From NCBI GenBank assembly GCA_000442125.1, contig KE546982.1, positions 1 through 64,000 on the forward strand: a stretch of DNA of 64,000 bases, written 5' to 3'. The stretch comes from Opeltia flavorubescens (taxonomy: Eukaryota > Ascomycota > Lecanoromycetes > Teloschistales > Teloschistaceae). A program made the position numbers and the translations under genes. Positions 1 through 64,000 of this stretch are shown here, one piece after another. The notes under the pieces were generated by a model, which saw nothing but the letters and a program-made list of their open reading frames with translations, ran no database searches and was not told the origin of the DNA. Numbering within the stretch: position 1 is the first letter of the stretch; the number at the start of each line of letters is the position of its first letter.

Positions 1-89
1 CCTAACCCTAACCCTAACCCTAACCCTAACCCTAACCCTAACCCTAACCCTAACCCTAACCCTAACCCTAACCCTAACCCTAACCCTAA
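1..89. repeat. Telomere repeat array (CCCTAA)n
   Basis: Uninterrupted CCCTAA units run from the first base to about 89. This is the C-rich strand of the TTAGGG telomere repeat used by most filamentous ascomycetes, read inward from a left chromosome end. The array is followed directly by RIP-altered sequence, so the window starts at a true chromosome end and not at an internal telomere-like tract. Confidence 0.97.
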
Positions 90-98
90 AAGCGAAAA

Positions 99-125
99 CA
101 GGCCGAACTTAACCGTAGGCGAGTA
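99..125. repeat. Degenerate palindromic motif next to the telomere
   Basis: The stretch reads ggccgaacttaaccgtaggc followed by gagta. It matches the arms of the dispersed palindrome (consensus core ACTCGCCTATAGGCGAGT flanked by CCGA/TCGG) with several changes. It is adjacent to the last telomere repeat. The match is imperfect, so membership is an inference. Confidence 0.4.
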
Positions 126-3100
126 CTACTAGGAAGATCCGGTATCTTAACGTATTCGAGGACTAAATAACTGCACCGGAAGATAGAGCGGGTAAATAGT
201 ATAGAAATACAAAAGTAGCTATAACTTACCTAAACGACAAATCTAAATAAATATCCTTTATTTAAATTGGTTAAAAGTAATTATTAAACCTAGGAATATA
301 ATATACCCGCTCGACTTCGATTTTAATAATATCTAAAGTCGTTATACGGGTTTCTAGATCTTCCTAGATCAATTCGATAGCCTCGTCAGCCGTAATATCG
401 ACGTTTAGGTTTATTTAGATCTATTATAAAAGCGTATATTAAAATTTACTTTAAACACCCGAAGATTTTAGTAAAAAGGATAGCATAGTAGAATCTTCGG
501 GTATCGATTTATCGAGTTTTAAATATTCTAGAACGATTAACCCTAAAGGCGGGCGTATTATTATAGTCCGAAGACGATTGTTAAATTTAAAAAATAGTTC
601 GACGGAGCGCTAAAGGAAGGGAATTTAGATACTTAAATAGGGGTAGGAAATTCGTAATTCCACCGGGACGATAATAGATTGCGAAAGCGGAGGACCCTAT
701 CGGATAGAAACGCGTATAATAGCGTTTCTCCGGGAGCGAAACGGGGCCGAAGCCATTAAACTGGCCTTTAAATACCCTTAATATATATAAATTAACGAAA
801 TTTTATTAAAAAGTCAGTATTCCCTTATAATAAAATAGATGAATTTTTAATCAAAGGTACCGCGTATAGCGGTAGTCTACCTAACCCCGTCTAAATAAAA
901 GTATTTCTATAACGGTCAGACTTTTAATTCTAAAATATCGAGCTTTAAAATATTCTAACCTATAGAATCCGTATATACCGTAAATCGCCTATTACTTACT
1001 AATTAAAAAGTAGTATTTCGACCAAATAGTCGTAAACTTTATATATTAATTCTATAAAAAGACTTGGATCTTTTTAAAAAAGAAAAGGTCGATTATCGAT
1101 CCTCTAAGGTTTTACTTTACCTCGACGAGGTATTATTAGGCGTATAGAAACGCTAATATCGATAACTCTATAAAGGTCTTATATAGCCTAAGCTATAAGT
1201 ATATTATAAACCGTAGGGTTTATACTAACCGAATCTCTTCCCGGTAATCTTAATATAAATTACCGCCGAGGAAACCACTTTTAAATCCGGTGCAATTCCT
1301 TTAAAATAATATATAAAAATAGCGTGTCGAGCTATAAAGAGTAAACCCAGCGGTAGTTCTTCCGCCAAAATCTAATATTAATTAAGCACCTACTAATTAG
1401 TACAAGGCGGACCGGCCGGGGCATTTTATATCCCTATATTATCGAATATAGTATCATTAATTTTATAATCGTCTAAAGACGAAAGATATACCTTTTAGAA
1501 AAGAAAGGCTACTAGTAAATAACTGGTCCAAACTATTTTAACTTACAATAACGATAAGCTAAAAATATAGGCCTTAATATTAGGCCTAACCCGTATATAA
1601 ATAGACGAAGGTTCTATTTTTTCGTAGTATTACATCCGTAAAAGTTAAAATAGGCCGAATTTAATTGCGGGTGAATTAGAACCTAAATCAACTTAACCTC
1701 GTCTAGTCTAATAGATATAAAAAGAGTTGCGGAAGTCAAATACTTTAATAAAGAAGGTGGATAAAGGAAAATAAAAGGATAAATACTAGGTTTATTAAGG
1801 AGAAAGAATCGATTATATCCGAATTTACGTGCGTCTATAGCAAGCCTTATAAAGGCGAGGTAAAAATATAAAATAGCGTAGTTACTAAGATTTGTATAAA
1901 ATAGAGGATTTAAGTAGTTTAAAAAAAGAAATATCGTCGTAGGTATAGGAATAAATGGTTAAGCCTATTCTTAATAAGATTTTAATACGGTCGTATTAGG
2001 TTTTAGATTGTAGTCGTGGACGGTATATCTAATTCCTTTATCGAACGGGAGTATTCTTTCCTTAGGTCTAGGTGATTACGTTTTGGTTCCTTATAGGATT
2101 ATTTAGTGGGTCTTTAAATACTCCGGTCCTTTAAATTAGATTCCTTTAGAAGGAATAACGATAGCTCGATAGTATTATTATTAACTAAAAGAGCTATTCG
2201 ATAATCTCGATATAATTTAACCACCCGTATTAGTAGCAACGAATAAAAAGGTAAAAATAATACCTTCTCCACTAAATATTTCGATCGGTAGCCCTTTTTT
2301 TCTAGCTAGAGGTAGACCGCTTTAAGCCCTTGCGACGTTTATAATCTAAAATTAGTATCTATTATTAGTCGAAGCGGAGGAGTCGTTTAAGAGCTCGACG
2401 ATAAATATAATAAATCGGAACTAGAGAACTATAAAGGTTATAATACGAAACTAAATCGTTTAAAAGTTTAACCGCTCGATAAAACCAACTATCTAGCGAA
2501 AAAAAGGGTAAAGATTTAATATAATTATAAAATATTATAATAACTTTTATCTAATACCTTCCTACCGGGTGTTCTCGGCGTTATTTATTATTAACCTTTA
2601 GTCGGACATTCTTTAACTCGCCTTCGTTAGATTGTATACTATTGCTAGTAGCTTTAGTTATATATTATATTTTCTATTCTTCCTATATCTAATATTAAAG
2701 GAGGGTTATCTTATTTAAAACCCCTAGGAAGCTTCGAGTTTACTAGTTTCACCGCTTTTATAAGTCGGACTTAACTAAATACTTCGTAGTGTTTTGCATC
2801 GCACTCCGGCGCCAAAATAAAATCTCTTACTGGAAAGAGTAACTGGATGCGAATAGTCTAAAAGCTTAGTAACCTTTACTATAGTTCCCCTATAGGTTCT
2901 AGGCGATATAAATCTAGCGCTACTATAACCGGCACCCCTAGCGTTTAGGTAGTCCTACCGGAGAGTCAGCGTCTATATCATTTTTATTTAGTATAGGATC
3001 TGATAATACTTATTATAACTCTATAGTCGCGATTAGTATAAAAAATAAAGGTTAAAAAATAGCCGAACTCGATTATAAACGAGTATAAATAGTCGCGTGC

Positions 3101-3551
3101 CGTATACTAATATAGATTTTAATATAACTTAAAGCTGAATTTAAAGTTTTAGATTATATATAGAAACTACTACTAAAAGTAGCGAGCCGAAGAACCTATA
3201 ATCGTAATTATAAATTATTTAATCTTAAACCTCTTAACCGTAATTATAGAATCGTGTTTCGATATATATATAAAATCAGGATATCCTTTATAATTAGAGT
3301 AGATTACTCCGATTAGTAATAAGACCACTTTTCGAGAGGTCGAGTATTATATAACGGGACTCCGATTAGGTTTTATAATACTTCCGTGGCCCTTAAATTT
3401 AAGCCAATAACTATAAAACCGAACTTTATAAGAGCTAACATCGATAAGGTTCTACGATATATCCGTAGCCTTTAACTAGAGGAAATAACTTTAAAAATTA
3501 GTCGAAACCCGAGAAGGTAATATTTTCGAGAATTAGATATAAATACTAAAT

Positions 3552-3574
3552 TGAACTTGCCTACAAGTAAGTTT
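3552..3574. repeat. Palindromic motif copy
   Basis: The stretch reads gaacttgcctacaagtaagt and then tt, close to the ACTTACCTACAGGTAAGT form of the dispersed palindrome found at 11,285 and 10,580. Confidence 0.5.
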
Positions 3575-5514
3575 AAAGGCGGCTATAACTTATTAACTCT
3601 AAAAGAAATAATCGTAGATTTAGATTAATATATAAAATTAGTACCTAAAGTGCCCCGATATAATATTCTCGTTATACCCGTCTACAAGTTTTTATATATA
3701 GAAACACGCAATCTTATTTACAGATAATATCCGTATAGTACGTTAGTGGATATAAAAAATCTATAAAGAATAGCCGCCTAGTATACTGGTGGATATAATA
3801 AAATTACAAAGGATATTTATATAGTAAGCGGGCGGATATAAAAATACCGCGGAGAATATCCGTATAATAAACTGGTAGGTATATAGGGACTACCTTAATA
3901 GCACCGCTAGTATTAACAACCAAACCTAAAGGTTAGTCAAGAAGAAAAACAATTTCTTATAGCCTTTACCGCGTACTATCCGAGGTAGCAGCTAAAAAAA
4001 AAAATAACCCTATCTAAGGGAGTATATAAATCCTAGAAGTCCTATCGGATCGCCTTTAATATTAGTTTATACCGTTTTTCGAAGGGTCTCGATAGTAAAA
4101 AAACTCTTATAGTCTAAGTCTTCTTTAATTTTTCGTCGTTTAGACTTTTCACCCGTAATCTCCGGGTGGCTTACTAACTAACGAAAAATTTTCTATCGGT
4201 ATTAGATAGTAACTATATCGAATTATCGATATAATTAAACGAGTAACCCTTTACTAGTAACCCTCAATTTTCCGGGGCTAATTGCTCTTAATAGGTAAGA
4301 ATCGAGTATAATAGCGCTCGCACTATATACTATATAGCTGTGTGTAATAACGCTTACCACGTACAGCTATATGGTAATATTAGCTATAGATAGTGGCAGT
4401 TTATAATTTGCCGTTGGTATTAGTAGTTAAACTACTATAAATAGCGTAATCGAAATTTTATAACGGACGAACTACGTTAATATAAATAAAGTATACGGAT
4501 AGGAACAATACGAATTACAAGTGATTACGAAACGGGTAGGAAGCCCTTGAACTATACGGTAGTAAATTTTATCTAGAATCGAACGGAGTAAAAGGAGGAA
4601 AAGTATTAAGTAAAATGGTTATGGAAAAGATTTAAGAAGAGCTTATCTATATATAACCAGAACCTGTTCGCAGTACTATTAGATACGGTACAATTATATA
4701 GCTTAGCGTTTTATATAGAATACTAGTTGGCTCCATCCCTATTCGGTAATACTCGTTAGGCGGGATAGACTCTAAGGGGCCTACTCAATACAGCGGCGCC
4801 TCTTAAGAGTTTTAGATAGCTAGTAATAAGGTTAATAAATAATATTTATTAAATTATTCGAATATCGAGCCTATTTAAAACGAGTATCTACTCGAGTAAC
4901 ACTACTAAAGGAGCATCGATATATAGGCGCGACTTAGTAGATATATAATAGTGATTTTTCTATATAAAAATTACGCCGGGGGCGGGTATAAAAGAAATAA
5001 TATTAGTACCGGCTACGCTATTAGAAGAAAAAATCTAATCTAAATATATAGAGGCGTCCGTCGACGATATAACAATTAAACAGCCTCCGAATAGGATAGT
5101 TAATATAAATATAAAGGGGATAAAATAGTATCGCTAAATAAATTAAGCGAAAATAATCTATACCGCGTAGATCTTCGTCGATACTATTCCTCGAAACCTC
5201 CACCGTACTTACCTATAAATAAGTATAAATATAAAAAGGCTTAAACTCTAGTACTCTTTACTATAACGCAGGCGCTTTAGAGGCGGTAGGTCTATATCGG
5301 CATTTAGGAACGAATACTAGGAGGGATAAAAGGAATTAAGCTTTTCGCCGGAGGTAGATAGTAATACGGCCGGAGTTAATCGGCGCTCTTTAATATTTAT
5401 ACCGGTTAGTTCGTATTTTCTCGCACTCGAACGAATAGTAAGGCTACACGTATTCGAGGCCGCTCGAAAGGATCGTTTAGATAATTTAGAAGATTCGTTA
5501 GAGTTATCGAACTT

Positions 5515-5585
5515 TTTAGACTTTTTAGATTTTTCGGATACTTTAGATTTTTCGGATACTTTAGATTTTTCGGATTTTTTAGAAT
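5515..5585. repeat. 18-bp tandem repeat encoding a Ser/Lys/Glu tail
   Basis: Three to four copies of tttagatttttcggatac occur in tandem. On the minus strand each gives six residues (SEKSKV), inside the low-complexity C-terminal tail of the SNF2-like pseudogene. The unit is a multiple of three, which fits expansion inside a coding sequence. Confidence 0.7.
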
Positions 5586-7127
5586 CGTTAGGTTCTTCGG
5601 ACTCTAAAGATAAAAATAACTTTAAGGACTTTTCGTTAGAGCTATTAATATAAACCTACAATAAAACCTGCGATAAAGCGTTCGTTTTCTTTAAATTAGC
5701 TTTACTAATCTTTTTTTAAGCTGCGAGGAGCTGGTTAGCTATATACCTTAGTCTAGAAATCTTACCGTTCCGATATACCTTTTTAAGCTTTTTTAGCAAC
5801 TATAACTACCGCGCGGTCTTTCTTCGCTTATACTCTTTTAACAGCCTTAGCTACCTTTAAATCTTCTTTATCCTTTGTTTTTTTTTATTTAGCTCTCACG
5901 CGCTCCGCCTTTATTACGAACGCCGCTATTTATTAAGTATTAGCTACAGCCTCCGCTAGAGGTACCAGATCTTATTACTAATATTTACCGGAACGTTTAT
6001 TTAACTTAGTTTCCTTTTCCTCTACACGTTTCCTCTTCTTCTTTAAAATCGGCTAGTTAATTTAGGGAACCTATACAACGCGGAGCTAATAAACCTATCT
6101 TCCCCTTAATAATTTCTTAATAGCTAGAAGTTACCGGTAATATCGGCTATATACCCTCCTTTTCGATAAATAGCTAGACTATCTCTTACGTTAAGTACTT
6201 AATAGGCTTTATCTAATATTAGCCTTAATATTTTAATACCGGGGAGCGTATAGATAAAAACAATAAACCTCTAGCGATAATCTAATCTATATCCCGATAT
6301 ATTCGGATATTATAAAAATTTTCTTTCCGAATTAATTAATCCGGGGACCTCTTAACTCTTCTATTTTTTATAAATTCCTTCTCCTCTAATAGCAAATCTT
6401 TTATTATTATATCTCGGACTAACCTTTAATATAGCCAAGAACAGCGCTATTTAAATAAATCGCAATAGAAGTTCTCCAACTATGTTAATATATATTCGCT
6501 GGTAAAATCTTATAAGATATCTTTAAAATCTTCCTTTAACGTACAAGCGCGGATCTCGTCTATTATAGCCTAAAGGACTCTAATATCGGCCTGCCCGGTA
6601 ATAATTAGATATATTTTTTAGGTTATAAAAGCACTCAGCGCCTGGTCGTACGAGTATAATATTATTATAGTATAGAAGGTATATCGGTTCTTCTATCCGA
6701 GCCTTAGCACGCGGCTTAATACCTAGATAATAAGCTACGCGTTAATATATACGTCCGGGAATATAATATCCGATCTTTTAAATTAGAAGTTCTTAAAGGT
6801 CGCGGAGATACGTATACTAGTAACCAACCCTATAGCGTTATTATTAAGGTCGTTAAACCTATCTACGGCGGCGTCTTTATTATATTACTTATATACCGAC
6901 TGGATCGATATAATAGGGAACCCCAGGTTTATTAAAAAGCTTTTAATCAACTACTGCGTAACCGGCCATTTATAGTAGATTAGGAATTTCCTCTAGTAGA
7001 TATAATAGAGGTCGTAGGCGAGAACGGCGATGGCCCTTAGCTTAACTAATAGGTACGCTATATAGTCGTAAATATCGACTCTGGCCTATAATAAAGTCAG
7101 CTCCAGATTCCGAGGACTCTAATCCTG

Positions 7128-7152
7128 CCGAACTCGATTATAAGCGAGTTCC
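7128..7152. repeat. Palindromic motif copy inside the SNF2-like remnant
   Basis: The stretch reads gccgaactcgattataagcg then agtt, a copy of the dispersed palindrome in which the centre is TTATAA and the arms ACTCG/CGAGT are kept. A related copy with centre ATTATAAA lies at 3,062-3,086. Confidence 0.55.
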
Positions 7153-8821
7153 GCAGGGAACGGACTATATACTTATCTAAAGAATAGAGTATCGAGCGTC
7201 GATTCTGGTCGCGAGGAAGAAGTTAGTCGCGCTATAGTTACCTATTATATACTATACGTTTACGTCCGTAACGCTATTTTTTAAATTCGTAGTAAGCTCC
7301 TTTATTAAAGGAGCGAATACCGCGTAATTTAAACAGCGATATTCAGATATATTACGTCTGGCTTCTTTCGTTTCCTTATTAACGCCTCCGCCGAGGCCTT
7401 AAATATAGAAAGCGTGGATAAACGTATACTTAAATATTTTTAACGGCCTTTTTTCGAGTTCCAAGGCTACCTATTTACTATAGGGGATAGATTCGCCGAT
7501 AGTAACGGTACGCCCGTTAACGTTATTAATAGTAGATATAGACGTTCGTCGTAGGTACATTATATAAAGGAGTAGTAGGAATAGATCTACCGCAGTATCG
7601 GACTCCAGCTACTAGTTTTACTAAAGTTTCGCGATATTATAAAAGGCTTACGGATAGAGGAGGTACTAATACTTAACTAATTACGCGGCGGACAGTTTCC
7701 TATCATATAATACTTCTTTAGCTTACTTATATTCTTCTAGATCTAGATACTCGTTCTCTTCCTCAGCGTCGCCTAGGTAGATAAAATACAGTAGGCCTCG
7801 AAGGTCGGCCCCTTTATTAAATATAGGGGTGGCGGTTACTAAATTATAGTATCGGGCATTCAGTTAATTAATCGACTTATACGTCTAGATCGAGATATTT
7901 TAAAGGCGATATACCTCGTTATAAATACTATATAGTAGATCAGTATACTGGCCATACGGAATATTAATAAAAAGGGTCTTAACTATTTATACGCGCCCGA
8001 AGATACCTAAATAGAACGATTAATATTTTACATTTAGCTTTACTAGCTCGTCCACTTTTTTTACGTCGTCTTCGTCGCCCGGTTTAAAACGCCGCCGTTT
8101 ATAAAAATCCGGATTCGGGCTTATATCCAGGGATCGGTTCACCCAGGTATTATAAGTAGTAAAATATACCTATTCTAAAGCACGCGGGGTATCGGGTAAT
8201 TACTAAATATCCTTAAGGAGGTCTATAATATCGGTCTTTAACGTAATTTTATAGTAATCTAGATTTAACTATAGATTGGAGCTGTTATAGAATAGGCGGA
8301 GGTATTATACTAAGGTAGGAATCTCTAGAAGCTCTTTACGCTATATCTAGCTACCCGAACTTTTATAGATGATAAGGATTAAGCGGTATTGCCTATTTCC
8401 GATCTTGTTAACCAGTAACGCCGCCTTACGGTATTTACGCGCCTAAAGGTCGGTAATAAACTAGATCGTCCTCTTCCTAGCGGCTTTAAAACGCGAGTTA
8501 AAGGATTTAAAGCGAGACTAAGTTATATTAAAAAGAGCCTAACTAGAGAGGCGTAAGGGCTAATCTAATACTTTAATAGTAGGTATTTCTTTTTTAAGTA
8601 CTTCGTCGGCTATATTAATATTATCGTCGAGGATAATATCGGAAGCGTCGGCTATAGAGATATCTCGACTAATCTTATTTACGGATACCTATCCCTCGCT
8701 CGTATTACCAGAATATTACTTCTCTTATATATTAGGCGATTTCGAAGAACGTAATTCCGTTTTTAGAAAAAATAATAATCGGATTAGTAGTACTCGTAAA
8801 AGAATCGATTGCTACTCTACT

Positions 8822-8993
8822 AAACTCGCTTATAAGTAAGTAGGACTGGTACTCTGCCGAACTCGCCTGTAGGTAAATAAGACTAGCACTCTACCGAACT
8901 CGCCTATAGGTGAGTAGGACTAGTACTCTACCGAACTCGCCTATAAGTAAGTAGGACTACTACTAGGGCCACTCGCCTGTAGGTAAGTTCGGC
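8822..8993. repeat. 37-bp tandem array of the palindromic motif
   Basis: About four and a half units of 37 bp start near 8,822, 8,859, 8,896, 8,933 and 8,969. Each unit has a palindromic core (ACTCGCCTATAGGTGAGT type) plus the spacer aggactagtactctaccg with small changes. The array lies 150-320 bp downstream of motif I of the SNF2-like gene on its coding strand. Just upstream of the array, on that strand, is a GTAAGT (complement of 9,065-9,070), so the array may sit in an intron. Units vary at a few positions, so it is not a recent homogeneous satellite. Confidence 0.8.
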
Positions 8994-10579
8994 AAAGTGG
9001 CCATCTACTATTAGGCTAGCTAGATAGCGGAATAGGATAAAGGGGTGGTCGCGGCCGAGGGGTTTACTTACCGTTACTCTTTTTTTCCCATTTTAACTAT
9101 ATACTCTCTACCGCGTATACTATATAGAATAACGACGATAGCGTTTTTCCCAAACCTATATCGTCCGCTAAAATAATGCTTTTAAAGACCCGTTCGGTAT
9201 TCGCTTTTTAAATTATATACTAGACTTACCACGCGTGGAGGGACTTTTAGGCGCCGTGTTTAAGGATTAATACGGCAGGATTCAGGCCCAGGAATTTGCA
9301 GGCTTCCGGATATAAGAGGGGTATTACGTTATAAACGTTTATACTAGTGCGTATCGCGTTATATAAATTATTAAATAGGAGCTAGAGGATAAACGGGTCT
9401 TTAGATAGTAAATTAGGGAAGTCTTTTCTTTTAGAGTGGTCGTCGAGGTCTTTTTAGGTAATATTCTCAATAATAACCTCCGTAAGCTTACCGACGACGC
9501 GCCGCTACTCTTATCCTTCCCGTTATATTTCCGCTATAGATAAAATAATTTAAAAAGGATCTTCGGGGTAAACGATTTTCGTATATTTAGAGTTACGCCA
9601 GGCTTCTATTAGGGCAGCCTGCTACTAGGCTAATATTAGGGCCCGCAGATTATTCTTACGGTTATATCCTATAAAATCGTAGGATCGAATTTTATTTAAA
9701 TTAAAAGTAGCTAAACGGCTTGCGAGGTCGTTCGCGTATTCTATCTCTTTTTTCCGGTTTATCTTCAGTCTGGATCGTAGGTCTAATTACTTTTTATCTT
9801 CTAGCTATTATATCGCTTCAATAAACTTTATTAGTATATTTTTTTTAGCTACAGTATCTAGCGTATTTTACAGCGTTTCCGGGTCGAGCTTTTAATCGCT
9901 AGGGGTTATAAACGTTACAGGGGCAGTTAAAATTTAGTAGATATTAAAGGGGATAGGATTCCTAGTAATAATATCTTTCTTTTTCTTCTAGGCGAATCGT
10001 AGTAGAGCGTAGCCGCGGGCCCAATCCTCTACGGTAAACCCTTAGATCTTAATAGCCGGCTCGTCGTTAATATAATCTTATACCAAATCGGGCTAAATAC
10101 TAAAGATATCTAAAATCGTACGGTAGATAATCACCCATTCTCAACGATTATAGGTATTAATAGCGTTGCTATTCGAGAGCGTTAAAACGGATAGCTAGGA
10201 AGCGTATTCCTTAAGATCGAGCACGGGGAATATATCTATAAGGGTCCAGTTACTCGCCTTACCGAAGGTTTTAATACGCTCTTCAAAATATTTAATAAGA
10301 ATAGGTTATATAGTAGAATTACGCAAAAGTTTATAGACGCTAAAAGTATCTAGGATTTCGAGGTAAAAAGCGAGCTATATAATATTATCGGGCTAACCGG
10401 GGTTAATAGCTAATACTTTAGGGGGGTTCTTCTAGATAGCCTAGGCCTTTTTATCCGTAGCGCGACGAAGATCGGCCTCTATTATAACTTTCTCTAGTCT
10501 TACAATCGGTTCTAGCGTCTTATTCAACTTGCATTTCTTAATACGCTTTCTAATCGCTATAAAAGCTCTAATCGACGGT

Positions 10580-10602
10580 ACTCACTTACAGGTAAGTTGA
10601 GT
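10580..10602. repeat. Palindromic motif copy
   Basis: The stretch reads actcacttacaggtaagttg then agt, with near-complementary arms around CTTACAGGTAAG. It lies near the presumed 5' end of the SNF2-like pseudogene. Confidence 0.65.
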
Positions 10603-10686
10603 GCTAAAAATTCAGATATCTTATCGAATTCGTTAGCAGGCTAACTAGAAAAAAAAGGAGGAAGAACGAGGTAAGATATAAGAAGC

Positions 10687-10735
10687 CGCCGAACTCGCCT
10701 ATAGGCGAGTTAACTCCTCTATAATTAAGTTCGGC
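10687..10735. repeat. Perfect palindromic motif plus second half-site
   Basis: The core ACTCGCCTATAGGCGAGT is a perfect 18-bp palindrome here, with gccga upstream. After a short spacer a further arm (aagttcggcc) follows, so the whole stretch is flanked by gccgaact and agttcggc as an outer inverted repeat. This is the best-preserved copy in the window. Confidence 0.8.
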
Positions 10736-10739
10736 CAAA

Positions 10740-11300
10740 ACTTACCTTTTAGGCTGCAATACGCTGTAGAATAAAAGTTAGTTAACGAATAAGGAAGTAT
10801 AATAGGGGTTAAAGGTATTAAAGTTGTTATAAAAGCTACGGAGTTAGTACAGTAAATAGTTGGAATCGGTATAGATTATCCTATTATATTACAAGCGTTA
10901 GTTGGTAATACGCCAGACTTTAGGGCGGAGCTCCAAATAGAATAATATACTACTACAGATAATAAGTAATTGCGGCGTAGTACAGCGAAGCTTTTAAAAG
11001 CGTTAGATCGCGTTATAAAGTCTAATTAAAAATAAGAATATAGAGTAGTAAACGAAGCCGAGTATCTGTAAAAAAAAAAGAGTGCAAAACGTAATATAGA
11101 GAAAGTTAGAAATCTAGAGCTTATAAAGGTGGTTTTATACCTATACTAGCTTATATACCTAGTAATCGTCGATAGGAGTCGCGTAATACAATTTCCTTTA
11201 CTAGCAAACACTTACTAGTAAAAAAGTAAGGTAAGGTAAGATAAAATAATATAAAGTAAGAGTAATAAAAAAAAAATATATAAAGTCAACTTACCTACAG
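10740..11300. other. Spacer between decayed genes
   Basis: RIP-type sequence with several AG-rich runs (for example gtaaggtaaggtaagataaa near 11,227-11,246). No frame stays open and no family could be recognised. It separates the 5' end of the SNF2-like remnant from the next minus-strand coding-like block. Confidence 0.5.
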
Positions 11301-11310
11301 GTAAGTTTGG
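11285..11310. repeat. Palindromic motif copy, ACTTACCTACAGGTAAGT form
   Basis: The copy reads caacttacctacaggtaagt and then ttg. Both strands contain a near-ideal fungal 5' splice-site string (AGGTAAGT), and the plus strand also has CTACAG, which resembles a 3' splice site. Confidence 0.75.
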
Positions 11311-11980
11311 TAAAATAAATAGTTAGAGTATAATATCTAAACGCCTGCTAGTAAATCCGGCGGTATCTATAGTCTGGATAAATCGATACGATATCGAAGC
11401 TAGTCTACGTAGAGGTATTTAGACGCCTTAAATCTAATAGAAAATAGGTTCCTTAATAGTAGCCTAGAGGGAACTAATATCTAGGCTTCGACGGGTTCTA
11501 TTATCCTAAAGCCAAGCTAGACGAGGAGGCCGTAGGACCTCGCTAGGCCTAGGTACTATAGAGAGACACGGTAATAAGGGGTACCTAAAAGGGTAGACGA
11601 GGAATATTTTAGCCGCGGGGGTCTTCGATTAAATAACCCAACTGATATCTAATTTAAAAGATCGCCTTTATTAAAACCCGTTAATATAGTATTAAGATCG
11701 TAGAAGAGTCGGTAGGGTTTTTATATTAGAAATTATAGTTTAAGGAGATAGGGCTCCTTTATTTCTCGGCACAGCGGTAATATAGTAGTACCGTATAGGA
11801 GGTTAAATTTCTACTCCTCGACGAACCCTTTGATATAGCTATTAATAGGTTATTAAAACTAAAATCACTACTATAACTTCGTTAGTTTAGATGGATTAAT
11901 ATTAAGACGAATATTATTAAACGCTTTACTATATAGTAGTAGAGGTTAGCGTTCTAGCTACTAAATAGACTTAGCGAAAC

Positions 11981-12113
11981 GCCGAACTCACCTATAGATA
12001 AATTCGGTATAATTACCTAACGATTACCGAGGGTCTAAAGTCGCCTGTAGGTAAGTAGGGTATAGTTACTATACACTTATCGAGTGTTTAAAGTCGCTTA
12101 TAGGTAAGTACGG
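11981..12113. repeat. Cluster of three palindromic motif copies
   Basis: Copies begin near 11,982 (gccgaactcacctatagata then aattcggt), 12,038 (agtcgcctgtaggtaagtag) and 12,091 (aagtcgcttataggtaagta). Spacing between cores is about 55 bp, unlike the 37-bp period of the array at 8.8 kb. They precede the minus-strand coding-like block on its 3' side. Confidence 0.7.
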
Positions 12114-12114
12114 C

Positions 12115-15100
12115 CGTTTATATAAACCTCCTATACGTTACCCGACTCTTTTAACCCTATAACGTCTAATTCTCGAGCTCGAAGGATAACTCTAACGTTT
12201 CTTTATAACCAACATCGCTTCCCTTATTATCTCTATCCTCGTAGGTATTATATGGGGTTATAAATTCTCGTACCTTATTCAGCTCTATAGGTTATCCGAT
12301 CGAACGTATATATTTAACTATCCTTCTCGCTCGTTCATATATAGGGATTATAGCTACGGCGACTTCGAGGGTGTATTCTTCCTCGATTTCTTCAATAAGT
12401 ATATTACGAGCGTCGAATACCTCTATCGCGGCGATTTATAACGCCTCTTTAATATCTTTACTAGGTCTCCTACACTACTTTTCAAGGGAACGGCGACCGC
12501 TCGGGCGGAGGACGGATTTAAAGGAGCGTAAACGGGGTTTACGGCTTTTTAACCCGTACTCGAAAAGCCAGAGCGATTCCGCCGGGACTATAGGAACGAT
12601 CCAGCTAATATAACATAACTAGGGCTAATTACCCCTAGCCTTGGCCTTTACTACTAGCCTAGTAGAAATTAGAGCTTTATACTCGCTATAAATTCGGTTA
12701 TTATCGTAGTAGAGAAGGATTAAAAGGCGACGACTAGCTAACCGGATTAAATACTTAAACTACTTCTACGCGTATTTTAAAGTTAGCTCGTCTTAAATAA
12801 TAGCGAATACGAGCCGTATATATAGACGATACTACTCTTATTCCTACGCGGATCCACGTAGATTGCTTATAACGCGATCTTCGAAGCCGAATAGTCCCCG
12901 TATACAATCTATCTATAGTAGGAAGGCCGACTGAACTTTAAAGGTTCTAAAGCCCTTATTATCTAAACCTTTTAATTTATAAAGGTAGGTAATTTAGGGT
13001 TCGAACCTAATAATTTTAGATATAAAACAGAATAATAAGCCTTTAAAGCCGTTGTTTTAGTCCTAGAATAGTATATTACAGAATATCTCCTTAATATTCT
13101 TCGCTTTATTTAAAAGGAGATCTTTTCTAACGTAATACTCAAAGATATTCTATACCCGTTTTATATATATCTAGATAACCAGTTTAACGNCGGAGTTTTA
13201 TAGGTCCTAACGAGCCTTTAAACGTGCTATAAATCCATTCTACGCTGCCCGTATTCGCAGGGCTATCTCTCGTAATCTAGCGAGCCTACTGTTCTACTAT
13301 AAGATAATACCGGCGATATTCCGTCGTACTTAAAAGTATTATTAAAACGCGTTAATTATATTTAAATCCGGAATTACTTCGGCTTTAAAGATAGAGAGAC
13401 GTTTCTAATAAAAGACCTAAGGCAATAATATTAAGCTAAAATCGCGTAGGATCTGCTAGTAGTTAAGGCTATACCGCTTAATCTTTTAGATATCGAAGCA
13501 GGCGGAATCTTACTACGTAAACGGCCCCGCGCGTTTTATTTTAACTATCTATCGCCAGCTCTTCTTCTATAAGGCTTCGAACTCCTATAAAGTTTGGCCT
13601 CTATATATCATACGTAAGGTACAGGTGAAAACCTGAATAGTAATACTAAGGTATTCCTATATAACGGGAGATATAGCCTCCTACCCGCGGGCTGGCTTAG
13701 ACTCGGCAGCGAGGGCTTTTAAAGGGAGGAGCTATTAATTAATTTAGGCGTAGATAAACTCGAAGATATCCTAGATATTCAGGCGTTAAAAAGGTTAATA
13801 GCTGGCAGCGGCGGCTATAATAGAGGGATTAGTACCGGTTTCCTTAGGGGTCATTAGGGGTCGCCGATATTTAACGTCCTAAAGTAAAAAGTCTAGAGTT
13901 TTAAACACGGCGAGGGTGATTCGGAACTCTTAACAGACCTTAAAGGATTTTACTACCTTATCGAATACGGGTTTATCTAGATACTTAGAGGGCTCGATCT
14001 ATTCTACTATACTATAGAAGGCCTTATTAAGTCTGGTTTTTACCGCGAGGAACTATTTAATAATACGAGCCTTAGTCTATATAGTTTATACAGGGGTATC
14101 AGGATCGTATAGGTCTTAATAGGCATCACCTCCTCGTTTATTAATAGCGTCCTATCGGTTAATCTCGGCCTGGGTAAAGCTAAAAACTTTAAATAAGGAA
14201 TTAATAAAAGGGAGGATATTTTTAACAAAGGAGTAGAATAGATTAAAAATAATATTATACGCTTTAAAATACGCGATTCCTTACAGGCGACAAAATTAAT
14301 TATTCTCCGCTAGCTCTACTAATATTAAAGCCATATCGCGGGTTAATATCTATAAGTAGAGATCGATTTTATAGCGCCGTACTATACTTCGGGGGTTATT
14401 AAAAGCCTTAGCCTACTTTTATAGACAGAGTTCCTTAAATAGTAGTATAACCCTATTATAGGTAGAAAAGTCGTCGAAACTAAAGTCGAGATAGATTTCC
14501 TCGAAAGATATAATTTTAAGGGAGGTATTAAAGAGTAAATCTAGATATACAAGATAGTCTGCTTATATTCGATTAAAGTCTATTAAATTAATAGCGACGA
14601 ACGATTTAAAACTATAGGCGTATAGTATTAAAATAGGTCGTTAAAACTCTAGCCGCCGGTTAGCTAGTATATATACCTTACACTAAAATACCCTAAGGCG
14701 GGAGGCTGGGATAAAGTAGGCTAGATCGATAGGTTGCCTTTTCGCTTACCGGTATTCGTCGTAAACGTGCGCCTTAGTAAATATATTATCCTATATCGCG
14801 GTATACCGGCTAAGAATCTTAATATTATAAATAGCCTTTAAAGCCGGAACAATAATTTCGTTAATCTAGATTATTTATTTATCGTGTAGAACAAAAGGAT
14901 TACTTTTTTCTTTTTTTCCTTTTCTCTTTTTCTCTTTCCCCTAGTTCTCCTTTTTTTTTTCTTTTTTATTCTTCTTTCGAGTATACTACGGTATACATAT
15001 TACGGGGAATAATACGTATATACTATAACTCTAACCGCCGCTGCCGATATTATAACCAAACCGGACGTATTTACAGCGGTCAGGTTCAATTCTACTAATA

Positions 15101-15320
15101 GTTACTCTTTAGTTTTCCGTAATACGTTAATTATACAGCGAGTAGTATATAAATTTAAAGGTTATTTTATAGATAGTTAAACTTTTAACGTACGCGATAA
15201 AACTATCGACGTTCTATTCCCGTTAAATCTAAATACTTAATACGGATATCCGTTCTAAATATCTACGTTCTAAAGCTTAAAGGTCGAGTTTATAGGATCG
15301 TAGCTGGCTAGCGAGAAGGG
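12115..15320 (-). pseudogene. Unrecognised minus-strand coding remnant
   Basis: I do not recognise the family. Several hundred bases at a time read as protein on the minus strand if RIP-type stops are ignored, for example a segment with SPANTGSVEWIYSTFKG near 13,180-13,270. A polybasic run (KEKEKRKKKK) is encoded around 14,900-14,960. Stops are mostly TAG/TAA, as in the SNF2-like remnant. It may be the 3' part of a large gene that begins in the duplicated segment near 16,300, since coding character continues across 15,320. No domain motif supports a function. Confidence 0.4.
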
Positions 15321-15724
15321 CTTCCTATTTACTATTAAGGAAGTTTCGCCTTACGGTACCCTACTCGAGTATTTCTATAGAATATAGGGGTAGTAGTATA
15401 ATTAAGTCTCCCTCTTAATCCCTAAAAAATAGATTTATAGCACTCTATATTATAACTAGTTAGTATATCGCGCTGCTACGGGCGATTAGATAACGGGACT
15501 CTTACCGCTATTAATTACTACCTAAAACCTCGATAAGGTCTTATTTACTATATAAGTACGTATATCGAGCCGCGGTATTTAAAGCTATACTAGCCTAGCG
15601 CCGGGGACATCTAAAAGTATAATACGATAGAGGTGGTATTAGGGAAGAAATCTAAATATCGGAACTTATACCGTAGTAATCGGTAGTAGAAGGAGGTTCG
15701 GTATCTATACTTACTATACTATCG

Positions 15725-15965
15725 GAATCTTCGTTAGAATCGTTATCGAAACCTTCGTTAAAATCGTTATCGGAATCTTTATTAAGATCGTTATTAGAAT
15801 TTTCGTTAGAATTATTATCGGAACTTTTATTAAAGTCGTTATCGAAATCTTTATTAAAGTCGTTATCGGAACCTTTATTAAAATTATTATTAAAACCTTC
15901 GTTAAAATCGTTATCGGAATCTTTAATAGGGTCGTTATTAGAATTTTTATTAGAGTCGTAGTTAC
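15725..15965. repeat. 24-bp tandem repeat encoding acidic octapeptides
   Basis: About ten units of the type gtcgttatcggaatctttat plus taaa occur in a row. On the minus strand each unit gives eight residues such as FNKDSDND, probably more Asp/Glu-rich before RIP turned GA into AA. The right duplicate (about 18,130-18,240) keeps fewer units, so the array contracted there or expanded here after the duplication. Confidence 0.8.
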
Positions 15966-16370
15966 TATTAAAGCTACCTTCTAAAATATAAAAAGGGTTA
16001 ACTTAAAATAACCTATACTAGCGATATAGAGGCGATAAACCTATTAATAGAATTCGTTCGGAAGACCGCGAAATCTATTTATCCTCCAATTTATTACTCG
16101 AATAGTCCCCGCTAGATATACTAGGCTCGCTATTCCTAGTAGTAACTATATAATAGGCTAGAGGAATACGATTCTGCACGGCTGCTAGTAGTTAAGAAGG
16201 CTATATAAAGGAAACGGTTGCACTTTAAACTTCGTATATTAGTAGATAGTAGATAGTAGAACGCGTGGATACTCGAGGCTTAGAGGAGTTAGTAGCCATA
16301 GATAAAAATAAAGGGGAGGGACCTATAATAGATACTTAAAACCTTATCGGGTTGGTTTAAAAGTATAAAA

Positions 16371-16640
16371 TACGATAATCTTCAGATAAATCCACTTCTA
16401 ATATTATATTAAACCCTTCCTCGAATTTAATAATTAGATAGACTATAGGCGAAGATAGTCGAAACTCAGCTTTATCTATTTCTAAAATTATACGGAACCC
16501 TTCCTCGAGTTCGATAATAGAGTAGATAGTAGGTAAAAATAATCTCAACTCGGCTTTATCCTCTTCTAATATCGTACGGAACCCTACGTCGAGCTCGATA
16601 GTAGGGTGAATAGCAGATAGTAATAGCTTATATTCAGCTT
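16371..16640. repeat. 84-bp tandem repeat (28 residues per unit), minus-strand coding
   Basis: Three units of 84 bp share the skeleton tcagctttatctatttctaa ... cggaacccttcctcgagttc ... gatagtaggt. On the minus strand they read as related 28-residue units with EEGFRIILEIDKAEFRL as the core, visible in a 63-codon open stretch at 16,357-16,548. The right duplicate has the same repeat at about 18,650-18,920. No known repeat family is recognised. Confidence 0.75.
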
Positions 16641-16869
16641 TATAGCGAGCGTTTAAGGTAGGTAATAATAGTTAATTACTCCTCGGAGACGAAAGATATA
16701 AATTATAGCTAAATCGATTTTAAGTTCTAGTAAAAGACCTAAGTAGACTCTAACTAGGTATATCTATAGGGGAAGATAGTCTTGGAGAAAAAGTACGCTA
16801 GATCTTACGTAGTAACCCTATATCGGTTATTAGCGAGTAAAACCTGGATTATAAATAGATCGATTAATA

Positions 16870-16897
16870 CCCGAATTTATCTATAAGCGAGTTCGGG
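16870..16897. repeat. Palindromic motif copy inside the left duplicate
   Basis: The stretch reads cccgaatttatctataagcg then agttcggg. Its arms CCCGAA/TTCGGG are complementary. The matching site in the right duplicate is at about 19,144-19,169, so the motif was already in place when the segment duplicated. Confidence 0.7.
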
Positions 16898-17740
16898 CCC
16901 TATAAACAAACGAAAGAATATATACTAACTAGATTTTAGTTCTCCCTTTCGAGGGTAGAAGGGATAATTATAAAAGGGGGAGTAGTCTGCACGATAGCTA
17001 TATTAAAAGGTAGGCCTATAACTATAATTACTATAGATAAGTTTCGAGCGATAGATTCGGATTATATAATCAGCGTTCCTATTCAGCGAGCTATAAGATT
17101 CGCTTAATTAGCTTATTACCGTAAGAGTTACTATATACGTTTCTCTTTATTATTAAAGATAATAGAGGACCTTTTCTATTTACCTATTAAAGCGTTCTTA
17201 AAGGAAGGGGATAAGATAAAATAAAAAGGCGAGAAGGGGGATACGAATATATAGGACGAAAGGATATAAGGGTTCTATTTTAAGAGAATAATACTAGGGA
17301 TATAAAATAAAAGAAGGATAATTTTTACGCTTAATTCTAAAGATCGAACTTAATTAGTAGTTCGAGATTTAAAAAATTTTAGGGGTATAGGAATTTAATA
17401 ATAAATCCGCGCTTAATTCTAAAAATCGGTTATAATTAGTCGATATACTATTAATATCTTATACGGACTATTAATAATCCGAACGTTAAAAGTCGATAAT
17501 AGAAGAAAATTAAATTAAAAACTAGTAACGTTTACTAGTAAGTAGAGATAATAATAAAAAAGTAACGGAATATTTTATATAAAAGGGTTCTACAAACTTC
17601 TCTAGTTAAAAGTTTTTCTATCCGAGATTAAATAGGCGTGGTAGGTGGGATAAGAATCCCGCGGTCGCAGAAAAAAAAGTTCGAAATTTTCTCTAAGTCC
17701 TATACTCAACTTTAAGTTAAGTTATATTATTTGCGATTAT

Positions 17741-20014
17741 TATATTTATTATTAAAGAAGTTTTATTTTACGGTACCCTATTTAAATATTTCCGTAGAAT
17801 ATAGGGATAGTAGTATAATTAGGTTTTTTTTTTAATTTCTAGAGAATAGATTTATAATATTTTATATTATAATTAGTTAATATATCGCGTTATTATAAAC
17901 GACTAGATAATAAAATTTTTATTATTATTAATTACTATTTAAAATTTTAATAAAATTTTATTTATTATATAAATATATATATCGAACCGCGGTATTTAAA
18001 ACTATACTAGTTTAGTATTAAAAATATTTAAAAATATAATATAATAAAAGTAGTATTAAAAAAAAAATTTAAATATTAAAATTTATATTATAGTAATCGG
18101 TAGCGAAAAAAAATTTAATATCTATATTTACTATATTATTAGAATTTTTATTAAAATTATTATCGGAATTTTTATTAAAATTATTATTAAAATTTTCGAT
18201 AAAATTATTATCGGAATTTTTATTAAAGTTATAATTATTATTAGAGCTATTTTTTAAAATATAAAAAGAATTAGTTTAAAATAACCTATACTAGCGATAT
18301 AAAAGCAATAAATCTATTAACGAAATTTATTTAAAAAACCGCGAGATTTATTTATTTTCCGATTTATTACTCGAATTATTCCTATTAGATATATTAGGTT
18401 TATTATTTCTAGTAATAGTTATATAGTAGACTAAAGAAATATAATTCTATATAGCTATTAATAATTAAAAAAATTATATAAAAAAAACAATTATACTTTA
18501 AATTTTATATATTAATAGATAATAGATAATAGAATATATAAATACTCGAAATTTAAAAAAATTAGTAGTTATAGATAAAAATAAAAGGAAAAGATTTATA
18601 ATAAATATTTAAAATTTTATCGAGTTAATTTAAAAGTATAAAATATAATAGTTTTTGGATAAATTTACTTCTAGTATTATATTAGATTTTTTTTTAAATT
18701 TAATAATTAGATAAATTATAAATAAAAATAATTAAAATTTAGTTTTATCTATCTCTAAAATTATATAAAACCTTTTCTTGAATTCGATAATAGAATAAAT
18801 AATAGGTAAAAGTAATTTCGACTCGATTTTATCTTTTTTTAATATTATATAAAATTTTATATTAAGCTCGATAATAAAATAAATAATAGGTAGTAATAGT
18901 TTATATTTAGTTTTATAGCGAGCGTTTAAAGTAGATAATAATAGTTAATTATTTTTTAAAAATAAAAAATATAAATTATAATTAAATCGATTTTAAGTTT
19001 TAATAAAAGATTTAAATAGACTTTAACTAGATATATTTATAAAAAAAAATAGTTTTAGAAAAAAAATACGCTGGATTTTATATAATAACTTTATATCGGT
19101 TATTAATAAATAAAATTTAGATTATAAATAAATTAATTAGTATTTAAATTTATTTATAAACGAGTTCGGGTTTTATAAATAAACGAAAAAATATATATTA
19201 ACTAGATTTTAATTCTTTTTTTTAAAAATAGGAGAAATAATTATAAAAAAGAAAGTAATTTATATAATAATTATATTAAAAAGTAGGCCTATAATTATAA
19301 TTACTATAAATAAGTTTTAAATAATAAATTCGGATTATATAATCGATATTTTTATTCGATAAATTATAAAATTCGTTTAATTAATTTATTACTATAAAAA
19401 TTATTATATATATTTTTTTTTATTATTAAAAATAATAAAAAACCTTTTTTATTTATTTATTAGAACGTTTTTAAAAAAAAAAATAAGATAGAATAAAAAA
19501 GCAAAAAAAAGAATATAAATATATAGAATAAAAGAATATAAAGATTTTATTTTAGAAGAATAATATTAAAAATATAAAATAAAAAAAGAATAATTTTTAT
19601 ATTTAATTTTAAAAATTAAATTTAATTAATAGTTTAAAATTTAAAAAATTTTAAAAGTATAAAAATTTAATAATAAATTCGCGCTTAATTTTAAAAATCG
19701 GTTATAATTAATCGATATATTATTAATATTCTATATAGATTATTAATAATTTAAATATCGAAAATCGATAATAGAAGAAAATTAGATTAAAAACTAATAA
19801 TATTTACTAATAAATAGAAATAATAATAAAAAAATAACGGAAGATTTTATATAAAAGGATTTTATAGATTTTTTTAATTAAAAGTTTTTCTATTTAAAAT
19901 TAAATAAGTATAATAGATAGAATAAAAATCCCGCGGTTATAGAAAAAAAAATTCGAAATTTTCTTTAAATTCTATACTCAATTTTAAATTAAATTATATT
20001 ATTTATAATTATTA
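17741..20014. repeat. Tandem duplication, right copy (heavily RIP-altered)
   Basis: This copy aligns from end to end with 15,325-17,742 but has C-to-T and G-to-A changes at most sites outside CpG. It is about 140 bp shorter, partly because the 24-bp acidic repeat has fewer units. Remaining C and G sit mainly in CG pairs such as ccgcgg and aacgag. This gives direct, alignment-based evidence of RIP in this genome. Confidence 0.9.
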
Positions 20015-23000
20015 TTTTTTTTTTTAAAATTTTTTTTTTAATTTATATAATAATTGCTATTATTTATTAATAGTTCCGATTATAATTATTAATCGAAATC
20101 CGCTATTTATTTTAAATTTTTTATTATTTTTTATTACTATAAATATTAAATTAATAAATAATTAAAAGTTTTTAATAAATATTAATTTATAAATTAAATA
20201 TAATATTTAAAATTTTAAGTAATATAATAATAACCCGGTTAATTTTATAAAATATAGCGATTTTAAATTTCGGAATTTATATTTTATAATAAATAATTAA
20301 TATTTAATTTATTTTAATTAAAAAATATTAAAAATATAAAATATATAAATAAAGCGTTTTATATACAAAAAAAAAATATAATTATAAAAGTTTTTTAAAT
20401 TAGCGGTAATTTTTTTTATATATATATTAAAAATTTTTAATAAAAATAATATTATATAATAGTATATATTATAAAATATTATATAAAGTTTAAATTTTTA
20501 TATAACTATTTTTTATATTTATAAAATTATTTCGCTATTTTTTTACTATTAATTTATTATATATTTTTAATTTTATTATAAAAGTTCGATTATATATTTA
20601 TATTTATATACTTTTTATATTATAAATTTTAAATTATTTTAAAAATTTTTAATTATTTTTAAAATATAAATAAAAAATAATTTTATTTTAATATATTAAT
20701 TCGGATATTTAAATATTAAATATAGCTATTTTTAATTTTATATATAGATTTTATTTTTATTATTATATATTTAATTACCTGTTTTTTATTTAAATTATTT
20801 TATAGACGGTAATAATATATAAATTTATTATTTATTCCGGATTATATAAAATATATCGATAAATTTATTAGAAATAATAATATAAAAATTTATTATTTTA
20901 ATTATTCGAGAAATTTTAATATAAATCTAATTATAAATAAAAACTTTATAAATTTATAAATTTAATTTAATATATTTTAATAATTAATTTTATAAATTAT
21001 TAATTATTATAATAAATATAACTCGAATAAAAAACTAAATATATTTAAATAGGTAAAAAATTTTATTTTTTTTTTTTTTTAAAATTTTATTATTTTTTAT
21101 ATTTAATAATATATATAATATAAAAATTTCTATATTAAAATATTTATTATTAATAATTTCGGCTTTTAATATTTATTAACCGATATATATAAATTTTATA
21201 CAAATACTATTATATATAATTAAAATATTAATATTTTTTAAAAATATAATAAATATATTAATTTTAAAACGAAAAATATATAATAAAAAAAAAAATTTAT
21301 TAAAATTATAGAAATATTTAAAGCCGAATTTTTTTTTAATATTTTTTTTAATATTTAATTTTAATTATATTTGAAATATAGCTTATTTTTTATTAAATTT
21401 ATATAATTATTATTAATTATTAATATATCGATATCTATTATAATAAAAATAGCTCGTTTTTTTAAATAGTTATTATTATTATTAAAATCGGTAAAATTTA
21501 AATAAATAATTTTAATTAAATTATTTATAATATTTTTTAAAATTACTTTATATTTTTATAATATTTTTTTAATACTAGATTTATTTATAATAAAAATATT
21601 AATATTATTAATTTTTAATATTTTTTAAATAAATTTTTTTATATCGAAACGGTTTTATATATTTAATAAAAAATTATAAAATCGTATATTAATTATTAAT
21701 TATAAAATATAAATATTTTTTTAATAAAAAAAATTTTATAAATATAACTATATTATCGAATTAAAATCTACGCTAGAGTATATAAATAAAAATAAGCGGA
21801 AATCGCTATAAAAATAGATTATTTTTTTTATAAATAGAATATTAAATTTAATTTTTATTAAATTATAAAAAATTCAATTAATAATTATAAAATTTTATTT
21901 CCGTTATATTATCGATTTATTCTAAAAAATTAAATCGATTTTATAAAAAAGTTTTATTTTTATTATATTTTTTTTAATTCTATAAATATTATTAAATATC
22001 GAGTTTAATAGAATTTAAAATATATTATAAACGGTTTAATTACTATTAAATAAAATCGATATAATATTAAAAAAAATAATAATAAAAATAATTTTATTAT
22101 TTTTTAAAAACGAGCGGAGTTTAATTATAATAATATTTTATATAAAAATTTTATTAATATTATTAAAACTATTTAAAAAAAAAATTAGAATTTATATTTA
22201 TATTATTAAAATACTCGTTAAAAAATTTATTATTAATAACCGTTTTTATAATAATTTTAATAATAATTTATTAATTATAATTAAATTTAATTTATTCTAA
22301 TTTTATTATATTTTATACTATTATTAAATATTTTTATTTTTATATTAACCGTTTAAATTTTATTAAAAATTTATTAAATTAAATTATTAGAATTAATAAA
22401 TCGAAGTCGGTTAATATATAAAGTTTTTTTAATTAGATTATTTAATTTAAAAAAATTTCTATTAAATATAAAATTAATTATTTATCGCGGTTTTAAAAAT
22501 TATTTAAATTATTATTAAAAATAGTAAAAAATCTATTATAATTTCGAGTAATAATTTTTTTATAATTTTTTAAAAGCTTAAATTATATAATAAAATATAT
22601 TAAAAAACGAGTTTTAGTAATAATTTCGCTATAAAATTAGTATAAATTCGATATAATAATAAATTTATTTATTTTTAAAAAAATTTTATAAATATACGGG
22701 TTTAATTAGATTATATTTTATAAATATTATTATAAAAAGATTTTAGAATATTATTATAATAATTTAAATTTCTATTATTTTTTATATATAATTATATTAT
22801 TCCCGATTATTATTAATTAAATTAAAAATTATATATATTTTTTTTTATTTTTTTAATTTCTATTTAATTCTATTATTTTTTTTATTAGAAATAAAAATAA
22901 AAACGGTTTTAAAATTATCGAAAAATATTATATTTTTTTTATATATAAATAAATACTATATATAAAAAAAATCGCCGGATTTAAAGTTTATAAAATAAAT

Positions 23001-26000
23001 ATATTTTATTATATACTTTTATTAATAAATTTTTTATTTTTTATAATTTTATTTTTAAATAAATATTTACAGAAAATTATAATAAAAATATTTATACAGG
23101 TTAACTTTTTAATTTTTTATTTATTATAATTATTATAATTTTTATTTTATTTTTTTTTTTATTTACCGATTTATAACGAAAAATTCGATTAAAATTATCT
23201 AATAAAAATTTCTTTTATATATTAAAGCCGCCGTTATTTTCGTTTTATAATTAAAAATTATATATTATTTTTTTTTTAAATAAATTATAAAATATTAAAT
23301 CGAGAGATTTAAAACCTTTTATTAGCAGGTTTAAAATTTTTTAATAAATTTTATATAATTTTATTTATTTATTCGATTAAAAAAATATAATTTTATCGAT
23401 AAATATTTTATTATTTTATATATCGTTAAAATATTACGAATCTATTTTTCTAATAAATATAGTTTAACTATTAATAAAATCGCTTTTTTTTTAAATATAT
23501 TTATAAAAATAGTCTATCGATTTTAATAAAATATAGATTTTAATATTAATATAAATACGGAATTTTATAAATAGATACCGATTATAAAATACTATTTATA
23601 TATTATTTTATAACGTTCTTTTTATAAATTTCTAAATAGATCGACGATATTAAAAAAAGCCGCTAAAATAATTTAGGTTAAAAACGTTAATTTTTAATTT
23701 AAAAAAAAACTTTATATATTATTTATTTATATTTTTATAAAAATTATTAATTTTATTTTTATAATTTTTATAAATTATATATTATTTTATTTATTTAAAA
23801 AAATTAATATTTTTATTAAAATTAGAAATAATAATTTAAATAATATTATTAATATTATTTAAATTAAAATAATCAAAAAAATTTAGAATAATTAAAATAT
23901 AAATATAAAAAAAACTTTTTTTTTAAAATTTAATAATATATATATAGCCGCGATATTTGTTTATAATATATTCTTTTATAAAATTTTATATTAGCTTTTA
24001 AAGCTTTAATTAGAATATATAAATAATAAAATTTAATTATTATTTAAATAATTAATTAAAATAAATATTTTTTTTAATTTATTTCTAATTAAAGTTATAA
24101 ATAAAAGTAATAAAAAAAAATTTATTAAAATTATAAATTAAAATAATAATATTTAATTTTTAAATTTTTATATATTATAAACTATTATAATATTTAAAAA
24201 ATAAAATAATTATTTTATTTCCGATATTTTTAAATTTATATTTTTATTTTAAATAATTTATATAACTATTATAAAAATTAATATAAAGATTTTATTAATT
24301 TTAATAAATATAATTAAAATTATTAAATTTAATATAAATTATAATATTATTAATAAAATATTAAAAAAATCGATTAGAATATAATAAACAATTAAATTTA
24401 TTAGAACGCTTTTAATATATAAATTAATTGTATAAAATATATATTAAAACGCGGCGATTATATAATAAAATCGCTATAAATATACCGCGAAAACGTAAAT
24501 AAATTTATATTATATAATAATAAAGTTATTTTTAAATAATTTATTTAAATTTTTTTTTTTTATATATTAATACCGTTTTAGAATTTTCCGTTTTTTAATT
24601 TTTATTATTTTTATTTTTTTTATTTTTATTATACTAGCTTTTTTTAATTTCAATATATTAACTCGTTTAATTATATTAATCGCTATTATTAACGAGTTTA
24701 TTTATTATATTACTCTCGTTTTTATTATTAGTAAAGTCCCTAGTTTTATTATTTTCCGATCGATTATAAATATACCGTTTTATTTATAAATTATAATAGC
24801 TTTTAAAATTATAAAAAAATATATTTTTATTCTAGTTCTACTCGCTATAAAGAAATAAAAAAAAATATTTTAAAATATATAAAAAAAGTATTAAAAGGGA
24901 ATTTATTATAAAATACTATTATAAATTTATTAAACGAAAATATATCTATTAAAATATTAATAGATATTATTATTACTAAATTTTACTATTAATATAGCGA
25001 TTTTATTCGATATAAATTTATTATATATACTTTTTTAAATTATAAAAAAATTATTTTATATTAAATATAAAATTAAATTAAAATTTATTAATTATTTAAT
25101 TCGCCGCTTTATATAAATATATATTATAATATATAAATTAATTTCTTTTATAATATTTTAAAATAATTATAAAATTTAAAATTTTTTATAATTTAATTAT
25201 AATTTAATTTTAAATATTATTTATATATTTTTTAATTATTATCGATTATATATATTTATATAAATTTAAAAACGTCGTTTTTTTAAAAAATATATTTAAA
25301 ATTATATATTTTATATTTTTTATCGCGCGAAAAATTAATCAAATATTATATTTATAGTTAATAATAATAATTTTGTTATTAAAAAAAAATATTATTATAA
25401 TTAATTAAAGTATTATAAAATATTAAATTATTTTAATTATATTTTTTTTTTTATTAATTTTATTTATCGATTAATAAATAGTTTTTTTAATTATTTTTTT
25501 TTTATTATAAAAATATTTTTATTAATAAATTTAAATATATAATTTAATTTTTTGATAAAAAAACTCTTTAAAATTTATATATACCGCGGTATAATTTTAT
25601 TAAAATAATAATACCAGTATTTTTTATAATTCGACGCTATATTATATTTTTTAAAATATTAATAAATTTTATAATAAAAGCAAATACTTTTTAGCAATTA
25701 AATAAATTTTAAAAGATAAAATTCTATTTAAATATTTAAATTTTTTATAATTATCCAATTATTATCGAGCTTTTTTTTATTATATTTAAAAATCCTTTAA
25801 AAAAAACCGCGAGGTATATTATAAATTTCTATTTTAATTTATAAAAACTATATAAATTTTTTTTTATTATTATAAACTTCTAAATTCTAATTAAATTAAT
25901 ATTTAAATATATTAAACTTTTATTATAAAAAAAAATATTTTTATTATTATTTAACTCGAAAAATAATAATATTAAAGTTTTTTTTTAACTAGAATTTATT

Positions 26001-28800
26001 AAAAAAATTTTATTATTATTAAAAAATAATATTAAAATATTATTTTAATTAAAATCTATTAAATTAATTTTATTATTATTATTTAATATTATCGAATTTT
26101 ATTTTAAAACTTTATTTATATTAGTATTTATAAAAATAATTTTAATATTATCGTTTATATTTATTATATTTTTTATTAGGATTTTTTTCTATTTTAATTT
26201 ATTTTTAATATTTTTAAAAAATATATTAAATAGTTTAAAAACACGACTAGCTAATTTTTAAAATTTCTATAGCTCTAATTTAGCCCGTCGGATTTTATAT
26301 AGTAGATATAATATTAAAAAAATTCGAAAAAATATTAATAATCGATTTTATTATTTTATTTATTTTTAAATAATTATTAAATTAAAAATAAAAATAATAA
26401 AAAAAAAAAAAAATTATAAAAGCGTATAATAAATAGTAATTAATATAATAAAAAGCGGCGAAAATATAATAAAAAGCTTTTATAAAATCTATAAAGAAGT
26501 ATAATAAATAAAAAATAATAAATTTAATAAAATTAAAATAATAATTTATATCCGTTTAAAAAGAGGTATTTAAAGCGGAAAATTTATTTAAATTCTTTTT
26601 ATTCTAATAAAATAGATAATATAATACGCGTTACTATCGATAAAATTTAATAGAATTTGTTATTAAATATTAGTTTATACTATTAAAAGAATTCGAGGAC
26701 TATTAAAAAATTAATAACTAATTTTTAATCGATAATTTAAATATATTAATAGAATTTTAAATTATTTTACTTTATATTTTAAATAATATTCTATTAATAA
26801 AAATCTATAATATTTATAAAAGGAAAATTTTTTATAAAAATAATAGATTTATAATATTATATAGAATAAAAAAAGCGTTATAAAACTAATAAATTCGCTT
26901 TAGAAAAATAATAAAATAATAGCTATTTTTTATATTTTAAACGATTATAGATTAAAAAATCTATTAATCCTCAGCTCTATTAATAAACTATTATTATATA
27001 TAATTGAATTATTAATACGAATCTTTAATAGCTAATAGCGCTATTAATTTTTATTAAAATTTTATAATTTTTGCAATATTAGAATACACTCGTTTAGCGT
27101 TTTAAACCGAGCTTTTTTATATATTATTATACCCTATATTTATAGATTAAACTCAACTATAAATACTAACTAGATTTTAGTATTCCTTACTTAAACGAAT
27201 GCAGCTTATTACTAATAGATTAATAAATAGAAATCAATTTTTTATATAAATTAAACCTTTTATTTTTGAATTTTATTATAGAAAAAGTAGATATTTTAAT
27301 TTAATATTATTTTTAGAGTTTTTTTTTAAATTTATTAAATTATTGTTTATTATTAAATTTTAAATTTTATTAAAATTATACTATCGGCTATTAATAGAAA
27401 ATATAAATTTAAAAAAAATAAAAAAAATAAATTTAATAAAAAAACTTCAATTAAAAAAAATAAATAAATATTTTAAAATAATATTATAATAAAAACCGCT
27501 AATTTTATATTAATTTAATTTTTTAAATTTAAAAAAAATTTTAATTTAAAAGTTAATATTATAAAAAAAAATATTTTAATTTAATTAATAATTAATTCGT
27601 TTATAATAGATATAATTTTTAACGATTATTTATAAAATTTAAATTTTTTTAAAATTATAATTTATAAAAATTCAGTAAACTATAATTTATTTATTAATTT
27701 TATAAATATAATATTTAAAATATCGAATTTAGTTTTTTTTAAACGTTATAAATAAAATTAAAAAATATATAAATTTTATATTATTTAAAAATTCGCCGGA
27801 AAAAATAATAGAAATTAGAATAAATTTAAAAAATATAAAGTTTCGATTAAATAAATAATTATTTATTTATCGAATTATATATATTAATTTATAATTTTTA
27901 AATTATAGTTAATATTTTTTTTATTAGAATTTTCTTTTATATAAAACTAATAATTAATTCTTTAATTTATTATCGATTTCGCCGTTTATAATAAAATTTA
28001 AATTATTGAAATTTATATTTTTTAATAAATAAATTAATTTTTTAAAATTTCGAATATTAATTTAAATTTTTATATTAATAAATATTATTTTTTAATTATA
28101 TTAGATATAATTTTATATCGATTTCTAAATAATATCTAATAAACTATTAGAAATTAATAAAAAATCTTTTTTTTTAAAATATCGCTAATACTTAATTTTT
28201 AAAAATCGATTTTTATATTTTATTAAAATTTATAATATAATAATTTTTTATTTAATACGCTATTATTTAATATAAAAGCTTTTTATTATTAAATTTTTAT
28301 ATTATATTTATAAATATAAAATAACTTTATTATCGAATAAATAAATTAAAATTATATTAAATTATTTAAACGATATAATATATATAATATAAAAAAAATA
28401 ATTATAAATTTATATAAAAAAAAAAATATTTAAATAAATATATTTAGGATATATAAAATAAAATATAGTATTTTATTTTAATAAAATTTATTATAGAAAT
28501 ATTTTTTCTAATTAAATTTTAAAAAAAATAACGATTAAAAATAATAGAAAATTTATTATAAAAAATATATTAAATAGTTAATTTAAAAAATATAAATAAA
28601 TAAATTTTAAAAAATAAAAATATATATATTAAAAAAATTATTTAAATCGAAAATATAAAATAATATAAAAATAATAAAAACTATAATATAATTTTAATAG
28701 TGGATATATTATTATATTTAAAAAATATTCGTTAATTAATATTAAAACGTTTATTATTTAAAAAAAAATTTTATTTAATTATAAAGCTATCTATTTTTTC
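20015..28800. other. Extremely AT-rich RIP desert
   Basis: Nearly all C and G outside CpG have been lost, and long A/T runs fill every frame with stops. No gene, tRNA or rRNA can be recognised. The sharp change in composition at about 17.75 kb coincides with the start of the right tandem copy. The block is probably one or more old repeats mutated beyond recognition. One dispersed repeat copy is recognisable at 27,018-27,300. Confidence 0.75.
27018..27300. repeat. Dispersed repeat, about 280 bp, copy A
   Basis: It matches 63,592-63,868 in the same orientation. Shared anchors include agctaatagcgc, the stretch around acaatttttgc/ataatttttgc, gattttagtattcct, and tttatttttgaattttatta. This copy has lost C and G at positions the other keeps (for example ttattactaatag here against ttgcagccaatag there). 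The family is unknown and no coding sequence is evident. Confidence 0.8.
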
Positions 28801-28849
28801 TAATATAAAAATCAAATTTTATCTATTAGCTAAAGCCTACGCTATAACT

Positions 28850-31620
28850 CTTCGCTATTACAATAGCTTCGACTATTGCCTCCTATAACAAAGATCAAGA
28901 AATAATTGCAGCTGATAGCGAAGTCTCCATCGGCGTATTTTCCTGATTCTCTTCGTTGAATACTTTCTTACCTCCTTAGTATAGTAATTATTGGGGGGGT
29001 TTTACCGTGCTACTGCTATCGACCTCTTTTATAGAAGTTGATACCTGGATTTCCTTATTATTGGGATCCCTATAGATACGCCATTCGTTGGATTGCTCGC
29101 CTTTGGCGCGTTCTTTAATCGGATCGGTGTTAATTGATTTGAAAAATTTAATTATCGATAAGAATACCGTAGCGTCTTCTTTACGGGTTGGATAATGGGG
29201 AGTATTAGTGATTAGAGCAGGGGCGATATCTGCATTTATATTCAAACCCGCTTTTGCTTGGAAGTTTGAAGAAAGCCACAAAGGAATAAATAGTTGGGCC
29301 CTCGCTTTATTTTTGGGAAGATTAGCTTCATTCGGTCGGCTGAGATAAAATTTCGCAGATGGCTCTACGATAGGAAAATTATTTGACTTATACGATATAT
29401 AAACTCGTTCGGCCAACCTAATAATTTCTTATCTGGCCAAATATTCGAGTGCCGCCGTTGCTTCGTATAACCCAAAAATATTAAAATATAGCCAATTTTA
29501 TACCGTATAAAGCGGAGATCGATATAAGTCGAAAACGATAGTAATATCGAAATTAATAAATATAATCTGGCTGGTTCTCTAGTTCTATAAGATATTTCTA
29601 TACACGGTATCTTAATAGTAAATACTTATAATTATATATTATCGCTCGAACTTATCCTTCTTATAGTTAACTAGAATCTATCTTAGTATATTACGTGCAA
29701 TATTTATCGCCACCGATTCTCCTGCCCAAAATATAAGAAGTATATATACAATATCGATATTACCGCCTATCCATTTCTGGATTAGGTCGATGTTACCAAG
29801 GTATACTAGGATATTTTTTCCTTACCTCTCTTTTAAAAAGGAGTAGACTCTGGTTTTATACTTCGCTCTTGCGACGAAGGTTTTCGATATATCTTTGGCG
29901 ACGAACGTGTAACTATAAAATAGTAAGGTAATTTTAAAGAGTATACCTGTATAACCCTACTTTTACAAATTGATACAATAGTTATCGAAGTCTTCCGCGA
30001 GTTATTAACGGACGAGATAAGTAAGAAGAGGTCTGGTAAAAGTATATCTATTACTGGCGTGGTACTGGGAATGAAGCAGGAAGTTAGGGCACGAGATATC
30101 TATCGCCGTTCGATCAACTAATCCCTTTAAGTAAGCGTGCGAGCAGTATATATACTTATACCCGGTTCCACGCGATATCGATAACTGCTATTTGTTTTCT
30201 AGAGGCTTGCTTTTGGAAGAATAATTTGGATTGTAAGACTGCGGTCGATACTTTATAGGTATATTATCTGAGTAGAAATCGCTACTATCCTCGTTATTAC
30301 TATCAAGCTTCTTTATAAAGCTTCCTGGAGGTTTGTACTCTAGCTTAATTGGCGTTAAAAGCTTCAAATTCAATGGAATAACAAGGGTTTGGAATATTAA
30401 AGCAATCTCCGCACGGGATTTGCGGGCAGATTATAGTCTCTTATATTCCGTCACTTCGAGTGGAATATCTTGTTCAGGCTCGCGCTTTTTGTAATTTCAT
30501 CGCTTTCCTTTTTTATCGACTTTCGCACGCTATTTTTGGTTATAATCCTTTACGCCGTGGGCTATTAAATAAAAGCTTACCAGCTGCGCAATTACTGTAT
30601 ATTTATAAGTAAAGCTCCCCTGGTCGTTTAACTGGTGGTTTACCTCGGCCTTTAGGTCCGTATAATAGAAGTAGACGGTATATAGCTCCAGCTCCTTGAC
30701 TAGGAAAAAGATTATAGCCTTCCCGGTTATAATTACGCCGTAGCTGATTCCAGATCGAATTATATACAAGTATATCTGGGTGATAATTATTGCGATAAAC
30801 TTATCCGCTGTATACTGGAACTTCTCCTAGGTACTCAACGGTTTCGTTGCCCGTTTAATCACCTTTAATTCAATATCGTCTACTAAATAAAGGCCTGTAT
30901 TTAGAAGTTCGGCGGTAGCCTTATATAGAGGCTTTATCTTAAAAATCGCTACTAGTCTTCTTTTCTTGTAATTGTAGTGCTTGATATACAACTAATCTGT
31001 ATTTTTGGGACGATAGTACTTGAATTCTTTTTTGTCCTCGTCGTTATCGGTAATAACGCAGTTGGTATAGTTTTCGAACGTTATTTTCTCCTCGAGATGG
31101 AATTTGCTGCATGCTTTAGGTATCGAGATTAATCGCGTGATAATAGATCGGACAAAAGCTTTAATATAAAGTTAGTGATAATTTCGGAGGTTTTGCTCGT
31201 ATAAAACGCTTTTCGGGGTATTTTTGGCAATTTCGTTAATCTCGCTTCGTGTATAAAAGTAGCGTTATTTATCCTGATCCTATAATCCAAAAAAACTCCT
31301 TATATCGTTGAATATATTTTTCCTAAAATCCGAGAATTCAACCTATAACTTCAGCATTTGCGGATGTATTTTCTTGGTGACTTTAGTTATTTTACCGGTC
31401 GTAGCTTTTATAGGATCAGTCTCGACACGCAAATAATCAACGAACTTCTTATAATACGCTTCCAAAAGCTGAATAAACGTGGTTGAGTCCGTCTTTTTAT
31501 ATAATTGTATATTTTCTAATCTAAATTCTATATTCTCCGATTTGTATATATCTTTTTCTAATATCACTCGATTAAGGAGTCTTCCTAACTCCTTATTAGA
31601 AAATTGAGCGTACCGATTGG
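28850..31620 (-). pseudogene. Broken gene resembling a fungal subtelomeric kinase-like family
   Basis: On the minus strand, successive open stretches read as one protein of roughly 900 residues in order. An N-terminal part includes STTFIQLLEAYYKKFVDYL (31,343-31,567). A middle part reads YIIRSGISYGVIITGKAI and then VYFYYTDL, with VIAQLVSFYLIA (30,530-30,769). Next comes an acidic linker with DSNNEDSSDFYSD (30,188-30,373). A C-terminal part includes ILVYLGNIDLIQKWIGG and ends in a 142-codon open stretch (28,988-29,416). The pattern of a sheet-like block with ITTGEAxxFL, then a Ser/acidic linker, then a segment with IPVxLGNIDL is what I recall from multi-copy fungal proteins annotated as kinase-like. 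Catalytic kinase residues are not visible, so any kinase activity is unsupported. The stops are RIP-type. The 3' end is much less mutated than the middle. Confidence 0.5.
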
Positions 31621-32599
31621 CTATAATAGTAGATAAGAAAGTCGATCGCTATAACTGCTTAATAGTATACCTGTAGTCGAGGGCTGAATTGGCAGGAAAA
31701 AATTATTCCTACCGATAGGAGAACAATTTGCGAGAGAAACAATTTACGGTAGTATCACGCTGAAATAAAACCGGAAATATTCTATTCTTTTAGTAAAGGA
31801 TAAGACTATATAAGTAGAATACAATTTTGGAGTCTTCTAAAAGGTAGTAACAATAAAAGCTATAGTATTACTCAAGTAGAATCCCGTTAATAAACTCTTA
31901 AAAGGTTCTGGCTTAAATCGAATTCGATGGAAGTTCGAAGATTATACTAGCTTCGATAATCGTAAAAGCAGGTTTAGAGAATTATACGACGATATAAAAG
32001 CGAGGAGTATTATAAGGACAGCTCTTATTAATAATACTAGAATTTTAGAAGTATTGAAGAGAATATTCGAAAAAAGCTTCCGAATTGTTTATTAATAGTT
32101 GTTTTCTTTTCTAGTTGTTTCGGCAGAAATCTCGATCGCGCCCGGGATCACGTGGAGATATACCAGTGCCGAAGATTTACCGACTCCGCTTTTAACGCGC
32201 TCTTCCGAATTTTCGCTCTCTAATTCTTAATTCTCTTATTCCTATCTATTTAAACTAAATCTATATTTTATATATATTTAAGCTACTATATAATACTACT
32301 ATTAATATCGAATATTTTGGAAAATTCGATACGAAAGCCGCGATATTTAAAGTATCGTCCAGATTGGGGATATAGATACCTTAACGAGGCCAAATATTAA
32401 CAAGAAATTTATATTATATAATAGACTCGCTATATTAAACGAGGCTGAGTAAATAAAGCCTTTATAAGCTTCGGTCCAAGATTTTTTCAACTTAATTAAT
32501 CGAAAACCTATTTATTAAATAAACCTTTATAGGATTTTAAATAAATTAACGCTGGAAATTAAATATAATTATAAATAGAATTTGCTTAGAAATACTATA
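31621..32599. other. Intergenic stretch between kinase-like remnant and PKS end
   Basis: The composition is moderately AT-shifted, with a more GC-rich patch at about 32,120-32,220 (gatcgcgcccgggatcacgt). I see no reliable frame. It would hold the promoter of the minus-strand kinase-like gene and the 3' end of the PKS. Confidence 0.45.
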
Positions 32600-32639
32600 A
32601 ATATCCCTATATCCTACTTAAAGCTTCGTTAAAGTTTTA

Positions 32640-32900
32640 TCAATAATTTATTCAACTAATATCTCAATATTTATCTGGGAATCCAGTAGATTTTTTAATA
32701 TTACCCCGAACGCTTTATAGAACTAATTGGCCAGTTCCACCGAGATTAGACTATTAACTCCATGGTCGGCTATATTCTTACTGAGATCGATATTCTCTGG
32801 ACTGATAAAAAGCACCTCGGTAATTATTTTCCCAATACTGCTACGAGTAAGTTCGATAGTACTCCCGCGCGTATCTGACCCAAGTTAAACGACAATATCA
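32640..32900 (-). other. PKS acyl carrier (ACP) domain
   Basis: The carrier domain holds the chain on a phosphopantetheine arm. The attachment motif DHGVNSLISVELAN is at about 32,725-32,768, with the Ser in the expected GxxS(L/I) setting. It is preceded by a helix with IGKIITEVLFISPENIDLSK. It is the last recognisable domain and lies in AT-shifted sequence. Confidence 0.8.
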
Positions 32901-33099
32901 AACGCGCGCCGTAGATTGGCAGTTTTAAACTCAGATTATTTCGCTTTCTAATTTAAACCGTCTGCACCACCTTTAAAAGAACAATTCCTCGTATTATTCG
33001 TGGCCCGTATAATAAACGATACGTATATATAGCGATACTATTACGGTTCGCTGCTAGATATTATTCCTACCAACTCGAGAGGATTTATACAGGTGAAAT

Positions 33100-33860
33100 A
33101 AATAGCTGTCGATAGGGGATCGTGCTATTGACCGATCCATCCCGAAATTCCTTATTCTATAAAAAAAGCTGGCTCGAGCGCGGCTAACGTCTGGTACTTA
33201 ATTATAGTGGAGACTATATTGCGTATATATATAACCTCGGTCCTATATAAGGTTTTACGGAAATCGGATCCTATATTAGCGACAAAGTTATATGAAACGG
33301 TCGATGTAGGTAAACCGAACCGTCGCCGGTAGCGGGCCAAGTATATCTGGAAAATATCTGAGGCGATATAAGCGGCCTGTATTAGGGATACCCAAATCGA
33401 CTCGGTATTAATAATTATTATAAAGAAATCCAGAGCTAAAGTAGCTGTAGCTTCGTATAAGTTCACCGATTTTTGAGTCTCGGCTGTAATACTACTGCAC
33501 CATTGATTATAGTTCAGCTTATTGAATAAAAGGTCCGATAAGGATAGAACTGTATTTACTATATCTTTAATAGGCCGGTCTATTGTTATAATCCGCTGGA
33601 AAGCTTATATAACGTCTTCCTGTTTATTAATATCGCAGACTATAGCTCCAATAAAAACTCCTCGGGCTTTCAGCTCGTTTAGGAATATCTAAGCCGCCGT
33701 TGTAGTAGCGCCTCGTTTGAAAAAAAGGATAAAATTATAAGCACCGCGATCAACCATCCACTTAATAATACTTCGACCAAGCCTACCGAATCCCCCTATA
33801 ATTATATATCGCGCTTTAGGGTCGAAGATTGCCGATTATAGCTGTTGCAGTAGCTTAATA
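33100..33860 (-). other. PKS ketoreductase (KR) domain
   Basis: The KR reduces the beta-keto group. The NADPH motif ARYIIIGGFGRLGRSIIKW is near 33,765-33,825, followed by VDRGAYNFILFFKRGA. The region with NTESIWVSLIQAAYIASD (near 33,360-33,420) corresponds to the catalytic part with Ser/Tyr (usual form STxxxxGxxGQAxYxAxN). RIP-type changes are dense here. Confidence 0.8.
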
Positions 33861-33959
33861 CTCGAATCTGGATTTTGGAAAGTTACTACCAATTTCCCAA
33901 TGTACGTTCCTTGCGAAAAGATTAGTAAAGCTTAATCGAGCTTCGAAATATTATAAACG

Positions 33960-34880
33960 GAAAATGGATGGATGGGGGTAATCTACCCGGCTCGGTAAAG
34001 TTTATTAACTCTTTTTATCAGTTGATAGCTAAGCTCGGTGTCGTCTACAACCGCGATAAGATCGAATAAAGAGAAGCTGGCGTTTTTCTGGAAAAGCTCT
34101 AGCCCCAGCTGCTTTGACTTGAGAATATCTACGCGGCCAACATCGACGAGATAACCTATCGGAGCCAGTGCTTTCAAAAACTGGTAAAGTAAATCGCTTT
34201 TAGCGACCGTGCTCAGAATTATATCGAATCTATTCTTTCCAAGCGTACTGGCAACCTGGCCTATTTTTTCCAGATCGCGGGACGGAAATATTTGGTCAAT
34301 AGGAATACCGAGGGAATCAGCAAGAAAAGAAACCTTATCGGACGTTCCGACCGTTGCGAAAATTTCAGCCCTATAATTGCGCGCGATTTGAATAGCTGCA
34401 AGCCCAAGACCGCCGCTAGCGGATTAAATCAGGACTTTGTCGCCCTTCCTAAGCTGTACCAGATATTCGAGAGTATAGATTGTGGATATAAATACCAAAG
34501 GCATTGTACCTGCTTTAATAAAGTCGTCGGTAAGCCGCGACTTTTGCGTTAATGCGGCTGGCACCCTTTTATAACTTCCGAAATTTCCTTTGCCCAAGCC
34601 GTAGACATGATCACCGACGGATAATCCATTGACAATAGATCCGATTTTGGTCACGACGCCCGTGTATTCTGAAGAGAGATTGCTACTGGCAAGGATATTT
34701 CGACTCGTGGCCATTGCAACATCTCTCCAATTCAATCCTACAGCGGCAATTTTGACGTCGATGTTGTCATCTGGGAGGACTTGTGACATTTCGGTGTAAG
34801 GTCGAAAATATAAAGAATTAAGGACTCCCGTAGCCTCGAAATCGGCACGTACGGGTCCGCCTTTGTCGATTGGCAACATC
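33960..34880 (-). other. PKS enoylreductase (ER) domain
   Basis: The ER reduces the enoyl intermediate with NADPH. The N-terminal half contains AAVGLNWRDVAMATSR and YTGVVTKIGSIVNGLSVGD near 34,600-34,750. The nucleotide-binding segment has SASGGLGLAAIQIA near 34,380-34,430. The C-terminal part contains KALAPIGYLVDVGRVD near 34,130-34,180. AT-shift begins within this domain. Confidence 0.85.
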
Positions 34881-35399
34881 TTGAAGCCTTAACGAGTCGG
34901 TGTCTTGAGAGTCTCCGCGTATTCTCCAAGCCCTGCGTCAGGGACGACTCGGCTCACCCACATACAATTGTTTTGCCACGCAAATTCACAGTTGATGCTT
35001 GGTGAGGGCTCGGTCTGCAGTAAAAATTCTTTGCTGACAATACTGCGGACGAGATCGGGGTTCCCGTGCTCATAATTTTCGCTTTCTATGTTGATGGAAA
35101 GGAAACGACTAGAAGGATTTTCGGTCGCGATCACCCGAAGAAGCCCTGTCATGAATGCACCACGGGGATCCTGGCCCTTAACAATGCCACCAAGCGTCAA
35201 CTAAACCATGCTTTTGCTCTGGGCAAGATGTTGGAAACATCGGAGACGACGTTCGTCAGAGTCCAAGAGATCATTTTGACTCGTCAGAAAAGCGATGACG
35301 CGAGCATTGATCGGCTCAACTTCTATTGCGGCATCGATTGGGAAAGTTTTGCATATGCCACCTTGACGCTCGAGTTCTGCGGAGATCTGTTTCAGGAGT

Positions 35400-36065
35400 G
35401 ATGGTGTGCTGTGGGCCTCGTGAAAGAGATAGATTGTTCCAGCCTTCTGTTCAGCAGACTGACTGGCCTCATTTGTCTCAACGCGTGTACTGACTAGAAC
35501 CGAAGTCGATTCGTGTGGAGCATGGTAGTCATCCAGCACGAGATCAAGCCCGGAAAATCTATTCCCAAGTAGCCGCCGCTGCCAAGTCCGAAGATCCATA
35601 AACGGTCCCTCCGTGCGATCATCGGACTGCCAATAGTCGGTCAAGGTGCCATACAAGACGCCGAGCAAGATTCTCATATGGACAGTCTCAACCAGAACCA
35701 ATTTGCCACCTGGCTTCAAAAGGCTTCGACAATGCGCCAGCGTTCGATCCATGCTGGCGGTCGCGTGAATGGACTCACATGCGAAAACAAAGTCGTAAAC
35801 GGGCTTATATCCGTTATCGAGTGGGTCCTGATCAATATCGAGGGTAAAGTAGTTCACATCGCGGTAGTCGGAGAGTATGTCCTTCGCGGATGTGAGGAAA
35901 GCGGGTGAGATATCGGTGAATGTGTAGTCGGTATAGCGTTTAATACTGTTTGAACCCACAAGCGCCTCTATCGCAACTCGCGTCGCAGCGCCCGTTCCAG
36001 CACCGATTTCCAGGATACGACTGTTTGGATTTGCGTGATCCAGACAGTCCACGATGTTGAAGAGT
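35400..36065 (-). other. PKS C-methyltransferase (CMeT) domain
   Basis: The domain transfers a methyl group from S-adenosylmethionine to the alpha carbon of the growing chain. The SAM-binding motif SRILEIGAGTGAATRVA lies near 35,970-36,020. YTFTDISPAFL, the following acidic-loop motif, and KPGGKLVLVE (near 35,690-35,720) are in the usual order. It is among the best-kept parts of the gene and has normal base composition. Confidence 0.88.
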
Positions 36066-36599
36066 TAAGGATGAGATCCAGCGATTACATGACCGGTCTC
36101 GTAAAGTGGCATTAGCAACTTGTTGGACACCAAGACATCGATACCTTTTTTTCTTTCGTCGAGGATTTCACCTGCGTTTTCAAGCAATATCATGGCAGCC
36201 TGAGCCTCCGGTTTGTCGTGAGCCTGGTCGTAAAGCTTTCCGAGCAGCTGTCGGCGCTGCTCGGGGTTCAATATCCTGACTTCAACCGTATTCGGCCTCG
36301 GGTCTGTTTCGACAATCCTCATCACCCAAGCCAGCCAGTGTTTTATGTCTCCTTGTGGGCAAGATCCTGTAGCTTTTGATTCATATATTTCGAATACGAC
36401 CAAGCAACAGATCATCTCAATGATCTCAAGGAGAGCAGCTCCCTCCGCATTTCCCGGAGGAGGAGGATACAGCGCACGAATCTGGGCGTTGTTTGAAGTG
36501 CGAATGTCAGGCTTCCACACCAATCTGGTGAATGGACTGTTAAAGGGCTGCCTCGACTGCATGTCTTTGGTTGATCTTGACTCTTTGAAGCGGGTAAAA

Positions 36600-37470
36600 C
36601 GCATCGAGTCCACCTCAAGAAAAACATCACCGCTCGAGTCCATCATTTGCAGTGACGCATACGCGCTTCGTGATCCTTGGAATGAACCTCGAGCCACAGC
36701 GTGGCCTAGGCCATGGCTGACTCCAGTTTTGAGGTACATTCGGGACAGGTGAGCAGGTACGAATGAAGCATTCGCTTTCTCAAGCTGGCCACCATAGAAA
36801 GCAATGATCGCCAATTGGAAGGTAGCATCCAGAGCGGTTGGGTGTAGAGGACACGACGATTCTCCTCCTTCGATCATGCCTGCAGTCTTGTCCAGTGCCA
36901 CACTGGCCTTTGCCAGATTGCGATGAGGATCTGTCTGCATTTCTGACAGTAACTGGAAAGTCTCGCCATACCCGAGACCAATCTCTACAAATTTGTTATA
37001 CCACGCTTGTAAGCTTGGGAATTTGGGATCCATCTCGGCGCTCGTTTTGTTCGTTACCGTTGGTGGGGAAACCTCGACTTTGATCAGTCCGGTACAGTGC
37101 TGAGTCCAATCATCCAAGTCCTGGGCTACCGACGCAATGGTAAATTTGGCCCATACAGGTGATTTCGTGCTTGGGGTATCCACCAGCTCCACGCTAGTGA
37201 TGATTTCAATGCCATCATCATCCTCAGGGATTCTCAGAGCAGTGTCGATATCGACCTCGCGAAACGAGAAACCAGTGATCTCAAGAGCACCTGGAAGATC
37301 TTGGTAGAGTCTAGTTGTAGCTTGGATTGCCTGGGCAAGGAAGCCAGCAGCAGGAAAAACGACGTCTGATTTTCAAAACGTTAGCTAGGTTTTTTCTTCG
37401 AATAAAAGTCCATACCTGGTAGCAGACGATGATCGCTCAGCCACGGGACATCTTTCACTCGAAGCAGGTT
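36600..37470 (-). other. PKS dehydratase (DH) domain
   Basis: The DH removes water from the beta-hydroxy intermediate. The first half has VPWLSDHRLLP, with the catalytic His, near 37,420-37,455; an intron then splits LLP from DVVFPAAGFLAQA. The second half has HPTALDATFQLAIIAFYGG near 36,790-36,850, with the catalytic Asp. The linker that follows (to about 36,065) leads into the C-methyltransferase. Confidence 0.82.
37366..37415 (-). other. PKS intron 4 (50 bp, GT-AG, in DH)
   Basis: The donor GTATGG follows CTGCTACCAG and the acceptor AAAATCAG precedes ACGTCGTTTTTCC. The join gives HRLLPDVVFPAAGF, the conserved DH segment. Confidence 0.88.
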
Positions 37471-37779
37471 TCTCCACTGAGGTTGGAGCTTGCTTGTCCC
37501 CGGTACCTGTGAGCCGAGAAGGTCATGCCTTGCACTGTCTCGTAATCGATATTCCTTGCTAGGTCGGCTATCGTAGTAATTGATGGGTCCATAAGTATAT
37601 CAGTAAGCTGGTAGGTCGACTGCAGTGCAGCCGTGTACTAGAGTCTGTTCTTCTCCATTATCCACAAAATTCACTGCTGCAAGGTCGATTTCAATATTGG
37701 CTCCAAATAAGGATCCAGCAAGATTCAACAACGAGTTCCGATCGTCTTCGTTCCTCTGCAGCGACGGGAAATACTGCGC

Positions 37780-38720
37780 AGGCTTGCCTATCTCTTTAAC
37801 GGGCCCTTCAAGGCCGCGTGGGGTCCAAGCTCGAGCAGGACATCAGGTGCGGAGCCATTCGTCGGGCTCATCATCTTCATGACAGCCTGACTGAACCTCA
37901 CAGGAGATTCCAGGTTTGCTCTCCAATAGCTGGCCAACCCATCTTCTTCGGCGATGGTTTTGTCTGGGTCTACCGAAGAAACCCAGAGATTCCGTAGATA
38001 GCGCATCGCTGTTTCGGCCAGACCAAGCTTCTTGATACGGTCCGCACCTTTGTGGAGCATATCGATGTAGTCGCCACCAACATCCAACATGTGGTGCGAG
38101 TGATAAGCGTTACCGGATGTACGAAGTACTCTATTAAAGATACCGTCTTTGACCAATGTGGCAGAGAGCGCTTCGATAGCTTCCGAATCACCAGATAGCG
38201 TGACACTGCCGGGGGAGTTCGTAGCTGCAATACGGACCTGCTTGTCAAAGACCGCGAGGTAGCTTGTACTACTTGATCTGCACCAAGCCCGACAGCTAGC
38301 ATGGCGCCGTTCCTCTTGTTTTTGGAGACAGCCTGGCCACGGAAGTAAGCAGCCGTGATTGCTTCGGCAGCTGTGATATAGCCGGAGGCATAGGCAGCAG
38401 CCATCTCACCAGAGGAGTGTCCAATAACGGCCACAGGTCGGACGGACCACGAAGCTAGAAGGTCAATTATGGCGATCTGAATCGCGGTGCAAGCGACCTG
38501 CGATACTTCTGGTAACTTAGGGTTCAGCCTCGTAGTCACCGGACAACGTGTCTCTAATCGTCCACGAGGGCCCTTCAGAAAACATTTCGAGAACATGGTC
38601 GAGAAAGGATATGGTGGCTCGGAATACGGCATATTCGAAGAGCTGTACGCCCATTCTATGCCACTGCGTACCCTGGCCGGTGAAGACGAAAGCGACATTG
38701 CTGGTGTGTATAGGACTCGT
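37780..38720 (-). other. PKS acyltransferase (AT) domain
   Basis: The AT loads malonyl-CoA onto the ACP. The domain opens with NVAFVFTGQGTQWHRMG near 38,660-38,715. The active-site Ser is in VIGHSSGEMAAAYASG near 38,390-38,440. AYHSHHM, typical of the substrate-binding region, is near 38,090-38,120, and LLELGPHAALKGP closes it near 37,800. A KS-AT linker with a Ser/Pro-rich stretch covers about 38,950-39,150. The reading frame changes more than once within the domain. Confidence 0.88.
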
Positions 38721-40129
38721 GAAAACACGTTTTTCAGTAGCAAGCCCCTGAGCAAGGTTATCTCGGTGCACGATGCGGAAGGATCGCTGTTGCAGTCGTG
38801 AACGCTTGCAGCTTAAGGTGTAGGCAACGTCTGACAAGTTCCATTGGTCAATAACTCTGGATAAGGCATTCACGTTCAACTTGTGTGAGGATGCGTTGTG
38901 GGCTGAGAACGGTAGCAACACCAATTTTCTTGTGGATGCTTTGGCACTTGCCATTCTTCGTGGTGCTAAGATGATAGGTGAGTGATGCGGTAGGGTTGAT
39001 GATGGTGTTAATATGGCGTCCGCCTTGGAGCTCCCATATCCGCTGGAGTGGTCGATTCCGCCATCCACATGTTCAGCGGTCTTCTTTGGCATGGAGACAG
39101 CAGACGGACGATACGATGGTGTTGACGACGGAGTTGATACGTCGTTCATCTCGGACCCCCCGTTTCTATTGGATTGTGAGCTATCGTTCTCGCCCGACCC
39201 TGATCTCGTTCTCGTTTTCGCTCACAAGACCATGCTCAATGTCCAGGTGTCCATAGCCGTAGTCTTTGGTGTATGGACCTTCGACAGCACGAGAGCCTAT
39301 GATGCCAGGCCTCACATAACCGGGAAGCACGTTATTGACGTGGTCGATGATACAGTGGCCATTGGCGCCACCATAACCAAATGAGTTGACACTTGCGCGG
39401 CGAACTTTGTCTTTGGGCCATGGCACGGTACCGTCCTTCACGACCAAAACTTTAGCTCCTTCGAAGTCAATCTTTGGGTTTAAATTCTCAACACCATAAG
39501 TTGGCGGTATCTCGCCTGCCTCGAGAGCCAGAACGACCTTCATGATCGAGGCGAGCGCGCTTGCTCCTTCGGTTTGTCCTAAGCTTGGCTTAATGGAGCC
39601 GATTAATAAGCGATCTTCGAGAGCATCCGATCTCGATGATGCGAACACGTTGCCAATCGCGGAAACTTCGATAGGATCGCCAGCTTGCGTGCCTGTTCCA
39701 TGACACTCGAAGAACGTCGTATCCGAGAATAGAAGATTACCGGCGTTTTCATACGCCTGGCGGATTGCAGCTTCTTGACCTTTTGCACTCGGCCGTGTAA
39801 TACCTCTAGTTATGCCGTTGGCGTTTATAGCAGTACCTCGAACGATAGCTCGAATTAGCAGTTTATCCGCAACGGCCACCGAAGACCTTTTAAGATAGAT
39901 GGCGGAAAAGCCTTCGCCACGAGCGTACCCATCGGCAGACTCGTTGAACGTATGACATCGTGATGTCGGAGACAGCGCGCCGAGTTTATCGAGCACGATT
40001 TGCATACTTGGGTCTACCAGCCAATTGGCTGCTGCTATAACAGCGCCGTCGCATTCACCATTACGAATAGCGCTAACAGCTAGGTGCAGCGCGTACATGG
40101 ACGACGAGCATGCTGTATTGGTGGTCAGA

Positions 40130-40185
40130 CTATTATAAGACAGTGATCAGCTTATGCTATGGATCAGAGTAGTCGAGTGACTTGC
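40130..40185 (-). other. PKS intron 3 (56 bp, GC-AG donor)
   Basis: The only join that restores the highly conserved GPSLTTNTACSS motif uses donor GCAAGT (after GGCCCGAG) and acceptor TTATAATAG. A GC donor is a known minor class with otherwise perfect consensus, as here. A RIP change on the coding strand would turn C to T, not T to C, so RIP did not create it. Confidence 0.82.
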
Positions 40186-40390
40186 CTCGGGCCATAAAGG
40201 TTGAAAAGATAACTGATGCGATTAGCTAACATGCATGTCTCAACACCAGTGGAGGCGCATGATTTTGCATATTCCCAGTCGCGCGCCTAGATCAGCATGT
40301 AATCGATGGCAAAGTTACCGATGTAAACGCTTGTTCGGGATCCTGCAATACTTTCCCATGTTTCTCCCGCATTCTCAAAGGCTTCATACA

Positions 40391-40466
40391 CTGCACATAT
40401 CTCCTGTTAGTATGGATCGCTCTCTATATACGTCCCAAGTCTCTTCCTTGCAGCGAGTCAACCTAC
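40391..40466 (-). other. PKS intron 2 (76 bp, GT-AG)
   Basis: The donor GTAGGT follows CTTGAAGTTG and the acceptor ATATGTGCAG precedes TGTATGAAGCC. The join gives KLLEVVYEAFENAG, the expected KS sequence. Confidence 0.88.
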
Positions 40467-40733
40467 CAACTTCAAGAAGCTTTCCCTTCGATGGGTCCAT
40501 TGTTTCCACCTTCCGCCCTGTCATGCTAAAGAAGGCGTGATCGAACAGTCGGGCATCTTCCTGGACGAGGAACCCGCCTCGTGTTCCGATCGTTCCTGGG
40601 CGGTTCTGATTGGCATGATAGAAGCCTTTGGCGGGGAAATGGGGTTCATTCCATTCCTGCCAGCCGTCTCGTTTCTCTTTCAAGAGCCTCNAAAGGCTGG
40701 AAGCATCTTTGACTCCACCAGCCCATCGACATC

Positions 40734-40784
40734 CTACATAACAAAATTATTCGAGCGATCATCGCACAGGAAAAGCTATCCTAC
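40734..40784 (-). other. PKS intron 1 (51 bp, GT-AG)
   Basis: The donor GTAGGA follows GGCATGG and the acceptor TTATGTAG precedes GATGTCGATGG. Removing it joins IYGM to GCRWAGG, which matches the conserved HR-PKS N-terminus. Confidence 0.82.
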
Positions 40785-40842
40785 CCATGCCATAAATTGC
40801 CACCAGCTCGTTGTTCATTTCGAGAAGCGAAGGAAAAGACAT

Positions 40843-41220
40843 GGCTCTTGAAGACTTGTCTCTAAGTAGTTTTATCGTTTATATTCCGCTGCGTCATGCA
40901 CAAACGAGCGTCTTTGGGCTAATATTATACGAGTCACTTGGCGTATATCTTATCAATGCGACTCAAATCAACCATGCCCGATGAGGCATGCCAATTCAGG
41001 CGGTCAACATTACGAAGTGGCGGCCGACCGAGGACGGCCACTCCGAAATTCCTCGGGCATACAATGCTGCATATGCTGATCTTCGGCTGAGTGCGCATTG
41101 TAGCGCAGATGAAGAATCGCATTGGCTAGATGATGTATTCGCTCAATTGACTTACATTAACAGTCTCCATCCCACAGCCTGCCTGATTACCACTCGACAT
41201 TCGTCGTCAAGCCGCTCGCC
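40843..41220. promoter_or_regulatory. Divergent promoter between PKS and O-methyltransferase
   Basis: Only 378 bp separate the two start codons, so the genes probably shared regulation. The region has normal base composition, unlike the RIP blocks. It contains a CCAAT box (40,991-40,995), a second in reverse orientation (ATTGG near 41,119), an inverted repeat AGTGGC...GCCACT (41,016-41,042) and a CCG-N8-CGG pair. No transcription factor gene is visible nearby. Confidence 0.65.
41016..41056. promoter_or_regulatory. Candidate Zn2Cys6 binding site (inverted repeat and CCG-N8-CGG)
   Basis: AGTGGC at 41,016-41,021 is complementary to GCCACT at 41,037-41,042. Directly after it, CCG at 41,043-41,045 and CGG at 41,054-41,056 are 8 bases apart. 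Paired CGG triplets are the usual targets of fungal binuclear zinc cluster activators, which often control metabolite clusters. Assignment is by pattern only. Confidence 0.4.
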
Positions 41221-42723
41221 ATGTCTTCTAGTAGTGAGGACAACTCAATTCTTCGCCTAGCCGAGGATATCCTACAAAATACAAAGGAAGTCACCAAGCA
41301 GATTCAACAGACCGGCACAGCTCTCCCAGACTTTTCACCCGAAGCCCAGGAGCTGCCAACCACGCCAGACTTCCAAAAGCTTCAATTGCGCTTAAGGTCA
41401 CAACTCGAAGACCTGCAACTTCTAATTGATGGCCCGCGAACATTCTACCGGCATTTCCTCATGCGAGGCTATAAACTTGCGGCCTTTCAAATCGCACTGG
41501 ACTTCGACTTCTTCACCTTGATTCCCAGTGAAGGCGATATAAAATTGACAGACTTGGCAAGTAAAGCTGGATTGGATCCAGACCGGACCGGTCGCGTCAT
41601 ACGTCTTTTGATTACACATCGTTTCTTCCAAGAAAGCAAGCCGGGTTCCTTTTCTCACAATTGTTTTTCGATTGCTCTCCAAAAGGATGATGAGATGAGG
41701 GCGATGGTGCGTTATTCGTAAGATTCCGCTGTCCACTCAAGCAATTGACCATTGCCCTGCTGAATACTTACGGGTCGTAGATTCGACGAGATGCTCAAAG
41801 CCTCTGCCGAAGCGAGCATTGCTCTTCAGGCGCATCCACTGGAATCTGACGGTGCGCATTGTCCCTTCTATACCCGTTTTGGAGTACCCATATTCGAGTA
41901 CTACAAAAAGTATCCCAAGAACTCAGGCCGCATTTCCCAGGCCATGGCTGGGTGGCGAAAAAGTTGGTTCTCATATTCAAATTCTTGTGCATCTGTTGTA
42001 TTCAAATACATGACGAGGCTGACGTGTATACAGTGACCAACAACGTCGTCGAGCTTCGAGACAATTACCCCTGGACCAACCTCAAAGGGACAGTCGTCGA
42101 CATCGGTGGTGGCAGCGGCCATGTATCCATTGAGATGGAAGACTTGTATACATCCTTACCACACAACATAGTCATAACGACTTCTCATATTCATTTCCTA
42201 CGTCGTAGTTCTTCCCACACCTCTCCTTTGCCGTTCAAGACGACGGCAACGACATGCTCGCCCAAGGCCGCCGCTTACTAACCCCCGACGTCGACTCCCG
42301 CATCACCTTCGCAAAAGCCATTTTCTTCGACCCTCAGCCCCATATAACGTATGCGCATATCTAATCCGTCAATGCACCCACAACTGGGCCAATTACGACG
42401 TCATCCGAATGTTCAAAGCCGTTGTACCCGGTCTGGAGGGATCGGATGAAGGCACCCCTTTGCTAATCAACGACATGATTCTGCCGGAACCCAGGGGGGA
42501 TGTTGAGGGTAAGGGAGGTAGGGTGTGGGAACGCGAGGGAAGGCAGGCGGATATGGTGATGTTGATGTGTTTTGGAGCGAAGCAGCGTACAGTTGAGGAA
42601 TTTAGGGGGCTTTTGCGCGTGGCCGATGAGCGGTATAGGATTCGTAAGGTTCATGAACGGGGTGCGTTGGGTTTGATTGAGGTTCATTTGAACCGGGGAG
42701 AGAGGGTTAATGGGGCGAGTTGA
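41221..42723 (+). CDS. SAM-dependent O-methyltransferase (family 2), spliced, probably broken near its 3' third
   Basis: It would methylate a hydroxyl of the polyketide or an early derivative. The start ATG at 41,221 opens MSSSSEDNSILRLAEDILQN. The N-terminal winged-helix/dimerisation part has LTDLASKAGLDPDRTGRVIR and FFQESKPGSFSHN. Intron 1 (41,718-41,780) joins MVRYS to FDEMLKAS. A likely intron 2 (41,963-42,033) joins MAGWRK to TNNVVELRDNYPW. The SAM site is VVDIGGGSGHVS (about 42,093-42,128). The His-containing motif RQCTHNWANYD near 42,365-42,400 provides the usual catalytic base. The C-terminus has LLINDMILPEP and ends at the stop at 42,721-42,723. The frame cannot be joined cleanly at about 42,140-42,215 or near 42,350, so small indels or sequence errors are likely there. 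Base composition is normal. Confidence 0.82.
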
Positions 42724-43060
42724 GGCGATGTCTGTGTCAATTTCCCGAAACCTAGAGCCAGAGCTGATAGTATTCAAGAATGTCAGCTTTGATATTCAAG
42801 TTACTCTCGCATCTGGGGATGACTATTGATGCTTGCAAGACTGTTGCTGAGGCTCTCCGTGGGACGATTATAGTGATGCTTCATCACCATAAGTCACCTT
42901 TCATTCTAAGGCAAGTATACCCATCACCCGTATAGGGAATCCTCCTGCTCTACGCTAGGCCCATGCCGAAGCTCGTAGAAATCGCGTGGCGAGATTTTCA
43001 TTTATTAAGTTACGTCCTTGAGCTGAGACTGACTGTTGCTGTTTACCAGACTCGGATAAC
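42724..43060. other. GC-normal 3' flank of the metabolite locus
   Basis: Non-coding sequence follows the O-methyltransferase stop. I see no frame and no RNA gene. CpA/TpG are present at normal frequency until about 43,060, where the composition turns AT-rich over roughly 200 bases. This marks the right edge of the RIP-free island. Confidence 0.6.
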
Positions 43061-46000
43061 AGCGTATTAGGGGCTTATAATCTGGATTCCTATACCTTAT
43101 TATATTCTTCAATATAGAATAGCAAAGATTTTTATAAAACGCTTATACTATCTATAAAGTACTCTAGATCTATATTATACCTAGCTTTAAAGATTATATT
43201 ATATCCAGATTGTATAAAGCGACCTTTTTTTGTTTTCGATAGATATTATATTATACTACTTTTTAATTTTATATTATAAGAATAATATAATTTTATAATT
43301 TTCGAAAATTTATTTTATCGTTTTTATTAATTATTAAAATATATAAATTTTATTTATATTTTATATTATTTAAAATATTTAAACTAAAATCTTTTATTTT
43401 ATTTATAAATTTTTTTATTATTTTTTAGATTTTTAAAACTATTATTAATATTTTTATATAATTTAAAATAATTTCTATTTATAATAATAACCAGCTAAAT
43501 ATTATCTAAATTCAACGAATATTTAAAATTATATTTTGAATTTTTATATAATCTATAAATAAGATAATAGGTATAAAATTTCTATTAGTAGATAAAATAT
43601 CTAAAAAAAACTTTAATTTCAAGTATTTACCGAGTTCGACTTTATTTATAACTTTCCGTAAAATAATATAAATATTTTATTTATATATTAAATTTAGAGT
43701 TATTAATTAATATTAATCCTAAATTATATATTATAATAAAAATAAAATTTAATTTTTCGCTATAATCGCGGCTATAATAATAATTTTATTTTTAAATTTT
43801 AAACAATTTTTAAATAAATATAATTTTTTTTAAAAATATTATTATCTAATTTAATTACAAATCCAGCTAGTTTAAAAAAATTATTTATAATAATTAAATT
43901 ATAAAATATTCTTCAAATAAAAGCTATATTATTATTATTAATATTAATAATTTTATTTATATACTAAATCTCGATTTAAACTGCAATTATAGATTTTTAG
44001 AAAAAATTTACAATAAAACTAATTTTAATATCCGCTATTTTAATATAATATTTATAAATAGTAGTTTTATTACTTTTATTATTTTTAAATCAATTTTTTA
44101 CGCTAATTTTTAGATTTTAAACCCGCTAATTATAATTTTAATATTATTATATTTTTCGAATCTAAATTTTTTTTTATAGTTTTAATCTTTATTATTTTTA
44201 TAATAATATCTAATTTTATTCCGATATTTACTATTATTTTTATCGCTATTAAAAGCTTCTATTATAATAATTCTACTATTGGAAATATAATTGTTAAAAC
44301 TTAGCTATTTTAAATATAATACTATTATTTTTATTATAGATTTTATCGTCTGATAAATCTTCGTCTATTAGAGTTTTATTTTTAATTTTAGCTTTTTTTA
44401 TACTCTTTAATACTATTAAAGCCGTTATTTTCGAATTTAAAAATATATTTTATTTTAGCGTCTCGTTTATATTATTAAACGTTAAAATATAATTAATATA
44501 TATTAAAATAATAAAATTTGTACCAATTTTACCGTAGGAATACAATTCGATTTTATAGCCGAATACCTTATTTATTCCGGTTTCGAAGCTTGTATCGTAT
44601 ATAACTCCAAATCGCTACTAATAATAAAATCCTATATTTTAGCTACTCTACCTAATTTATCGACTATAAAAATAGGGGCGATTAGATTGTATATCCCTTT
44701 TTAGCCGATTAGAAATTAATATTAGTTTAGATTATAATTCCGGCGAAAAATATTAAAACTTTCGATTATAAGGCGTGGAAGTATATTAGCGACGGAAATA
44801 TAGAATTAGTAAAATATATAAAACAGCCGAGAAAGTAGGCTAATATTTATATAAATTATATAAATAAATATAAAACTTTATAAACGATTTATAGATATAA
44901 AAAAATAGTAATTAAAAAAATTAAAGAATTTAAAAATATAATATAAAACGAATAATCGATTAAAGTTTTTTAATTCGATTTTTTAAAAAGAAAAAAAGGA
45001 ATATTAATTGAATAAAAAGAATTTAGATATTTTAAATTATTAAAATTCTTATTATATAATTATAAGGACGGAATTTAATTAGGAATAATATAGATTAAAT
45101 AAAATATTTCGGTATTTTTCCTTCTTTTCTCAATTATTTATTATTTATATTAGGTTATATTAAAATTTAGTACTATAAATTAATATAAATTAATAAATAT
45201 TATTTTTTCTAATTTCGAAATTCTATAGGAAATATTAACCGCGAATATTTTATAAATATATATTTCCGACCGTTAAAGCCTACCAGTAATATCGGTTAAA
45301 TAATATAGCTTTCCTTTTATAATAGTAATACTAGTTATTAATCTATCGAAATAAAATTAAAAAAAGGCTTGAAAATTTACCGCTACTTTTCCTTTCCTTT
45401 TTATAGTAGAAAAAAGTTTTTTATATTTTTTAAAATCTCTTTAAATCTATATCGGTTTTATTTAAAACTTTTATCGATTTATCGGTTACAAGTCTATTAT
45501 TTCCTATTTCGGAAATCCTAAAAAATAAAATAATATAAAAGATATTGGATAGTTTTAATTATAAAATTAAATAAAAAGGTAATAATATTTTTATAAAATA
45601 CTGGACCGATAAAACCTCTAGAGCTTTTTATTTAAACAAATCGGAGGCCTTTTAAACTTAAATCTAAATATAATACTTTTTAATATTATTTATTTCCGTT
45701 ATAAACTAATATATTCGATAATAAAAAATATTTTCTCTTTTATCTCGCTTTTAAATAAGGTTTCGAATTTTTTTAATTAATCGGCGACCTTTATATTAAT
45801 TTAATCTCGAATATTTCCGTTTAAATCTTTACTACTATTTTAATCCGCTAGTACTCTCTTTTAAAAAGTAGGATAATAGTTAAACTCGCTATTAAACTCG
45901 AATAGTACTATTTTATTATTCTTTTACCTTTTATTTTTATAATAATAAAGTTACCTAAATTTTTAAATATACCGCTTCTTATCCTTTTTCTTTCAACCGA

Positions 46001-49000
46001 ATATTATCTGCGTTTATTTTTCCCTAGAATTCTATATTTAAATAGAATATTTTATATTTAACCAAATAGTTTGAAATAAAAATAAAAATTATAGGTATCT
46101 TTTAAAAGAACGGAATATAAACACTATTAAATAAGCTAATAATATAATTTTAAAATATCGCGATATAAATAAATTATATATAAATTTTTATTTTAATACT
46201 AGCTTTAGTCTTTTAAAATAAATAAAGTCGAATCCTTTTATTATAAACTTTAAATAATACGATAATCTTTTAAAAGCTAGAATTATTATATAGGAATATA
46301 ATACGAACGTAATTAACTTTTAATCGATAGTATTACTAAACGCCGTTGGCGCGTACTATAAATAAATAAGTTGAACCAGTTTTTTCAAATAATTTAATAG
46401 AAATATACTCTTTTAAACTACTTTATATACTATTAAATATCTAGTATATATATAAAGCCTTTTAATATTAATAGTTCTACCGAATTATATTTTATAAATT
46501 CCTTCCTATTCAATTAAAAGGACAGCTGCCTTTTATAAAACTTTTAAAATTAGTTTTTATATTTTTTAATTATCCAAACTTCGGATTTTAAAATTAAACT
46601 ATAATATTATTAAGCTATAGTTAAACAATTTTTATCCCGTCCGTATTTTTACAAATAATATATAGTATTTAAAATCCAGTAGCTTTTTATAAATTTAAAA
46701 TAGTTTTATAGAATATAAAATTTTTTAATCGTTTTTTTTTTATTTTTAATATTCTTTATAACCTTTCCAAATATAAAATAGCGATTCTAGCCCCTATAAT
46801 CAACCGGTATATATTATTTTCTTAGAGTTTTAAAATAAATAGTAGGCTATAGCTAAAGAATAAGCAGATAATATTACTATATATCGGACTTATTTAAATC
46901 GTATTTATTAATTAAATTTCTATTTAAAAAAATAATATTATTCGCGGATTTAATAAAAATAAATCGCTTAAATAACGAATACTACTAATTAGTATAAGTA
47001 GGCCTTCTAAAAATATATCTATTATAGCGTGGATCGCAGGATTATTAATTTTAATAGCGTTTAGAATTTTATTAATTATATTATTTGTAAACTATTTTAT
47101 AAAACTATTATATAATATAAAATCCGAGGTATTTATAGATAAATCTAAAATTTTATAATAATATCGATATAAACTTTTTACGTTATTAAAGTGGATAAAT
47201 CCTTTGGAAAATATATAATAGTAATAGAATTCCCCGAAATTTTACCAGAAAATATAGACGCTAATAAATAAAAAGCCTAAAATTAATTTACACGACTCCA
47301 GTTTGGTATTTAAAATAGGAAATTATATTCTCGCCCCGAAATTTAATAAGCACGGAGAATATTTAAATTTCTATTTTTTATAACGATAAATTTAACTAGG
47401 TTCTAGTAGATTTCGATTATTAATTTCGCGTAGTTGGGCTCTAAATTTATATTATTTAAAACTATTTCTAATAATATATATATCTTATTCCTGGGATTTA
47501 TAATTTTATAATACCGAAATTAGATTAATAGTTTTAAAAGGCTTATTTTTCGTTAATAAAAATTCTCGGATATATTTTTAGTAAATAGAAAAAAATATAG
47601 CCGAAATAGTATTTTATAGCGATAATTTTTTATAAATAATTAATATAACTCCCTTTTAACTCTATAGAAGATATAGGCGGTAATAAAATAGAAAATAGTC
47701 TAAAAAATTAAATATAAGCTATATATTACGATTATATTCTTAAAAGCCGAAATTTTTTAAAATATTCAACTGCGCTTATATTAAAATCTACAAAAAAGTT
47801 TATTTAAAGTTTATCAAACCGTATTCGAGATAACTATATCGAATATATTGTAAATATTTTTAGGTCCTAGCCAAACGACTATACTACTTGCTTTTTAGTA
47901 GATATAGCGTATTTATTATATTTATTAGTTTTTTTCGGGTATATTTATTTAATTAATATATATTATATTAATTTATATTATATAATTTTTTTTATCGAAG
48001 TATAATCTTTTTAAAATAGATTTAAAGTTTAGAGTTATCTAAAAATCGGTACTATTTAAACTAATTAAACTAGTAAATTTAAAGGTACTTTAAATATAAA
48101 ATAAAATTTTATATAATAATCTATTACTTAATAGTATTTAAACTAGACGATAATCGATTATATCCGATAATAAATCAGATATAATAATCAGTAGGCTAAA
48201 AGAAAGTGCTCGAATTTTTATTTAATATTTTTCAGAGCGTATAAAGGGAAATACTATAACGATTCCGAAATTATTATATTAAAAATCTATTATAACTCGA
48301 TTATAGGCCGGGCTATCGGTATAATCAATCGTACTAGCGATATATATAAGCTTTCAGCTTATAATATAAGGTCAAAAGCTTTTAATATTCAGACGATAAA
48401 TTTTTACAATAATATATAACGATAAAAATATAAATTTATTTAGGTTATTTTATAAGTTATAATTTATATTAATAGTATTTAAATTAATTTCTATTTAAAT
48501 ATACTTTATTAAATTTTATAAATCGCCGTTATTTTCTATTATATTATATTAATAAAAAAAGTATTATATATATAAAGATATTTTTAATTTTTTAGAATTA
48601 ATTTTTTTTAAAAAACGGTTATATTTAAAATAATTTTCAAAAATTAAATAGGTTATTTATATATTTATCGATTTATAAATATTTAATTCTTTATTTATAT
48701 TTATTATACTAAAAAATACTTTATTTAAATTTATAAATCTAAAAAATTATATTAAAAAGCAAATATATATATAAAGTTTATATAAATAAATTATAATTAT
48801 ATAATTTTTTTTTATTTTTTTTAAACTCTATTAATATAATAATAATATATATTATTATTATATAGTTTTAATTACTATTAAATATATTTTAAAGAAACTA
48901 GTTCGATTTAATAATATATAATAATCTAGTCTATTTTAAATACTCGAGTTATAAATTTTATTTTTAAAAATTTTCGATTAATATATAAATTTAGTTATAA

Positions 49001-50215
49001 ATATTAATTAATAATTATAAATAAAAAATTTGAATTTTCGTTAAAATAATATCTAACTCGATTCAATTTTAAAAAAATAATTTCAAGAAATATATATATT
49101 TTATAATAATAGTTTTCTATTTTATTAATTATTTTACTTTTTTTATAATTATATTTCTATAAATAAACTTTTTAAATCGATTATTATCTATTTTAAAATT
49201 TATTTTAAATTATAAAGAGATTAATAAAATCTATATTAATTACTATTAAAATCTCTAGCTAGCGTATTAATAAGAGTTTCGATTTATTAATTATTTTTAA
49301 ACGATTTATCTAGCTTAATATATTATAAATAACCGGTAAATTATTTCTATAATAGTTCTCTATCGATTAATTTTTTATTTTATTTTTAAATCTATAAAAT
49401 TCTAAAATATTAAAAAATAATTTTAATTTTTAATATATTATATAATATATTATTCGGGGCGAAAAATAAATAAAGCGGCGGAATAATCGATATCGAATAT
49501 TATTTCTAATAGGAATTTTTAAATTTATATCTCGATTATTAATAATATAATTCTAAAATAAATTATATAATAAATATAAAATAGAAATATTATATTAAAA
49601 AATAGAAATTATTTATTTTAAAAAAGTTTTATTTATTAAAATTTAAACTTTAAAAAATAATAAATTAATTTAAATTAGTTATTTTAATTTATTTTTAATA
49701 AATAATAATATTTATTTAATTCTATTTAATATTTTAGTATTCTTTTAATATAATATAATTATAATTAATATTAAAAATAAAGAAAATAATTAATTTTTAA
49801 AAAATAATTTTTTTTATTAATAAAAATTTTTTTAATTTAAATTTAAAGAATATTTATATTTTTTTTAAAATATTTTAATATTATTTAACCGGTATTTTTT
49901 TATTTATTAACTATTTTTAAATTTATTAAATTAATAAATAAATTATAAAAAATTTTATTTTTTATTTTTATAAATTTATTTTTTATAAAAAATTTATTCG
50001 ATTTTAAATTTTTTATTATTATTAAATATAATTTAAAAAATAAATTTAAAATAATATTTATAAAAATTATAACTATAATTAATTATAATTATTAAATATT
50101 AATAATTATTTTATTATTAATTTTTATAATAATAGAAATATTAAATAAAAAATTTTAAATTTAATATATTTATAAATTTTAAATAAATTTATTAATTATT
50201 ATTTAATAAATTTAG
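43061..50215. other. AT-rich RIP block with a less-decayed middle
   Basis: The ends are very AT-rich. About 44,500-48,400 keeps more G and C, and short minus-strand stretches look coding (for example PIFIVDKLGRVAKI near 44,640-44,700), but no family is recognised. The middle may be a younger repeat nested in older ones. Stops fill all frames. Confidence 0.5.
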
Positions 50216-50365
50216 AAGGAATTTTCGATATATTATAACTAGTACCGGGTTATCGTTCCAATAGAATTCTACTACTAGTAACTAGCAGTTAATAAAACTG
50301 GAAACTAATAGAACTACCAATTAATATAATATAACTAAAATTTTAATATATTATAGCGCCAGTAA
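50216..50365. other. Short GC-richer patch in AT desert
   Basis: About 150 bp from ggaattttcgatatattata to atagcgccagtaatt keeps CC, GG and CT steps that the flanks lack, including two ACTAG strings. No coding sense or terminal repeats are clear. It may be a short unmutated insertion. Confidence 0.35.
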
Positions 50366-53300
50366 TTTCTATTTAATTTTTAAAAATTTTATATTATTAA
50401 AACGCGTTTATTTAACGCTTTAAAATATATTATTATATTTTTTATTATAAAAAAGTTTATAAAAGAATCTAATTTTAAAAAGTTTTATTTTTTTAGTAGT
50501 TAATATAAATAAAATTAGTTTAATCGGAATAAATATAAATATTTAATAATAATCGATTAAATTTATATTTATTTCGGGTCGAAAAAATAATAAAAAACGT
50601 TTTTTAATAAATATATAGTTATAATAAAAAAAATAATAATATTTTTAATTCTAATATATATAAATAAATAAATAATTTAAGTAATTAATTTTAAAATTTA
50701 TTATTTTATAAATATATAAATTAATTTAATAAATTTATTGTTTTTTAAAAAAAATAAATTTATAATAATAAATTATTTTTAATATTTCAAAAAAATCGGT
50801 TTATATTTAAAAGAAATTTATAATATTTAAAATTTTAGTAATCTATAACTTTATTTCGTATATATTTTAATTAAAAAAACTTAAAATATTATTAATATAA
50901 AATTTATTAATAGAATAAAAAAATATAATATTTAATTTAATATTTGTAAAATTTTAATTTAATAATAAAAATAATTAATTATTAATAATTTCAATAATTA
51001 ATATTTTAAATATAAATTTATTATTAAATATTAAAACTATTATTAAATAATAAAATATTTATTAAATAATAAAAATATTATTAATTAATTTATTATTAAT
51101 AATCTGGAATAAAATTAATAAAGTTTATTTTAAAATAATTTTAACGCTAAAAATTTAAATTAAAAATTTAATTTACTATAAAATTTAAAAAATAAATTTT
51201 AATATTAATTAATAAATATTATATTTAATAATTTTAATTAATATTTTTTTATTTTATATTAATCTATTTTTTATAAAACTAAAAAAAATTATTAATAATT
51301 TTTAAATTATAAAAATTAATATAAAATATACCAATTAATTTAATTTTATAATTTTATTTTTTATTTTTTATTAATAAAATATTTTTTTACTTTAATTTTA
51401 AAATATTAATAATATTATAAAAATTCTATTATAAAAATAGATAATATTTAATAAAAATAGCTAAATATTTTAAAATTTTTAATAATTTAAAAGTTATTAC
51501 TTTATATAATATATAAATTATATTATTTGATTTATACTAATAGATAATATAATAATATTATTTTTTATATAATATTAAAAAATTATAAAAAATTATTTTA
51601 ATTATTATTTTAATATTTAAAAATTATATTTATTATTTTTAAATTAATTTTTTATATATATTAATTTTTTATTTTTATATAATTTTTTTTAAGAATTTTA
51701 AAGTTATTAAAATAAAAAAATATAAATTAATTTATATATATTATTAATAAAAATATTTAAATTTTTTAATTTATATATAAAATTTTAATTTTATAGAAAA
51801 TTAAATAAATTTTATAAATAATAATATAATTAGTTTATAATAGAAATATAAAAAAAGATTTTTAAATATCGATAATTTTTTATAAATTAATTTTTACTAT
51901 TTTTTAAATAAAATATTTAAAAAAAATTATTTAAATAATATAAAAAATAAATAATTTTTTTTAAATTTTTTAATTTTAATATTAGTTAAAATTTATTTAA
52001 TATTATTTTTAAATAATAATTTTATAATTAAATATATAAATTAAAATTATTTTAATATAAATTTTTATAAAATTTTTTCTATATATTAATATAATTAGTA
52101 TATTAATTTTAAAAAAAATTTAATTTTAAAATTAATAAATTAATATAAATTTATAAATTAATATAAAAAAATTTTTAATTTTTAAATTTTATTACCGTTA
52201 ATAAATAAATATAGATATTAATAAAAAAATAATTCAATTTTTAATATTAAAAACTTTTATTATCTATTTTTTTATAAAAAAAAACTAATTAAAAATTAAA
52301 TTATAATTATATAATTTTTATAAATTTTAAAAAAAAGAAAATTTTATAAAAAACTATATTAATATAATTTTATTTATATTTTAGAAATATAAATTTTTAT
52401 TATATTAATATAGCTATTTATTTAATTAAAAATCTTTTATTATAAATAAAATTTAGTAAATTTTAACGGATATTAAATTTTTAATAATTAAAATATTATA
52501 TTAATTTTTTATTTTATTTAAACAATTTTTTTAATAATTTTTTTATATAATAAATAGTAAAATCTAGTTTAAAAAAACTAATAAATATTTAAAATATAAT
52601 TTTTTTTTCTATTATTAATTAATTAAACTTTTTTTAATATATATTTATAGTTTATTTTTAAATTTTTCTTTAATAAATTAATATTAAATATTTACAAATT
52701 ATTTATTTTTTTATATATCAATTCTTAATTTATAAATATCTACGTTTTATTATAAACGTTAATAGAATATAATATTAAAAAAAAATTTTATATCGAATTT
52801 CTAATTTATATTAATTTTATTATTTAATAAATTTATAAAAAAATTTAAAACTTATAATAAATTTTATAATATAAAAAAATATTATAATAAATAAATAATA
52901 TAAATAGTTAAATATATTAAATAAAAAAATAATAAACTAATAATAATTAAAATAAAAAAATTAAATTTTTAAATTATAAACTATAAATTAAATAAATTAA
53001 AAATTATAAATTAAAAAATAAAATTTTAAATTAATAGAATAATTATTTTAATAATAAAAAAATAATAAATTAAAATTTTTATTTAATAATATTTAAAAAA
53101 TAAAAAAAAAAAAATTAAAATAATTATTAAAAATAAAAATAAAATAATAAAAAAAATAATATTTAAAAAAATTAATAAAATAAATAAAAAAAAATAATTT
53201 ATAAAAAAATTAATTATTAAAAATTAAAATAAAAAAAAATTATTAAATTATTAATATATTTAATTTAAAAAATAGTTTATTATTATTTTTAATAATAAAA

Positions 53301-53585
53301 TAAAAAAAATAAATATAATAAATTTAAAATTTAAAATAAAATAAATAAATTAAAAAAAATTTATTAAAATTAAATAATAATAAATAGAAATTTATATATA
53401 AACTATATTAATAAATAATTATTAATTTAGAAATAAAACTAAATAATAATAATTAAAAAAAATTAATTAATAAATTAAATAAATCTAGAAAAAATAATTA
53501 AAAATTTTTATATTAATTAAACTTCGATAAATAAAATAGTTTTTTAAATATATTAAAATATTTAAAAAAAAAAGTTTCGAATATT

Positions 53586-53603
53586 CGCCGCCTTCGGCGC
53601 CGA
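53586..53603. repeat. Isolated CpG-rich hairpin
   Basis: CGCCG-CCTT-CGGCG forms a 5-bp stem with a 4-base loop, followed by ccg, inside kilobases of A/T. Every C except those in the CC steps is in CpG, the context that RIP spares. Confidence 0.6.
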
Positions 53604-53949
53604 GATTATTAATATTTAATAATTACCTTTAACTTTTTAAAATAAATAAATAACAATTATAAAATCAAATAAATTAATTTTTTTTAAAAGATTTTATTAT
53701 AAATTTAGCGGGAAAATCGATATATAATTTATATTATTCGGATAAAATTGAAAATAACTATTTATAAATACTCGGTTAATTTAATTATTAAATTTATTAA
53801 ATAAAAAAAATAAATTAATTCGATTATTAAATATAATAAATAAATTAAAGTTTAATATATATATAAATTTTTTTTTTTTTTATTTATTAAAATATTAAAT
53901 TTAATTTTTTTATATATTTTAATAATTAACGCTTATTATATTTTAAATA

Positions 53950-54160
53950 TATAATTTTTTAATAAAATTAAATTTTTTAATAAAATTAAATTTTTTAATA
54001 AAATTAAATTTTTTAATAAAATTAAATTTTTTAAAAATTAATTTAATAGAAATAAAATTTAATAATTTTTTTGAATTTTTTTTTTAATTTTATTAAATTT
54101 TTTAATTTTATTAAATTNAATTTTATTAAATTTTTTAATTTTATTAAATTTTTAATTCTA
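53950..54160. repeat. 18-bp AT minisatellite in inverted halves
   Basis: About four copies of ttttttaataaaattaaat occupy roughly 53,955-54,035. The reverse-complement unit (tttaattttattaaattt) repeats from about 54,085 to 54,155. The two halves can pair into a long imperfect hairpin. One undetermined base lies at 54,118. Confidence 0.7.
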
Positions 54161-55952
54161 TTAATTATTTTAAATTTTATTAAAATTTTTAATAAATTTT
54201 AAATTAAAATCGTTTATTTGAAATTTTTAATTATTAATAATATATTATAATTCTAACCGGAATATTTATATATAATTTATACTATTTAGAGAAAATTAAT
54301 AATAATTATTTATAAAAATTGGATTAATTTAATTATTAAATTTATTATATATAGAAATTTGGTTAATTTAATTATTATATTTATTAAAAAAAAAATTTAA
54401 TTAAATTAACTATTAATTTTATAAATTAAAAAAACTCGAATAATATAATAATTAAATATAATAAATTAAAAGAATTTTAATAAAAATATAAATTTATTTT
54501 ATAATTTTTTTAAAAATTTTATAATTAATTTATTATTATTGTTTTTTTTATTAAATTTTAATATTAAATTAGATTTTTAAATAATTTAACAATTAATATT
54601 TATTATATTTTAAATTTTAAAAATATTTATAAATTAAATTTATTTTATATTAATATATTCGAAATAAAATAAAATATAAATTTATTTATTTCGAATATAA
54701 TTTTAAATTTTTATAATATTAAAAAGAAAATTGATAAAATATTCTAAATAAAATTATTTTTTATATTATTTTATTCTAAATTAGTAAAATTAAAAAGTTA
54801 ATAAAAATTAATTAAATTTAAAATTGTATATTTAAATAAATATAATTATTTTATAAAAATAAACTAAATATAATTTATTATTAATAATAAAATGAATTAA
54901 AATCTATTTTCTATATAATAAAAATTTTTTATATAAAGAATCTATTATATAAAAATTAAATAAAAACTAATTATTTTAATATTAATCGAAAAGTTTTAAT
55001 TTATATTTATATTTATAATATTTTTAATATTTATAAATTTATTATTTTATTTTTAAAAAATAATTAAATTTAAATTACTTTAAATATTTTTAATATAAAA
55101 AAATAAAAATTTATTATTTTTAATATAATTATAATTAATACAAAAAATAATATTAAATTTAAAAATAAAAATATTATAATTTAAAAATTATATAAAATTG
55201 AATTGAAATATTTTAAAATAAAAAAAAACTATAATTATAATTAAATTAATAATAAAAAATTAATTAAATTTTTTAATTTTATTAAAAAAATTTAAATTAA
55301 ATATATTATTAAATTAATTAATATTATCGATTTTTAAAATAAAAATAATAATTTAATAAATTAAAAAATTTAAAGTTTATTTAAAAAATTAAATATTATA
55401 TAATATATAATAATATATATATATATAAAAGTTTATAATATTATAATTTATATAAATAATTCTTAAATATTAAAGTTTTATATATAATAATTATATAATA
55501 ATTATATTAAATTAAAAAAAAACTATTAATTATAATAACTATAATTCGATAAAAATAATTATTAAAAAATATTTTATTTAATTAGATTAATTAATTTAAT
55601 TTATTTTTAATAAGTTATAATAGTTATTTAATTCGATCCAGCTTATTAGTACTTTTTTAAAATAATTAATTCGTAATAAAAGGATTAGAAATATAATATT
55701 TATATATATATCGGGAATTTGATTACAAGGAATAGTATATAAAATATCAGCGGAATAAATAGAAAAAAAAAGGAATTATATTCTATAAACTTTTATATTT
55801 AATTGGCCCCGATTTAAAGTATAATATATTTAATTTTATCAGTAATTATATTATATTATATAAGCAACTAGATAAAATTGCTACTATTTAAATTATTAAA
55901 TATTAATTAGCTTCAAAATTTATAAACCAATAGATCGAATATATTATATCTA

Positions 55953-57000
55953 TTATTCCTTATTTATTAACTGTTCTAACTGCTCGATATACCGCAGATA
56001 ATTATCCCGAATCCTCTGTAATATCGCAATTATTTTATTCTACGCCTGCGTAAACTTTAGATAAATATTTTCGTTTTATTTTCGTGTATTCTAAACTATA
56101 GCTAAAGCCGCCGTTAAATACTGTTTATACTTTCCAAATTTTTTTATCTAGCGCTCCGTTTTTTTATAAGCTTTACGGATATTATTTTACTTTTATTATA
56201 ACCTATTTACGGTTTTCTATTTGCCAAATAGCTGCATTAATAAGTATCGGTCGATAATATTGGCAAAATATATAGTATTTTTGGTTTATCTATTATTTAT
56301 TACCTCGAAATTGTATTTTTAATTATACTTTAATTATAATAGGAATTGAAATAATTTAATAGCGCTTTATACGTATATAAAAGTTTTTTAAACGGTAAAT
56401 AGATTATATTTAAATATTAATTGTAGTTTTTATAACTTCGCGATTTTATCGAGTATAGATAAAACTGCATCGAATTGGTCGAGATAAGAAAAAGAGATTT
56501 TAATATTAGTTACGTTAGTAAAGATCTTGCGATATAAATTAAAAAGTAGAACTCAACTAGATTAATTGGTTAATCTATTATTATACTGGATTCGCTTTTT
56601 ATTAAACTGGTAAAGATATTTTTCTATAGATTATAATTATAGGCTTTTAGTAGCGGTTTATATAATAAAAAGTAAAGCGCTATAATAATAAAAAAAACGC
56701 CGTAGTTATAAATATTAGGCTGAACTGGTTAATAAACCGCGGTAAATTCCTATTCGAATTATTTAAAAACCAGATAATTCCCGAATATAATAAAAGCTCG
56801 ATAAACCCGATTAATATAAACTATAGATAATAAATTAAAAAAGGTAATTATTCGTTTTATAATATTAATAAATTTAAATATCCAATAATTCTGGTAATAA
56901 AAAGGAAATAAAATAAGACTTGGTTTATTAATCCGTAATAATAATTTTGGTTGTATTTATAGCTATAAAATAGAAAACCCGTTATAAACTCGATATCCTT
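55953..57000 (-). pseudogene. Fossil coding region with Ulp1-like (C48) peptidase signature and coiled-coil tail
   Basis: On the minus strand a consistent frame runs for several hundred codons. A segment near 56,660-56,740 reads QPNIYNYGVFFIIIALYFLL, which resembles the QxNxxDCGVF block of Ulp1/SENP-type cysteine peptidases. After KPLLKAYNYNL comes a C-terminal region rich in Gln, Lys and Leu (for example NKIIAILQRIRDNYLRYIEQ) that is probably a coiled coil and ends at 55,953. In fungi, Ulp1-like genes occur both as host SUMO proteases and inside mobile elements. The repeat-rich setting favours a mobile-element origin. It is heavily broken. Confidence 0.5.
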
Positions 57001-60000
57001 CGATAATATATATTGGAAAAATTACTTCAATAGCTATAACCGATATTTAATTACCTGGTTTCAAAAAATTTAATATAGTATTCAAACCAGTTATATTCTA
57101 GTATAATAGCTTGAATATATCTAAAATTAGGTATACGGTATATACGGGTATTATAGGGTTAACGCTAGATTTTTATCGAAATAAGGCCCCGTTTTACGGA
57201 CTTAGAGAAAAAAACTCGTTAGCGTATTTTTAATATCTAGATAACTATAATAGATATAAAAAATATTTATATATAAAAATTATAGGTATTATACGGCTTT
57301 AGCTTATATTAAAATCTAGCGCGCTAGTATTAGCTCCCGGCGCTAAAAAAGCCGACGGGGTTTTTTTGGATTTTTAAAATTTACTAAAACTTACTTTAAA
57401 ACCCAACCTATTCCAATATATAATATTAGAATTACCTGACTCAGTTATCTTATCAATTATAATTAGACGAGTTAGCTGGATCGGAATATATAATAGGGTT
57501 AAAGATTTTTTTATAGCAGACGCTATAAAAAGTTAATTTGGAAACGATAAAAATACTAGTAAAAACAATTAAGCGGCAGAATTATTATAGTCGTTGCTAT
57601 TATTTTCGAGTAAAACAATCTATCTTCGATCAAATTCGATCGATTATTTACTATTTTTGTTATCGTTATTTACTATTTTTTTATTATTATTTTAATTATT
57701 ATCCTTTTAAAATTTTATTTTATTCGGTACTTTTAACCGCTTTTATATATTTAATATATTCGTTATAAGTTATTTACGTTTATAATATAACTTTAAACTA
57801 TCGGCCGCTGTAAAAATATTCTCGATATTTTATCGCTTGAAATACTAATCCGTTTTTTATAATTTTCCAGTTTTAATAATAATTCGTTTATTAATTAATA
57901 CGACTAGGAGCTTTTTATTGCAGTTTATAGTAATAAAATTATTTAATTTCGCCGCCGCTTCCAAAACTGCTCTACTATAAAATAATAAGAATTAGAATTT
58001 TATTAGGATAGAATTCCAGTAGGAAATACCCCCTAGTTATTATAAATACGAGAAGTATAGATATTTATACGCCGACGCGTTTTTTCTTCAAACGAGAGAT
58101 ATTTATTAATTAATACCTCCTATTAAACCTATATACGCTAATTATCAATCTCTATACTATATTCGGGGCTCTATTTGCCTAAATCGTCGAAATAGATCCA
58201 GATAATATAAATATTAAGCGTATATTACAATTGAATTGCTTTATTAACTTGGATATTTATAATAATAGATTTTCTACCCAGTTCTAACGTAGTTATATTA
58301 TTAATACTCGCTCTAATAGTAGTAAATACTATATTATCAAAAATTCCTTCCAGCTGTACAAGCGATAAAATATTAATAAAAGAAAATATATAAAAAATAA
58401 ACTGGTTCGTTTAAATTTAAATTGTAACCCTAATAACTTTTACCTATTTAAAGTATATTAAAAAAGACACTGAATTTAATAATACTAGACTAGGTAATAT
58501 TATATTTAATAACCCTAAATTTAATAATATTAGCTTTTAAAAAGCTAAAACTAGTATATCTATTAAAATAATTGGAATACGCGGTAATTAATAAAGTCGA
58601 GTTATTAAAACCTATTATAGGTTGTATAAAAGCGATATAAAAATAGACGAATAGTAAAATAATAATTATATTAGGTAATAAATAGAAGCTAGAAAGAAAG
58701 TTTTAGTATATTTTAGCCCCGAGTATTCTATTTATAAAAAGGAAGTATTTTTTAATATTATAATCCTTTATATCTATAATTTCCATCAATTTATACTACT
58801 ATCTTTTCGTTATTAAAGCCGGTTTATACCTTTTTTATAGTATAATATAAATATATTAAAATAGCTATAATAATAAATATAAAAGTTTTATTTATTCCGT
58901 TATCTTTTCCGCAGCTTTTTATATCGTTGTTATAAAAGATTGCAAGCTTTATTTATATAATACGCGCTCGCTAGAAAATCGCTATTGGAGCTCTATATAA
59001 TACTATATTTTTCTAGATACTATTTAGCTATTTATTAACCTTTTTACCTAGGTTTAAAATTAATAAAAAATATTCGATCGGTTAAAAAATAGAATAAAAT
59101 AAATATAATCTAGTTTATTAATATTAATTCTATATAAAAACACGCTCGATTTCTATATATATTTCCCTCCTATAGAGCTTCCCTATATTATACAGGTTAT
59201 ATAATAAAGCTTATATATATTAAATATAATATTAAAATTTTAGAAAATCGTTAGAATTTTTTTTAAACGGTACGCGTTAATTTTAAAACGAATATATTAA
59301 TATAGTTTTCTTTATAAAAAATTAAAGGGTTAGTATACTATTAACGCGAATTTTATACAAATCGAAATTATTATTATATATATTTAAAATTAGAATTTAA
59401 AAATACCAGAGAATAAAAGAAATAAAAAAGCGTTAAAAATTAAATTAAAGGACTTTATTCAGCTATAATAAATAAAATTAAAAAAAAAATCGAAAAAAAA
59501 AAAGTTTAAAAATAAAAATATAAAATATATATATAGTTAATAAAAAATTATAATAATATATTCGATATTATAATAAAACGTCCGTTCGAGTTTTTAAAAT
59601 TAAATTAAAGAAATTTTATAATATTTTTTAATTTTATTCTAAAAATCCTTTTATTATTATTATTTTATAATTTTTTACTAAATAGTTCCGCGTTATTTAC
59701 CGATTTAAAAAAAAAATCGTCTATTATTAGCAAATTTCAATTCGAAAACAATAGATATTTATAATATAAAAAGTAAAATATAAAATATTATTAATAATTA
59801 AATTAATATTATAAATTAATATCGAAGAAATTAAAATAATAAAATCGATTAATTTTATTTAATATAATCTAAAATTATTATTAAATAAAAATCGAATTCG
59901 GATTTATATAATTCGATATTTTATTTAAATTTTACTAAAAATATTACTATATCGATTTCGTATATTTTTTAAATTATATATATTCCGTTTATTTATTTTT

Positions 60001-63000
60001 ATTTAATATTATTTCTAATATTATAAATTTTAAAAATAAAAAATTTAAAATAAAATTTTTATTTTTTATTCCGATTTTTTCTTTTAATATTTTTAAACTA
60101 TTTATTTTATTTAAAAATATTTTTTTATTATAATATCAAATATTATATTTTATTTTAATATATTTATAAATAAATTATTTTATTTTATATACTATTTTAA
60201 AAAAAATTTTAACTAATATATTTTAATATTATTAAAATTAATTAATATAATAATTTTATTCGATTATAATATATTATTTAATTATCGAATCTATTATTAT
60301 TTGAAAAAAAATTATTCGATAATATTTTTAATAAATTAGTTTTTTTAATATATAATAATTATTTAATTTTAAAAATTTTAAAATTCTCGAATATAATTAA
60401 TATATATATTTTTGAAAATAATTTATAAATTAAAATATTAAATTGTTATTTTTTTTATTAATTTAAAATTAATATTTATTTTTAAATTTTAATTATAAAT
60501 TCGATTTTAAGATTAATAAATAATATTATATTAAATAAATATTAAAAATTTTAAATTAAAATATATATTTTATATAAATTATATTATAAAATTTATACAA
60601 AAGTTTTTATCGATAAAAATAGAAAAAATATTTATTATAATATTAAATTAATATTATTACNGTTTTAATTAAAATAATAAATTTTATAATTATAGATTTT
60701 TTTAATACTAAAATTTATATATTATTATTTTCGTTAATTAATATTATTTATATAATTTTTTATTTTTTTCTAAATTTTAAATCGAAGCTATTTAAAAAAA
60801 TTTTAAAACGATTTTTATATATAAAAAAATAAAAGTTTTTAAAAATAAAAAAAAAATTTAAAATAGAAATATTAAAATTTCGAATATTATATATTATATA
60901 TAAACTATTTATTTTAATATATAATATTTTTATAATATTTAGATTTTAAATTTATAAAAATAAATAAATATAATATTTATTTATATAATTATTTAAATTT
61001 TTTATTTTTTATTTTTAAACTAATAATAATAATTTTATTATAATTTATTATAAAAACTTTAAGAAAAATATTTTATTTTTCGATAATTATACCGCTGGTA
61101 TTTTATTAGAAAACTTTAATAAACTCGATTATTAAAATTATTATAAATTTTTCGATTCGATATTTAAAGCTATTTTTAAAAAATTCAATTATTTTTTTTT
61201 ATTTAATAATTTTACTAGTATATATAAATCGAAAAGATTTTTTTATATTTTTTTCTAGAATAAAATAGAAAATAATAAATAAAATAAAAAATAAAAACTT
61301 TTATTAAATAATAAAAAATAATAATTTTATATTATTAAACAATTATTAAAAATATAATTTTATTATTATAACTATATTTTATAAATAAAAAATTAATAAA
61401 ATAAATAAAATAAAATAATTATTATAATTTAAAAAAAACTTTTTAAATATATTAATCTAATTAAAATTAGTATTTTTTAGTTTTTTTATTTATTTAATTC
61501 TAGATTTAATAAAAAAATAATTTTTAATTTTTAATATAATATTATTATTTTATATTTATAATATAATAAATAATAATTATTAAAAATTATATATATTAAA
61601 AGTAATATTATTTATTTCCGTATATATAAATATTATTAAATATTATATAATATTAAATTATTTCAATAAATTTAATATTATTTTATTTATTTAATTATTA
61701 TATTTATATTAATTTTCAATTAATAGAAATAATTAAAATATATTTTAATTTTAATTTTTTTTAGTAAAATTTTGAATATTTTTTATAATAATTTAAAGAA
61801 TTTAATTTATTTTATTTTAATATTAATTTTTATTATAATTTTCTTTTTATAAAAATATTTTAAAACTATATTAATTATTTTTTAAAATAGAATTAGGTTT
61901 TTATAATAAATTTTAGAGTTTATATAGATAATATTAATAAAAAAAACCTAGATTTATATTATATTTTAATATAGAAATTTTTTAAAAATCGAATAATTTA
62001 AATTAAAAAAATTTTTATTAGAATTTTTTTTTTAAATTAAAGCGAATATTTTATAAATTTTTATTAAATTTATAAATAACTTTTATAATAATATTATTAT
62101 ACTTTTTAAAAATAAAACCTTTTAAATTTATATTAAAAAATTAGTAAAAAAATTTATATAAAATAATTTAAATTTTAATTTTTAATTTTTAAATTTTAAA
62201 TTTATTAAATAATTTATAATAAAATTAATAAATTTATAAATATTATTAAATTTATTAAAATATTTAAATAATAAAATAAATTTTTTTTATAAATCTAGTT
62301 TATTTTATTGAATAAAATCGAAAAAAAATATTATATCGCTATTAAATAGAATAAAATTTCGAAAAAAAAAATAATAGAATAAATTTAAAAATATAAAAAA
62401 TTTATAAAAATAATAATAAATTTTTTTTATTAAATAATTATTTATAAACGTTTGTTTAATTTAATTATTAGAAATTTATATATTAAATTTCTAAAATTTA
62501 TAATTTATTTTATTAAAAAATATAATAATTATATTAATTAATATCTATTTATTATAAAAAACTTAATAATATTAATATATAATTTAAAAAAATTATAAAA
62601 TATTATAATAATTATTATAATATATACGTTTTTATATAATAAATAATAATTAAATATAAAATAATAAATATATATTATTATTATATTATAGTTTAAGTTT
62701 ATATTAAAAAAATAAAATTTTTTTTTAATATAGTATTATAATTAGTAAATTAATTTAAAAATTATTATAAATAAAAAAAAATATTAAATTATAATATATA
62801 TTTTCTAAAAAAAAATTTTTAATAAACTATTATTTACTATAATATAATAATATTTTTTTGTTTTTAATAATTTATAATTTAAAAAAAAATTTTAAATTAT
62901 TTTAATATAATTATTAATAAAATAAAAATTATAAAAATAATATTTTTTAAAAAAATTTAAATAATTATTAATATTAAATATTTTAATATTCGATTAATAA

Positions 63001-63470
63001 TTTTTTTTAAAAAAAATAGAAATTATTATTATTAAAACTTTATATAATTTTTTTTAAAATAAAAAAAATAATTAATTTAATATTTATAATAATAATAATA
63101 AAATTATAAAATATTAAAATAAAATAATTTACAAAAAAAAAATATAAAAAAGTAATAATATATTAATTATAATAAAATATTCTATTTTATATATAAAAAA
63201 ACCCGAAATTTTTTTAAAAAAATTTTTAAAAAATTTTAATTATTAATATTTATATTTATTTTTAATATTTTAATTAATATTTTTAAAATTAAAAATTTTA
63301 AAAATTTTAAAATTCGAAATTATTAATTTATTTAGTATTTTAATTAAATTATAATTTTTTTTATATTTAATAGTTCCTGCTAAATATAATAAAAAAATAA
63401 TTAATAATTAAAAAATTAAATAAATTAATTATTTTTTTTTAAATAATTTTTTAAAAAAAATATTTTTTAT
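57001..63470. other. AT-rich RIP block, GC-richer at its left part
   Basis: From 57,000 to about 59,300 moderate G/C remains, probably the rest of the element that held the Ulp1-like fossil. A 76-codon plus-strand open stretch at 57,538-57,768 is almost all Phe/Tyr/Ile/Leu and looks like a composition artefact. From about 59,300 to 63,470 the sequence is nearly pure A/T without features. Confidence 0.6.
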
Positions 63471-63472
63471 TT

Positions 63473-63568
63473 TTTTAGCTTTATTAGGCTTTTTAGCCCT
63501 ATTAGATTTTTTAGCCCTACCAGGCTTTTCAGCCCTACTAGCTATTTCAGCCCTATAAGCTTTTTTAG
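63473..63568. repeat. 18-bp minisatellite (TTTTTAGCCCTATTAGGC type)
   Basis: Five units such as attaggctttttagccct, attagattttttagccct and accaggcttttcagccct follow one another, directly before the dispersed repeat copy B. CpA is still present (tcagccct), so this end is less RIP-altered than the desert to its left. Confidence 0.78.
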
Positions 63569-63591
63569 TAAACGTACAATAAAAATCGCCA

Positions 63592-63868
63592 GTGTAAATC
63601 TTCTACAGCTAATAGCGCCACCAATTTTTATTCGAATTTTACAATTTTTGCGTCGTTAAAATATACTCGTTAAGCGCTTTAAATTGAATTACTTTATATA
63701 TTACTGTATAAAAAACTAAAGAAGTTATATTAACTGCAAAATCTAGCTGGATTTTAGTATTCCTCGTTTATTAAACGCAGCTTGCAGCCAATAGATAAAC
63801 GGATAAAAATCAGTTTTTTATATAAACTGGATTTTTTATTTTTGAATTTTATTATAAAAAAAATAGAT
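63592..63868. repeat. Dispersed repeat, about 280 bp, copy B
   Basis: Same-orientation match to 27,018-27,300, but it retains CpA and TpG (gcagcttgcagccaatag), so it is the less mutated copy. Together the two copies show the RIP direction of change. Neither contains a recognisable gene, and the distance of 36 kb argues against a single element bounded by them. Confidence 0.8.
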
Positions 63869-64000
63869 TTAAATATTTATTTATATATTTAAATTATATA
63901 AAAAAAAATATTTAATTATAATTTCTACTATATATTAATATTAGAATTTTTTTATAATTTTATAAACTTTATTAATTAAAAAGAATTTAATATATAAAAT
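63869..64000. other. A/T tail at window end
   Basis: Nearly pure A/T sequence with nothing recognisable. Confidence 0.6.

What the first reader, a model, noticed from the sequence alone, without database searches (positions are those of the whole stretch)
15325..20014. Tandem duplication with strongly unequal RIP in its two copies
Two adjacent direct copies of about 2.4 kb align end to end. The left keeps C in most contexts outside CpA; the right has lost nearly all C outside CpG. RIP is usually thought to mutate both members of a pair, so a sharp boundary at the copy junction (about 17,741) is unusual. Either the left copy was protected, or the right copy belonged to a block already mutated, or the duplication arose by exchange after RIP.
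Basis: seen in the sequence. Interest (0 to 1): 0.72.

Follow-up and report, generated by a model that had tools for sequence, protein, structure and literature searches.

The report
Stacked chromosome-end repeats of unequal RIP
At this fungal chromosome end a younger copy of a long end-of-chromosome repeat appears to sit directly on the cut stump of an older copy, and because each copy was mutated separately by the fungus's anti-repeat system (RIP), the mutation level jumps at the seam.

Summary
Window 15326-17743 (A) and 17744-20015 (B) are adjacent direct copies: in a purine/pyrimidine alphabet, which RIP cannot change, they are 99.4-99.6% identical, with 2-3 transversions in 2272 aligned sites. 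RIP outside CpA is 231/1032 sites in A and 630/921 in B, and the step falls at the copy junction within about 100 bp. One detail is wrong: B did not keep CpG; it lost 66-71% in each non-CpA context.

It is not a private duplication. A is the inner end of a subtelomeric repeat ("F1", 28 kb at C2R) with 16 detected copies on 14 chromosome ends, all in one orientation. All 16 share one centromere-side end. The telomere-side end varies, and in four copies telomere repeats sit on the cut. B is a distally truncated F1 copy with a long F1 copy directly outside it. Another end, C19R, has the same architecture and RIP step. A and B share no more RIP sites than a typical pair.

Best reading: ends erode, modules attach by a fixed end, and RIP load records exposure since arrival. 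How they attach is unknown; no reverse transcriptase was found.

The parts
1..89 (.). telomere repeats (CCTAAC)n at the left end of contig C18
88..17743 (+). outer F1 copy (contains A): subtelomeric repeat, cut at its outer side by the telomere at w88; collinear with the 28-kb copy at C2R
   Evidence: w88-17744 aligns to C2R 10646-28193 at 99.6-99.8% in purine/pyrimidine letters
7741..7932 (-). SNF2-helicase-like relic inside F1 (below the family cut-off)
   Evidence: 23.2 bits against cut-off 24.9
15326..17743 (+). segment A of the finding: inner 2.4 kb of the outer F1 copy, moderate RIP (CpA 149/173; other 231/1032, counted over w15226-17743)
15720..15959 (+). 24-bp minisatellite, longest in A among ten copies that span it, 6 units shorter in B
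17733..17743 (+). fixed inner (centromere-side) end of F1, here GCGATTATTAT; the same end, allowing for RIP and a few changes, at 16 of 16 copies
17744..20015 (+). segment B: inner F1 copy, truncated on its outer side at A-equivalent w15327, heavy RIP (CpA 166/168; other 630/921)
20016..29000 (.). inner flank of B: AT-rich block (GC 7-12%), no homology to F1 found in purine/pyrimidine searches

Best explanation
This is a stack of two copies of one subtelomeric element (F1). F1 lies with the same end toward the centromere at every detected copy and has a fixed terminus there; its telomere side is variably cut. An older F1 copy at this end lost its outer part down to the equivalent of w15327, leaving B. 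A new long F1 copy was then joined by its fixed inner terminus directly to that stump, and its own outer side is now capped by telomere repeats at w88. Each copy was hit by RIP separately: CpA first, then the other contexts almost equally. B has therefore passed through more RIP than A, and the mutation density steps at the seam. Shown: fixed inner end, one orientation, terminal location, outer truncation, direct abutment, independent RIP of A and B, and the same step at a second chromosome end. Inferred: the order of arrival (B first) and RIP load as a measure of exposure time. Unknown: the attachment chemistry. End-primed copying of a transcript, as for HeT-A (recalled), or a terminus-specific joining reaction would both give a fixed inner end.
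For: 16 of 16 detected matches of a 700-bp F1 probe (a lower bound, by the tool's own note) lie within 34.1 kb of a contig end, on 14 different ends, all with the inner end facing the centromere. All 16 copies end in ATTATTAT or its unmutated form ATCATCAT. Of the 15 inner flanks compared (A's flank is B), only those of C2R, C21R and C22R resemble one another, and F1 meets that shared layer at three different points. Outer ends differ: B w15327, C19R inner copy w11759, C14L w10635, C22R w16674, C18R w16915, C3R w16907, C20L about w17084; with telomere repeats on the cut: C18L w88, C12R w867 (only 11 bases of repeat at that contig end), C3L w16633, C5R about w17271. A second tandem, C19R (seam 17743|11759), has 21/64 non-CpA sites mutated in the last 200 bp of the outer copy and 63/75 in the first 200 bp of the inner one (Fisher p 6e-10). 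GC also drops at the F1 inner end at C2R (0.41 to 0.15 in neighbouring 1-kb bins). A and B were RIPed independently: 155 sites mutated in both, 43 in A only, 475 in B only, 248 in neither; odds ratio 2.12, 16th lowest of 55 pairs, median 2.58. RIP is graded over 14 copies, from 0 (C3L) to 0.78 (C20L); outermost copies are lower than buried ones (Mann-Whitney p 0.021, 8 vs 6; p 0.026 without C13R, whose outer part was not read); Spearman with transversion events 0.58, p 0.03. Two other end families behave alike: F3 (C8L, C10L, C5L) has a sharp shared inner end, F2 (C14L, C15L, C6L, C11L) one shared to within a few bases, both with differing outer ends; at C14L F2 abuts a truncated F1.
Against: The neutral clock does not separate A from B: one transversion each in 2498 and 2252 sites. 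C21R is outermost yet heavily RIPed (0.73), and C22R is buried yet only 0.36. The C19R outer and inner copies have the same minisatellite length, as a local duplication would give. A shares more RIP sites with C1L, C21R, C19R-outer and C22R (odds ratios 3.76, 3.64, 3.55, 3.34) than with B, so some exchange or shared RIP history between ends is possible. No reverse transcriptase or transposase was found in F1, so the attachment step has no enzyme; in the Pfam scans w3601-17762 was covered on both strands, the rest of the C2R copy on one strand except its outer 10 kb (both). Only two F1-on-F1 stacks are known here.
Confidence: 0.7

Rival explanations
1. Local tandem duplication of the 2.4-kb segment (15327-17743), followed by replacement of the outer copy by homologous exchange with a less mutated F1 of another chromosome end.
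For: The seam 17743|15327 is exactly what a tandem duplication gives; A shares more RIP sites with C1L, C21R, C19R-outer and C22R than with B; the two C19R copies share a minisatellite length.
Against: The duplicated segment would have to end exactly at the F1 terminus in both tandems (C18L, C19R), and the exchange to stop at or near the seam in both. A and B are the two extremes of minisatellite length among the ten copies that span it. C14L shows another family joined to a truncated F1 in the same manner.
Confidence: 0.13
2. Break-induced replication between subtelomeres: a broken end copied the outer part of another chromosome end.
For: Large collinear blocks are shared by several ends; telomere repeats cap truncated ends; such events are described for chromosome ends of the blast fungus (PMC7367193, passages seen).
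Against: Copying from a random invasion point to the donor's tip predicts a variable inner end and a shared outer end; a fixed inner end is seen in 16 of 16 copies. Invasion through B's own F1 homology would leave one chimeric copy, not two.
Confidence: 0.1
3. Position effect: the outer copy was protected from RIP and the inner lay in a block more open to it.
For: The first 100-300 bp next to the telomere is little or not mutated at some ends.
Against: A lies 15-17 kb from the telomere and has lost 149/173 CpA. C1L and C21R, also outermost, are strongly mutated. The C2R, C19R-outer and C1L copies all lie 27.5-28.1 kb from their ends and differ: 0.09, 0.46, 0.51.
Confidence: 0.04
4. Assembly join of two chromosome ends at 17743.
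For: Reads were not available; F1 is a long repeat.
Against: No N at the seam; the seam falls on the element's fixed terminus; C19R shows the same architecture on another contig.
Confidence: 0.03

Closest known systems
MoTeR / FoTeR telomeric retrotransposons (Magnaporthe oryzae, PMC7367193; Fusarium oxysporum, PMC12857005)
   Same: Located at chromosome ends, head-to-tail arrays; MoTeRs have their 5' ends nearest the tip, undergo truncation followed by new telomere formation and leave truncated internal relics; RIP on decayed FoTeR copies (passages of PMC7367193; abstract and section 19 of PMC12857005).
   Different: They encode a reverse transcriptase and join through telomere repeats. F1 is 28 kb at C2R, shows no reverse transcriptase, and holds no TTAGGG/CCCTAA within 100 bp of 16 inner ends.
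Subtelomeric helicase repeats DHX_G198, DHX-chim_G203 and DTX-chim_G199 of Colletotrichum higginsianum (PMC5576322)
   Same: Long (11.3-18.5 kb) repeats at chromosome ends in one orientation with predicted helicase domains (passages).
   Different: Described as single full-length copies that contain telomere motifs and DUF3505; no stacking of RIP-aged copies appears in the passages seen.
X3X3R8 repeat of Parastagonospora nodorum (PMC3017866)
   Same: 26 kb, RIPed, with two divergent X3 parts carrying Rad5/SNF2-like helicase sequence (passages); F1 is 28 kb with two SNF2-like relics.
   Different: Sequence relation not testable here; the passages seen call X26, not X3X3R8, sub-telomeric.
HeT-A/TART arrays of Drosophila
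   Same: Fixed inner end, variable outer truncation, new units added outside old ones (recalled; PMC5537684 seen in a search listing only).
   Different: Here telomerase-type repeats cap the ends and no retrotransposon gene was found.

Membership tests
Repeat-induced point mutation (RIP) | C:G to T:A transitions almost exclusively | tested here: met
   521 of 524 A/B mismatches are transitions
Repeat-induced point mutation (RIP) | CpA preferred | tested here: met
   In each of the 11 copies compared with C3L the CpA fraction is the highest; C2R 59/118 CpA against 19/411 other
Repeat-induced point mutation (RIP) | RID/DIM-2-type methyltransferase in the genome | not tested
   no search made
MoTeR/FoTeR telomeric non-LTR retrotransposon | reverse transcriptase domain | tested here: not met
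   PF00078 has 40 listed matches in the genome (a lower bound), at none of the F1 places; stop-masked Pfam scans gave none (strand coverage not complete)
MoTeR/FoTeR telomeric non-LTR retrotransposon | telomere repeats at the inner junction | tested here: not met
   no TTAGGG or CCCTAA within 100 bp of 16 of 16 inner ends
MoTeR/FoTeR telomeric non-LTR retrotransposon | one orientation, truncation on the tip side, telomere repeats on truncated copies | tested here: met
   16 of 16 orientation; telomere repeats on truncated F1 at C18L, C12R (11 bases), C3L, C5R
Telomere-linked RecQ helicase repeat | RecQ-type helicase domain | tested here: not met
   PF00271 has 83 listed matches, none inside F1; one at C5:1949944 lies inward of the C5R copy; the DEAD-type domain was not searched on its own
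X3X3R8-like repeat | about 26 kb with two SNF2/Rad5-like helicase copies and a Rad6-like gene | tested here: inconclusive

The most novel reading that the evidence does not exclude
A fungus with telomerase-type repeats rebuilds eroded chromosome ends by attaching whole 28-kb modules through a fixed terminus, as Drosophila does with HeT-A, but without a recognised reverse transcriptase; RIP then turns each arrival into a dated layer, so that the order of layers at each chromosome end can be read from one genome.
Probability: 0.3. Interest if true: 0.75.

Novelty: new variant of a known kind. Interest (0 to 1): 0.5.

Why it matters
One genome holds 14 comparable copies of the same 0.65-2.5 kb, from unmutated to 78% mutated outside CpA. 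That gives a direct look at the order in which RIP uses up contexts and a relative calendar of chromosome-end events. If the fixed-end stacking is right, subtelomere growth in this fungus follows a rule other than the usual ectopic exchange, and the missing attachment enzyme becomes a concrete target. It also warns that unequal RIP between neighbours need not mean protection or copy-specific RIP.

Tried and rejected
Whole-window self-BLAST with short words timed out and was replaced by a masked search and a purine/pyrimidine search. A first change point with a poorly supported ancestral state put the step 80 bp inside B with an interval excluding the seam; with C2R and other copies added for the first 100 bp the interval includes the seam. 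In the table the last A row also counts B sites and was not used. The long flank comparison was cut in the output and full of weak AT-rich matches, so it was repeated more strictly for all copies. Reverse transcriptase or helicase origin of F1: not found or too weak (one search gave one chance-level match). TGA-free frames in the C2R copy pointed to no clear gene. The SNF2-like locus on C3 is itself fragmentary (longest stop-to-stop frame 137 aa in 4 kb). An apparent exception to the fixed inner end, C4L, runs into unread bases and says nothing. C3R and C5R were left out of the RIP table of 14 copies: C3R was fetched but not aligned into it, and C5R is an older subfamily (about 90% in purine/pyrimidine letters). 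C13R and C21R were classed as outermost without reading all of their outer sequence; dropping C13R gives p 0.026, dropping both p 0.008. The paper searches gave nothing closer than the papers named.
Full report
Setting. The window is the first 64 kb of contig C18 (870,562 bases) of a 34.4-Mb genome in 23 contigs and starts with telomere repeats. GC is 25-40% over the first 18 kb, 7-14% from 18 to 29 kb, 32-40% from 29 to 34 kb, 46-52% from 34 to 43 kb and 3-25% inward of that.

The two copies. A (15326-17743) and B (17744-20015) align end to end; 521 of 524 differences are transitions, 484 of them C>T/G>A from A to B and 37 the other way. In purine/pyrimidine letters, which RIP does not alter, they are 99.4-99.6% identical. 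The structural differences are minisatellite units and one base. B's RIP is not CpG-sparing: 68% of CpC, 66% of CpG and 71% of CpT sites are mutated; A has 18%, 24% and 24%. The step in non-CpA mutation density has its best position about 80 bp inside B; its interval, w17721-17827, includes the seam, and a break exactly at the seam costs 1.9 log units.

Not a private duplication. A 700-bp probe from A matches 16 places (a lower bound), all within 34.1 kb of a contig end, on 14 ends, all in one orientation. A's block continues outward: w88-17744 is collinear with a copy at C2R that reaches 28 kb to the telomere, and w4001-10600 and w11759-15325 recur at seven other ends: C1L, C2R, C4L, C12R, C13R, C19R and C21R (C4L in part, and at C14L from w10635 on). 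I call this repeat F1.

Fixed inside, free outside. In all 16 copies F1 ends inward at the same place (GCGATTATTAT here, GCGATCATCAT in the unmutated C3L copy). Of 15 inner flanks compared over up to 1.4 kb, only C2R, C21R and C22R resemble one another, and there F1 meets the shared layer at different points, as if that older layer had first been shortened by different amounts. Outer ends differ from copy to copy; four truncated copies carry telomere repeats on the cut (C18L, C12R with 11 bases only, C3L, C5R). C5R is an older subfamily, about 90% alike in purine/pyrimidine letters, with the same inner end.

Stacks. In the window a long F1 copy abuts B, which is F1 cut at w15327. At C19R a long copy abuts F1 cut at w11759. 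At C14L another family, F2, abuts F1 cut at w10635. F3 (C8L, C10L, C5L) shows a sharp shared inner end and F2 (C14L, C15L, C6L, C11L) one shared to within a few bases, both with differing outer ends, so the pattern is not confined to F1. Most right ends were read only around F1 or not at all.

RIP as a record. The non-CpA load over 14 copies is C3L 0, C2R 0.09, A 0.22, C22R 0.36, C12R 0.41, C13R 0.42, C19R-outer 0.46, C1L 0.51, C19R-inner 0.66, C14L 0.68, B 0.68, C21R 0.73, C18R 0.77, C20L 0.78. Load rises with transversion events (Spearman 0.58, p 0.03) and is lower in outermost than in buried copies (p 0.021; p 0.026 without C13R), with C21R and C22R against the trend. Transversions alone do not rank A and B (one each). 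At C19R the outer copy has 21/64 sites mutated in its last 200 bp and the inner copy 63/75 in its first 200 bp.

Independent mutation. Of the non-CpA sites readable in both, 155 are mutated in A and B, 43 in A only, 475 in B only, 248 in neither. The odds ratio, stratified by strand, context and 300-bp block, is 2.12, 16th lowest of 55 pairs with a median of 2.58. Since RIP does not revert, the 43 sites show that B does not descend from A's mutated state; the 475 show the converse. A shares more with C1L, C21R, C19R-outer and C22R (3.3-3.8), so some exchange or common history with those ends remains open.

Mechanism. Random break-induced copying would fix the outer end and vary the inner one, the reverse of what is seen. 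Local tandem duplication gives the same seam but needs its edge to fall on the F1 terminus, and the RIP step to fall on the seam, in both tandems. Attachment of a module by its own terminus to an eroded end explains all of it. No enzyme was found: the reverse-transcriptase family has 40 listed matches in the genome, none at F1, and stop-masked Pfam scans gave only weak SNF2 matches and one chance-level match. F1 has two SNF2-like parts about 13.7 kb apart, both related to a fragmentary locus on C3, which together with the length recalls the 26-kb X3X3R8 repeat (PMC3017866, passages).

Literature. I saw passages, not whole texts, of PMC3017866, PMC10787394, PMC5576322, PMC7367193 and PMC13068351, and the abstract and section 19 of PMC12857005. 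Among the 12-20 papers listed by each of the searches (more papers matched than were listed), no title or opening describes stacked chromosome-end modules with RIP steps at the seams; subscription papers are outside that library.

Verdict. A real and well-defined feature, ordinary as RIP, less ordinary as chromosome-end architecture.

Noticed in passing
C1L, C2R, C19R, C12L, C20L, first 100-300 bp after the telomere repeats (L009, L031, L036, L020, L028): The telomere-adjacent 100-300 bp keep higher GC and CpA while the next stretch falls to low GC (C1L 49% then 10%): a short zone spared by RIP, or recently renewed.
   Followed up: partly
C21R contig end (C21:667239-678374): The equivalent of w4001-6497 occurs again in inverted orientation at the contig end, a fold-back end or an assembly effect.
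   Followed up: no
window 27006-27292 and 63583-63868: A short RIPed repeat pair, also near C8L 3657-3961.
   Followed up: no
window 35204-40146, minus strand: Polyketide-synthase-like open pieces (ketoacyl synthase, acyl transferase, dehydratase, methyltransferase domains) in a 9-kb island of about 50% GC between AT-rich blocks.
   Followed up: partly
window 8813-8964: 37-bp tandem repeat, about 4 copies, inside F1.
   Followed up: no
C5L 2931-3021 (L013), C16L 9525-9675 (L024): Family F4 runs into TTTTTTATTATTATTATC-like units at its inner side, a tail as some non-LTR elements have (the comparison with non-LTR tails is recalled).
   Followed up: no
C13R inner flank (L006) and C20L inner flank (L028): A 558-bp stretch is identical in purine/pyrimidine letters in inverted orientation in the two flanks, away from the F1 junctions.
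   Followed up: no
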